64,000 nt of DNA from Lineus longissimus (lineage: Eukaryota > Nemertea > Pilidiophora > Heteronemertea > Lineidae): contig NC_088316.1 in assembly GCF_910592395.1 (NCBI RefSeq), positions 14,816,001 to 14,880,000 of the forward strand, written 5' to 3'. The notes under the pieces were generated by a model. It was not told where the DNA came from. It searched no databases and saw nothing but the letters and a program-made list of their open reading frames with translations. The position numbers were made by a program, and so were the translations under genes. Below, in pieces: positions 1-64,000 of this stretch. Within the stretch, counting starts at the first letter, position 1. Each line of letters opens with the position of its first letter.

Positions 1-3000
1 TCTTGTCGTCTTCAAAAGCATACAATGCACGACACAGGAACTTTGACAGTTTTTTACACTACATTGCCTTCGATGGAGATGACACCCCTTTTTTACAGGC
101 GAAGGCCAATGCAATCAACTGCTTCTTTCATCTCATGGTTAACGTGCCAGCAACCTGGCCAATTACAGCCGCAGCCTTGTATTAAGGTAATCACTACACT
201 GTGTTCTCGACCACCGGGACTATGACTGACTTTGACTTTGACATCAAACAAGCATGGAATAGACAGTGCCTGCTTTATCAACGGCTACTTTTCATCGAAC
301 GAGCTGGCTAAATCCCAGTGGATGCAATGTATTAATAGCAGTGTCAATGCAATCTTCGACACGAGTGCAGCTCGTTTGGCAAAACATCGCGCAATGATTA
401 CGTATCGGGGAAAGAAATGGGAAAATGGCACTGACCACGTTTTTTTACCAATTTACGAAACGTGATAGAAACGTCCCCTGTAAAAGTTACCAAAGCTATG
501 GAAAGGACGATGTCTTTGACCTTCTGAGACTACGGTGTGTGATATTCAGCAAAGAGGACGTGCCACTGAGTCATGACATCTTTTCCCAAGGCGGGGCATT
601 CGTTAGCAGAGTTGATTTCTATTCAAGGCATTAATTTGACACGTTCGAGGGGACTATACATTCTAGCTCTAATTTTAGGAAGCGCTTATGAGCATGCTAT
701 AGAAAGGTATATGCGTTGTCCATTTGTTAACACAATAAATGTACGTCCTCCAACAAGCGCATAGTGCATACGGGGACGATATCGATACTAGGTTCATCAG
801 CAACAACTCGTTCAGATGATGCTGCAAGCCTTTCCACCAAAGGCGACATGAACACATTTTGAATTTTGCCATTTAGCCCAGTACTCTACTCAACCAGGGC
901 AACTCTTTCTGATTTAAAACCTTTTCCGGAGAACTTATAGAAGATGACATCCTACACTGTTGGTGTAAAAGAATTTCGACTACACCACAAGAATGGAAGT
1001 AGGAAAAGTGTTTCTGAGCAGACAAACCATCTAGACACACCTTGACTCACCTTCAAATAATATTCCCCTCACAGCATCTCGCATTCTGTCTGGCTCGTTA
1101 AGTAAGACTTGAAAGTGACAGGATTATAACGAGACGCCGGCTTTGAAGTTGGATTCACATTTTAATAAGAGCGATTGAACCCCTTTCCCCGTCTTCCAGC
1201 TCCCTCAAGACCTGCTTACATCTGGAGCGGAAATTCTACTCTTTTTTTTCTTCATAGTTGAGCTGGATTTTTTCTTATCATTGAATAATTAAGTTTCAGT
1301 TTTCGCTTTGAAGTTATGTAAAAAGCTGTATATTTAGTGATCAAACGACAGACTATACTCTTCGGAGGAAACCAAGTAAACATATACCTGGTGATGTAGC
1401 AATGTCAATTCTTCATCTGCACCAGGGCTTCATCTGGCTTCTTTCTTATTTGTCAGCCATCTTGAACAATAACTCTTCAACGCCAAAATTGCTCCAAAGA
1501 CCTATGAACTAAAGGCGGCAATAGATAATCATATTTTCGTCAAAAGAAGGATGCCAAAAAACACAGCAGAGATATCCTAAAAGAAGAAAACCTGCTGAGT
1601 GACAGGCCCTGAAGCTCAGGATGTGACACCTGTTACCACACTTTCAAGGACTCTTCGATGGCGGAATATTGTGCCCAGTTAAAAATAGCAATGCCATCTT
1701 ACATGTACAATTCTATCACAAAATACGCCCGACACTCGAGTGTTTCAAACGATGGGCAACGAGAATGCCAATAATCAAATAAAGATACTAATGACAGGAG
1801 CCATTGGCGATCCATTTAGTGGCTGTTCACCATGTCGAGGTTGAGCAGAAAATCTATAGAGAATCCATACACTTGGGCGAGATGAAGTGATGTCCACTTT
1901 GCGGACTAAACAAGAGCACCAGACCATTGTAATGTGTGTTTTGCGAAACGATGCGCGAGAACAGTCCCACAGCTGTATTGGACATTACCAGTCAGCGCTC
2001 AAAGCAGAGCATTACGTTATTCTGCCCTTTGTCTCGCAAATAAAAGAATTCCGGCCGAGCCCAATACTCGGTCTATTGTTTATTGTTTTCAAACAATGCC
2101 CGCTTAAATTTCTTGGCTTAAATTTCCATTGTTCAACAATCTTATCAGGGCAAATCTTGATACATGTAACACCGACCCTCAACGTAACACCTTTTAAGAT
2201 GGTCATTAGGCCGAAACGGGCAAGGACAAGGAGACTATTGTTTCGCGGTTAGAACGCTGGCCAATTTCATTCAGTCTCCATTAATCTCTGTATGTATGGC
2301 GGGTTGGTCACAGACGAAAATCTCGTTGACCGTTCCTCTTGAAAGGCAGTGTCATCCGTAATGACCAGACTCCACCTCGAGCGGACTCCCGCATTTGGTC
2401 ACGAAAATCTAATCTGTACCTGAATAGTCACCAATCTCACAATAAGAGGATATGAGCTGATATAACAATGAAGCCTATCTAATGATTTCACATACAAATT
2501 ATTGCTATTTGCCAACATTGTGGTTTTATTTGCTTCATTTTGCAAGATGTGCATGTGCATGGAGCACGGGGATAACGAGATGACCACTTGATGCCCCGGG
2601 CATTGGCCGCAAGTGTCTGGGGAGGCAGATATCAATGTTGGGATCCGCGGTGATACAAATTGGATTCCTTAGCAAAGTAATTTGATGCTGGGTATTGCTA
2701 CATTGGTGAAAGGGTCGTGTTAATACGATCTTGAAGTGACTAGACTGCAATTTCAGCACTTATTGGATGAAGAAGGGCATGTTTGGTGCATTTTTATAGC
2801 ATGCAATTCCGAAATGTCGGGGGGTAATATCGACCAATTACGACAGGGTGAAGGCTTGCACTAAATTGAATGTCGGCTGGATGTTGCTTCAAATTAACCA
2901 CATTTGTAAATGCCATGAACTCATGTCAAGGCTACTGTGCTCTCGGGATTCATTGCCCGGCCCGAGTCCCAGACCTACTCCACGACAAATATTCCCTTCA

Positions 3001-6000
3001 TACCCATTTTCCGACCAAGCAAGACGACATCCTTCATAAACCATCTTGTAAAGAACCGGAGAGAAGAGAATCTGCCTCATTCTTCTATACAGATACCATC
3101 AAGGGAATCGTGCCAAGGCAAATATTGTCATCTTAAGCATATTTACCCATCATCCCAGGCGCACGAATATTTCACAGATGGATACAGCGTGTCAAATCAA
3201 TAACCACAACGCTTCTCCTTACGTGCTATAACGAAAACCTCAGAAGCTCAGCGTTCGTCACGTAGTGTACGTGTAAGTACCCCTGTCCTTGTTCTTTTTC
3301 TGACGTCTGATTAATGATAATCATGAAGCTGACAATCTAAAGTCTCGAAATGATAAATCTATTGAATCCTTCCTTTCTTTGTTTCATTCGTCAAAGTATC
3401 TGCAGACAACCTTCGGACTGAATCTGTGCCATTCCAGGTCAGCGTTCGAACCTTTTTTACGAAATGCTATTCTCATGGTACAAATTGTGACGATGATAGT
3501 AAAGTCAACCTCGACCTAAACTCAGTCAGGACAGATACACGTACCGGCTTTTCGCCATTATCCTATCATTACCAAAACAACATACAACAGAAATGATAGA
3601 TCATTAACCTGTGTATCAACCAATACATCTAGTACACAAAACAAAGTACGCTTCGTTCCAAGCACGTAAAATAGGTTTACACGTACGTGCAACACGGACA
3701 ATGTATAGTAAAACTGATTCAAGTTATACCGGTAATTGGGGACACTTAGTAGACTTTGGGTTATATTACCTAAAATTATATCTCAATGAATCATAACTTA
3801 TAGCCTCATTCGAGATGAAAATTGCTCACCGAAGAGTGACCTAAGTGATAATTTGATCCAACTCAGCAAAGTTCTGGATATAGTTCGTATCACTAGTCGT
3901 ACAATCGAAAGACAGTCGCCTCATGTTGTGTTTATCCACCGTAGGCCTGAGTTTTATTTGTTAAGGTCCTGTTACTTCCATTAGCTTGAAGCTGTGGGCT
4001 TGCCATTAATGAAGTTGCTAACACAACTGTAGCAGAAGAAACAAGATGCATTAAGCCTTATTATCAAAGAAAATAATTCTTGTAGACCAATAGGTTTTAT
4101 AACCAATCCAGCAGTCGCCATTTTAGCACTTAAGTCTAAACGAGAGCAGTAACCAAGTGCATTTACTCTGTAATGCATCCCTTAGGTGTCATTGAAAACC
4201 TTTGATGCTTAAGTAACATAGCATTAGGGACACTGGATTCAATTGACAAATTAGACTTAACTGCATATAAAGCAGAAATGGGCACAGAATGCATCTTTGT
4301 CCAACAACAGCTAAGATCCCCTGTGGCGAGTAGTCTTTGCATGTAGGGTAAATGACAATGTATGAAAGGAAAAGAAATGCCGAGCCGTATTGTGACTCGG
4401 GATGCATATTATTGGTAATTCGCTGTACTTTAAATAGTGTGATGCAAAAAAAGAATAATAATGATGATTTTCACCTGAATCCCCTGATTTCTTTCATCAG
4501 CAAGAGTGGCAACCCCTTACACGATCTCTTGTCACAGCAGATGAGAGCTCATCAGAATCCAACCGCGACTAACTGGAGTCTTTGTCATTCATTAGAAGGT
4601 GTCTGGTGAGAAGCTCAACAACTGTCACCTTCATTATCTATGACCCCTTTCCCGCAAATTTGTGCAGTGTCTTCAACAGGATTAGAGGTGGGTGTTAAAA
4701 GGGAATATTATTTCAATGACTAACTACTGTTAACGTACTGCTTCATATTCAATATTGATAAACTTTTTCTCGGTTTTTATCCGATAGCTGTATTAGATAT
4801 AATGATGTTTTGTTCAACAACTTACTGGTCCTTTAGCGTCAAATTCATGCCCCGTTGAATCTAGAGAACAATCTTTCGTGATATTTGATGCCTTCTTCAA
4901 ATAAATTTGGTATGAAGCCTTATAACAGCAACCCTGAAGATTATCAGAAGCCTTTTAGTGCAGCACCTCTACGTGCAATTAATGGCCCTGACGTGCCACA
5001 GGTCTTCTAGACACATCGGTATAAGTCACTGTAGCATACAAATGACTTGATAAATGGCATGGGGTGGTATGATAACCCTATGAAAAGGAGGACTATGATG
5101 TTTTGCATATTGACTTTACCAGAAGCTAGTAAGTATATTTTAGGTCTGAATATCGTGAGTGCGCTATTCGATCTAAACCACTGCAACATAAGTCAGTCCA
5201 AACGGCAGAACATTTGACTCCAGTTGTAAATGCCGTCTTTTTCCTGTCATCTTCGGCAAGTGGGTATTGCCAATATCCACTGCATAGATCAAGAAATCAA
5301 CATTAACCTGGCTTGGCACTCAAACTGAATGTTCCAACCAAAACCCCTGCATAGATTCTGTGATTGAGATAATCAGGGTAAAAAAGGAGCCAAATCTCTC
5401 CCCGCATGTCATCACAATGCATGGAAATTCAATCGAGAAACTCTCCCAAAAACAATACACCCACACCTACTACATGTATGTATTTGATAATGCATCGGTT
5501 TCAAATCTCGCTAAAAACAGACTAAATTAGACTAGGGTGTACTTGATATAGCAATTAAAGATGTTTCAATAGGTATTTTATTGAAATCTGATGGACTTTA
5601 ATGGTTGTTGTAATACACTTCGTTCGACCAACCATCCCAAAATCTATAATTACACCTACACGATTTGTATGCACCAAAGCTTGGCACTCCAGGTCAGAAT
5701 AATTTTCTGTCCAAGTGAAGCAATTATTAATCTGTGTCCACATATTTCATCGTTAGTTAATGAGCATGAAGGCCATTGTAATATCTGAATGGACAAACTA
5801 TCACTAAAATCGGAAATGCATTAACAAACTGATAGTTCAGCAATGCTTTCAAGAGCCACTGAAACCAGAACGGTTATTCCCAAACTCCTCATGTTTATTC
5901 CGAAACTCCTCGTGTTTGAAAACGCTTCCCCACTGTTCGATTAAACATCAGGCAGAGACAATCTCCGGTCCTCGAGTTTCAAGAGAAGTAGGCAATTGAG

Positions 6001-6651
6001 GCAGTATCAACTACAGATCCAGGCAATAGACAATACAGTGAACAGTACACGGTAATGAGAGGAAATAAGCAACATCAATAGTTATATGTAACCTATACTG
6101 TAATGATATGTTTGGTCATTGACTTTTTTCAACAAGTGATACATCGAGTTTCAAGTGTTTCTGCTTCTCTTATATACTGTAACTATGGTAAACATAGCAT
6201 TGAATGTAAATCATTATATTAACCCTTATTTTTATTTTATTGTTTCCAGAAATTTTTGCGAATCAAATAAATAAAGAGGCATGAAAGGGTTAGGTTTAAA
6301 TTCCTTTAAAATAGAAAATGTATTATTATTCTGCCGATGACATTGTATAAAAATAATTGTTATTGTTTGTACACGACCTATTGTACACCCTGACCTGGCT
6401 GACCTGAAATGTCCTCTCTGATATATTCCATGACACTCTTTATCAATCTAATGATTGGGTAAACAGTTCATGGCTTGGTCAAGATACGACCCGATGACAC
6501 AGAAGTTCCTCTTCAAATATTCCCCGACGCCTTCTCTCTATTTGTTCCCTTCTTGTCATTGTCTTGTCTGCGATAACTGTTGGTACAAGATAGCTATCTG
6601 ATCTAAATAATTGAAGGACTCGCGCCGGGACTGCGCTTGTAGAGGTGATGG
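1..6651. other. Intergenic, no gene supported
   Basis: Only short, unspliced, domain-less ORFs (longest 121 codons at 1887-2252 +). The small 21-bp duplication at 5874 is the only repeat noted. Confidence 0.6.
5874..5915 (+). repeat. 21-bp tandem duplication
   Basis: ttattcccaaactcctcatg and ttattccgaaactcctcgtg, each followed by t, lie side by side with two differences. Confidence 0.7.
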
Positions 6652-6792
6652 CCAGTGGGCCCGGTTGTTAGAAAGCATGTTGGCTCTTAACATCATGCTG
6701 ACATGTCGTTTCATGAACATCAATGCACATATTGTAACAACATGTCAACATGATGTTATGAGCAAAAATGCTTTCTAACAACCGAGCCCTGG
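6652..6792. mobile_element. Palindromic MITE-like element
   Basis: About 141 bp. The left arm CCGGTTGTTAGAAAGCATGT... is an imperfect reverse complement of the right arm ...TGCTTTCTAACAACCGAG, over roughly 55 bp per arm. The outer ends are ccagtgggcc and gagccctgg. It is too small to code for anything. Confidence 0.7.
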
Positions 6793-9700
6793 ACACGTAT
6801 CATACATGTAGGTGAAATTCAGGCCAAATATTGGGAACTGAGATGCATCCCATGCATTTCAAAAGGAGCAACTCTGATCTCTATTTAAGGCTTTTTCCCA
6901 TCCAAAAAAGCTGTTCTTGCGAGTGGCGTTGCTTATAAGGTTTGACCAGTTGACCAGTCAACACAGTTGTACTCATACATGTAACATGCTCTTTCCATAT
7001 ATGTTTTCCATTGCTTCCATTATGTTCTCAAGGACGACATGCAAGTACATTTCCATTAAGAAGTACACGTACTATGATCTGGCTTTGATGTAGGCACCAG
7101 AGACTTACACATTACTCAAAGTATGCCGTAAATGTGTTATTTGAGACTGAAAGCCTCGCCCAAGGCCACCAGGCCTCAAGGTCCCAAATCAATGTACCAG
7201 GAACCAGAACCCAAATATAAAGCTATCCCTTTTACCTAGATAGATGACTTGTACTCTACGTAACAACTGATTTACTCTTCAATCTCATTGATCGGATTTT
7301 TTAGGGACCACCACCCTAAAGGCTCCGTCAGGTCAATCAAATGCTATCCACTCCAATTATTGGAATTTCTGGTAAAACACCACCCTCCTACAAAAAGTAT
7401 AAAAATGCGCAGAATGAAAATACGTTTGATGTGAAGCAAACTGACAGCTTTAGACATGATAAAAACTATATAACCTGGAGCAAATTTCAATAATTTTATA
7501 TTAGGTATATAGAGTTAATATGAGATCATATAGATTGAAGAAGCCTGTCTCAATAGCTTCATTAGTCATATTGGAAAAGCCTTACGGGTGTTTGTGTTTG
7601 AAAATACTAAAACTGCTTTTTGGATCGTGTTTTTCAATCATATCTCGACTGTTTCAAAGCGGAGGACATTTTGAACGTATTTGAGTTCGATTCATCGCAA
7701 ATAACAATGTGAAGGTGAATGGATGATGCTTTGATTCAAAAAGTTAACGGGACTAATTGACATTTTATGCGAGATGTCAATCAAACATATTACTTATCAT
7801 TGCCAGGTCTTAAATGATCGAAAAAATATATCTTGATTGCTATTGAACTGATTCCGAATTTCCCGATGCAATTACTTAGTACTAATAGACGTCATTGCGG
7901 TGTAGTGATGAATTCAGGAAAAACTTGTCGAGATATAATAAATCTATTGAGAAAATGGTCAATTCAGTCATACACCGATGAAACCATTTCTTCTTTTGTG
8001 GCCTCATGGTATTTTGATATGGTCCCATAGACTTAGACTTAGATGCAGCCCGATACAAGGAAAGAGCTTGCTGTAGAACCTTATAACATGACATTGTAAA
8101 CATAGCCTTGTTTAAAAAAATCCTATTAGTTACCGGAGAAATATTAACTAATAGTACCCTTAGCAAATCCTTTATCGCGGATAATCGATAGGATCTCGTT
8201 TTATTAAAAATAATCCATCTATTATTGATATATTTATAGATTTACATCCAAGGGTGTTTATTTACAATGATACAATTATTCATTCACAGACTAGTTTCTT
8301 TTGCACGATTTGATGTTTTACCTTGATTCGTGTATCTGATACCATCTTTCAAGTGAATTGCATTCTTTTAGTTGCTTTTACCGTATTCAGGCTGCTCATC
8401 ACACTCCTGTAGGTGTATATCAATGAAAAGGGGGGAAAAAAAATCACATTTTGATTCCTTATAGCGAAACTTGTTTACTGCATCACTTGCAAATGTGTTG
8501 CTTTTGGTTTGATGAACATTACTCATTTCATAATCTCATCATAAACTTGCTGACGTCGAAACTGTTTTTAAGATATGAAACATTGGTAAAATGAATAAGG
8601 AATATTTTTGCTCCAGTCCGGAAAGCCTAGAGTACTAGAGTAATGCACATGAAGTTTTCGGTCGAACTATTTTGCTAGTCTTGATTCATATCATCCAATG
8701 TACTTTTGGTTTTTGACATGTACTGTACAGTGAACCAACAGGATCTATCGTATAGCCATGCATCGATCATTTAAAGTGGTACATAAAATACACGTTATTA
8801 TTTGATGATAATTTCATTTAAGATGTACAACAGCCACTGTTTTCGAACTGCCAGTAGCTTGCACTCCCCATCAGACAAAAGTTAACGTTGTCTTACCCCT
8901 TGAAAAAATTGTTGCATACATTCCAATAAGGTTTGAAAATTCTACAATACAATGGGTTTAAGGTTTCTAAATTGTGTTAAGGCGACTGATGGCACATCGG
9001 GTTACCGTAAAGGGAACTTTGTACCGTAAAGGGAGCTCTGTCAGAAGCCCACATGCTGGTGTCAGTGTACAATGTAGTAAAGAAAGCACGCATATAAAAA
9101 TAGTTATGATATTGTATAAACAGGTATACAAATGAAAATACTAAATGAAAATCATTGGAGTTTGTGTAAACTCCAAAGCAAACTTATGCCTTATCCAATC
9201 AAAGATACAGCGTAATGCTTTGTTTTCCATCGATTAAATGCCTTAACTGGCACTATTATGATTTGGGTCGATTTCATTCCTTTCTTTTTTGTATCACTCC
9301 GATTGACCAGTAGTCTGTTGATATATTATATGTCAGCTGAATGATAAATGTATACTTTTGCGTGAATTATTTATCATTTTCAAATAGTGTGTGTAGAAAT
9401 TAATGTACATTTGTATGATAGATGTCTCCTTTCTGCATGTATCTCTATGTCACGTAGGAGAAAAGTACTGGTAATCATTATGTTTTCCACCAAGTGGGTT
9501 CAAATGAACACTGTACCAGGGTATAGAAATATTTATTTTCTGCACATTTCAACCCATTTACTGATTTTAAAAGAGAAAATAACACATAATATCAGCAAAT
9601 ATTGGTACTTTTGAAGTGTCTAGACGCCCACTTACTGAGTTACATTTGGTAATTCAGTGTTTAAGGCAAAGAGAGGCTCAGTTATCATACGATTAGTGCT

Positions 9701-12700
9701 AAGTGGACCAATCAGTGAAGTATCAGAGGGGATTAATTCGATATCGTGCTTATTTTGCTAACTGTTCAATAATAGCCCCAAGCAAAACATGCCGTAATTT
9801 TCCATTTGATGTTTTATTAGTTGAGTCAGGTAGCGTCGGGGTGAAGCAATTTTAACGAAAATTGAAAGAGAGAAAGGTTTGGTTTTGGTATCATAAAAAG
9901 GTTCAGCGTAGAGTCAGCTCAAGTCACCCTGCTAGAAAAGTGTTTGGTGCTTTTGGAATAGGCCCTCTGCATTTTCATCACACAATAAGATAAGATACTA
10001 GAAACACGTGATCCAAGGTTGCCAATAAATGCGCAGTTCCTGTCCTTTTTCTCCCCTGACCTTAATACAAGCTACGAGCTAACCACCGCCACACACCACA
10101 TTATTGGCTCTCTCCCGCAACAAACTGTTAATCCCCGCCTTGATTCCGGAGCACACAATTCCCAATCCAGGCTCTCGTTGAGTAAACATACCGTCCCACG
10201 ACAGTAACGATCATCGCACAAACTCCAATAATTGCCATCAATGCCCTCAAATTGTTATGTACCACAGCGCTTCCGAAGAAATTGCTTCATCTCATGAAAG
10301 TTTTCTATAATTTCGTCGAATCTTCCTCTAGTCGCGTGTTGTTTTTTTCTTCGGTTATTTGTATTCGGTTGTTTTCTGTTAGTTGCAGATCATCTATTTA
10401 GGAGACGAGTTGGAAGGAATGGAAAATCGTGCTGCTCGGAAGTTGGCTTTGTGGTGAACTGTTCATTCAACCTCCCTACGCGGCCATTTCTTTTCTTGTT
10501 TCTTCACCTTTCGTACTCTGCGTCCTCACCCTGGGTTTGAAATGTTAGGTCATTCCAGTGCTAGGAGATACAATTAAGAGGTAAGGCGCATCCTCTACAC
10601 ACCTATATCTTCAGCGCGGCTGTAGCGGGGACAGACAAAAGAGTATAACAAGGGGTATACGAAGCTTCAGGGGAAATTGGCCATGGCGTATAATAGTTCA
10701 GAATCCTTCGGTCGAACATTGGGTACTGGGGCGTTGCTTGAAATTGGCAAGTGAGAGTCAGCTCAGGCCGTTTGCCTACAGAACGAGACCACTCGTCGTT
10801 GACAGGGAGGGACGAATTCGAAGCTACAGCGTAAGCGCCAAGCATACGGTTATTCTGGGATAGTGCAACGGCGTTCAAGGAATCAGTCTCAAGGTGCTTG
10901 GACGCCCACAACAGACACAAATGCTCCGAAGACTACCGTCTACCCAAATGAGAATGTGCTAAGCTATAATATGCAATTATATACACTGAAATTGCAGAGA
11001 CGGGAAGTGTTTGAGAAAAGAAATCAATTTGAAAATCTCAAGTACTTGCCACCAGAATTTTATGAAAAGGGAAATATGTCATCTCAGTGGGAGCGCTATC
11101 GCATCAGTCATATAACATACATGCAGTGCACTGGTTACATTTATTATTTAGGGTCGGGCATGCAGCTCCTACTGACATGCAATTAGACTAGAGGTCATGA
11201 ATAGGAAACTCTCTTCGGCTGTACTTCTGAATTATTGCATGTTACATATTATGTTAGTCGCCTTGTCATTGAGCTTCCAATCTGGCATCCAATAACATAG
11301 GAAAAGTGTGTTAAATAATTTCGAATTTCTATATCATGATATGTGTCCTGGAGTTTTGAGAGACATTGGTGGTTGATTTAGGTTAAGGAGTAAATGACCA
11401 AATATTAGATAAAATCGACCAGGGACACCTAAGGACAGCCCTATCTGGTCATGTTGTTCACCAATTTATGTGTTTGAGATAATTCATCTAATATTACATT
11501 CGACTGTCTTTCTGTCTTAACTCAAGAATGTCACGGAAGAGATCCGTCTCAACCCACATAAAAATGCCAAATTAATCCAATGAGTCAACGTGTCAAAGGC
11601 CAACTATATCTGCAATTTCGCATATAAATGTTTTGTGATATGAACACCTATCAATGGTATTAGTATAACTGTAAACATCACTAAATAGTATGATAAACAG
11701 ATATCGAGGACGACCGTGTTTGAGGACGTGAAAGTTAATAGCACAGTCATTTTTCGGCGCCACTGTAATTGGTGTAAGTTCCCGTTTCCAACTGTTATTG
11801 TAACAATCTTTGGCATAGTTTATGACAATGCTTCCAAATATCCAACTGAATTAACTATGCAATGCAGCTATTTGCACACAAATATCAACCATGGCTCAAA
11901 ATGGGCAAAATACAATACCGGTATCGCAACCGTCAACTAACCCAAAGGAAACTAAACGACTTCTTCATGCAACTGGTTTGGCAAAGCCGTATTCAATGGT
12001 TCTTCACTGTCGACAAATTCATCACATAGTTAAGAAGGTATGATTGTTACCTCCAAACTTAATCGTGCCCGACTTCTCATCTAACATCGCCTGCCCCTCC
12101 CAAAGATCGATATTGGTTACCCGGGTTCGGTGAAGGGTAAACAAATGCTGTATTGGAAACTCGAGTCGACAGGGTCTGAAAGCTTTTCTATGTGAACGCA
12201 ATGGTATCGTATTCTGACTTGGTTACGCAGACATGTGCAAGTGTGACGGTATGATTACCTAGCTAGGCTAGACAGGACTGCTTCATGGGGCTTCCCGATG
12301 ATCGTGTGCTGCAATTGGCATTCGCTGAACAAAGAAACATTAACTAAAGTGGTTTCTTCAATGAGGCCAACATCTTATTGACAAACAAAGTCGTTTCTAC
12401 GATAATACCGCGCACTGCTATTGAGATTGCAAGATATTAAAAATAGCTAAACATGTATTACTAACCATAAACAACAGATTTACAAAACGCGTAAACGATA
12501 TCGCCCAGGACTTGATGACACTTTAGACTTTCGTACATACGTGTCGTACTTCGTCGCTCGCTATAGGGTCGCTAGACCCGCCTTTACAGTGACAACGCGT
12601 CGCCTTCCCCGGAACTCGGCGACTTGTTATCGACTGTAAGTATTTTCCAATGCGGATCTTAAACCACAATCATATCACATTCAGGGGCAATTCTAAAGTA

Positions 12701-13235
12701 TCGATTTAAGGAAGATATTGATTGTTGTACTCTTTATTAGAAGTCGAGATATTTCTGACATAGATTTTGTCATTTGGGGCTATCCTGGCGCCACAATGTC
12801 AAGGGGCCTCTTCAATATTCGTGCCTAATTCAGTGTCAGCAAGCGCCGGACAGCAACATGTTTGGTCTAGACGCAAGGGCCCAACGCGCCGCGTAGCGGC
12901 AAAAAAGCGAAGCTGGCGAAACATTTATAACGGGTCACCGTCACTTATTATTGGACTTATAGCGCATTTACGGGGTTGCAACTATTTTGCTTTATAGTGT
13001 CACCAGGAAAGAAAAGCATGCGACCTAACGCCGATCTATTTGTATAAAGTGATAATTGGAAGGTATATAGTAGGAAATATCAATAAAATAATCATTCCAT
13101 GTCGTCTTTTGAGGGCATTTTTGATTGTAAAAAATATATGTGTACGTCACCGTAGTCTCTGCAATGATAATTTTATCAGAGCAGTCTCGCGCAAGTAGAA
13201 GTTCTTTACCTATTACTTCTTCACTTATTAGTCTC
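6793..13235. other. Intergenic, no gene supported
   Basis: Mostly A+T-rich unique DNA. A locally GC-richer patch at 10603-10920 has a 105-codon minus-strand ORF without recognisable domain or splice support. Two other GC-richer islands (12540-12650, 12780-12960) contain nothing identifiable. Confidence 0.55.
9002..9041 (+). repeat. ~20-bp tandem duplication
   Basis: The words taccgtaaagggaactttg and taccgtaaagggagctctg are adjacent and differ at two positions. Confidence 0.65.
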
Positions 13236-13260
13236 AACGTCTGGCGCAAAGCCAGACGTT
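13236..13260. repeat. 10-bp-stem hairpin
   Basis: AACGTCTGGC, loop GCAAA, GCCAGACGTT: a perfect stem. It lies just upstream of the dispersed 135-bp repeat. It is not the histone mRNA stem-loop. Function unknown, and it may be chance. Confidence 0.6.
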
Positions 13261-13267
13261 TTCCATT

Positions 13268-13402
13268 ACGATTTCACTACGATGTTTGACAAGAAGGAGC
13301 ATTGCGCGAGATATGCTAATGAGCAGACTTCCCTCGCTTGAGTTTCTGAAGAATGTTCCATATCGTGCTAAGCTCATCACTACTGATTATGACAGGCGTG
13401 CA
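13268..13402 (+). repeat. Dispersed 135-bp repeat, copy 1
   Basis: ACGATTTCACTACGATGTTT through GACAGGCGTGCA, about 90 percent identical without gaps to 15260-15394. This copy lies outside the TA-flanked element. Confidence 0.85.
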
Positions 13403-14207
13403 ACGGTAGGTATCTGCTCCCCAACTTCTACCCTAATACGGTACAATAAGTTACCATTTGATGGGAATGGGACAATGCCCTCGCTGTGTATGGAGTCATA
13501 GGGATAAGAAGACAATATTCATTAGTGTTGGTACAAGTGATTTTGCCCAAAAAGCATGCGCATTCGAAAAACAAAATATGCAAGGTATCACGTACATCAT
13601 ACTACATGACCATGACGACGTGCAGAAAGTGCACTGGCCAGTGCATACCCTATGGCTATGTACTAGTAAACATGGTAGGCCTAAACATGAACAACATCAT
13701 TATTCATCGGCAGTTCATTTTACTCCGAGCTTTTCCTGAAACATATAGCCATGATGATTACTGCAGATTAGGCCTACCATGTACCATGACCAATAACAGC
13801 ACTAGATCATGTGGATGTCAACAAGTTCACATGAACCGTATAATCCCGCATAGCGCATGTGGGGCATGCGTCTAAACCAAAGCCCCAAAATCACTTGTTT
13901 TGGTCTATTTCAGTTTCACTTGTGTTTCCCCCGTCTCCCAGTCCATAATACATTTACAGTTTACAATCCCCGATCATGGCCCAACAAAAGGTCATCGGTT
14001 GACTAAAGGAACACAACTGTTCAATGGATTTATAGTTGAATGCGATCAAACTACGTCTTTTCAATCGTGGATTGTAAATTTAACCCCATGGGCCTAGGGA
14101 AGGCCCTATAACAATACTTTCGACACAGTTATTATCTCCGGTGCCTCCACCATGTTACACACAGTGCTCACTGCTGATTCTAAAATGCGCCACCTAGTCA
14201 AAACAGG
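13403..14207. other. Unassigned region with a Cys-containing ORF
   Basis: An ORF at 13486-13875 (+, 129 codons) has Cys pairs (TCRKCTGQC, SCGCQ, SACGACV) near its middle and end, but it matches no family I recognise. A perfect 16-bp palindrome TGCACTGGCCAGTGCA lies near 13630. A 13-bp inverted pair CATGGTAGGCCTA / TAGGCCTACCATG lies about 90 bp apart (near 13670 and 13770). Confidence 0.4.
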
Positions 14208-15030
14208 ACATATGTTCTTCTAGGAATAGATCTCTTTCCAATATTTCGTCATTCCACTATCGTCATCACCTCATCATACTTTCATTGACATTACAGGCAC
14301 ACATCCACAGAGCACTCTTCAAATCATCTACACAGTGGTTATCCAACTAGGATTATAAAGGTAATTTCTTAGCCCCGCACAGTGGGTTTCAGTCTTGATA
14401 AAGGGGCACTATTGCTAGCAGCTAGGTAGGCAAGATAAAGTTAGACGAAGTAGCCGATAGGGGTCTCTCACCCCTCAAAGTCGGTCACAACTATTCAAGC
14501 TTGTACAAGGAATACATGCAGCGCTGACTCTAACAAGACCCAATGGGAATGTCGCACAGTCATCTGTCAAAAACAAGACCTATGTTGCAGTATGATCTCT
14601 TGCCAATATTTAATAATTGCACTATCGTCATCACCTCATCATACTTCATTGACATTACAGGCACACATTGACATTGACCACTGTTGCAGTCAACGACACA
14701 GTCGCTATCCAAGTAGCATTATAGAGGTAATTATCATTATCATACCTCATTAGCATGTGAACCAATCACGTCGCGTCCTTTGCGATCACGGCAAAGCCTC
14801 ATGGAATAATGTCTTTCACCGTTGAATAATTTTTCATATTCCATGCCTACAAGTACAACTTCAATTTCTTCATATTCCATGGCTAGAAGTTCAATACTAA
14901 TATAATATCCAAGATAAAGTTACAAGAAGTAGTCAATAGGGGTCTCTCACCTCTCACTGTATGTCCACACTATTCACGCTTGTACGAGGAATACATTCAA
15001 TGCTGAATCTAACAACACCCAGTGCCCTTA
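14208..15030. repeat. Diverged local repeats inside and beside the TA-flanked element
   Basis: Two blocks recur. One contains cactatcgtcatcacctcat and attacaggcacacat (about 14260-14310 and about 14620-14670). The other contains ataggggtctctcac and a cttgtac-aggaatacat segment (about 14457-14517 and 14936-14996). Spacings are about 360 and 480 bp, so several partial duplications are stacked here. Confidence 0.65.
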
Positions 15031-15259
15031 CTCTGTATATTAGTCACTGGAAGATGGCCCATTTCACTCCTTGCTTCTACTTCGCCTATAGTCTCATTGC
15101 AAACGCCTCAGTTCTATGATATCACATTCACTTTCAGCTGTCATGCAACGCAACAACTGTGCTATCTGCCATCGCACATCAACGAAGAAGTGCAGCCGCC
15201 CACATTCCACCTCACGTCTGTCCGACCAGCTGCAATCCTCGAGGACGCCCCACTGTACC

Positions 15260-15394
15260 ACGATTTCACTACGATGTTTGACAAGAAGGAGCAGTGCGCG
15301 AGATAGGCTAATGAGCAGACTTCCCTCGCTTGAGTTTCGGAAGAATGTTCCATATCGCGCTAAGCTGACCACTGCTGACCATGACAGGCGTGCA
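15260..15394 (+). repeat. Dispersed 135-bp repeat, copy 2
   Basis: The counterpart of 13268-13402, located inside the TA-flanked element. One reading frame (TRRS-ARD-LMSRLPSLEF...) stays open in both copies, but the flanking frames are broken and no domain is recognised. Confidence 0.85.
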
Positions 15395-15542
15395 TTGGAC
15401 TGGTACAGGTTGGAACTAAACATTGAATATGCTGGTGGTGACGCTTTCTGATGAGAAGTTGGTCGTGACTGATGCAGTATCCTTGGACTTGTCCACAGCA
15501 TCGTTCAATCATTGCTCTCTGAGCTGCCTTGATTCTGTACTT

Positions 15543-15604
15543 ACCCAAATACTAAGACCAAATGCCTGTTGACTGTGCTTTAAGAGAGACTGGCGCCATG
15601 CCTA
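15543..15604 (+). repeat. 62-bp direct repeat, copy 1
   Basis: Starts acccaaatactaagaccaaa and ends ggcgccatgcctag, and recurs at 15897-15958 with one mismatch. It sits close to the right end of the TA-flanked element. Confidence 0.85.
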
Positions 15605-15896
15605 GAGATATGACTGACCCCTATTGGCAAATTTGTATGACTTTATCTTGCCTACCTAGCTGCTGCCTATAGTCTCCCTTTAACTGCGGAACACTTCAAA
15701 GTCGATAAAATGCCATGTTCCACCTTTTAATGTGTTCAGACCGCCATTTTCAAAATAATCAAGTCAGGACACTGCCTTCTAGTCTCATAATAAATTTTGC
15801 TTTCCTCAATAATAACATTTCTTCTTCTTCAATGCTTTCATCATTCCAAACTTCTCCTCCACTGACTTTTACAGGGGTACAGTCATGGCAATCAAA

Positions 15897-15983
15897 ACCC
15901 AAATACTGAGACCAAATGCCTGTTGACTGTGCTTTAAGAGAGACTGGCGCCATGCCTAGTCTCTCTTAAAGCACAGTCAACAG
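15897..15983 (+). repeat. Direct repeat copy 2 ending in a perfect 26-bp-stem hairpin
   Basis: 15897-15958 repeats 15543-15604. From 15920 to 15945 the sequence CTGTTGACTGTGCTTTAAGA-GAGACT is followed by a 12-base loop (15946-15957) and its exact reverse complement at 15958-15983. The inverted half is absent at copy 1. Confidence 0.92.
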
Positions 15984-16423
15984 ACACCAACCCCCTCAGA
16001 CTCAGAAACCACAAACGCCCAACCCTTCCTGCTACCTTAATACTTCTGGATTCCTTAGCAGAGGCTACAAAATCTTATAGGAATTATGAAGTCATTTTAT
16101 CAGATTGCGCTATCGAAGGTATCTTGTTAACGTTTATTTGATTAAACTGTTGGAATTAGCTTTACGTAACCTTTATTTGATAACTAGTATATGGCGTACT
16201 AATATTACATGGCTAACATGTACGTTATGCATTTAATTCAATTGAAAACTTATTTCAACGCGTGTTCGTCCACAAAAAACAAAGCTATACATGATTGTGT
16301 AACTTGCAAGCACAGCTCAGCATCTTTTAATTCTGCTGCCTCGATTTAACCTTTATTAGATCCACCATTGCGGTGTTTGGTGTGACTAGCAATAGTACCA
16401 GTTCAAGATGTCCCGTCAGATGT

Positions 16424-16495
16424 GGCTCAGTGGTCTAGAGGCATGATTCCCGCTTTGGGTGCGGGAGGTCCCGGGTTCAATTCCCGGCTGAGCCC
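16424..16495 (+). tRNA. tRNA-Pro (anticodon UGG)
   Basis: A complete 72-nt cloverleaf without CCA. The acceptor stem GGCTCAG pairs perfectly with CTGAGCC (discriminator C). The anticodon stem CCCGC/GCGGG carries the loop TTTGGGT with anticodon TGG at 16456-16458. The T arm CCGGG-TTCAATT-CCCGG is perfect. The sequence closely follows metazoan tRNA-Pro. It has no intron and no tRNA neighbour. Confidence 0.97.
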
Positions 16496-16499
16496 ATTA

Positions 16500-16504
16500 T
16501 TTTT
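16500..16504 (+). terminator. Pol III T-run terminator of tRNA-Pro
   Basis: Five consecutive T residues begin five bases after the end of the mature tRNA-Pro sequence, as expected for a Pol III transcription terminator. Confidence 0.75.
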
Positions 16505-18120
16505 CCACAGTTTTACACCTTTTGTAGTTCAGCAGGTACTGCAAATGATGTCAATTGGTTCAGGTGTACAACGGTGATAAGATAACTGATTTTTATTGCC
16601 CTACATGATTTAATATATAAAGCATACACAAAGAAAGTACTTGCATGGAACCCTTCTTCAGTGACACATGCGTTAATAGGACATTTTTCTGTTAAATGAC
16701 ACCGGTTTTGGTCTGGAATTTTTTTCATTTTCATTCAATGTGACCTCTATAATCAGGACATCCTACTCTTAATGACACTATATGTCAGCCTCAATGGTCC
16801 TTAGAGAGGTTGCAAACATTGAAGAGTGACTTTTGCCAATTTGCTAAATTTAACCACTTTGTGAGATCGACACTGGATACTTTGACACGGGCAAGTCATA
16901 TTTCAGATACATGTACCTTTGGCTGACTTACCTTATTCCAATTAGGGAAACATCCAATCCTTTCATACAAAACGAATTTGAACTCCAAGAATAATCTTTC
17001 TTAAAAATGTTTAATCCTGAAGTTCAGCGTAACGTTAAGACACGCGATGACACCAAGGTAGTATTCCTATGGTTTTAGGTTGATGAACTATCCACGATGT
17101 CACACTTAAAGAAAATATCCCAAAAGCTTATCCCTATCTGTCATGAAAGTTGAGTTCCTTACACGTCAGACGCATTCGAGAATACCCTGGAAATAAAGAT
17201 GTGACAACGTGAATGAGATTGTGCTGTTGCCATGATGAGTTATCGAAAAAGTAATGACAGGACTATCTTGACACGTTTTGTCGACTTAATGATTCCTTCC
17301 CTTAGGTTTGGCGGCTATTGTTAAGTATCAAGGAAAAGAATCTGCCAAAACGTGTCATTTACTTATAAAACAAATTCCTGGATAAAAAAAGAAGAAGAGA
17401 AGTTGGCATATCCTTTCCAACGCTCCAATTAACCTACGTTGGTCATTGCCTTGTTTTATCAAGTAACATTGACCAAAGTGAATTCAAGAGCCAAAGAAAT
17501 GAATGAAGCTGAATGACGGAAGGAGCAAAGCTGTATTACGAAATATTACGATTGAAATATTACGATATTGAGAAAATAAGAACAATTTCCAGTAAAGAAA
17601 GACAAGTATATGAGTGAACATTTTAGTACAGTTACAAAGTTTCTTAAATGCAGTAAAGGGAGTACAAGAAAGTGTAACGGAACGGGCACGACCCCAGCAA
17701 TTATTTCCTAATTTGTTTCCATAACTGCAATTTGAAAGTTTTTTTCAAAACTAATTAACGAATCATATCAAATCACTTACAGTGCCACCAAGAACCAAGA
17801 GACAATAATGTCTACTTGTGGAATCCCAAGCAAATCCCAGCACGAAAGAATCCAAAGAACTTTCCTAGCAATCCTAATTAGCCGGTCGAAACACGAGGAG
17901 AACTGTCACAAACTGTGCCACTTCTCAGAGTGATCAGAGCGATCTGGCGTTCACTTCGATTCACACCGCGAGTACGGCAGGCGATATATCGACCAATGTG
18001 TCGTCTGCTTGTCATCCTCGCCACCAGGTTTTTGTTTACAACCGCTTGCTGCAGTTGCTGCGAGAGTATAACTGAGAAGAAGCTACATACCAATCGAATA
18101 AGTTCAAGAAAAGGGCTAAA
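16505..18120. other. Intergenic, nothing recognised
   Basis: A+T-rich unique sequence after the tRNA-Pro terminator. No domain-bearing ORF and no clear repeat. Confidence 0.6.
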
Positions 18121-18352
18121 ATATTTGAATCGATGGTATAAGAAGCTATCATATGCACTATTTAACTCTTATATATCCATATCTTAAGATACTGACGCAG
18201 TGTCAGTTTCTGTGTAACCAGTACACCTATATTTGAATATTTGAATCGATGGTATAAGAAGCTATCATATGCACTATTTAACTCTTATATATCCATATCT
18301 TAAGATACTGACGCAGTGTCAGTTTCTGTGTTACCAGTGCACCTATTCAAAT
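18121..18352 (+). repeat. Two-copy 116-bp tandem repeat
   Basis: 18121-18236 and 18237-18352 differ at only a few bases near the 3' end (gtaaccagta versus gttaccagtg). Each copy contains the short inverted repeat CTGACGCAGTGTCAG. Confidence 0.92.
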
Positions 18353-19041
18353 TCCCGTCTGTTCGTTAAATTTATTTTCAAAAACAATAGGTTGTCTATG
18401 ATTTAATTCAAAAGGACGAAGGAAGATGATTTCGAACACCACAGTTAGGAGTTTAAGATAATTTTTCAATTCGCGTATACATGGTTCGACTGGAATAGGC
18501 CAAGGCTTCTGCAATCATGTACAGTATACTATCTGAGATTACTGTTGCTCTTGCTGTGACACAACCTTACAATACCACTTTCTCGACCATCGCATTCCTT
18601 TATATTACGTACGGTAAATGTTCATGTGCAATTATTATCATTATGAATGCCGAAACGAGCTACTGCGATATTGATGTGCATAATTCTATGCAAACTCCGT
18701 TACAAACCAATAAAAACATAGCGGTTAGTATAAGAATACGTTAACATATTTGCACAGTGCATGTTAAAGAACTAATAAATGCGATCTGAAGGTACTTCTA
18801 TTGGCTAATCAACAATAATAAGATAAACAAATAAGTTGGATTTGTTCGTACTGATAAAGAGAACCATCCAGGAAGAAAATATCTACTTCTACACTGGTCA
18901 ACACTGGGTGCAGTGCAGAAGACCCCAAAAGGGTAAACCGCAATGCTTTTTTCGACATCTCTCTAAGTTCGACTTTGCTATATTTGTGCTACTCCGATCT
19001 GCAAGTATAATTTCAAGGACACTACGTCTAATGTACATCTT
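18353..19041. other. Intergenic, nothing recognised
   Basis: Unique sequence between the 116-bp tandem repeat and the foldback element. No supported feature. Confidence 0.6.
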
Positions 19042-19051
19042 CATTATATTC
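19042..19051. repeat. Left target-site duplication of foldback element 1
   Basis: CATTATATTC directly precedes the GGGTGTC terminus and is repeated exactly after the right terminus at 20963-20972. A 9-bp reading is also possible, depending on where the terminal C/G is placed. Confidence 0.85.
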
Positions 19052-19117
19052 GGGTGTCTATAAACCGAAGACCAAAGACCGAAGACCGAAGATCGAAGAT
19101 GGAAGACCCCCCCAAAA

Positions 19118-19744
19118 CTATAAAACGAAGATCCCCCCAACTATAAAAGGAAGACCCTAATGTCAACTATAAAACGAAGATCCCCCCAACTATAAAAGGA
19201 AGACCCTGATGTCAACTATAAAACGAAGATCCCCCAACTATAAAAGGAAGACCCTAATGTCAACTATAAAACGAAGATCCCCCAACTATAAAAGGAAGAC
19301 CCTGATGTCAACTATAAAACGAAGATCCCCCCAACTATAAAAGGAAGACCCTAATGTCAACTATAAAACGAAGATCCCCCAATCTATAAAAGGAAGACCC
19401 TAATGTCAACTATAAAACGAAGATCCCCCCAACTATAAAAGGAAGACCCTGATGTCAACTATAAAACGAAGATCCCCCCATCTATAAAAGGAAGACCCTA
19501 ATGTCAACTATAAAACGAAGATCCCCCCAACTATAAAAGGAAGACCCTGATGTCAACTATAAAACGAAGATCCCCCCAACTATAAAAGGAAGACCCTAAT
19601 GTCAACTATAAAACGAAGATCCCCCAATCTATAAAAGGAAGACCCTAATGTCAACTATAAAACGAAGATCCCCCCAACTAGAAAAGGAAGACCCTAATGT
19701 CAACTATAAAACGAAGATCCCCCCATCTATAAAAGGAAGACCCT
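19118..19744 (+). repeat. 49-bp tandem repeat array, left arm of foldback element 1
   Basis: About 12.8 units. Each is a dimer of related halves: CTATAAAACGAAGATCCCCC followed by CAA, and CTATAAAAGGAAGACCCTAA followed by TGTCAA. Units vary at a few positions (taatg/gatg, aactat/atctat, five or six C residues). Confidence 0.95.
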
Positions 19745-20270
19745 GGTGGTTTTAGACCCTCAAGTTCAGTTACTGCAGACTTGCACGTCATAACATGTGA
19801 CTGAGCATCTGTATTTCAACAAGCAAGCTAGCCTGAGTGCGGCGTAGTGACATAGGAGATCAGATCATTCAGGTAAATTCCGGATTTTCCTAACACTGCA
19901 TTTAGGAGTTGGCGACCGACCTGCCAGTCTCGACCCATGATGGTGGAGGACCAATTCCATATTGGCCGTGTGATCAACTAACCTGCTGGGAGCCTATGAC
20001 GATACACACACATGCACATAGAAACAGCTTCTGGACGAAGCTGAGGGCTGGCTATGATGAGTACAGTGAGAAACTAGGTCATATTGGAGCACGGCTGCAT
20101 GGTAACAGGTACGGGGCTCCCCGCCTTATGTAAACTGTGCCACTAAGCTGCTAAGGCTAGACACGACTGGTGTATTACCCGGTACACTTACTTTCTCAAA
20201 TCATTAATGTAGCATGGACCGAAAATGAAAACAAACTGTGCAGTAACTGAACATGAGAATGAAAACCATC
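19745..20270. other. Spacer of foldback element 1
   Basis: A 526-bp non-array core. Its two ends are still weakly inverted (GTTCAGTTACTGCA near the left end, TGCAGTAACTGAAC near the right end), so the arms extend a little into it. A 74-codon ORF (19909-20133, starting on a non-ATG codon) spans its centre. It has no recognisable domain and is far too short for a transposase. Nothing else is seen. Confidence 0.7.
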
Positions 20271-20896
20271 AGGGTCTTCCTTTTATAGATGGGGGGATCT
20301 TCGTTTTATAGTTGACATTAGGGTCTTCCTTTTATAGTTGGGGGGATCTTCGTTTTATAGTTGACATCAGGGTCTTCCTTTTATAGTTGGGGGATCTTCG
20401 TTTTATAGTTGACATTAGGGTCTTCCTTTTATAGATGGGGGGATCTTCGTTTTATAGTTGACATTAGGGTCTTCCTTTTATAGATGGGGGGATCTTCGTT
20501 TTATAGTTGACATTAGGGTCTTCCTTTTATAGATGGGGGGATCTTCGTTTTATAGTTGACATTAGGGTCTTCCTTTTATAGTTGGGGGGATCTTCGTTTT
20601 ATAGTTGACATTAGGGTCTTCCTTTTATTGTTGGGGGGATCTTCGTTTTATAGTTGACATTAGGGTCTTCCTTTTATAGATGGGGGGATCTTCGTTTTAT
20701 AGTTGACATCAGGGTCTTCCTTTTATAGTTGGGGGGATCTTCGTTTTATAGTTGACATTAGGGTCTTCCTTTTCTAGTTGGGGGGATCTTCGTTTTATAG
20801 TTGACATCAGGGTCTTCCTTTTATAGTTGGGGATCTTCGTTTTATAGTTGACATCAGGGTCTTCCTTTTATAGTTGGGGGGATCTTCGTTTTATAG
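20271..20896 (-). repeat. 49-bp tandem repeat array, right (inverted) arm of foldback element 1
   Basis: The same 49-bp unit in reverse orientation, again about 12.8 copies, so the two arms can pair over more than 700 bp including the tips. It carries a few private variants (tattgttgg, tctagttgg, a shortened ttggggatc unit). Confidence 0.95.
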
Positions 20897-20962
20897 TTTT
20901 GGGGGGGTCTTCCATCTTCGATCTTCGGTCTTCGGTCTTTGGTCTTCGGTTTATAGACACCC

Positions 20963-20972
20963 CATTATATTC
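20963..20972. repeat. Right target-site duplication of foldback element 1
   Basis: CATTATATTC directly follows GACACCC and matches the left copy at 19042-19051 in all ten positions. The same ten bases occur again at 28156-28165, after element 2, as part of the segmental duplication. Confidence 0.85.
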
Positions 20973-23900
20973 CGATCTTACAGATCTTAAAGACAATACT
21001 GACATCAATGAGACGTACTCAATGTGGTAATTGTCTATTAGTTTGTTAGTAAGCCCAAACGTCGATATCTAATGGTGATTTAGCCACGGAAGAGGCAGCA
21101 TGAAGGATTGGGTACATTAGCCGAGAAATGTTTTTGCAACATCCGTGTCAATGGTCGGAAGTCAAGACACCAAGTACTATTGAGGAACATCAAGGCAATG
21201 GGACGTGGGACGACGCGTTTTTGCCAAAGAAGCTCGTGTTTAGTATTCCGGCTTTTTCTTTCTTGCTTCAAAAAGAAAGAAAGGTTCTCTAGTTTCTGGA
21301 GGTGGCGTGGTCTGGTGTAAAGTTATATCTTATTTCAACTTCACCATTTTTATCTTAATTTGACCACGAACATGTAAGTATCTTAGTGCGGCGTAAAGTG
21401 AGAAATATTAAATAACAATGATTTCAAATTGCTGGTGTATCTGTACGTCGTATTTCAGTAGAACATCCAACTTTCTTGTATCGCATGTGCACTACATTTT
21501 GTTTCATTCTTAAAAGTTTTTGAATGGTTTTAAATTGCAAATCTCGAGACTAATTCCAATTTTTCTGCTGGCAGTTGGCTCATGCTAACTCCAAGCAGTT
21601 TCAGTCATCAATTGGTTACAAAATCAAATCTTTTGAGACCAATTACCGGCAGCTATAGAAAAGCGACTACAAGTACATGTACATATTCATCTACATCTCG
21701 TCTCCTTGCGAATGGCCATAATTACCCTGTTGTTTCTTCGCTAATGAGGGAGGAACGATCTTGGTATCAACAGAGGGCATATTCAGCAGGCTGGAACAGG
21801 ACACCAGCCTAATGTTACTTGAACCTCCAGTGTGTTACCATGGAAATAATGACTGTTTCTTAATTAATTTGCCACCTTTCCCGGCGCAACCGTGGGTATG
21901 CAGCCCGGCGTTAATGGAAGGTGGTGCAATTAAATCCGTGTTTCCTAATGGCTGAAAGGGTAAATAGCCCCAAAGGGTAAACGGGCGAAGGCCACCGCGG
22001 GAATATAGTGTACCTGACCAGTGCCCGATCCTTGTTAATGCCTAGGCCAAGGTAATAGCTGCCATAGAAATCTTGAAAGACCTTCGTCTGACATCATAAC
22101 AATATTGGAGTCAACCATCTAGTGTCTTTCAATTGATTTTTTGCATATTGCCGACGACTGGAAATAGGAAATAAACAAGACCAAAAAGAAGTAATTACAT
22201 AGACCAGTGCGATGAAACCTGGCATGTATATTGTACCTCTACACGCTTATTTAATTGGCCATTTGCAGCATCTTACACAAAGATGAACAAACTATTGAGA
22301 ACTCGTGCTTACATTCTATATAGAGCCCTCAACATTACTGTCATAATCTTAGACCCCCTCGTCCTCTCACGATTCCGCTATTAAAAAGGTCATTAATTGC
22401 CCCATCCTCTTCACATCGAATCCGACCCTCTTGAACTTTTAAACCCTGTATCATACCAGGGTAAACGATTGGCAATTAGTTAATGTCGAGTATCATACAA
22501 TATCTTGGATTGTGCACCCCTGAGAAAGCATGATTAGGGCAAGGGAATTATTATTTACTGGGAGTCCCTGTTTGCATTCTGTATCACGTTTGACAGGAGG
22601 CCCTGACTTAGTATATGACTGGTTTCTTGCCGTGTCATTCTCGAGTACAGTGTACACTGCAGACTTGGAAGACTTGTCGTTAAATATGCGAGTATCAGGG
22701 TTATGCATGTCCGGTTTAAATGAAGTTACGGTATTTAACTTCTGTGGTTGCTTGGCTATAGTGCTCCAGTCCCAAGACATAGGTGAAGAAGTAAAAACTG
22801 ATGGGCATTTTGCTGTATCATGAAGAGTAATACGTAATCTGACATGAAAAAAGGCTTCTCTTCTTTCATCTAAGACGAATCCGGTGTTCCCAAGTGCGGA
22901 AATCTCAAGATAACAAAGTGTCCGTCTTTCCAGTTTCTGTATCAAAGTTCCTCTATCAAATTGGCGTCTCTTTATGTTGTCCTTCTATTATTGAATTCCA
23001 TTACTCCACTTATTATGATCAAGCATTTCTTAAACCAAGACATCAGTGTCGCCATTTCCCCAACTTCTTTTAGGTTACATTCCAGCTGACGTCTTGTGAC
23101 AAACTCGCTAACGCAAATCACATCAAAAACGATATATAATACCATCGATCAAAATGAGTCATTCCCCATTTGCCTGATTGTCTTAATATGCCATTTGTGC
23201 CTCCTTTGTAAAGGGGGTGATATTTCGCACTTTTATCTCAAAAATAACAGAGAGAATCAACCCCATTCATATCCTTGAAATACCACATTCACGACTTAAA
23301 TTTTTCCACACATTCCATTAAAAGATCAGAGGATATTTCTAATTGCAAATAAGGCCACATGACTCAAGACTTTTGTGAGTCTATCGTAATGAAAGGACAT
23401 TTAACTCCCTAAAACACGTTTACTGTGATGAAGGATCAAAGAGGTTTCCCTTTGAAATTCACTCAACTTGTCCAAATGTTACATTCTGTTTTTTGTACAT
23501 GGTATTTTTACAAAGAAGACTTCTTTCTTTCATGTTGTTGTTCTTTTCTGTCACCTATCACCAATTAATTCATATTTCATTTGCGGTGAATTTGCCAATT
23601 TGTTGGAATAAAGATGCTGCACTCTTTGATGTCGCTGAGAAATGTTACCGGCCCGTGCTGGAGGACCCGCACGTCGCAATTGGGCGAAAAGGAGACATAG
23701 CGAGAAAAAAAATTATTTTAAATGTTGTGGAAAAGTATTTTTCTGACTTTCTTCAGTAACTGCAACTACATGTATATCCATTATCCACTGCTTTTGTCAC
23801 AGTCGAAGAACACATTTCATTTCCACTTACGGCATCGAATGTATGCATGTTATATAAGAACGGAACATAAATGTGTTTATACAAAATGTATTCCCTTTTC

Positions 23901-26213
23901 TTGAAAGGACAATGGATGCTGTGAACTGAATATGCATGTATTTTGTCTCAGAAGATAACAATTGGATCTTTACACAGAATGAGAAATTTATTTCAGATAA
24001 TGCATTACTAGTATCATGATTACGCTAAGTATCATTTGTCACAAAAAATTTCTCAGAACTGCTTATAAATACTGAGGTGTTGAGGATCTTGGGACTCACT
24101 TACCATGCCTTAACCCGCCACTATCTAATAGTGACGGGCACTTTTTCCCGCTGGAGATTTTAAACCGGTTGATCAGATGAAACTATAAAGACAAAACATC
24201 TTCACCGACAAATTCTCAAGGATTGGCAAATTCTATAAGCGACTTCAAATCAATATTTTACAAACCCGCAATGTCCAATCTATCCTCCTTCGAGTTGAAC
24301 CCCTCGACGGCCCTGATACACATTCAGCCATCGTTTACCTGAAACTGTGACAGCGCCCGCGTACACGACGCACCAGTCCCAGTTCAATTACAAACAGGCA
24401 AAGCATCTCATACCAATCCAGAGATAAGAACAACAGTAAATTGAAAAGAAACCATCTTAGGGTTCTTAAGTGGTCGAGTGATGTTTTTAATTTAACGCAC
24501 GGCCTCCCAAAGGTGTTTTCGTATTAAAGAGATGACAACGGACAGGTCGTGTTTCGACATGAGACTTCGGTTAAGAACGCGTAGCATACGCGACGTATTA
24601 TTTGAGGTTCTTCCGAGAAGAAGATCATCAAGGTTACATGTATGCTTTTCCCTACATGGGTCCAAATAAGGTCACGACTATAGATGAAGCATCGAGTGCT
24701 TGTTCTCCCCAAAATCGCGGTGTTCTGAGATCCCTACTGCATGATAGACCCAGTAACATAAACCCAACCGTTAAGGCCATGCCTTATCGATCCTCGACTC
24801 TCTGAAAGAGAATCTCCTGCTAATTAAGACAGCATCGAGGACAGCACTCAGTAACAACTAATTGGTGTCAGTGCGCTAAGTAACTGTAGCTTTCGATATT
24901 GGGTTTATGGAGGTGGTGGATCGAATCTCACTGGAGGTAGGTTTGCCCTCCTCGGAATCAGCACTTGACACCAGGCGAACGAAATATCTCGATATTTTGG
25001 TTCCACACGTGTACCATAATCATTCTGTCAAAATGCAATGGGGCCGGACAGCTTTTCCATGGGAACCGTTTCTACTTCTACACCGGAACATAGAGAAGAG
25101 ACAATAACAAAGACCCAGGTGTCCGCACGCCAAGCCAAAAGGTAATTAGTGGACTTGCTTTGGTGAGACATGGTCGGTAACATGTGTGCCGAGCAACGTG
25201 GATTTTTTTATAGAACAGACCAATATCTTCTTACAGAAAGCCAAATATCGAGCCTGCTATCAGCATTCGGTTTGAGATTGTAAAGCAACCTATAAAAGCA
25301 TGGGGTCGAAACCAGCACCAATCTACCCCAATCAACCACCAACATCACTATGTCCAAATATTCTGACATCAAATTTCCGTGGTTTTATTGTTTCCATTCA
25401 TTCAGAACGAATCTATCGTTTACGAATTGCTACTAAATGTTTGCTCAATCATTGGAATAAACAGCGATGTCAATAGTGCCAATAATTAGCAATGATTGCT
25501 TTTAGAGTTACGTACTTTTGTTGAGGTGTTGCAGATTTGAGAAGAAGAGAAAAAAGTAGAGTGAAACTGTGTCATATCGTGAGGGAATTGTATATTTTTC
25601 AGGTTAAATGTATTGTAGGGAACTCACCCATCGAGCATCCACCACCAAATTTGGATACGTAGTTATCAGGACAACACTCACAGCGAAAGGGTATATACAT
25701 GAAGCAACGAAATATCGTCAGCAACTCCAAGTGAACACGCTAACTACTCATTTCGGTACACTGGTACAAGCGCATAATTATGCAGCGGGGGCCATAGACG
25801 TCGGACCAGCCCGTGATGAGGCCAGAAGAGACGAGTTGTAGGCGATACACTTGTTCAAACTACCATGTAAGTGACCTAAGGACAAGTTTGTTGTGGTGAT
25901 GATAGTAATCCGATGATGAGTTAGGGAGTTCGCACATTCAGTGGGAAGAACTATGAGAACATCCATGTCCTGACAACTTGAATGTCTTTGGGTCAGTTCA
26001 GATTCCCGTTGCGTTGGGATTGTGTCATGTGTGTGGGATGGCTTGATGAATCAATATGTTTCGGAACGGGATCAAGCGAGAGACGTGGTGATTTGTGAGA
26101 GGGTATAAACACACAGACGGAAACAGGGCAGATGAATCGACGTCAATTACAGCGGAGAACATCAACACCATAATCGTCTTCTCAGTCGTTCAGTGCTTGC
26201 CCTGCACTTAGAT
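20973..26213. repeat. Segmental duplication, flank part of copy 1
   Basis: About 5.24 kb of sequence with no supported gene, repeated at 28166-33406. The only clear base difference I found is T at 22885 versus G at 30078. The longest ORF, 22493-22945 minus (150 codons), has no recognisable domain and changes one residue between the copies. This region forms copy 1 of the tandem duplication together with the foldback element at its left. Confidence 0.92.
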
Positions 26214-28155
26214 GGGTGTCTATAAACCGAAGACCAAAGACCGAAGACCGAAGATCGAAGATGGAAGACCCCCCCAAAACTATAAAACGAAGATCCCCCC
26301 AACTATAAAAGGAAGACCCTAATGTCAACTATAAAACGAAGATCCCCCCAACTATAAAAGGAAGACCCTGATGTCAACTATAAAACGAAGATCCCCCAAC
26401 TATAAAAGGAAGACCCTAATGTCAACTATAAAACGAAGATCCCCCAACTATAAAAGGAAGACCCTGATGTCAACTATAAAACGAAGATCCCCCCAACTAT
26501 AAAAGGAAGACCCTAATGTCAACTATAAAACGAAGATCCCCCAATCTATAAAAGGAAGACCCTAATGTCAACTATAAAACGAAGATCCCCCCAACTATAA
26601 AAGGAAGACCCTGATGTCAACTATAAAACGAAGATCCCCCCATCTATAAAAGGAAGACCCTAATGTCAACTATAAAACGAAGATCCCCCCAACTATAAAA
26701 GGAAGACCCTGATGTCAACTATAAAACGAAGATCCCCCCAACTATAAAAGGAAGACCCTAATGTCAACTATAAAACGAAGATCCCCCAATCTATAAAAGG
26801 AAGACCCTAATGTCAACTATAAAACGAAGATCCCCCCAACTAGAAAAGGAAGACCCTAATGTCAACTATAAAACGAAGATCCCCCCATCTATAAAAGGAA
26901 GACCCTGGTGGTTTTAGACCCTCAAGTTCAGTTACTGCAGACTTGCACGTCATAACATGTGACTGAGCATCTGTATTTCAACAAGCAAGCTAGCCTGAGT
27001 GCGGCGTAGTGACATAGGAGATCAGATCATTCAGGTAAATTCCGGATTTTCCTAACACTGCATTTAGGAGTTGGCGACCGACCTGCCAGTCTCGACCCAT
27101 GATGGTGGAGGACCAATTCCATATTGGCCGTGTGATCAACTAACCTGCTGGGAGCCTATGACGATACACACACATGCACATAGAAACAGCTTCTGGACGA
27201 AGCTGAGGGCTGGCTATGATGAGTACAGTGAGAAACTAGGTCATATTGGAGCACGGCTGCATGGTAACAGGTACGGGGCTCCCCGCCTTATGTAAACTGT
27301 GCCACTAAGCTGCTAAGGCTAGACACGACTGGTGTATTACCCGGTACACTTACTTTCTCAAATCATTAATGTAGCATGGACCGAAAATGAAAACAAACTG
27401 TGCAGTAACTGAACATGAGAATGAAAACCATCAGGGTCTTCCTTTTATAGATGGGGGGATCTTCGTTTTATAGTTGACATTAGGGTCTTCCTTTTATAGT
27501 TGGGGGGATCTTCGTTTTATAGTTGACATCAGGGTCTTCCTTTTATAGTTGGGGGATCTTCGTTTTATAGTTGACATTAGGGTCTTCCTTTTATAGATGG
27601 GGGATCTTCGTTTTATAGTTGACATTAGGGTCTTCCTTTTATAGATGGGGGGATCTTCGTTTTATAGTTGACATTAGGGTCTTCCTTTTATAGATGGGGG
27701 GATCTTCGTTTTATAGTTGACATTAGGGTCTTCCTTTTATAGTTGGGGGGATCTTCGTTTTATAGTTGACATTAGGGTCTTCCTTTTATTGTTGGGGGGA
27801 TCTTCGTTTTATAGTTGACATTAGGGTCTTCCTTTTATAGATGGGGGGATCTTCGTTTTATAGTTGACATCAGGGTCTTCCTTTTATAGTTGGGGGGATC
27901 TTCGTTTTATAGTTGACATTAGGGTCTTCCTTTTCTAGTTGGGGGGATCTTCGTTTTATAGTTGACATCAGGGTCTTCCTTTTATAGTTGGGGATCTTCG
28001 TTTTATAGTTGACATCAGGGTCTTCCTTTTATAGTTGGGGGGATCTTCGTTTTATAGTTTTGGGGGGGTCTTCCATCTTCGATCTTCGGTCTTCGGTCTT
28101 TGGTCTTCGGTTTATAGACACCCTTCGGTCTTTGGTCTTCGGTTTATAGACACCC
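26214..28155. mobile_element. Foldback-type DNA transposon, copy 2 (inside the duplication)
   Basis: A near-identical copy of the element at 19052-20962, with left array 26280-26906, spacer 26907-27432 and right array 27433-28057. Its right flank is again CATTATATTC (28156-28165), but its left flank is the duplication junction (ctgcacttagat), not CATTATATTC. It therefore arose by segmental duplication and not by a second insertion. It differs by one G fewer in a G-run of the right array (around 27599) and by an extra 32 bp at its right end. Confidence 0.92.
28124..28155. repeat. 32-bp terminal duplication at the right end of foldback element 2
   Basis: The last 32 bases of the element (starting TTCGGTCTTTGG, ending TATAGACACCC) occur twice in a row here and once in element 1. 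This accounts, with the single-G deletion, for the change of period from 7162 to 7193 bp. Confidence 0.9.
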
Positions 28156-28165
28156 CATTATATTC

Positions 28166-31100
28166 CGATCTTACAGATCTTAAAGACAATACTGACATCA
28201 ATGAGACGTACTCAATGTGGTAATTGTCTATTAGTTTGTTAGTAAGCCCAAACGTCGATATCTAATGGTGATTTAGCCACGGAAGAGGCAGCATGAAGGA
28301 TTGGGTACATTAGCCGAGAAATGTTTTTGCAACATCCGTGTCAATGGTCGGAAGTCAAGACACCAAGTACTATTGAGGAACATCAAGGCAATGGGACGTG
28401 GGACGACGCGTTTTTGCCAAAGAAGCTCGTGTTTAGTATTCCGGCTTTTTCTTTCTTGCTTCAAAAAGAAAGAAAGGTTCTCTAGTTTCTGGAGGTGGCG
28501 TGGTCTGGTGTAAAGTTATATCTTATTTCAACTTCACCATTTTTATCTTAATTTGACCACGAACATGTAAGTATCTTAGTGCGGCGTAAAGTGAGAAATA
28601 TTAAATAACAATGATTTCAAATTGCTGGTGTATCTGTACGTCGTATTTCAGTAGAACATCCAACTTTCTTGTATCGCATGTGCACTACATTTTGTTTCAT
28701 TCTTAAAAGTTTTTGAATGGTTTTAAATTGCAAATCTCGAGACTAATTCCAATTTTTCTGCTGGCAGTTGGCTCATGCTAACTCCAAGCAGTTTCAGTCA
28801 TCAATTGGTTACAAAATCAAATCTTTTGAGACCAATTACCGGCAGCTATAGAAAAGCGACTACAAGTACATGTACATATTCATCTACATCTCGTCTCCTT
28901 GCGAATGGCCATAATTACCCTGTTGTTTCTTCGCTAATGAGGGAGGAACGATCTTGGTATCAACAGAGGGCATATTCAGCAGGCTGGAACAGGACACCAG
29001 CCTAATGTTACTTGAACCTCCAGTGTGTTACCATGGAAATAATGACTGTTTCTTAATTAATTTGCCACCTTTCCCGGCGCAACCGTGGGTATGCAGCCCG
29101 GCGTTAATGGAAGGTGGTGCAATTAAATCCGTGTTTCCTAATGGCTGAAAGGGTAAATAGCCCCAAAGGGTAAACGGGCGAAGGCCACCGCGGGAATATA
29201 GTGTACCTGACCAGTGCCCGATCCTTGTTAATGCCTAGGCCAAGGTAATAGCTGCCATAGAAATCTTGAAAGACCTTCGTCTGACATCATAACAATATTG
29301 GAGTCAACCATCTAGTGTCTTTCAATTGATTTTTTGCATATTGCCGACGACTGGAAATAGGAAATAAACAAGACCAAAAAGAAGTAATTACATAGACCAG
29401 TGCGATGAAACCTGGCATGTATATTGTACCTCTACACGCTTATTTAATTGGCCATTTGCAGCATCTTACACAAAGATGAACAAACTATTGAGAACTCGTG
29501 CTTACATTCTATATAGAGCCCTCAACATTACTGTCATAATCTTAGACCCCCTCGTCCTCTCACGATTCCGCTATTAAAAAGGTCATTAATTGCCCCATCC
29601 TCTTCACATCGAATCCGACCCTCTTGAACTTTTAAACCCTGTATCATACCAGGGTAAACGATTGGCAATTAGTTAATGTCGAGTATCATACAATATCTTG
29701 GATTGTGCACCCCTGAGAAAGCATGATTAGGGCAAGGGAATTATTATTTACTGGGAGTCCCTGTTTGCATTCTGTATCACGTTTGACAGGAGGCCCTGAC
29801 TTAGTATATGACTGGTTTCTTGCCGTGTCATTCTCGAGTACAGTGTACACTGCAGACTTGGAAGACTTGTCGTTAAATATGCGAGTATCAGGGTTATGCA
29901 TGTCCGGTTTAAATGAAGTTACGGTATTTAACTTCTGTGGTTGCTTGGCTATAGTGCTCCAGTCCCAAGACATAGGTGAAGAAGTAAAAACTGATGGGCA
30001 TTTTGCTGTATCATGAAGAGTAATACGTAATCTGACATGAAAAAAGGCTTCTCTTCTTTCATCTAAGACGAATCCGGGGTTCCCAAGTGCGGAAATCTCA
30101 AGATAACAAAGTGTCCGTCTTTCCAGTTTCTGTATCAAAGTTCCTCTATCAAATTGGCGTCTCTTTATGTTGTCCTTCTATTATTGAATTCCATTACTCC
30201 ACTTATTATGATCAAGCATTTCTTAAACCAAGACATCAGTGTCGCCATTTCCCCAACTTCTTTTAGGTTACATTCCAGCTGACGTCTTGTGACAAACTCG
30301 CTAACGCAAATCACATCAAAAACGATATATAATACCATCGATCAAAATGAGTCATTCCCCATTTGCCTGATTGTCTTAATATGCCATTTGTGCCTCCTTT
30401 GTAAAGGGGGTGATATTTCGCACTTTTATCTCAAAAATAACAGAGAGAATCAACCCCATTCATATCCTTGAAATACCACATTCACGACTTAAATTTTTCC
30501 ACACATTCCATTAAAAGATCAGAGGATATTTCTAATTGCAAATAAGGCCACATGACTCAAGACTTTTGTGAGTCTATCGTAATGAAAGGACATTTAACTC
30601 CCTAAAACACGTTTACTGTGATGAAGGATCAAAGAGGTTTCCCTTTGAAATTCACTCAACTTGTCCAAATGTTACATTCTGTTTTTTGTACATGGTATTT
30701 TTACAAAGAAGACTTCTTTCTTTCATGTTGTTGTTCTTTTCTGTCACCTATCACCAATTAATTCATATTTCATTTGCGGTGAATTTGCCAATTTGTTGGA
30801 ATAAAGATGCTGCACTCTTTGATGTCGCTGAGAAATGTTACCGGCCCGTGCTGGAGGACCCGCACGTCGCAATTGGGCGAAAAGGAGACATAGCGAGAAA
30901 AAAAATTATTTTAAATGTTGTGGAAAAGTATTTTTCTGACTTTCTTCAGTAACTGCAACTACATGTATATCCATTATCCACTGCTTTTGTCACAGTCGAA
31001 GAACACATTTCATTTCCACTTACGGCATCGAATGTATGCATGTTATATAAGAACGGAACATAAATGTGTTTATACAAAATGTATTCCCTTTTCTTGAAAG

Positions 31101-33406
31101 GACAATGGATGCTGTGAACTGAATATGCATGTATTTTGTCTCAGAAGATAACAATTGGATCTTTACACAGAATGAGAAATTTATTTCAGATAATGCATTA
31201 CTAGTATCATGATTACGCTAAGTATCATTTGTCACAAAAAATTTCTCAGAACTGCTTATAAATACTGAGGTGTTGAGGATCTTGGGACTCACTTACCATG
31301 CCTTAACCCGCCACTATCTAATAGTGACGGGCACTTTTTCCCGCTGGAGATTTTAAACCGGTTGATCAGATGAAACTATAAAGACAAAACATCTTCACCG
31401 ACAAATTCTCAAGGATTGGCAAATTCTATAAGCGACTTCAAATCAATATTTTACAAACCCGCAATGTCCAATCTATCCTCCTTCGAGTTGAACCCCTCGA
31501 CGGCCCTGATACACATTCAGCCATCGTTTACCTGAAACTGTGACAGCGCCCGCGTACACGACGCACCAGTCCCAGTTCAATTACAAACAGGCAAAGCATC
31601 TCATACCAATCCAGAGATAAGAACAACAGTAAATTGAAAAGAAACCATCTTAGGGTTCTTAAGTGGTCGAGTGATGTTTTTAATTTAACGCACGGCCTCC
31701 CAAAGGTGTTTTCGTATTAAAGAGATGACAACGGACAGGTCGTGTTTCGACATGAGACTTCGGTTAAGAACGCGTAGCATACGCGACGTATTATTTGAGG
31801 TTCTTCCGAGAAGAAGATCATCAAGGTTACATGTATGCTTTTCCCTACATGGGTCCAAATAAGGTCACGACTATAGATGAAGCATCGAGTGCTTGTTCTC
31901 CCCAAAATCGCGGTGTTCTGAGATCCCTACTGCATGATAGACCCAGTAACATAAACCCAACCGTTAAGGCCATGCCTTATCGATCCTCGACTCTCTGAAA
32001 GAGAATCTCCTGCTAATTAAGACAGCATCGAGGACAGCACTCAGTAACAACTAATTGGTGTCAGTGCGCTAAGTAACTGTAGCTTTCGATATTGGGTTTA
32101 TGGAGGTGGTGGATCGAATCTCACTGGAGGTAGGTTTGCCCTCCTCGGAATCAGCACTTGACACCAGGCGAACGAAATATCTCGATATTTTGGTTCCACA
32201 CGTGTACCATAATCATTCTGTCAAAATGCAATGGGGCCGGACAGCTTTTCCATGGGAACCGTTTCTACTTCTACACCGGAACATAGAGAAGAGACAATAA
32301 CAAAGACCCAGGTGTCCGCACGCCAAGCCAAAAGGTAATTAGTGGACTTGCTTTGGTGAGACATGGTCGGTAACATGTGTGCCGAGCAACGTGGATTTTT
32401 TTATAGAACAGACCAATATCTTCTTACAGAAAGCCAAATATCGAGCCTGCTATCAGCATTCGGTTTGAGATTGTAAAGCAACCTATAAAAGCATGGGGTC
32501 GAAACCAGCACCAATCTACCCCAATCAACCACCAACATCACTATGTCCAAATATTCTGACATCAAATTTCCGTGGTTTTATTGTTTCCATTCATTCAGAA
32601 CGAATCTATCGTTTACGAATTGCTACTAAATGTTTGCTCAATCATTGGAATAAACAGCGATGTCAATAGTGCCAATAATTAGCAATGATTGCTTTTAGAG
32701 TTACGTACTTTTGTTGAGGTGTTGCAGATTTGAGAAGAAGAGAAAAAAGTAGAGTGAAACTGTGTCATATCGTGAGGGAATTGTATATTTTTCAGGTTAA
32801 ATGTATTGTAGGGAACTCACCCATCGAGCATCCACCACCAAATTTGGATACGTAGTTATCAGGACAACACTCACAGCGAAAGGGTATATACATGAAGCAA
32901 CGAAATATCGTCAGCAACTCCAAGTGAACACGCTAACTACTCATTTCGGTACACTGGTACAAGCGCATAATTATGCAGCGGGGGCCATAGACGTCGGACC
33001 AGCCCGTGATGAGGCCAGAAGAGACGAGTTGTAGGCGATACACTTGTTCAAACTACCATGTAAGTGACCTAAGGACAAGTTTGTTGTGGTGATGATAGTA
33101 ATCCGATGATGAGTTAGGGAGTTCGCACATTCAGTGGGAAGAACTATGAGAACATCCATGTCCTGACAACTTGAATGTCTTTGGGTCAGTTCAGATTCCC
33201 GTTGCGTTGGGATTGTGTCATGTGTGTGGGATGGCTTGATGAATCAATATGTTTCGGAACGGGATCAAGCGAGAGACGTGGTGATTTGTGAGAGGGTATA
33301 AACACACAGACGGAAACAGGGCAGATGAATCGACGTCAATTACAGCGGAGAACATCAACACCATAATCGTCTTCTCAGTCGTTCAGTGCTTGCCCTGCAC
33401 TTAGAT
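28166..33406. repeat. Segmental duplication, flank part of copy 2
   Basis: The second copy of the 5.24-kb flank at 20973-26213, offset 7193 bp. It ends at cttagatGGG followed by single-copy DNA (ctattctctatgg). No supported gene. All ORFs are duplicates of those in copy 1. Confidence 0.92.
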
Positions 33407-33409
33407 GGG

Positions 33410-34844
33410 CTATTCTCTATGGAGTGTTCCCCGGTCAAGGCGGGATGAGCATTATATGTTCCACTACTGTTTGGCGCAAGTTTAGTTTACTGTCCTGGTG
33501 ACTGTGTCTTCAGCCAAAAACAGCATTACCCTTATTGGTTCTACCAGATAGTAAGAGGTTGAACTGTCTCTTAGTCTTAGTCTTCAAAGCCACACACCAA
33601 ATCAAAAAAGCAACTGAGCTTTTTCCGATTATCACAGCTGCCGGTCCGAATTTTTTTTCCTAAGTCCAATCATTGTCTGGTTGGCGAGTGGGCAAAGACA
33701 CGTTGTCAACTTCCAGCGACATAGACTTCCTGATAGGTTGTGTCCTTTGGGCAAACCTCGCAACAAAGTTGGTAATTTCGAAGGCGTCTACCATAATTGG
33801 TTTCAGAAAAACTTTCCTTTGTAACAGTGGGGCAGATGTCATTGGGGACTTTTGTCTACAATGGTGATTAAATAAAGTAACCATGTTAATCAGGAGCTAC
33901 TGCAACTAATGTAGGCTACTACAGTACAGAAGCAATAACGACCTTAACCTTTAAAAGTAAAAGCTCAGGGTCATGAAACAAATTACTTACATCTATCAAT
34001 ACCTTGTCCAAATGACATTACTTACACGGTGAAGTGACGATGGCTGTTCCATTGCAGGGGTCACGGACTCCGATATGTACAACTTAGCCTTGCCTGGCCT
34101 CGACCTGGAAAGGCCAGGTGGTAAAAGGAGCTTGGCCATCGATTTGCTGAATGAAGATACAGTACTCTCTGTCATGTCGGATCTTGTCAGACCTAATTCC
34201 ATGTGCACCCAGACTTTATATTGGCTCAACTAGACATGTGTTGCTTCGGTCACGAAAGGCAAATGCACCTGTGGTAGAGGAACTGTCAAATTGGCTTGGT
34301 GAATGGACCGATGCGCGGTGGAAGGTGTAGACATCTCAGCCAAAACTGCCAGGCCCTATTCGATTTTCACCTAGAGTAATTAGCCAAATTGGATTTAAGT
34401 TGCTCCGGTCATGGAGCGTACATTCATCTGGTGAAGGCAAATTATATGGTCAAAGTGGGATGAAGATGGAAATTGTCTGTCAGCTAAACATAGATTGCCT
34501 ACTAGAACGAGAACCAACTTGCACTACAAGTCGACGTCTGCACCGCCTGTCCAGGTCCTTCCAAGTTCGCCCACCGAGATGGGAACGTGTATTAGGAAGG
34601 TCGGAAAGCAATTACAGGAATTCTACAAACTGTCAAGTCTGCCACATAGTATTCATTAATCGCCAAGCGTAGGATCCGCGATCGATAGATATGTCCAAAC
34701 CTGTCACGTCAGATCGACAACTGACCGAAGACTGCCTACACGTGTACTCAGGTTATTTGATGCGAGGCTGGGGAGTCTAGGGACTGTCTACCCTGGGTAT
34801 TGGCCAGGGCCGAGAAGTACGAGATGATCGATCTGTATGACCAT
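33410..34844. other. Intergenic, nothing recognised
   Basis: Single-copy DNA right of the segmental duplication. Short ORFs only. Confidence 0.6.
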
Positions 34845-35000
34845 TGGTTCTTACATGTACTTCAGGCAAACCTACGCTGGTGGTCGAAGAGAGTCGCACA
34901 CTCTCTCGCATGGGTATATACCGGGATCGACCGGGCATCGAACCAGGGACCACATAGGTGAGAGGCGCTGATAATTCTGTGTCTGCACTGTGTCACTCCG
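34845..35000 (-). mobile_element. tRNA-derived SINE-like fragment
   Basis: On the minus strand an A-box-like TGACACAGTGC is followed at tRNA spacing by a B box, GGTTCGATGCC (34934-34944), inside a T-arm-like CCTGG-TTCGATG-CCCGG. The tRNA-like head has no proper acceptor or anticodon stem. It runs into a non-tRNA body containing GTGTGCGACTCTCTTCGACC, as in tRNA-derived SINEs of many invertebrates. Its ends are approximate. Confidence 0.6.
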
Positions 35001-38000
35001 ATTTCGGTCCTGAACTACTGAATTGTAACCAGTAACGTAAACTTGCTGAGCAAAAACGTTTAATGCTTGCTGTTATTTTTCACCACGTTTGACATGTTTA
35101 ACCAAGACTTTTACCGTCATCGTTTGATCTACGCCATTGTGTAATTTAAGCCTTGTTGTAAAAGAAACCTTTTTACGCCATGTCCTTGTATCATGTTTGC
35201 TGCGATTTTCTTCCTTGTGATTTTCCGACCTGTTTCTTGTGATATTACAGCATTATGCCATCACAAGCTAATCTGATTATAAGGTTCATAGGCTACAACC
35301 TTTTGATTTTGAGGCAAATACATACAAGTTACATACACTTTCTATCAATTACCATCTGATGATGCGGTGTCAGTATGCCGCAAGCTGCAGACGACAGTAT
35401 CAAAACATGGCTGCGAAATCGCCATCTTTGCAAGTCTCGCTCAATGCAATGTTTGCCCTCTTCGAATTCTCTTCGACATTTTGCGCAGGAGCCTTGACAT
35501 CGGAGGCGTTGCATGCAGTGTTACAGCCTTTGGCACCATCAGATTTATGAGACACTATGGTGAAGATTGGTGATGAAGATGAAGAGATAGGTTAATAGGA
35601 ATTACTTTGCAGCCTGATGTTGTTATATGATGTAAAGTTTAACAGCATATCAATTTGTTAACATGTATCATATTTGTATGTCGTAGTATCATCGCAAGTA
35701 AGTTGTCATCCAAATACGATTGATCGCATGAGGACCTTGCGACGCTGCGCTAAAAGAACTTAAAAGTGAGAGCTCATTAACACTTTACATTCTACAGCAC
35801 CATTATATTGGTTTCAGTAGAATCTCGTGTTTTTTTGTTTATACAATTCTCATTAGTCAAGAAACTCATCATTGGCGCATGCAGAGACATTTTAACTGCA
35901 AATTTGCGAGCCAGTAGCGATCGATTGAAAGTGCACTTCGTCGCCTTTAAACACCCTTTTTATTTTAAAAAATTCCATTACTTTTACATACGCATTAGCA
36001 GAAATGTTTCGGATATTTTTCTAAATCCTTATTCGATATTGCCCCTGGGGATGTTCAACTTGAAATGGATTATCAATAGCAAAAAATAACATGTAGAGCG
36101 AGAGGTACTTGACTGAACCAGGGTTTTTTAGCTAAATGTGTTTCCACCATTCACCTTCTAATCGCATGCAGTGTATTTTCATATGTCGTTGTAAGCACAT
36201 ACATGTAGTTGTAAGCTTATGGTTTTTAAGAAAAATATCCTCGACATCTTAGTAGTACGACTAAAGATTCATCGACGATATTTTTCAAGCAATAAAATAT
36301 CACTACACTGTATGGCGTAACATAAAAAGGGAGTGTGTAGGCCTAATGCACTGAACGGAGATGTACACAAAATGTACATGTGAGCCACGTGCATTGGAAC
36401 AAACGATTTCGCGGTCACTCAGCTTCCAATATTGTGATGTGACAACCTTGCTAACTTGGCAGAAGAGGACTTTCAGAAATATAAGATATCGATGATCCAT
36501 TGGTTTAAAAAAGTCATCGAGTGTATTTGCCAAGATATGACGGAGTCATTTTGCGTGAAAATTAAATCTGACCAGCGATGTGCTAAGATACGTACAATAA
36601 CTTGCACTTTAGTGAAAAATCATCCTGCTGCTCATTCATTTTCCAATAGTGTGACTTTACCACCTGGTTAACTTCTCAGCCTCATTAAATACCTAGTAGC
36701 CTGGAAAATATTGGCCATCTTCGAACAAGGGTAGAATGGGATCAATATAGTATTGAGCTCCTTAATGAGAGATTGCAGCACCGAGGTGACGAGGCATGGG
36801 CAATTAATTAGTAGGAGAGGGTTGTCAAGAATCACACCCAGCAACGATGGCTATCGAAGTTCACGGCTCATGAACACAACTGAGAGCATCATGCTGCCTG
36901 GCATTTAGTTGGTCTGGTATTACCATGATAACATGTAAACTGGCTATTGGTCCCGATATTGGCATAGTGTTTTTCATGATACTTATGCCAGGTATTGGTT
37001 CGGCCAATGTGAAAGTGTATTTAGACCCCCGTTTTTGATATTCCTGCCCAATTTTTTACTCTGATTGATCAGGGATTTATAACTAGATACGCAGTTCTTA
37101 CCGTAACTTTCAGCCACCTTCATGTAATCAGGATTTGACGAACAGTTTCTTTAAAGTTCGTCGATACTAGAAACCACTTCAAGCAGTTCTATTAGGCTAT
37201 GAGCTGCCATGCATATATATCAAGCATGCAAGTTACAGTGTCGCCTACAATATCTCATCATTACATGTCTGGAATACACGTAGAGGCCTCCAAGACATCC
37301 ATCGCGACAGACATTTATTTAAAATTTCTTTTTATGAAATTCCGAAAGCCCATTGGGCATCCGTTTTAATTGGAATTTGACTTAATATAGTGCTAGGAGA
37401 TGTAAAAAGAGTTCAGTTATCCCTACTGCTTGAGGGTAGGCACGATTTCTAGTTGACGCAGCCCCAGTTGCTGAGTTAGTGTATATACCAGTTGCAACCG
37501 TAAAAAGGCATACTAGTTGGTAAGGGAAGTATTTTCATGCCATTTGGATAAGATGGCGTAATGTGTAAAACATCAGTTTAAGTAAAGCTTGATTGAATAC
37601 GCAGATAGCCACATTTTTTTTAAATTGCCGGTTTGATATTTACCTGATTTTTCGGACAGCTTTCGAACAACGTGATAAAAGGGGAAAAAATGTTCATATG
37701 CTGTTCATTTTCTCTCGCAGGACCAGAAAATGAACTACAAAGGTTTCTTTACCGTTTTAGCGTTGGTCCCTGATCGGTGGCCAGGGAAACGTAGCCCCGC
37801 TTTAGTCGCGGAATTCTCGTGAGATGTTCTCCTTGCGTCTCCTGACCGCGTAACGCCGCGACCATCACTCCCAAAGCAACTTTTGCGACATTAATTAGAG
37901 TTTGTACATGAACATTAACGACCATGCTTGCCAATTAAACGGCAACAATGCTCTCTGTGGCGCACAAAGCAAGCGAGATGCTGTGAGAGATGGTACAGAG

Positions 38001-38491
38001 CATTGTGCGGAGGTTTATCCCTGTGCTCTCTGGTGGGAGGTTATCATGAGATGATTCACGGCGAAGGCAATATCGGTCTTTATGCGTTTGCGTGACAGTA
38101 ACAAGGTTTTCTTGAAAATATCAAGCAACTGTTAAGGAAGTACTGGCTTCAAGTCGCCTGCCGTTACATTGAAACTGACAAAATCAAGTTATTCATAACC
38201 GGCTGGTGACATTGTGTCAATCATTTTGAAGCATTATCCATCATCTGTCGAGTTTTTGATAGGTTTGGATTGACCTGCAGTAAGACAACTCTGACTGTCT
38301 GCTGCGTTACCAAAGTTACTTGACTTTCAGAATTCTTGTTCAGATATCGTATTCTACACCTATCACCTCCAGATATGGTGCTGTTCAACTTTTGCCAAAG
38401 AAAAAGGAAAATACAAATGTTCTCCAATCAATGACACCAGCATCGATGCCCTTCCTTCGATTCGTATGCAGGTATCGCCAGCCTCTGCTTC

Positions 38492-38567
<76 letters not shown>
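38492..38567 (+). repeat. (CAT)n microsatellite
   Basis: About 25 uninterrupted CAT units. The poly-His, poly-Ile and poly-Met ORFs over it are artefacts of the repeat. Confidence 0.98.
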
Positions 38568-41006
38568 AATTCATTCATTACGCTGTATGACGAAGACTAT
38601 GGTTACTTGAAAGAAAACGTGGGCGTATTCAGCAGTGATTTTTCCAAGTTTTTTTCAGAGACAAAAAAAATCACCTAATTAGGCACGGAACTAAACAATG
38701 TCCGTTTCGTGATGTGCAAGGAGCATGATTATGAAATTCGCCTGGGGCCGGGTCTGGCCAATTTCTTTTAGTTTAGTAGCGGAATACATAAGCTTTAGGT
38801 AATGACATGACAAAAGAACGGCGGGGGTCATTATACCAGAGGCAGATGACAGGATAGAAAAAATGTGACTTTGGTTTGGTTTGTTTAGGTTTAATACCCA
38901 AGATGGTAATGTGTGGCTTCGTGGCTTTTGAAGTTTGTTCTTTTGTGTTTGTTCGACTTGAAGTCCTGTGTTCATTCTACAGATGAAACTGTCTGACTTT
39001 AAGGTGAATTGTTAACACGAGGTAGACGAGAGTATTGGGGACCATTATTATCGACACAATGGGGAATTGTATTTCTTGGTTTCCTTTTTGATATTGAAAC
39101 TTGCGATACAAACGTGTCATTATCGAATGGGGACCATGTGTGTTGTAGATTTTATTTTTCTTTGAGAGAACAGACGAAGCCATATCTGCGGCGTTCTATA
39201 ATTTGTATCGTTACCGAAAGGAGCGTCTACTTTGTTTCAACAGTGGCGTGTGGAATGATTTCACTGACTTCATTGCTATTCTTTCTTCTCTAATTACCAA
39301 AGACTATGGCTCAGTTGAGACGTGTAAAGCGGTAAAGGAGCTGAATTCGAGATCATGATACTGGGAAGACAACCAAGTACTCCAGTGGCCATGTTTTATT
39401 CATTCAGAAAAGTCATTTGAGAGAATAGAATATGGCGAAGTCCAAATCTGGGCAACTAGGTATGGGTTTATGACAAAGGCCCAAGTCAACCCCACTAAGC
39501 AAAAATGTTGATGATCATCATACGTACTTGGAATGTCTTAGATATACTTTGCAGAATAAGATGGACTTGAGACCGTCCAGGAATGAGTCATTTCAAGACC
39601 ACGCAAATGAGAGATTCTGCCGTATGCAAAAATATACATGTACTGTGGAATATTGAATGAGACGAAAATCGCTAGTCTGCGTCAGGCTAAATATTACCTC
39701 TGCCATTTCACATCTACTACATTTAACAGATCCTGTACACTCCTGTATCAACCTGTCACAAATCTTCGAATTATACGGATGCAACCTTGGCGTATTTCGT
39801 TAGTCATAATCAAAGGTATCTCCTTAATATCCTGTCTCATAGAATGTACCTTAATTACGGTATTATCCTCAATGGGCGCCAGATTCAAACAGCGGAAGAC
39901 AGGAACAATGCACGTAATTACTACGGCGCGATATAAGTAAACGCCTCTTTTAGAAGCTTCGGGAACACGACACCAAAAGGGGAAGAATTTCCTTGAAGGA
40001 AAATTTTGAAAGGAGATACGTTCCCCGCCTAGTTAGTCCGTTGTGAGATCTATCAATGATGTATTGGTGCTTCTCAAATAAGAAGCAGAAACGTGATTAC
40101 TTAAGAGTAGGACATTCATTGGTAATAAAGGACGCAGATTATGAGGATACAGATACTTTGAAAAAGAAATTGGATTCTTTATACAAATGGGCAAACTCGG
40201 CTGAATGGTTCCCGGAATCGGAAAAGCTTCTATCTTGTGTTGTTTCGGAAATACGGATATTCCTTCAGGTTCTTTGTAGCTGTACTGAATGTTTACTAGT
40301 ATTTGACAATAGACCCGCTGTAGATGACTATTTGTATTTGAGAGGATTGAGAGATTCAAACTAGTTTTACCCGCCTAACTGGCAATGAAGGTCTGCATCT
40401 CCTACAACAACGTTCTCTCCGTGATCTTCTCAGTCCACGCTTCTCCAGACGTCTCGACGCCGCCGGGGCCAATCACCCAGTTATTATGGCTTTGTTTTTT
40501 TTTCAACCATTCCAAATTCTTGTCATATATGAGAACTGAGGGAAATCGGCAGAATACGCTAGCCGTCTCCGCCCAAACGGCCCAGGAACTCTCCGCCGCT
40601 CCGCGTGCGATATCCCCTTTCGTGATCCTATCAGTTCACGCTACTCAAGACGGCTTGACACCAATCATCCGGTTCACCGTTTCTTTCTTTCTTCTCGCCC
40701 CAGACAAAGCTCTGGCTCATAATTCAATTGTTTCACTCATGAATATTAATTAATGAGATTAAGGTTAAGATAAGTGGGGTCCTGTCGATATGAAGGAGGT
40801 ATTTATGTGACAATTTGATCGGATCGAAGTGAGTTAAGGAGAGGAAAAGTAAAGTAGCGAGTAAAGGGTGGAGATTGGTACAAAATAGGAAAACGGCAAT
40901 CATTTCTACCATAGGGTTTGTAACATGGACTTTGCTCCTGGTTTGACTCTCTAATATCATTCGTCGTTGCCATTGTGACGAGGTCGAGCAGGTAAGCATG
41001 AACTAT

Positions 41007-41154
41007 ACCAATGGAACAAGCAGTATACCAATGGGACAAGCAATGGTACCAGTGGGACAAGCAACGTTACCACTAAATGTGACAAGCAGCAACGATACCA
41101 AATGGGACAAGCAACGGTAGTAATAAGACAAGCAACGATACAATAGGACAAGCC
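41007..41154 (+). repeat. Degenerate ~21-bp minisatellite
   Basis: Seven or so diverged units with consensus near accaatgggacaagcaacgg. Unit length varies from about 20 to 28 bp. Confidence 0.85.
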
Positions 41155-42956
41155 GGCTCCGCCGTCTCCGTATCCTGTCTGGCGCCTTCTTTCTCAACCG
41201 AAGCTTGCCAAGACAATCATTGATGCAGTTCAGTCTCATTGCCACTGGCAGCCAGCCTGCGAGCTAGTCTACGCCATTCATCCACCAACCCCACCCGGAC
41301 ACGCGTCTTAATAGACAGCCATAAAAGAAAACTAACAAGAACTCACAAATTGAATTGGCATTGATTTCCAATGCAGAATCAAACATCATGGTCATTCGAG
41401 TGTGGTGAAAATAGTTATTGAAGTACTTGATGACCTAGCCAGATACTTGATTGAAATATCAACGCGCATGACTGATAAGAGTTTGCTGCCAGCTTGTGGC
41501 GCTAGCGTGCTTCAGAGGTAAGATGAAGGCCATGGAGAAGGTGTATGGTATAATAGAAGCTACTGGAGAACAGGCATATTGACAGGGCTTGGATATCACA
41601 ACAAAGTCATGTCTGTGCGATGGTAATTTTAAACCTGCTGTGGTAAGATGAATAGAAAAGAATTAAATCCTCGAGAAAACATGGACTATTTTAGCTTGCA
41701 AAGACCCGCATATAACGGAAAGAAAGTATTCCCAAATCGACAATCGCAGCATGAAGAAGGAGGTTTATACATTCTTGTTCCTCGCGCTATCAAGACTGCC
41801 TAAGGGGGTGTCTCCTTAACTTTAAAACGATCACGTCAAATTAAGTGAACAAGGGTCGAAGAAGAAAGCAGAACTTCATGAGTTGCCTTAAACGGCTCAA
41901 GAAGAATGTTTCACTCACGTTTCTCACTGTTCTTCTAATTACTTATCAACCACTCAAAGGCGCGGTGTCTCCTGAACGTCTCGGGCTACATTCAGAGGTG
42001 AGACAAGTGTCACGGTATTGATTCCGAGTCCTTTTACCTCCCTTTGAAACCCTACACGTCTCACACCGGTTATACCATGTAGGCGGTGATAAGTCATTAA
42101 GTGGAGAGCTTACCGAAAGACACCCGTTACCATCTTGGACACCTCAGGCAAGTACGGGGAATCAGCATCAGGCAAGCCTACATGTACCCACTCATTTAAC
42201 CAGAGGAGTACAATTAACCCTCACTACCTAACTCATTAATACGGGCAAATGCTAACATCTTGAAATTAAACTTGGAGACTTGGAAAGTCTCAACACCTAC
42301 TCATCTTACTCCGCAATTTAAAAGACAACTCAAAGATTTATGATTATTTTATTGCATCCAATCACGAAGTACAAATTGCAAAATTACCACCAAACTGATG
42401 TAGCAGCGTAGATTTGTCAAAGTAATGGATGATCTAGTCCTGGGTGTCGCAAATTGCACCTTTTATTTTTCAACGCGAAAAATGTCTTCGACAACGACAG
42501 CTATAATTGGTTTTGAATCGTTATTTTGCGGGTACCTTGAGAGTGACTCATTCGTTAGTGCAGTCCTACGCATTATTTCAACCTAAGTTTGCCGTAAAAT
42601 ACTCGATATGCACGTGTACATATGCACATGTATATCCGGCAAAAACCGGTGAAATGAAATGCTTCTCACGCGAAGTTTTAACCAATCACCGCTGAAACCC
42701 GTCGTATTTTTCATTTTTATCGTTCAATATTTCAACACTGATGTCACCCATTAACACCTTACAAATCCGTGAAATTGAGATAGTCAAGACAATTTTGGCA
42801 TTGACCCAACCTTCCATGCATAGATCATTGCAAAGGATGACATCGGATTGGAATCATAAGTTAGCTCAACCCGATAAGTGACTTCGTCTCAAAAGATACG
42901 TGTTTTGAGATGTAAAAAAAATTCGTATGGCCAAATAAATTTCTTGACACTGTCTT

Positions 42957-42963
42957 AAAAAAA
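42957..42963 (-). terminator. Pol III T-run terminator of tRNA-Thr
   Basis: Seven consecutive A residues on the plus strand (T7 on the coding strand) lie five bases downstream of the tRNA-Thr 3' end, a strong Pol III terminator. Confidence 0.78.
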
Positions 42964-42968
42964 TGAAC

Positions 42969-43041
42969 AGCCCCCAGTGAGAATTGAACTCACGACCCCT
43001 GGTTTACAAGACCAGTGCTCTAACCCCTGAGCTATGGAGGC
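42969..43041 (-). tRNA. tRNA-Thr (anticodon UGU)
   Basis: A complete 73-nt cloverleaf on the minus strand. The acceptor GCCTCCA pairs with TGGGGGC (one G-U). The anticodon stem CTGGT/ACCAG carries the loop CTTGTAA with anticodon TGT (plus-strand aca at 43006-43008). The T arm GTGAG-TTCAATT-CTCAC is perfect. The D and anticodon regions match metazoan tRNA-Thr(TGT) closely. No intron. Confidence 0.97.
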
Positions 43042-46000
43042 TCCTTGCCAAGGCACATAATACCAATAGTTTTAACAACCAAACGCAGGATTACGACGAT
43101 TCCGAGACATAGATCCGATCTTCTTTTTCGAATTGTTTTTTAATTGCGCTATTGCAAAGGTCGTTTACATGCATGATTAATTTCTAGATGTCTTTCTTGC
43201 AACTCCGCGGGGTGACATTTTATTGCCAATCCATCACTCCGACAAATTAAAAAGATGAGTATTTGAATAATGACAATTTAAACAATGGAAACACTTCGCC
43301 GTGCAATTAGCAGTAGCCATTTTTTAATGACACACCCGCTGAGTGAAATTGTGTAGGTGATAAATGGCGACGGTGACACTTACATAGAACAATGGGTTGA
43401 ATAGCATGACATTTTTAGTTATTTTTGGAATTTATAGCGTCCATGCAGTTAACCGGTACTAGTGATTTTATATCTATAATATTCCACTAAAAAAACATAT
43501 AGCACTGTTTTGCATACACTAGTTCACTGCGAATCCAATTTCATTCATGAAATGCTTGAGGCAGTTTGAAAATTTCAATTCCTGCTTCGGTTTTATCAGA
43601 ATATCAATTCCGGAAACATCAAAGTAACGTTTCAAAAGTTTATCCACAATCCTCGTTTTGTGTTATTTCACCTAGAAATTTAAATGACAGCTCAGTGTCA
43701 GATTATGAATTAGTTTTTTAATTACATTTTTTCAAAGTCTACAAATTCCGGCTTTAAATATACCAAGTTCAGTCTCCTCTGTATCGAATATGGATTTCAT
43801 TTTTTTATTTTTGTGAAGTTGCCACTTTGATGAAGGCCCTGTGCCAGCAATATATTATAGTTCCAACTTTTAATCCGAAGGCAGAAATTGGATTTTGGAT
43901 ATACCGGCAAACTATAATCCCCAGGGAGTTCAGTCTTAATTATCAGGTAGATTATTTAATTTTTTCAACTAAACAGTTTTTTTCTTCAAATATGCATCGC
44001 GTGGGGTTATCTTCCAACACCTAACCGGCTTATTTTTCAAAGGCTGCAGTAGAATTGGAATAGGTCACACATTGATTTCAAGAGTTGCAGTCCAAATCCT
44101 TTTTCTCACCAAAAAAATCTCGGGTGTTCACTCAAAACATCATTCGCTCAGGGAATTGCAGTCCTTTTTTAACACGAACAATCTGAACATTTCATTTCGC
44201 GGTTCTACACCTATACTATTATGGCTAATGGATGTGGTGTGAGCGAATGTTTTTTATAAAATTCTTTGAATCATCGATAGCGTGGCAACAGTAGAATTCA
44301 CGATTCAATCGCATCTTTAGTTTTTATAGGTTTCAGCGTGTCCGATCAGCGTGTTGGCGAGGTGTTTATAGCCCGATAGGCTAGCCAGTGTCTTTCTGTA
44401 CATTCTTGGCGACCTTACCCTTTGGGTGGTTTTCAGACATCAACCGACTTTATCGGGTTTTCCAACACCTACATGATTTCCTAGCATGATTTTAACTATT
44501 TTACATTTATCATCAAAATCGACAAAATGAATCACCAAGATAAAAATCCGTCTCGTGGTTGTGAAAATGGAATAAACTGGGAGGGGGTCGCGGCGGGCGT
44601 TGGTGTCATATTGAATGCAGTTTATTAAAGACACGGAGAGTTCCTTGCCATTCATTTACACCTACTACAACAGTAGGAAAAACAGATACGGCTTTGATAC
44701 CTAGAATTAAATCAGAAAACCAAGGCGGCGAATACATGCATACTGTGTTGGTGGGAGCGACCATTGATTTCTGATAAGACGAAACATTAAATACAGCAAT
44801 ACAACAAGTTGCAGTTGAATATCCAGTTTTTTAACTTGCTTAACGGTATCTTTTTACCAGAAAAATCAATTAAATTGCTTAAAGACTTAACCTCCAAAAC
44901 AGAATCTCTTTACTTTTAACGAAAATGATTAATTGAACAAGACAATAATGATTGTAAACAAGTTGAATCATGCGATGCTGCTAACCAAATTACCAAAGGC
45001 AATTCAAGTATTTGGAATGTTTTATCAAATGAAAAAGACTATTTGCTCATTCGGCTGACAAACTTCTAATCAAATTAGTTGGTTAGGTTTGAGCGGAGCC
45101 AATTTGTAATCTTCTGTCTGATCGATACTTGTAAATCACGCGGGTTTGTTTTTACAAGTCGGATTAACTTCTATTGGCGATGTCTCTCGTCGTGGTTTCG
45201 CTGACTCGTCCGAGACAACGGTTTTGAAAAAAGGCTTTCCAAGTTTATCAGTATTCGATCGCTTTGGTTTCTCAATACTGTTCGATACAACATGCAGTAA
45301 CATTACTTGCTATACGCTATGCGACATGACTCGAGTCAAGGCCGACAGCAATTGCAGTGCCGAAATAATTTAAGCGGTATCGAAAGTCTTGGGTCACTTC
45401 AAAGGAACCATGCACCAGGACAGTATTGACGGGGGCGTTAAAACTGTTACACCGGCTGCAGGAACGAACGCCTACATCATGCCAAAAAAAACTAACCACA
45501 AGGTGGAACTGTATCATGAAGGTAGCTCACTATAACATGCCACGCAATATTAGCTCAATAGCCGTAAAACAAGGCTAACGATGTTTATAAAAGCATACCA
45601 GTCAACAGAATGGCAAAGCAAATATGCTGCATGTTATACCTTGGGTATGATGGAGGTAGTCATTCCTTCAATTTGGGAAGGGCGAATGCAGAGCTAACTA
45701 GCATAACTAGAAAATGCATGGAGTGATGCGCAACGTCATACTATAAGTTTGAGCTGCAATAACCGCACTGTATAATTTCTAATAAAGAAGGACACCTACG
45801 CTGCCGCAGATTACATCCGGGCACTTTATTTCAGATGATGGTCGTTGGTTATAAAAACAAATAGAAAATGTCCAAAATACATTTTCAGTTACATGTACAT
45901 GTATACTCAAATTCTGAAGCAATTATTTCACAAAATGGCAAAAACAGATGTAGCTCGTTTGACGATGACACTTATTGCCATGACCTTAGTTTCTAGCAAA

Positions 46001-46362
46001 TTCTCTCTCCCACACGGCGTTTCAGTTTAGTTCTGAATGAATTACCGTTAGTTTGCAATTCTATGAATTTTAATTCTGTTCAAAGAACCAATTCCATTCA
46101 CCGATATTTCATTGGTCGTGTCAGAAACCAATACCCGATACGGAGCAAATATAACAAAACCCGCATGGAACGTTCTAGCTGATTTATAAACAAACTTCAA
46201 AACGTGAAAAGGTGTAGGTTTTTCTGAAATATAGGGATCAGTTACGATACAACGACAACCGATGAAACAGAAAAGACGCTACTACATTGTACAGTAGCTA
46301 AAGACTACTATCGCACCCTCACCTTCGCCTTTGCACTTTACCACACTGTATAAAGCATCCCA

Positions 46363-46511
46363 GTTCAAAACGTTAAGGCGTATTTTGTGCTCTGCTGGAT
46401 CCGGTTCAGTTCTATTGGTTGTCTCCGATACACAACCGCCTACGAATAGAGCCGATCAGTAGAATTGAACATGGATCTAGCAGAACACAAAATACGTCTA
46501 TTGTTCTAAAC
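46363..46511. mobile_element. Palindromic MITE-like element
   Basis: About 149 bp. The left arm gttcaaaacg...GCGTATTTTGTGCTCTGCTG-gatcc pairs with the right arm ggatcTAGCAGAACACAAAATACG...gttctaaac, with several mismatches, across a short centre. No target-site duplication is clear. Confidence 0.65.
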
Positions 46512-48685
46512 GGGGAAGTTAGGCGATGTCATGTATCAAAAAGAACAGATGCTCTTGGTGAATCATAACGGAAGGTTCAGCAGAGACAATTGTTGGAACA
46601 GCATGGGGTGGATACACTTTATCTTGAATATGGCTGCATGTTTCCCCTTTCTGTTACGTTGCTCTGAGTACTGGGTTGACGCTGAGACGATCCGCGAATC
46701 TGCGCATGATCCCATGGCGCCAAGTTCTCGTTTCTGTATCGCAACAAACGTGGTAAGATGGATTTAGCCTTTCACCAAATGATTACTCATCCATAACCAA
46801 CCTTTTCTTCAAAACCAAACTCCCCTTTCAAATCATCTAAACTGAACCCGAGTCTTAAATCAAATTCCTCGCCTGCGTCTCAGGTGGTGAGATACAATTT
46901 CACAAACCTTGCTAACCCAACGCGCTTTTGAAAATACGCTTCGATCGTCCACAAGAGATAATCCTCGTCGCGTAGAAATCAATAGGAAGAAACAAAGCAA
47001 TTGAATACCCTCCCCCAGCCAATTACCATCGCATAAAAGCATATTGTAGGACAAAACTGCGATCGAAAATCGACAGAGCAATGGCGAGTCTTCACGCGAT
47101 TTCCCATGGCGCTGCACCCCGGGACCTGCTTTGACGCCGCGTGGCGATGTTCCCGAGATGAGCAAGTTAGTAAAGTTATCTCTGTTTTGCCGATATGACT
47201 CGAGGCAAGGTGTCAGGATTGATGCCTTAATGGCGATAATGAGTTACAAACTATTCATTTGGTGTCCTGGTATCGCTTGTTACTAACCCATTGCGGATTG
47301 AGCAGACTACGGTCAGACTACAATCGAGTGTTTCCCGAGAGACTCTATCGCTAACTGAAATACTTGGCTTAGAGCTCTCAGTTGCTTTCTATATCGGCTT
47401 TGCTGTAACGTGTTCATTAATTCGACTTTACCCCCCTGACTCAGAGTTCGCAGACGAAGTTATGGAAGACGGTCGGGGCCATTACTGTATTGAGTTTCAG
47501 CTGAGGCGGTATGTCCTTCTAAATTATCAAGTATACGAACAGTATGCCAGTAGGGGAAAGGAACTGATCAACGTATATTTAACACGGACTAAAACTCCTC
47601 ACAGAATCTTATTTATAGTCACATTTTTCAAAATAAGATTCTGCACCTAATGTCCTCTCCCAGCACAAATGGAGCAAATAATACGATATTATGATGAGTG
47701 AATACATCAAGTCGATATTGTGACTAATTAACCCCAACATTACCGTAACAATAATTAACACCCATTGACTAATTACCTAAATAGCAACCCCTGCTTGATT
47801 AGAATCGCGTAGCAGGAACATGCAATTGACGATCACGAGGAGGTTAACCCTCTATTAAGGATGGGTAGCAATCAATCAATCATTCAATCACTTCATCATC
47901 TGACATGCCTATCGGCTGGCGGATCACATGCAAAATGTGCACTTGTAGAGATCCCGATCTACTCCCTGTCACCTAGTGAGTGGATCTGGTAGCCTACCAA
48001 GCACTTGTGGAGACCTTTTATGTCAACCATTACTCCATCTTTGCATACTAGGCTTAATCGCATGCTCGTCCGCTCGGCCACATCTGCCATTCGCGCTAAA
48101 AAAACTTTTTTCAAGAAGTTTCTTGATTACTACTGCATTCTATCACAATTTTTCAATAAAATTTTTTGTGGAAAGATTTTGATTCTACCATAGCAAAGAT
48201 ATTGGGGTCTGGACAGTGTCCATCATCAAGAAAAAGCTCATCAACGAAAGCAGCAGCAGGTGCGTGATGGCCACACGTGCGAGGCGGAGGAATGTAAACG
48301 ATTCAATGAATCAGAGCAGCACAGTGAGTAGTATTTGTTTAACATTGGACAATATTTTCTTTTCAATTAAGTGGAGAATCACCCATTATATGCCAAGATA
48401 TTGTCGATGACAGACCTCGTGTAGAAATGTCTTACTTACGAACTACGATGTAGTTGAAATCAATTAGTCACCGTCAATTCAGAGGTTTTTTGCCCCGATA
48501 TTCTCTATTCCGGAATGTTTTCAAATATTTCGTGTAAATATAATATGCTCTGGTCTATGTCTGGAATGTAATTTTTAGCTAAAGTGATGACAAATACACC
48601 ATCTGTGCTCAATTGCTGTCTTCATCAGGAGCCAGCACTTTGTTAATCTACAAAGCTTATGGAAGAAGTAAACTGTTAATTTCAC

Positions 48686-48721
48686 CAAGAATTCATAAAG
48701 ACTAGTCTTTATGATTTCTTG
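48686..48721. repeat. 36-bp near-perfect palindrome
   Basis: CAAGAATTCATAAAGAC-TA-GTCTTTATGATTTCTTG: 17-bp arms with a single mismatch and no loop beyond the central TA. Confidence 0.8.
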
Positions 48722-51700
48722 ATTTCACCAACCGTTGGGCGCAACACGGACAACTAGTATCAACAACAAAAAAACATAACTTCTTAATCAGAGTCGACAA
48801 CTGAAAAACTCATATCATACCAATAATTATACACTAGGTGTGTGGCAATGCTTTGAAATTGATTAAAATGTATCCTCGGGCCCAACCTGTTCAAATTTGA
48901 TGAGATATCCTTTCATTAATACGGTTATACCATTTTCAATAATGGAGTGTTAGAATAGGCCAATCAATGATCAATTTGATATTGATATTGAGCATACAAG
49001 TGATGTAGCTTTAGAATTCGATGGTATTTGCGAACCTGTCTCGTGCAAGATATTAACAAATCCTGCCGAGAGGTGTTATAGTGGAGCAAATATCTAATCT
49101 ATGCTTGCAATGTACACAAGTATGAAGGTCATCAAGGTAGGGAGCAACGGAAGAAAACAATTTGGCCCAATTTGCTCCTCCGCCACGCGGCGAGTTGCTA
49201 CATCATGAGGCTAGTTATTAGTCGATTACATTCCTGGCACGACTGGGGCATAAGTCATGTTCATGAAAATATCAAAATATGTTTACTCTGCCGGTGTAAC
49301 GTCCTCTGATGCAACCTTCGTTCATGTGAAGCTTCGGAGAAGAAGTTCGCATGAGCGACGAATTTCTGATGCAATTTTTGCTGAATCAGCAAAAACAGCG
49401 CGAATGTCCTTGTCTACCCATCGCGGTGGCTGTGTAACAATATTGATCGACCAACACCTGCCGATTGACTATGTTCATCCATTAGAAAAACACACGCAGC
49501 TGAAAAACGACAATATCTCACATCGCAGACTCTCCGCTCATAAACCGAAGATCACCAACGATCGACCAAGCAAAGGAGAATACATCATAAAGTCTGGGTT
49601 GGAAGTTCAAATGGGTCAACAAACTATTACTTTGTTGGCCAGCTTAAATTATGTATTTATATGGAAGCCATTGATTTCGACGACCATCTTGGAAAAAACA
49701 CCGCGTATGCAAATCGTGTACATGGGCACTGTACATTGCCACGTAGATCAGCCTTTTCTGACATAACAAGTCGAACACTTACTGCCGTATGGAGCGTGTT
49801 TTCATCACATCAGCAAAAAAGCAGACTAATGCCTATTAAATTCTAGATTTAGACAACTAAAAGCATATGCTTGAGGCATGTTTGATTTTTTTTAAGTATC
49901 CTTGGAAACCTGATGTCGGCACGGTGGTATCGGAGGATAGAAAAAGGGTGCCGCTGAACTAAAAAATCCAAAAATTGAACAATGTGAGCTTTGTCCAAGC
50001 AAATATAGATTATTTTGAAACCCTTTGCACAGATCCTTTATTCAATGAAACACCCATTTTTTCACTAAAGTTTTTGTCTTTTTTCAATTTGTAACTTGAT
50101 GTTCACTGGAATTCAATCACGCTTTTGTGATAACTGCCAATAGTTTAAACTATTTCCTTTGTCGCTAATGCACATTGAACCGGTAGAGTATTTTGTACAA
50201 TTCGAATTGACAAAAAGCCCACGCCTCTGGCAGGAAAATTAACCTAAAAGGTAAGTGTACTTATGGGCGTGGCCATGATTTAGAGGAGGTATCTCCCGGA
50301 TGTTGACGGTATAATACCTCCCACATCACGTTTTCCAAAATATGACATGATGAGTTTTGAAGTGATCCTGATATCAGTACCAGCCTCGAAATAAGAATAA
50401 CATCAGAAAAACCAAACCAAAAAAAACTAAAATATATTTTGTACGCGAAACAAAACGTCATTCAATGCTACTACTATTCATGCAATGAAAAATATTCTTG
50501 CATCACAAAAAGGATGCGACAAAGATTGAAAAAATAAAATGCAAACACAAAAGACGTCCTGTGCAACAGCCATTTGTAACTCGAGGAGGAAAAATGTAAA
50601 ACAGAGATGATTTCGGGAAACATGAACAATATGTGATCGAGTTACATCACAAAAGGAACAAACAATGAACCTACCTCGTTATTCGCGTCCTTTCGGTGTT
50701 TGTGTGGGTTGTCTTGATATCTGCGTGGTAGAAGCGTAACTTTAAAAAGTAAATTTGTAGTCTTGTGCGAATGACACCTCTGTTTACAGTTACAGCCAGT
50801 AGCCTCGTGAGGCCAAGCGATAGAGAGAACAAATGATACGGTTGCGTCTCTTGGTTTCTGAAGATGAAGGTTTCGGTGTTCTAATTGACGTGATGATGAT
50901 ACTAACAAAAGGATGGTACCGTAATAGATAACACCTGCTGTTTCATAAACAGAAGTATCGATGATGAGGTGAGCAACAATAGGAATAGTAACTAAGTCCA
51001 AGCGCTAATTGCAAGCATCAGTGACTTCAGTCTAAAGCTTTCTCTCCAGCATCCTATCCAAGATATCAACAGTGTCGTTGGTGAAATATTGTCAGATCTG
51101 TAATACTAGTTGTCCCCATTATAGCTGAAGGAATACACTGTTGGTATTTCTGCTTTGGTGAGTGCTGTGGGTAATTGGTAACTGTTTCACGCAGACAGAG
51201 GTATCGATATCAACAGAAAGAAGCATCCATGACTTGCACTTTAATACCACTTGGTGTAGCTTTCTCAGAGTTACCATCCAAAAGATCCCATCGTGGAACA
51301 GGGTTTTTTTACACCTACTTTTGCTCGAAGACGAAATCTCGTGATAAACGGTAAACGGCGGTAAAAGTTTTGTAGAAGTGATTTGGCAATACGGATAGGT
51401 AATCCTCCCTGTTATATGGTATAAGTAATATGAATGACTGATATAGTCTTAAGCAGACGATAGTAATCATGAGCCAAAACCTGCAACCATGTGGTGAAGC
51501 GGTCCATTATTCCCGCGCCATTCTGAATCATAACTCATTAAGATTCCTGGCAAGGTGACCTGAATCACTTCTGCATTTCTTTGGTGAAATGTACACAGGG
51601 ATTCTACAAGGTAGCAGGACCGTATTTCTCATGGAGATTATGGCCTCACTTCTGCCTTATAACTGAAAAAGAACGCTCCCCTCACACACAAACCCACGCA

Positions 51701-51918
51701 CAAACATACCCAAAAAAATGGCAACGGGTCTGACTTAATGAAAGATATGAAAGGAAGAAACAATAGGACATTACATCTATTTACCATTGCCGGCCTAGGC
51801 TCCCCGCGAAACAGCTTTTGATAGGGGGCAAGACGGTAGAACAACGGGTCTCTGAGGCCTATGTGCGAGAAAGCTTTGTCCGAGTATTCGGCTAGACGAT
51901 TTATTGGCGATTTCATGT

Positions 51919-51973
51919 AACTTAATCTTGCCTATACCTGCCTATCTTGGCTACTGCCTTTAGTCTCCCTTAA
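51919..51973 (-). mobile_element. Solo end related to the 14.4-15.7 kb inverted-repeat element
   Basis: Reverse-complemented, this reads AAGGGAGACTAAAGGCAGTA, then GCCAAGATAGGCAGG and a further GGCAAGATTAAGT. That matches the 14401/15680 termini well enough to assign the same family. No opposite end is seen nearby, so it is a fragment. Confidence 0.6.
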
Positions 51974-54900
51974 TGGGTCAGCTAAAACTGGCTAGATTTT
52001 TTTCAATAAACCAGTCCGGACTGCTTCCAAAATGTTTTAATCCAGCGTGGTCAAATTAAAGTTTTGCAACAGTACAAAAGTTTTCTGTAAAAAAATAATT
52101 ACCTCAGGATACTAGAGATCATATGGTATAAAATTACCAAAATGGGAATGAGATATTTTTGATGAAACCACAACTGCTCCCTCATAAAATTTTCATGCCG
52201 TCCACCAAGAGGCGAGGCAATCCATTGTCCCCCTTCCAGTTCATTTAATTCTAGTTTACCGATAAAGAAAATCGTTTTCAAACCGCGTGTTCAAATTCGA
52301 ATTCTTTCGCTTCAAGAAGCACGTTTTTTCTGCGTCAAATCGCACGGAAAGCATTAGCATTTTTATCGCACATGGAATCTCACACGCATGGTAGAAGCTG
52401 TTATCTGATGGATTTCTACGCAATTTACCTTTCAGAATTAGCATTCTCAAAGCAGATAAAAAAGGACTATGTTTTACTTCAATGGCGCTATGAAAGACAT
52501 TAGACACTTTTTCTTCAAGTTTTAAGTTCTATTGTTTGTGATTGCTTTAAGATTTGTTGATGTTATTTTTAATATAGGCAGTCCGGTTTTTGCATCTCGG
52601 CTTTCAAATATTGCTACAGTCCAATGGCTAAAGTGAGACCGTACGTTCATTTTATTGAAATGTACGCAATCAGTCGCCATATTTCTTTATTCAATTTAAA
52701 CATCATTTGCCTCAGAAAATGAAAATCTCGACGACCCCGCATGAGCATTACTTGACCCCTTTTAGTCATCCCATTACTCGTTATTTTGTAATCTATCAGA
52801 AGGTCAAAGGTCACCAGTTTCCCCAGTTCGTTTGTCGATGATTTCTTGACAGAAACTAACCAAGTCAACCAATCCAATTTCAGAAGTAAACTCAATAAAA
52901 AACCGCTCCCAAGGCATTGGCATGAAATTGCCAGGTTTGGTTTTGTTTTGGTCTAGATTTGAAGGGATTATGGCGTATTGTCCGATTCGTGAGGATGGCA
53001 TATTGAGAAAACGCAACAATCTATAGGTCAGGGACTGGTTGTTCAAAACAACTTAAGACAAAAAGTTAGCGTTAACTCTAATTGTGCGTTATCTTATTCA
53101 TTTGATAATTCCCATTGGAGAAAATGTTACGATGCCAATGGGACTTGGATTGCATGGATATGATGTACTGACTTACACCAGATGAAACCGTTCCCCTTTA
53201 AACGTCTTCCGAAAGAAACAAAATGCGATTTTTCGCCTAATTTGTTCAGTTGATATCAGCAAAGAAAATAATCCGACAACTGTAATTAAGTTAGTCTATC
53301 AATAAATGAGGAATTGTCAAAGGATTAGCAGGCAACTCGAGTTGCGTGAATCAAGATTTTTACTTCATTGAAAAAAATGCAATTATCTTAAAATGGCATT
53401 AGAGTGACTCAAGCTGCGTGAGAAGAAGATTCAAAATTAAACCCATTAAAGAAAATAACGGTTTTTATCAACTCAAAGCTTACGGCGAATTCTTTTCTTA
53501 AAATGTCAGGATCAGTTTTAAAGACAGTTGTCAAGAGTCATATCCCAGGGCAAAAATGCGAGCGATATGATGATGACAGGTAGCTGCCGACACGGACTTG
53601 CTAGTTCAGGAAAAAAAACTTACTCAACTTTACCAACTTACTCATGTACCGGGCATGCACCATACGCGCTCACCTCTGCCTGGGTATTCGGGTGGTTTTG
53701 GTACCAACGCGTACATTGGCGACAGCTCACCAACGTGCTTTTACGACAGGTTGGAAGTATTGCACAACAAGTACTTATATACGTGGTACGTGTACATACT
53801 TATGTGAACACGATTACAGGCAGTTGTTCCAGTACTGCATGCAATATAAATTTCACTCATCAACATTACGATTTCCGATTGCCCGTACCAAAAGCATCCA
53901 CACTTTAGTCAGAGTGCCTCTCCGGGAACCCCACACTCAATCCATCGCTCAGAATAGCCGTTCAAGGGCCCTCGAATGTGCTGCACAAATATCCACTCTC
54001 CTTCAAACTCAAATAGTAATTTACGACAGTCAACGGTGCTCTTGTTTGGCATCAACCAATTTCAATTTGCGGACCAGTTAACCACATCATTGTTTTTATT
54101 TTCGTATCAAATTTGCACGAATCGATTCAAACGTAATTCCAAGTCTGGAAGAAATGTTTGGAAGAAAGATCAGACGGCTAACCATTCCGGCACCTTTGGC
54201 CTGCGACCGCCATCCACAGATGAAGTAAACAAAAGGGGACTACGAATGCAGAGATGGCTACTTCAAATCATCAAGGTTAAGTATTGCTCTCAGAGAATTT
54301 CCTGGTTTGATGATCTGTAAGGTCTTAGGACTCTCAGCCGTCGAATTATCAAGCGATTCTCAGTGACGATCGCCGAATTTGGAATTGGCATGAAAGATTG
54401 GTAGGCGAACCAGCCTCTGACTCTATCCTTACTCTCGATGGAACCAAAGCAGCGAAGAAAATTACCATTTCCACTTGCTGATGTCCGAAGTTTTTCTCGA
54501 CATTTACCGCAGCAAATTTCTGCTTCTTCAAATATCCAAGCAATTAACGAGACAACACGTTCCCTTCTTGCATTCTTTGCGAGATGGCCGGCGTTGCTCA
54601 ACAATATTTTTCCATTCCTCCACTCCATTAGATGGAAAATGACGCATAACTTGTTTGACCATGTTTACGGTGGTTAAGAAGTGGTAAAAAATGGATACCA
54701 CTCATCAGCATCGCTAGAAGACTAAACTAAACATAGTATGGGTCCCGTTACACCGATTTGTTTATCAGAGATGGGCGATCAGTGTTATTTGATTATGGAT
54801 ATCAGAGATATCCAAGGTTACTTTCTCCTCAGTTCGATTGGTGAAAATCCACCGGTTTAAGAATTGGATGCTGTCGTCGAACTCCAAGAAGAAGTCTTGT

Positions 54901-57900
54901 CGGAAAAAGGGACCACCATATCGGAACGTGGAGTCATGTTCGTGATCTGATTAGATTTCTGGTCAAAATGTTAAAAGGATTTTGCAATAAAATCGCTTCA
55001 AGAAAATGGCATGTTCTGAAACGATATTTAAAAGTACATAGTGCTAGAAAAGTCGTTTTGTGAAGGAGCCCCACTCCGACAGATGCACCTATCAGACATT
55101 GAGCAAACATTACCGAATAACATTTAAGTGTACTAACGAACGATGCTGCCCATCCTCTGAACGAAGATGTGGCGAAGAATTCACTCGGTTCACGAAAATC
55201 GATCGTCGTTCAGAATTCTAATATTTACCAAAAGGGTCATAACGACCAGTTTCTTGCAACACAAGAGCTTTGCAAACACTGGCATATGGTCAACTCCCAA
55301 ACTGGTACATTTCGTCGAGATAAACTAGTTGGGACAGGCCGGTTGTTGGTAAACATTGCTTTTAAGATAATCGGGTAAACTGACGTCTTACTGATTAACT
55401 CTTTCTATCATCGATGATAAAATCAAGGAAGATTTTGAAAGAAAATGATGAGAGCTTTGCCATCAGGGAGAACAGGAGCTCTGTGTGCATGTGGGAAACC
55501 ATGTAAAGTTTATATCTCCTTTGGACAAACAGCCATTATGGCACTAGTACTTTTCTTGGCTACCTTTTGCAGTCAACTGTCAATGATGTGTTAATCAAGT
55601 TGTGCCAATTACACACTAAAGTAATAAAGGGTTAATTCCCCCGTAAATTTATTTAAACCACGATCATCTCAAATTCATAAGACACGTTATCAACCGCCAA
55701 TACATTTTTGATTAATTACACCTCTAAATCAAACAGAGCATGACTCACCTGCTATAGGCGACATATCGCCTCTTTGTCGTATCAGAATTTAACCTAACAA
55801 GGGGCAATCATTCAGTCCACGACGGGGTCAATACATAATCGGAGTCTCCCAGATTGACAATTGAATACGTCCAATGGAATTACATGAATATATCCTCAAG
55901 AAATAAACGGATGAATCATCCTCGGACAAGATGTTTGTGATGCAATTAAGATGGGTGGTGTGAGGATATTTAGATTCGCGCTTGACATGTTACCGTGCTA
56001 TACCGGCGGCGAGAGGTGTTTGTCTTTTTCGGCGACGCCCATGGCGTTTTTGGTACGAGATTGTCCAGGGATCTTGTAGTATCTGCTTTGACATTTCTTT
56101 GTTTTCACTGGGGCGAAGTCCTCATTCGTTATCAGAGTCAGTTCGATATGATTATGTAATATACGTAAGTTTCTATGTGAAGTAAAGTTCACTCTAAGTC
56201 CATTTTGGCATTATAAATAACCTCAATTATTATTCCCAGTGGTGTGAGAGAAATGATAGTCCAAGAACTTACCAGTCCAAAAATGGCAATGGTAAAGGTT
56301 TTAGTAAGAGAAAATGACAGCATAGACCGCGACTCCATACTCCGCGCAGTAATCATGGTAACGGTATTGTGTGTTGAGGTGTTCCAACTGTGACTACTTT
56401 AGCCGCGATGTGTAATCGCTATTTCTCGTAACCTACAACATCGTGGCCATCTTTTTCTCAGGGCTAATCCTCTAAGACTGACCTCTCCAAGACAGTCTGG
56501 CCTCCTTTAGTTTCTGGCCCCCTTATCATGTATTCCGCTCACTCTCTCCAACCCCATCAGCATTCCCATCATATAGACGAAACTCTCGTAAATATCATTT
56601 TGAAACTAATTAACCTCAAGAGTCATTTATATTCTTTTTGCTGCGGAGGAAATGCTCGAAAGCCCGCGAAGGGAGCAGCCACCGTTCAAGCAATTTCAGC
56701 ATGTAAAGCATTACTTTGGGTGACCACGTATTATCACGATCTCTGTAGAGCATGCCATTCCGAGTTGGCATTATATAGCAGGTTGGTATCGCCAGCACAA
56801 AATATCTATCAGTGTCAGGAGGCAATACGTTTTTATCACCCCGTTGGCGTACAATAGTTCAAAACAAATGCACTGGAACGAACAAACAATGCCAATACAA
56901 TGGACAGATTGATGGATTGTCAAGCACTTTTATTTGACTTCCTCTTTCCTACTCACAGAAAAGAGGTCAATGGCTTTACGGACGAAAGTGCTAGCAGCCG
57001 CATTGATATATCAATGAGTTGAGAGCAACTATCAATTAGCTGAGACCGACGCAAGTTACATGTAATAAAAATATCGACTTCAACTTTTTCAAAATTGCAG
57101 GAGGTTAGTTGTTCAAAAGCAATTAAAATGTTGATGATGAAATCAATTTTGTATTCATTTTTGTTACACAAGGGAGTAATGATTTGTGTAATGTTTCCGG
57201 AATTCAGCTCGCCATGCGAACGACTTCTGGCAAAAATTGGATGCCTCTTCAGTACCTAATGAACACTGTGCATCGATGACTGCAGTCTTAAAAATATATG
57301 GCATCTTGTGCATCGCTCAGGGTAGGACAGGGCTGTTTTTGATTTCAACATACCAATGAGTACTGCTTCGAATAGGCTACATCCTTACCCTTGGTTCCTG
57401 CCGTCAACCCTTGAAATATCTACTCCCTCAGACTCAAACGTACTCATCAGAGTGGGAGTAAAGCTGGATTCATACTTATACTTCGGAGTGGAAAAACCGC
57501 CCTAAGTGCTTCTGTTGTGACATCAACTACGATTCAACTACAAAATAGGAAAAACTTTCCCTCTTTTACCCAAAAACTGATGAAAATCTTCCTTTCTGGT
57601 TATACATGTATCATTGTTCACCAAGCCGGGGAAACTGGCGTGATTTCAAAGGGAAACATTAGCAGAGTTACACCACCCGTGAGGATAATTCTATGAATAA
57701 ACGATGTGCCTAATACTTAAACAAGACATCAGTATGCGCAACAAAATACCAATATTGATGGACGGGAATGCTCATGGCGCTTTTCTTTCAGTGACTGGCT
57801 GGACAAATGTTGGATTGAGTTTTTCGGCGAGATTGTGCATTTCATCTGGTGTCTTATTCACATTTTTAATAGATGTTGTTATTACGAGTCTTGTTAAAAC

Positions 57901-60900
57901 CTGCATTTTGCTCATGGGGCTTATTTTAAGTTAGGAGAGGGATTCTGAATGCGGAGCTTTTATTATCTCTTGTTCAACCAGTCATCAAATTCAGACAGAA
58001 AGCCATCTAGACTTTCAATACAGTGTGGTAGAAACATTGATGAAGATGCGCACGGAGATGTACAGAGAAACGAACACGTTGTAAAATTTATATTTATAAA
58101 TTTATAGACACAGACAGGCAACAAAACGTTGATTTGGTGTTATCTCTTTTTAACCGTCGTGATTGGTCCATTGCTTATCTCTGTCTCGATGAAGCGGGAT
58201 TGTCAGTTCCTGATTGGACAGTAAAATAGCATTGGTATAAATTTATAGTATACGTATATTGGTAATGTACGCAAATCTACTTTAGGGAATGATAACTGAA
58301 TAAAATATTTCAAGAAAATGTCATCTCAGTGACCAGCACAAAATCGGGATGACAAATGTTCCGGTAATAAGTGCACAGGAATGCACGGCTCATCCGTATT
58401 CTCAACATCGTATGGTGCAAGCAATCCCTAGAAAGGTCAGCCGAAAGTGGGAGAGACCATCTATTATAAATAAACCACCGAGTTTGCAATTCCGCTCACC
58501 GCAAGTGGCTTGGTCTTTCGAAGGAAAAAAACTCGCAAAAGGTAATAATGACGCTGAAAGGGCCTCCATAAATTTTAATCTCCGGTGAAAAAGGTGGTCC
58601 ATCCATTTTGGATGATCTAAAGCTCCTTGTTGCACGCTTTAACACGTGTAAAGCATGGTTATGAACAGTAAGTGGTCCCAATATAACTGCAATGACCAAA
58701 GGCTATAAGCAGTAAATTGCAATATTGGGAACCTTGTTTGGTTTTTCCAGTATTTCGTCAGTTCGGTTTTTTTAAATGTGTCTCGAACAAAGGGTGATTT
58801 GTGGATGTGGCGACGCCTCCTCCTTCTTTATATGCTGGACCAAACTACTGACACAGTAGGTATGCAACACTGGATGTATTAATGGAGATTTATCACGAGC
58901 TACGGACACAACTGGTAACGGACTTGCCGACATTCGCTGTGAACCAACTACAAGCAACCCGCAAGTCACTATATAACCAGACACCATTACAACGTCTAAA
59001 CCAATACGTTATCACCCTCGTCGCCTTCGCATTACTAGCATGTCTTAATTAGATCCCTGGTCAGTGTGAGGTGAAGCGAGGCTGGAACATTGGTGAGCCA
59101 GTTAATGAGAGGATAAGAAGACGGTGATTGTGATGCCCTTGCATGCAGCTAATCGCAGTTACACTCCAGACACAGTGGACCGGCCTCGTCCTGTCGCTAT
59201 GAAGAAACGACGATCAGGATGACGAAATGGACTGCATGGGAGTCTAACCGCAGTAACAGCCCGGGGTAGATGATGCCGAAAAGAAAGAACTGCGATGCTG
59301 GTTTAAATACATGTACGTGTTGTCCGGAAAGAGGGGGCAAGCATTTGTCTTTGCAGTATCCGTTGTCAGGACTGGCACTTCTCATTTATTTCTATTTATT
59401 TCTACTCCCATTCCATTTCTGTCCTACATTCGCTTAATCGTCTTCCAATGAGCATATATCATCCCTATCAAAATCGAATCCGACAAATGTAATTCACTGC
59501 TAATCATTCCACCTAGGCTAACAAGGCATAACCAACGGAATCACCTAGACCAGAAAAAATATTACTCTCAATAAAATCATGGAGGAGATGGGCGCTTCTT
59601 TATTACATTCGCTTGATTTTCTGTGTCACTTCAAGCTGACTTCGTGTGTACTTTGATACACATTGTCATTCACTGAACTGACTTATCTCCCCAAGTTTTT
59701 GGCTTGACTGTACATCGATGCACAGTGTCATGCACTGAACGCAGTGATGATTATGTCAAACCTGACATGAGACAAGCAAGCGGTGTGAACCTCACCACCA
59801 AAAAACATATTCAATTATCTTTCTACACAATATTGCCTACGGATGAACACTTCTGAGGACGTGGATGAGGCTGGATTCAGATTCCCTTCGTGTGTGATTG
59901 GATTTCAATGTCACCTACTTGATAACTCTGATCGTTTATAGCGAATGTTACTGTATTTGTTATATGTCTGGGTTTATAACCCAGTTTCATAACGAGACTC
60001 TTGGTCAGAACTGAGTCGAGAGCCAATATAAGTTTGGCTCAAAATCTGCTCTCAAGTTATCTTCCATTGATTTTGCCAATAGATGATCGAGACAACGGCA
60101 ACGCATCCCAGGAAACTCATTCTTAATGGCCACCGCCAAGCCATTTCACGGAGCACGGTAAATTCCCAGGGGTAAATTCCCGTTCTTCATCGGCATTCAT
60201 TTGGCTCCTTCTAATCCTACCGCCATTTTCCCCCACGTGATTACTGTTGACGTTCTCTTATTTGGCAAGATGATATCACGTTGTCATCTTCTTCCAATGA
60301 CTGGCCGGACATTATCCTGGGACATTTCAGACACCGATAGCTCCAGTTCTCGGCTTGATATGGGAGAAGGGTAGAATGGGTCGCCGCAAAAGCAGTTCAG
60401 GGCAGTTCATCAGGCGACAAAATGAACTTTGATCTACAATCAACAATTTGGCATCCAGTTAAATTGTTTGACGATTCAGCTGACATCTCAGCGTCAATTC
60501 GATCGATTTCTACTCATCCCCTGGTCGATGATTAGTTGAGAAGTTTGATTTGTCAATCAGTTGAAACTCTACAGCCAATAATCGTCAGATCAATAGCCGA
60601 GTATCATCAGCAATGGAGAACGGGGTGGGAATGAACAGCGCTACCTGCCCCTGGACAGTGGAACTAAAGATGCTGACTGTTTCAGGATAGCACTGAGCTG
60701 TCCTCCACAGCCACATTGTCGTCGCCGCCGCCACCAAGTCCTCTGGATATAACGTTTTGAAGATGGCCTGTGATTATCCAGGAAAATTGCCTTTCTAAGC
60801 TTTCCAACAAGCGACACTCTAGTTGATATGTAAAAAGAACAGCAGTCCTAATTATTTCCTATCATATCCAACCTATACGTTTCTTTTCACCAAATGGGTT

Positions 60901-62295
60901 TTTGGTTTCACCCACAGCGAGACCACGACACGTCCGCGAAGGCTTAATTTAATTAAGAGGACAGTGTGGTCACTATATATGAGATGTTTAATTAGAGTCG
61001 AACAATGTGACAGCCATATAAATAGACCATCTAATTAGGTGCCGTGGAGGCTGGATGGGATACTTATTTACTCATTTGTTCATCAGGGTCACATTTTGCA
61101 ACTATACAGCGCCTTTAGAAACCGAAAAGAGTTCTTTGAAGAAAAGAGAAGTACTTATGATTACCCATAGTCCAGGACTGGTCAGTTTGGGTATTAAGTA
61201 CGAACTGCATTGCTTGGACCAAGTGACGAGAAGGATTGAAATATCTGCCGGTATCAGAACCTCTCCCACGTTCTCTTATCAAAGCTAACGTAATTATTGT
61301 TTTCAGCGTTCGTCGCATGGCTTCACCGCGTATCATTTTTTATATCATGAAGGCGCATTCATGACAACTAATAAGTCTTCCCTATCAATTAGATGGAGTT
61401 AAAGCATGATTATTGCATATTGTTTTCTAATAGCTTGGGGCTAACATGTAGACGAAGACGATGAACACGCGCGGACTTAATCGCTGATGATGTGCGGACA
61501 GATGAATTGAGTCTAATGAAAAGCTTGTATGGCTTGATCAGTGACGTGCGCCTATTGAAAATCTCTTGTTCTCTTTCTCAATCACCATAATATATTATCT
61601 TTTCAATTAGTATTTCACCAGCTTCTTCCCCGCAAAAAAACCACGGGTTTTCTCAACCTTACTTCACAAATTTCTTCTGGATTTCTGAAAACCCATCCTT
61701 GGTCCTCTTCTTTCATATAATGGCATTTGTTGTCTTTTCAATCACATCATAATTACTCGAGACATCCTTTGCAGAAAAACCTCTTGGTGAGCAACACTTC
61801 ACTCACCTTGACGCACCAAGTCTTTGCCAATACAAGACTGCGCCTCACTCGGCAAATCCTTGGGCCGCCAAGACCCCAACACCTGTTATCTACAAGACAC
61901 GCACTTCTGCGCGGGAACATGATCAGCTTGTGACACCATCTAATGAGTAATTCTTACTCCACGCCATCTTCCAGTCCACGTCCCGCGTAAAAAGTATCAG
62001 TCGAGGTTCCCTCTCTAATGAACCACCCCGTAATCGAACACCTAATTAGAGACAACACTGCATATTAATTGATCGTCGAAGACATTTGATCTGGCGATTG
62101 AGCTATTGTACGCGGGTTTCGATGCGCGACTAATCGGGAAAATTGATGCGCAATACTACAGAAAGGATTTGATTAAACGATGTTAACGATAGAGGAGCCA
62201 GAGAGTACGTCATTAGATTTCTTTAAGAACTTTTCCCAACGTTTGTTGAAGACTTCTTAGGTGCTAATGAGAGGAGGTGTAACTAAGTGTTGCTA
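51974..62295. other. Intergenic, 3' of the PhyH gene
   Basis: Long unique, A+T-rich stretch. ORFs up to 145 codons (53644-54081 +) overlap in several frames and have no domains. It presumably holds the 3' UTR and poly(A) site of the PhyH gene near its right end, but no canonical AATAAA is seen on the minus strand between about 61740 and 62296. Confidence 0.55.
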
Positions 62296-62412
62296 TTAAA
62301 CCGCCATGGCTCTGACGAATGCCTCGGTGTGTTTGTTCCTGTGAACGATGTCCCATCGTCCTAGCCAAGGCCCAGTCACAGTCGTGTCAAACTCATCAGC
62401 TGTCTCGTCGGT
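62296..62412 (-). CDS. PhyH gene, terminal coding exon
   Basis: The acceptor ATTTTCAG|ACC opens 38 codons and a TAA stop. It contains GPWLGRWDIVHRN, a plausible C-terminal motif of this invertebrate PhyH group. It joins the preceding exon in phase 0 across a 240-bp intron that contains an unusual GC-rich insert. Confidence 0.85.
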   Translation of the reverse strand, partial: TDETADEFDTTVTGPWLGRWDIVHRNKHTEAFVRAMAV

Positions 62413-63992
62413 CTGAAAATAGGTAGTAATTATTAGAACTCGGAGTGACTCTCAGTCATCATGCCTATAGGAGGGCCAACACGCCGCACTGCCGTGGGCC
62501 CTCGGACACCATCCTGCCCACAAAGCTCTTGACTCCGTCTGAGGCGGAATTCTCCAGGACGACAGCCGACTTCGTTAAGATAAAGCGGACTGACTATCTT
62601 GCGTATAAAAACATTCGAGCGCAGAAAAAAAAGAAGAAGACCGGGCTTTTACCTTTTTGCAATACTTGTCCTGCCAGACCTTCTTTCTGTTGACAGCAAT
62701 GAACTTGTCCCAGTCGACTTTCAGGTCTGGCTTGTCTGGGTGTCTCATGAGGGCGCCCTCTTGGATGTCATAAAAACCCCATTTCTCATGCGGTGACTGC
62801 CAGCGCAGGTCTATACTCCAGCGGACATCGTTAGAGCTGTTTGGTAGACTGAAATGAATCGCAATATATTATGTTTTATTGTGCCGAAGACACGCCTTTC
62901 ATTTCTTAAGATGTCGTAGGAGCCTCATGTATATGTCACAGCCAGAGATGCTGTCGAGGGACAATTATCACAACCAGCTAGGAAGCATGTATCCGTTCCT
63001 GTTGTAGGAAAGTTATGTCACAACCAGATAGATATTGTCAAAACTAGTCACATCCAGGAAGACTACAGTGATATCATCTGCAGAAGAGCGCCGATGGTCT
63101 TCAATAGTTACTCGAATGGCCCAGAGACAGCGCCCCCGGGACCGAAGGACATTTCCGTGACAGGGCGGAATCGCTGCGGGCGAATCGTCAAAACTTATCA
63201 TCACAATACTGTTCTAGTTCCCCCCAAGAGATTCTCAAAGACTCCCCAACTCTACCTTCTGTGAGGTGTAATGTTCTGGAACAACAGAAACCCCCCATAC
63301 GGCACCTCCACCGTCTCCACATCTCTCTCGATGTCCACCCCAAGGGACTTCACCATCTCCTCTTCAGCTAAGTCAATATACCAGGTGTTTTCCCAACAGC
63401 AGGTGTGACGGACCACGCGACCGTGTCTGTGGGCGCGTTTCACCATCTGAATGAAAAGTAAATTCAATGAGAAGATACGATGTCGTATTGAGAGGGACGA
63501 AGTGACGGCATGATGTGATCCAAGGTATGTGTACCGTCCCACAGTTTCGGACTTGGTTGCTAGGTTGCTCGTGGTTTACTGCGAGACTGGCTGTCACTGT
63601 TTAGAGACTATATAAACATCCCAAACCAATTTGTTTCAGCACAGTCTGACTCTGCATGGTTTCAGGCACTTCAATAGTTACGACGTGTGCTTCTTTTCGC
63701 GTTCTGTCTCCGGATGTGCTCTATACATTGAACACCACCAGGACGAATCACGCACCTGCATTCCGCCGTTATTTGCATTCGTATCAAGGAATGGTATCCA
63801 CGTCGTCGGAATGATGTGATCATACGACTCCTGGTCGAAGTAGCCACTGTCCTGGTGCCACGGCACCGCTGTGGCGTCGTTCTTCGGCACCTTGGGCCGG
63901 AGGTTCCACACCGGGTGACAAGACACTTCGGGGCCGACGAGCTGCTCCATGATGTTCAGTAGTCTTTCGTTTGACCACAGATCGCGGAAGGC
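62296..63992 (-). CDS. Phytanoyl-CoA dioxygenase (PhyH) family protein, 3' part of a spliced gene
   Basis: Four minus-strand exons (63756-63992, 63256-63446, 62653-62848, 62296-62412) with GT donors and AG acceptors join in one open frame and end at TAA (62296-62298). They encode 246 residues; the 5' exons lie beyond the right edge. PhyH family enzymes are Fe(II)/2-oxoglutarate oxygenases that hydroxylate small molecules, classically 2-methyl acyl-CoA in peroxisomes. Seen here: WHQDSGY gives the HxD iron pair (His46, Asp48 of the visible part). PHR gives the distal iron His141. Arg152 lies 11 residues later, the same spacing as the His and the 2-oxoglutarate-binding Arg of human PHYH. NNGGMQ lies where the family has its N-G-x-L/M-x turn after the HxD strand. 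The long C-terminal tail with RWSIDLRWQ resembles invertebrate PhyH-domain proteins of unknown substrate rather than PHYH itself, so no symbol is given. The last residues (ending RAMAV) show no SKL-type peroxisomal signal. No AATAAA is visible within about 500 bp downstream. Confidence 0.93.
62653..62848 (-). CDS. PhyH gene, third visible exon
   Basis: The acceptor TTTCAG|T and the donor AAAAAG|GTAAAA bound 196 bp: one base completing the Ser codon, then 65 codons. It carries the probable 2-oxoglutarate-binding Arg in NDVRWSIDLRWQ and a charged, Trp-rich C-terminal segment (KWGFYDIQEG, KVDWDKF, KVWQDKY). The intron to the previous exon is 407 bp. Confidence 0.9.
63256..63446 (-). CDS. PhyH gene, second visible exon
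   Basis: The acceptor TTTTCATTCAG|ATG and the donor AGAAG|GTAGAG bound 191 bp (63 codons plus two bases). It begins MVKRAHRHG, continues directly from NNGGMQ, and ends FQNITPHR with the distal iron ligand His. The split codon AG|T gives Ser at the junction. The intron to the previous exon is 309 bp. Confidence 0.9.
63756..63992 (-). CDS. PhyH gene, first visible exon (internal)
   Basis: The acceptor TTCTTTAG|GCC and the donor CAG|GTGCGT bound 237 bp, exactly 79 codons (phase 0 to 0). The exon holds the HxD iron-binding pair in WHQDSGY and the strand ending NNGGMQ. The open frame continues past the donor but turns to non-family sequence (VRDSSWWCS), which supports the splice site. Confidence 0.9.
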
Positions 63993-64000
63993 CTAAAGAA

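Follow-up and report, generated by a model that had tools for sequence, protein, structure and literature searches.

A non-autonomous foldback transposon of Lineus longissimus and its large Mutator-type parent, which carries a predicted kinase and a deubiquitinase-fold domain

The feature at 19052-20962 of the window (the whole stretch of 64,000 nucleotides of Lineus longissimus DNA analysed here, located on C9) is best explained as a non-autonomous, FB-type foldback of a recently active family, which would have been moved in trans by a Mutator-superfamily DDE transposase like that of a large parent element found in the same genome (probability about 0.9). The foldback and MULE reading as such is secure. 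The short element in the window is an ordinary Mutator-type foldback; what is unusual is the parent, together with the parent's relatives.

The preliminary description, drawn from the window alone, had proposed an intact foldback with arms of more than 700 bp made of about thirteen 49-bp units, GGGTGTC termini and a perfect 10-bp target-site duplication, and our analysis confirmed each of these features. The element, referred to as copy 1, spans 1911 bp, with GGGTGTC starting at 19052 and GACACCC ending at 20962, and it is flanked on either side by CATTATATTC (19042-19051 and 20963-20972). TRF detected the 49-bp unit in 12.9 copies in one arm (19116-19744) and 13.0 in the other (20267-20898), in opposite orientations, and the two arms aligned over 735 columns with 96.6% identity (19045-19777 against 20969-20239, a few of these columns lying outside the element). 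Each arm, of about 730 bp, comprises a 64-bp tip followed by 13 units of about 49 bp, and the two 64-bp terminal domains are identical to each other; these long inverted arms made of tandem units place the element among the foldbacks. Of 200,000 random pairs of 10-mers taken from elsewhere in the window, one matched exactly, and all three occurrences of CATTATATTC in the window adjoin one of the two foldback copies that it contains. The spacer is made of about 208 bp from one end of the parent and about 328 bp from the other, meeting at a deletion joint near 19947-19948 with a 2-bp overlap. The features of copy 1 are as follows.

19042..19051, no strand: left target-site duplication, CATTATATTC
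19052..20962, + strand: foldback element copy 1, 1911 bp, non-autonomous, termini GGGTGTC...GACACCC
19052..19115, + strand: left 64-bp terminal domain, same sequence as its right counterpart; core motif CTATAAACCGAAGACC is the outermost
19116..19744, + strand: left arm array of 13 units, each about 49 bp long with two core motifs
19745..20266, + strand: spacer without a long ORF, two parent-end pieces joined
20267..20898, - strand: right arm array, 13 units, inverted
20899..20962, - strand: right 64-bp terminal domain
20963..20972, no strand: right target-site duplication, CATTATATTC

About 700 bp to the left of copy 1 lies a 116-bp tandem duplication (2.0 copies, 98%, 18120-18346).

The family was traced in the Lineus longissimus genome (391,118,348 bp; the published bootlace-worm assembly is given as 391 Mb, PMC8593623). 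A 79-bp tip query returned 107 candidates, and all 40 of the best-scoring 40 that were scored matched; the copies inspected being the best-scoring ones, intact copies are over-represented among them. Twenty-seven of 28 regions fetched held a paired element of 947-3944 bp, and the remaining one (L072) showed one tip only in 9.9 kb. Together with copy 1 and the parent on C3 these make 29 paired insertions, a second copy in the window having been excluded as a rearrangement product. Twenty-seven of the 29 have perfect target-site duplications, 20 of 9 bp and 7 of 10 bp; L052 has one mismatch in 10 bp and L071 two in 9 bp. Paralogous empty sites were found for L059 and L065, with the duplicated bases present once in each; for L066, the genome search for such a site matched only this copy's own two flanks. 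The expectation that copies elsewhere would share the boundaries and a 9-10 bp duplication was thus borne out, and that of empty sites in paralogous form for two elements. Target-site duplications of the Mutator (MULE) superfamily measure 8-11 bp, and the 9-10 bp duplications and the two empty sites agree with this size.

The fairly recent movement proposed for the element also holds for the family, since L054 and L058 are almost identical copies at different sites. These two share a single deletion joint with L069, L075 and copy 1, and the arm lengths differ in all but the L054/L058 pair, so the number of units in the arms appears to change quickly. A satellite array was ruled out, as copies at separate sites have exact common tips and site-specific duplications. 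With respect to a bacterial or viral origin, a 16-mer pattern matched 41 bacterial or archaeal stretches once each, which we took as chance, and two patterns searched in viral contigs gave no matches. In a search of 5.39 million published papers, terminus and unit strings were matched in 3, all of them unrelated by their titles. The L066 copy sits in a 181-aa open frame (L066:5179-5721) that runs about 100 bp into the foldback arm; Pfam gave no family for this frame, which has a gag-like appearance.

In the L066 copy, an open frame of 564 aa encodes a protein kinase domain (PF00069, E 1.6e-30), and tracing this protein through the genome led to the parent at C3:10315112-10329969, a full-length relative with a Mutator-like transposase of the kind anticipated in the preliminary description. 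The C3 parent measures 14,858 bp, both its tips are perfect and it has the 9-bp duplication GTTTCAACA on both sides. Its ends match the spacer ends of the short copies, for example over 1857 bp at 99.3% (L070), 1038 bp at 99.8% (L066) and 201 bp at 99.0% (window copy). On its minus strand lie, in this order, a frame with kinase and peptidase-like segments, short matches to an NCBI gene model (P0122) and the transposase region, which is open as two overlapping stretches of 188 and 738 aa in different frames. Because the region is split over two frames, this copy as assembled may not make a full transposase; no further match to the C3 transposase above 45% identity was found in the genome. The parent also has a nested repeat of about 830 bp, absent from the short copies at that place. 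This insert is a shortened form of a dispersed repeat that lies at 12867-16049 of the window and also in L061 and L071; the repeat has several inverted repeats and is probably another transposon family.

Judged by their matches to the parent, the short copies are internal-deletion derivatives of such an element. Deletion joints were resolved in 14 of 29 rows and fall into six classes with overlaps of 2, 2, 4, 2, 0 and 3 bp, given here without a chance control; L066 served as the reference row and 14 rows besides gave no joint. In the mechanism that we propose, the transposase would cut exactly at GGG...CCC and insert with a 9-10 bp stagger, short copies would arise when gap repair after excision is aborted and the middle is lost, and these copies would then depend for their movement on a MULE DDE transposase of the parent's kind, acting in trans.

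The 738-aa frame aligned with positions 3-99 of 99 of PF10551 (E 8.9e-5), at 23.3 bits against a curated cut-off of 27.6. Thirty homologues were recovered among 7990 candidates scored, and residues D139, D209 and E350 are invariant in the 21 aligned transposases. A CxC..CxH motif, presumably a SWIM-like zinc motif, follows at C541, C543, C552 and H554 (conserved in 19/19, 20/20, 20/20 and 20/20 of the rows with a letter there). The only PDB matches of the predicted structure (mean pLDDT 78.4, pTM 0.54) with E <= 0.001 were the ISCth4 transposase (E 4.3e-5), which we take to belong to the IS256 family, related to Mutator, and Hermes (E 5.5e-4); the TM-scores are low (0.13-0.21 on model length), the model being large and of mixed confidence. 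Sequence and model together identify this protein as a predicted DDE transposase of the MULE/IS256 type. The P superfamily, to which Galileo belongs, makes a 7-bp duplication. It was ruled out by the 9-10 bp duplications and by the Pfam scans, in which THAP was not among the matches of the 738-aa frame or of P0122, which holds the N-terminal stretch. Two pairs of similar-scoring, stop-free MULE-like frames of 926-937 aa (C1:15978054 with C8:15065505, and C3:15028806 with C15:2447219) are 28% identical to the C3 transposase and possibly represent other recently active families.

The arms of copy 1 are rich in a core motif, TATAAA(A/C)(C/G)GAAGA(C/T)C: the left arm has 26 occurrences and the right arm 25, uniformly oriented within an arm, and neither the spacer nor the remaining 60 kb of the window has any. 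It occurs once per tip and usually twice per unit. The score of the tip-to-unit alignment was equalled in 1 of 500 shuffles; as this test is weak on its own, the case for the motif rests on its repeated occurrence and on a paralogue of the parent at C1:11.2 Mb, whose arrays have 346-bp units. In both full units read there, an exact and a variant core motif lie 23 bp apart. The presence of the motif in an unlike repeat unit is the best evidence here that the transposase may recognize it. By analogy with Galileo, the transposase would bind the core motif in the arm repeats; in that element, extra transposase-binding sites in tandem arm units are described from footprinting and EMSA (PMC3688188), whereas the sites in Lineus are putative.

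Besides the transposase, the parent encodes a predicted protein kinase (PF00069, at 106.8 bits against a cut-off of 31.7 in the L066 frame). The catalytic Lys is conserved in 19 of 20 homologues and the Asp residues of HRD and DFG in 20 of 20, the Lineus kinase standing outside this count with its motifs read separately. When 7991 candidates were scored, 85 proteins reached E <= 1.2e-29, followed by a gap to 9.5e-8, and by this measure the predicted kinase is a member of a distinct family, whose named members come from Lineus, corals (Desmophyllum, Oculina, Acropora, Montipora) and Mytilus. Equal-scoring matches to a related kinase (40% over about 112 aa, in 360-aa open frames) were observed at C13:11072137, C8:15198328 and C6:11376947, and are perhaps carried by another mobile element. 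The domain after the kinase gave a predicted structure with pLDDT 90.9, whose top four matches by Z are viral tegument-like deubiquitinases (15.6, 14.9, 14.5 and 12.9), with AvrPphB next at 11.1. The VTD-like Cys is conserved in 21/21 rows, and in the D-x-H arrangement the Asp is found in 18/18 and the His in 17/18 rows with a letter there. This arrangement is described as a hallmark of VTDs, which are reported from Helitrons and from, among others, genes of cnidarians that also have transposon-associated domains (PMC9741609). The domain of the parent is accordingly modelled with a VTD fold bearing Cys and Asp-x-His, and ubiquitin cleavage is a putative activity.

The kinase and VTD look like standing parts of the MULE lineage, not a one-off capture, on three grounds: a fused protein, a kinase match in three Lineus paralogues, and the arrays with the core motif at the C1:11.2-Mb paralogue. 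In the C3 parent, the frame encoding both lies upstream of the transposase on the same strand. A protein of 1252 aa (P0269) unites kinase, VTD-like and MULE segments in a single chain; it is 29% identical to the kinase-VTD frame of Lineus (491 positions aligned) and 36% identical to the transposase (446 positions). This triple fusion is a lone record, and a chimaeric assembly or gene model could account for it. In Lineus, three paralogues (C1:14.20 Mb, C1:11.20 Mb and C14:10.29 Mb), with transposases 43-45% identical to that of C3, have a kinase match about 7 kb upstream on the same strand. The one at C1:11.2 Mb is flanked by inverted arrays of 346-bp units (C1:11190877-11192890 and C1:11210807-11212271), with further such arrays farther out (C1:11186243-11187481 and C1:11220556-11221308), and either pair may be the bounding one. 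Arrays of the 346-bp unit also occur as inverted pairs at C10:7504780-7508718, C10:8219808-8222000 and C14:4281255-4287212, enclosing little sequence and no kinase or transposase match; these are likely short members of a second foldback family.

Our tentative proposal, to which we give somewhat less than an even chance, is that this lineage of animal foldback MULEs makes a three-enzyme machine (kinase, VTD and DDE), sometimes as a single polypeptide, with phosphorylation and deubiquitination controlling or protecting a transposition that also moves the short copies in trans; the probable targets of the kinase and VTD would be the transposase or the repair or ubiquitin pathways of the host. 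That these two enzymes are instead accidental cargo outside the transposition machinery, acquired by gene capture as in Pack-TIRs, seems to us rather improbable. Gene capture by TIR elements is known (PMC8277862), the functional role of the kinase and VTD is putative, and in a fourth paralogue, on C17 (transposase 42%), a search for the kinase gave no match. Against cargo, the C3 parent and the three paralogues with transposases 43-45% identical to its own share one order and strand for kinase and transposase, P0269 has the enzymes fused, and all three enzymes show conservation of their active-site residues in the alignments.

A Mutator-type foldback carrying a kinase and a VTD appears to be new to the literature: in the titles and opening lines of abstracts of open-licence articles, we did not find a kinase combined with a MULE, a foldback or a transposon, and the main text of the VTD study contains none of the words kinase, mutator, MULE and foldback (PMC9741609). 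The VTDs of Helitrons and Helentrons resemble that of Lineus in their fold, in the Cys and Asp-x-His residues and in being carried by transposons, but the Lineus carrier is a cut-and-paste MULE foldback with a kinase (PMC9741609). Since VTDs are reported from Helitrons and herpesviruses, the Lineus MULE would, if the assignment is true, widen the list of their carriers, and it would mean that a cut-and-paste element brings its own signalling and ubiquitin enzymes. The KI (Kaonashi) MULEs of plants have a ULP1-like protease. They are like the Lineus parent in being MULEs with a cysteine peptidase beside the transposase, and the latter differs from them in peptidase family, kinase, foldback arms and animal host.

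Among foldbacks, Drosophila FB and FB4/NOF share with the Lineus family the long, internally repetitive inverted arms, a mostly non-coding middle, a Mutator-type partner and a tendency to rearrangement (PMC4079207 and PMC8277862, and in part general background on these elements). The likeness is one of architecture; neither the arm unit nor the tips were recognised as FB, and the Lineus parent has a kinase and a VTD. The Tm1 Mutator/foldback of Meloidogyne likewise has composite arms with tandem units, and MITE-like copies alongside copies with a transposase, which in Tm1 resembles the Phantom subclass of Mutator; 45 of 53 elements there have duplications of 8-10 bp, mostly of 9 (PMC3169594). 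Tm1 differs in its units of about 14 bp and its asymmetric tips, and the portion of that report considered here mentions no kinase or deubiquitinase (PMC3169594). Tetris of D. virilis also has tandem arm units (of about 220 bp), 8-10 bp duplications and, within the units, a segment that also forms part of the outer arm; its autonomous transposase is reported as not found, showing that a foldback can be known without one, whereas in Lineus a transposase-bearing parent was found (PMC4079207). The Galileo transposase is of the P type with THAP, and that of Lineus is a MULE (PMC3688188).

A further element, not noticed in the preliminary description, lies at 26214-28123 of the window (1910 bp). 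The first element and its 5251-bp right flank are repeated in tandem, as 19052-26213 and 26214-33406, and the copies differ by one substitution in about 5.24 kb of flank and one 1-bp indel in the element; given this near-identity, the duplication event was recent. The features involved are listed here.

20963..26213, no strand: flank U, 5251 bp, duplicated with the element
26204..26213, no strand: GCACTTAGAT, adjoining the left tip of copy 2; these 10 bp are found again at 33397-33406, where the second copy of flank U ends
26214..28123, + strand: foldback copy 2, 1910 bp, at the duplication junction, without a matching target duplication
28124..28155, - strand: additional right-tip copy of 32 bp, separating copy 2 from its right flank
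28156..33406, no strand: second copy of flank U, followed by unique sequence from 33407

The tips of copy 2 are exact and its flanks unmatched, with GCACTTAGAT on the left and, on the right, the 32-bp extra tip copy and then CATTATATTC; copy 2 is therefore a rearrangement product and no simple insertion. Its left junction falls exactly on the element tip, GCACTTAGAT being followed by GGGTGTC, and the original far end reads GCACTTAGATGGGC, so that GGG is common to the far breakpoint and to the element tip.

For the origin of this duplication we tentatively entertain a transposase route, as a possibility well short of established. The transposase would cut both tips of a copy on one chromatid, the cut left tip would join a target 5.25 kb off on the other chromatid, and the right tip would rejoin the old flank after 32 bp of aborted gap repair. 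Ectopic recombination between copy 1 on one homologue and a new foldback inserted at GCACTTAGAT on the other, with the 32-bp tip repeat arising separately, would yield the same order, the same flanks for copy 2 and an intact GCACTTAGAT where the second flank ends, and the foldback-like Galileo copies are described as rearranging genomes in this way (PMC2775673, PMC4079207). This path is somewhat doubtful, however, as it presupposes an additional insertion that was not seen, and the 32-bp repeat, which ends exactly at the element tip, would need an event of its own.

Breakage at the base of an extruded hairpin, followed by microhomology-mediated repair without any transposase, is in our judgement unlikely. 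The GGG common to the element tip and the far breakpoint (CTTAGATGGGC) would provide the microhomology, template switching in repetitive arms has been proposed for Drosophila FB4 (PMC8277862), and the base of the hairpin coincides with the element tips, so that position alone cannot separate it from transposase cutting; yet both junctions fall exactly on the tips, which are the insertion boundaries at the other inspected copies. An assembly artefact joining two haplotypes would account for the near-identity of the copies, and the assembly is described as not fully phased, with 5 haplotypic duplications taken out in curation (PMC8593623). We consider it very improbable, since this is a HiFi assembly with duplicate purging (PMC8593623) and a false join would hardly hit the element tip exactly and leave a 32-bp tip repeat.

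The transposase route that we entertain has a relative in the alternative transposition of maize Ac, a hAT element. As in the window, its reported products are direct tandem duplications whose breakpoints lie at the ends of the transposon and whose internal junctions are end-joined, but the window involves one MULE foldback only, and its product has the flanks in another order (PMC4270019). Re-replication of the maize type as such was rejected, the flank order that it predicts in the part of that work considered here disagreeing with copy 2 (PMC4270019).

A single genome thus offers short copies, a parent, boundaries and paralogous empty sites together, and therefore both the binding of the arm repeats and the part played in rearrangement are directly testable in it. 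Elsewhere in the window, four exons of a PhyH (phytanoyl-CoA dioxygenase) gene lie at the right edge (62300-63992, - strand) and match Lineus longissimus LOC135493597 at 98%, the next protein matching at 65%. The window also contains a MITE-like 57-bp inverted repeat (88%, with a 19-bp loop, 6657-6789), single genes for tRNA-Pro(TGG) at 16424-16495 and tRNA-Thr(TGT) at 42968-43042, and a (TCA)25 microsatellite at 38492-38567.
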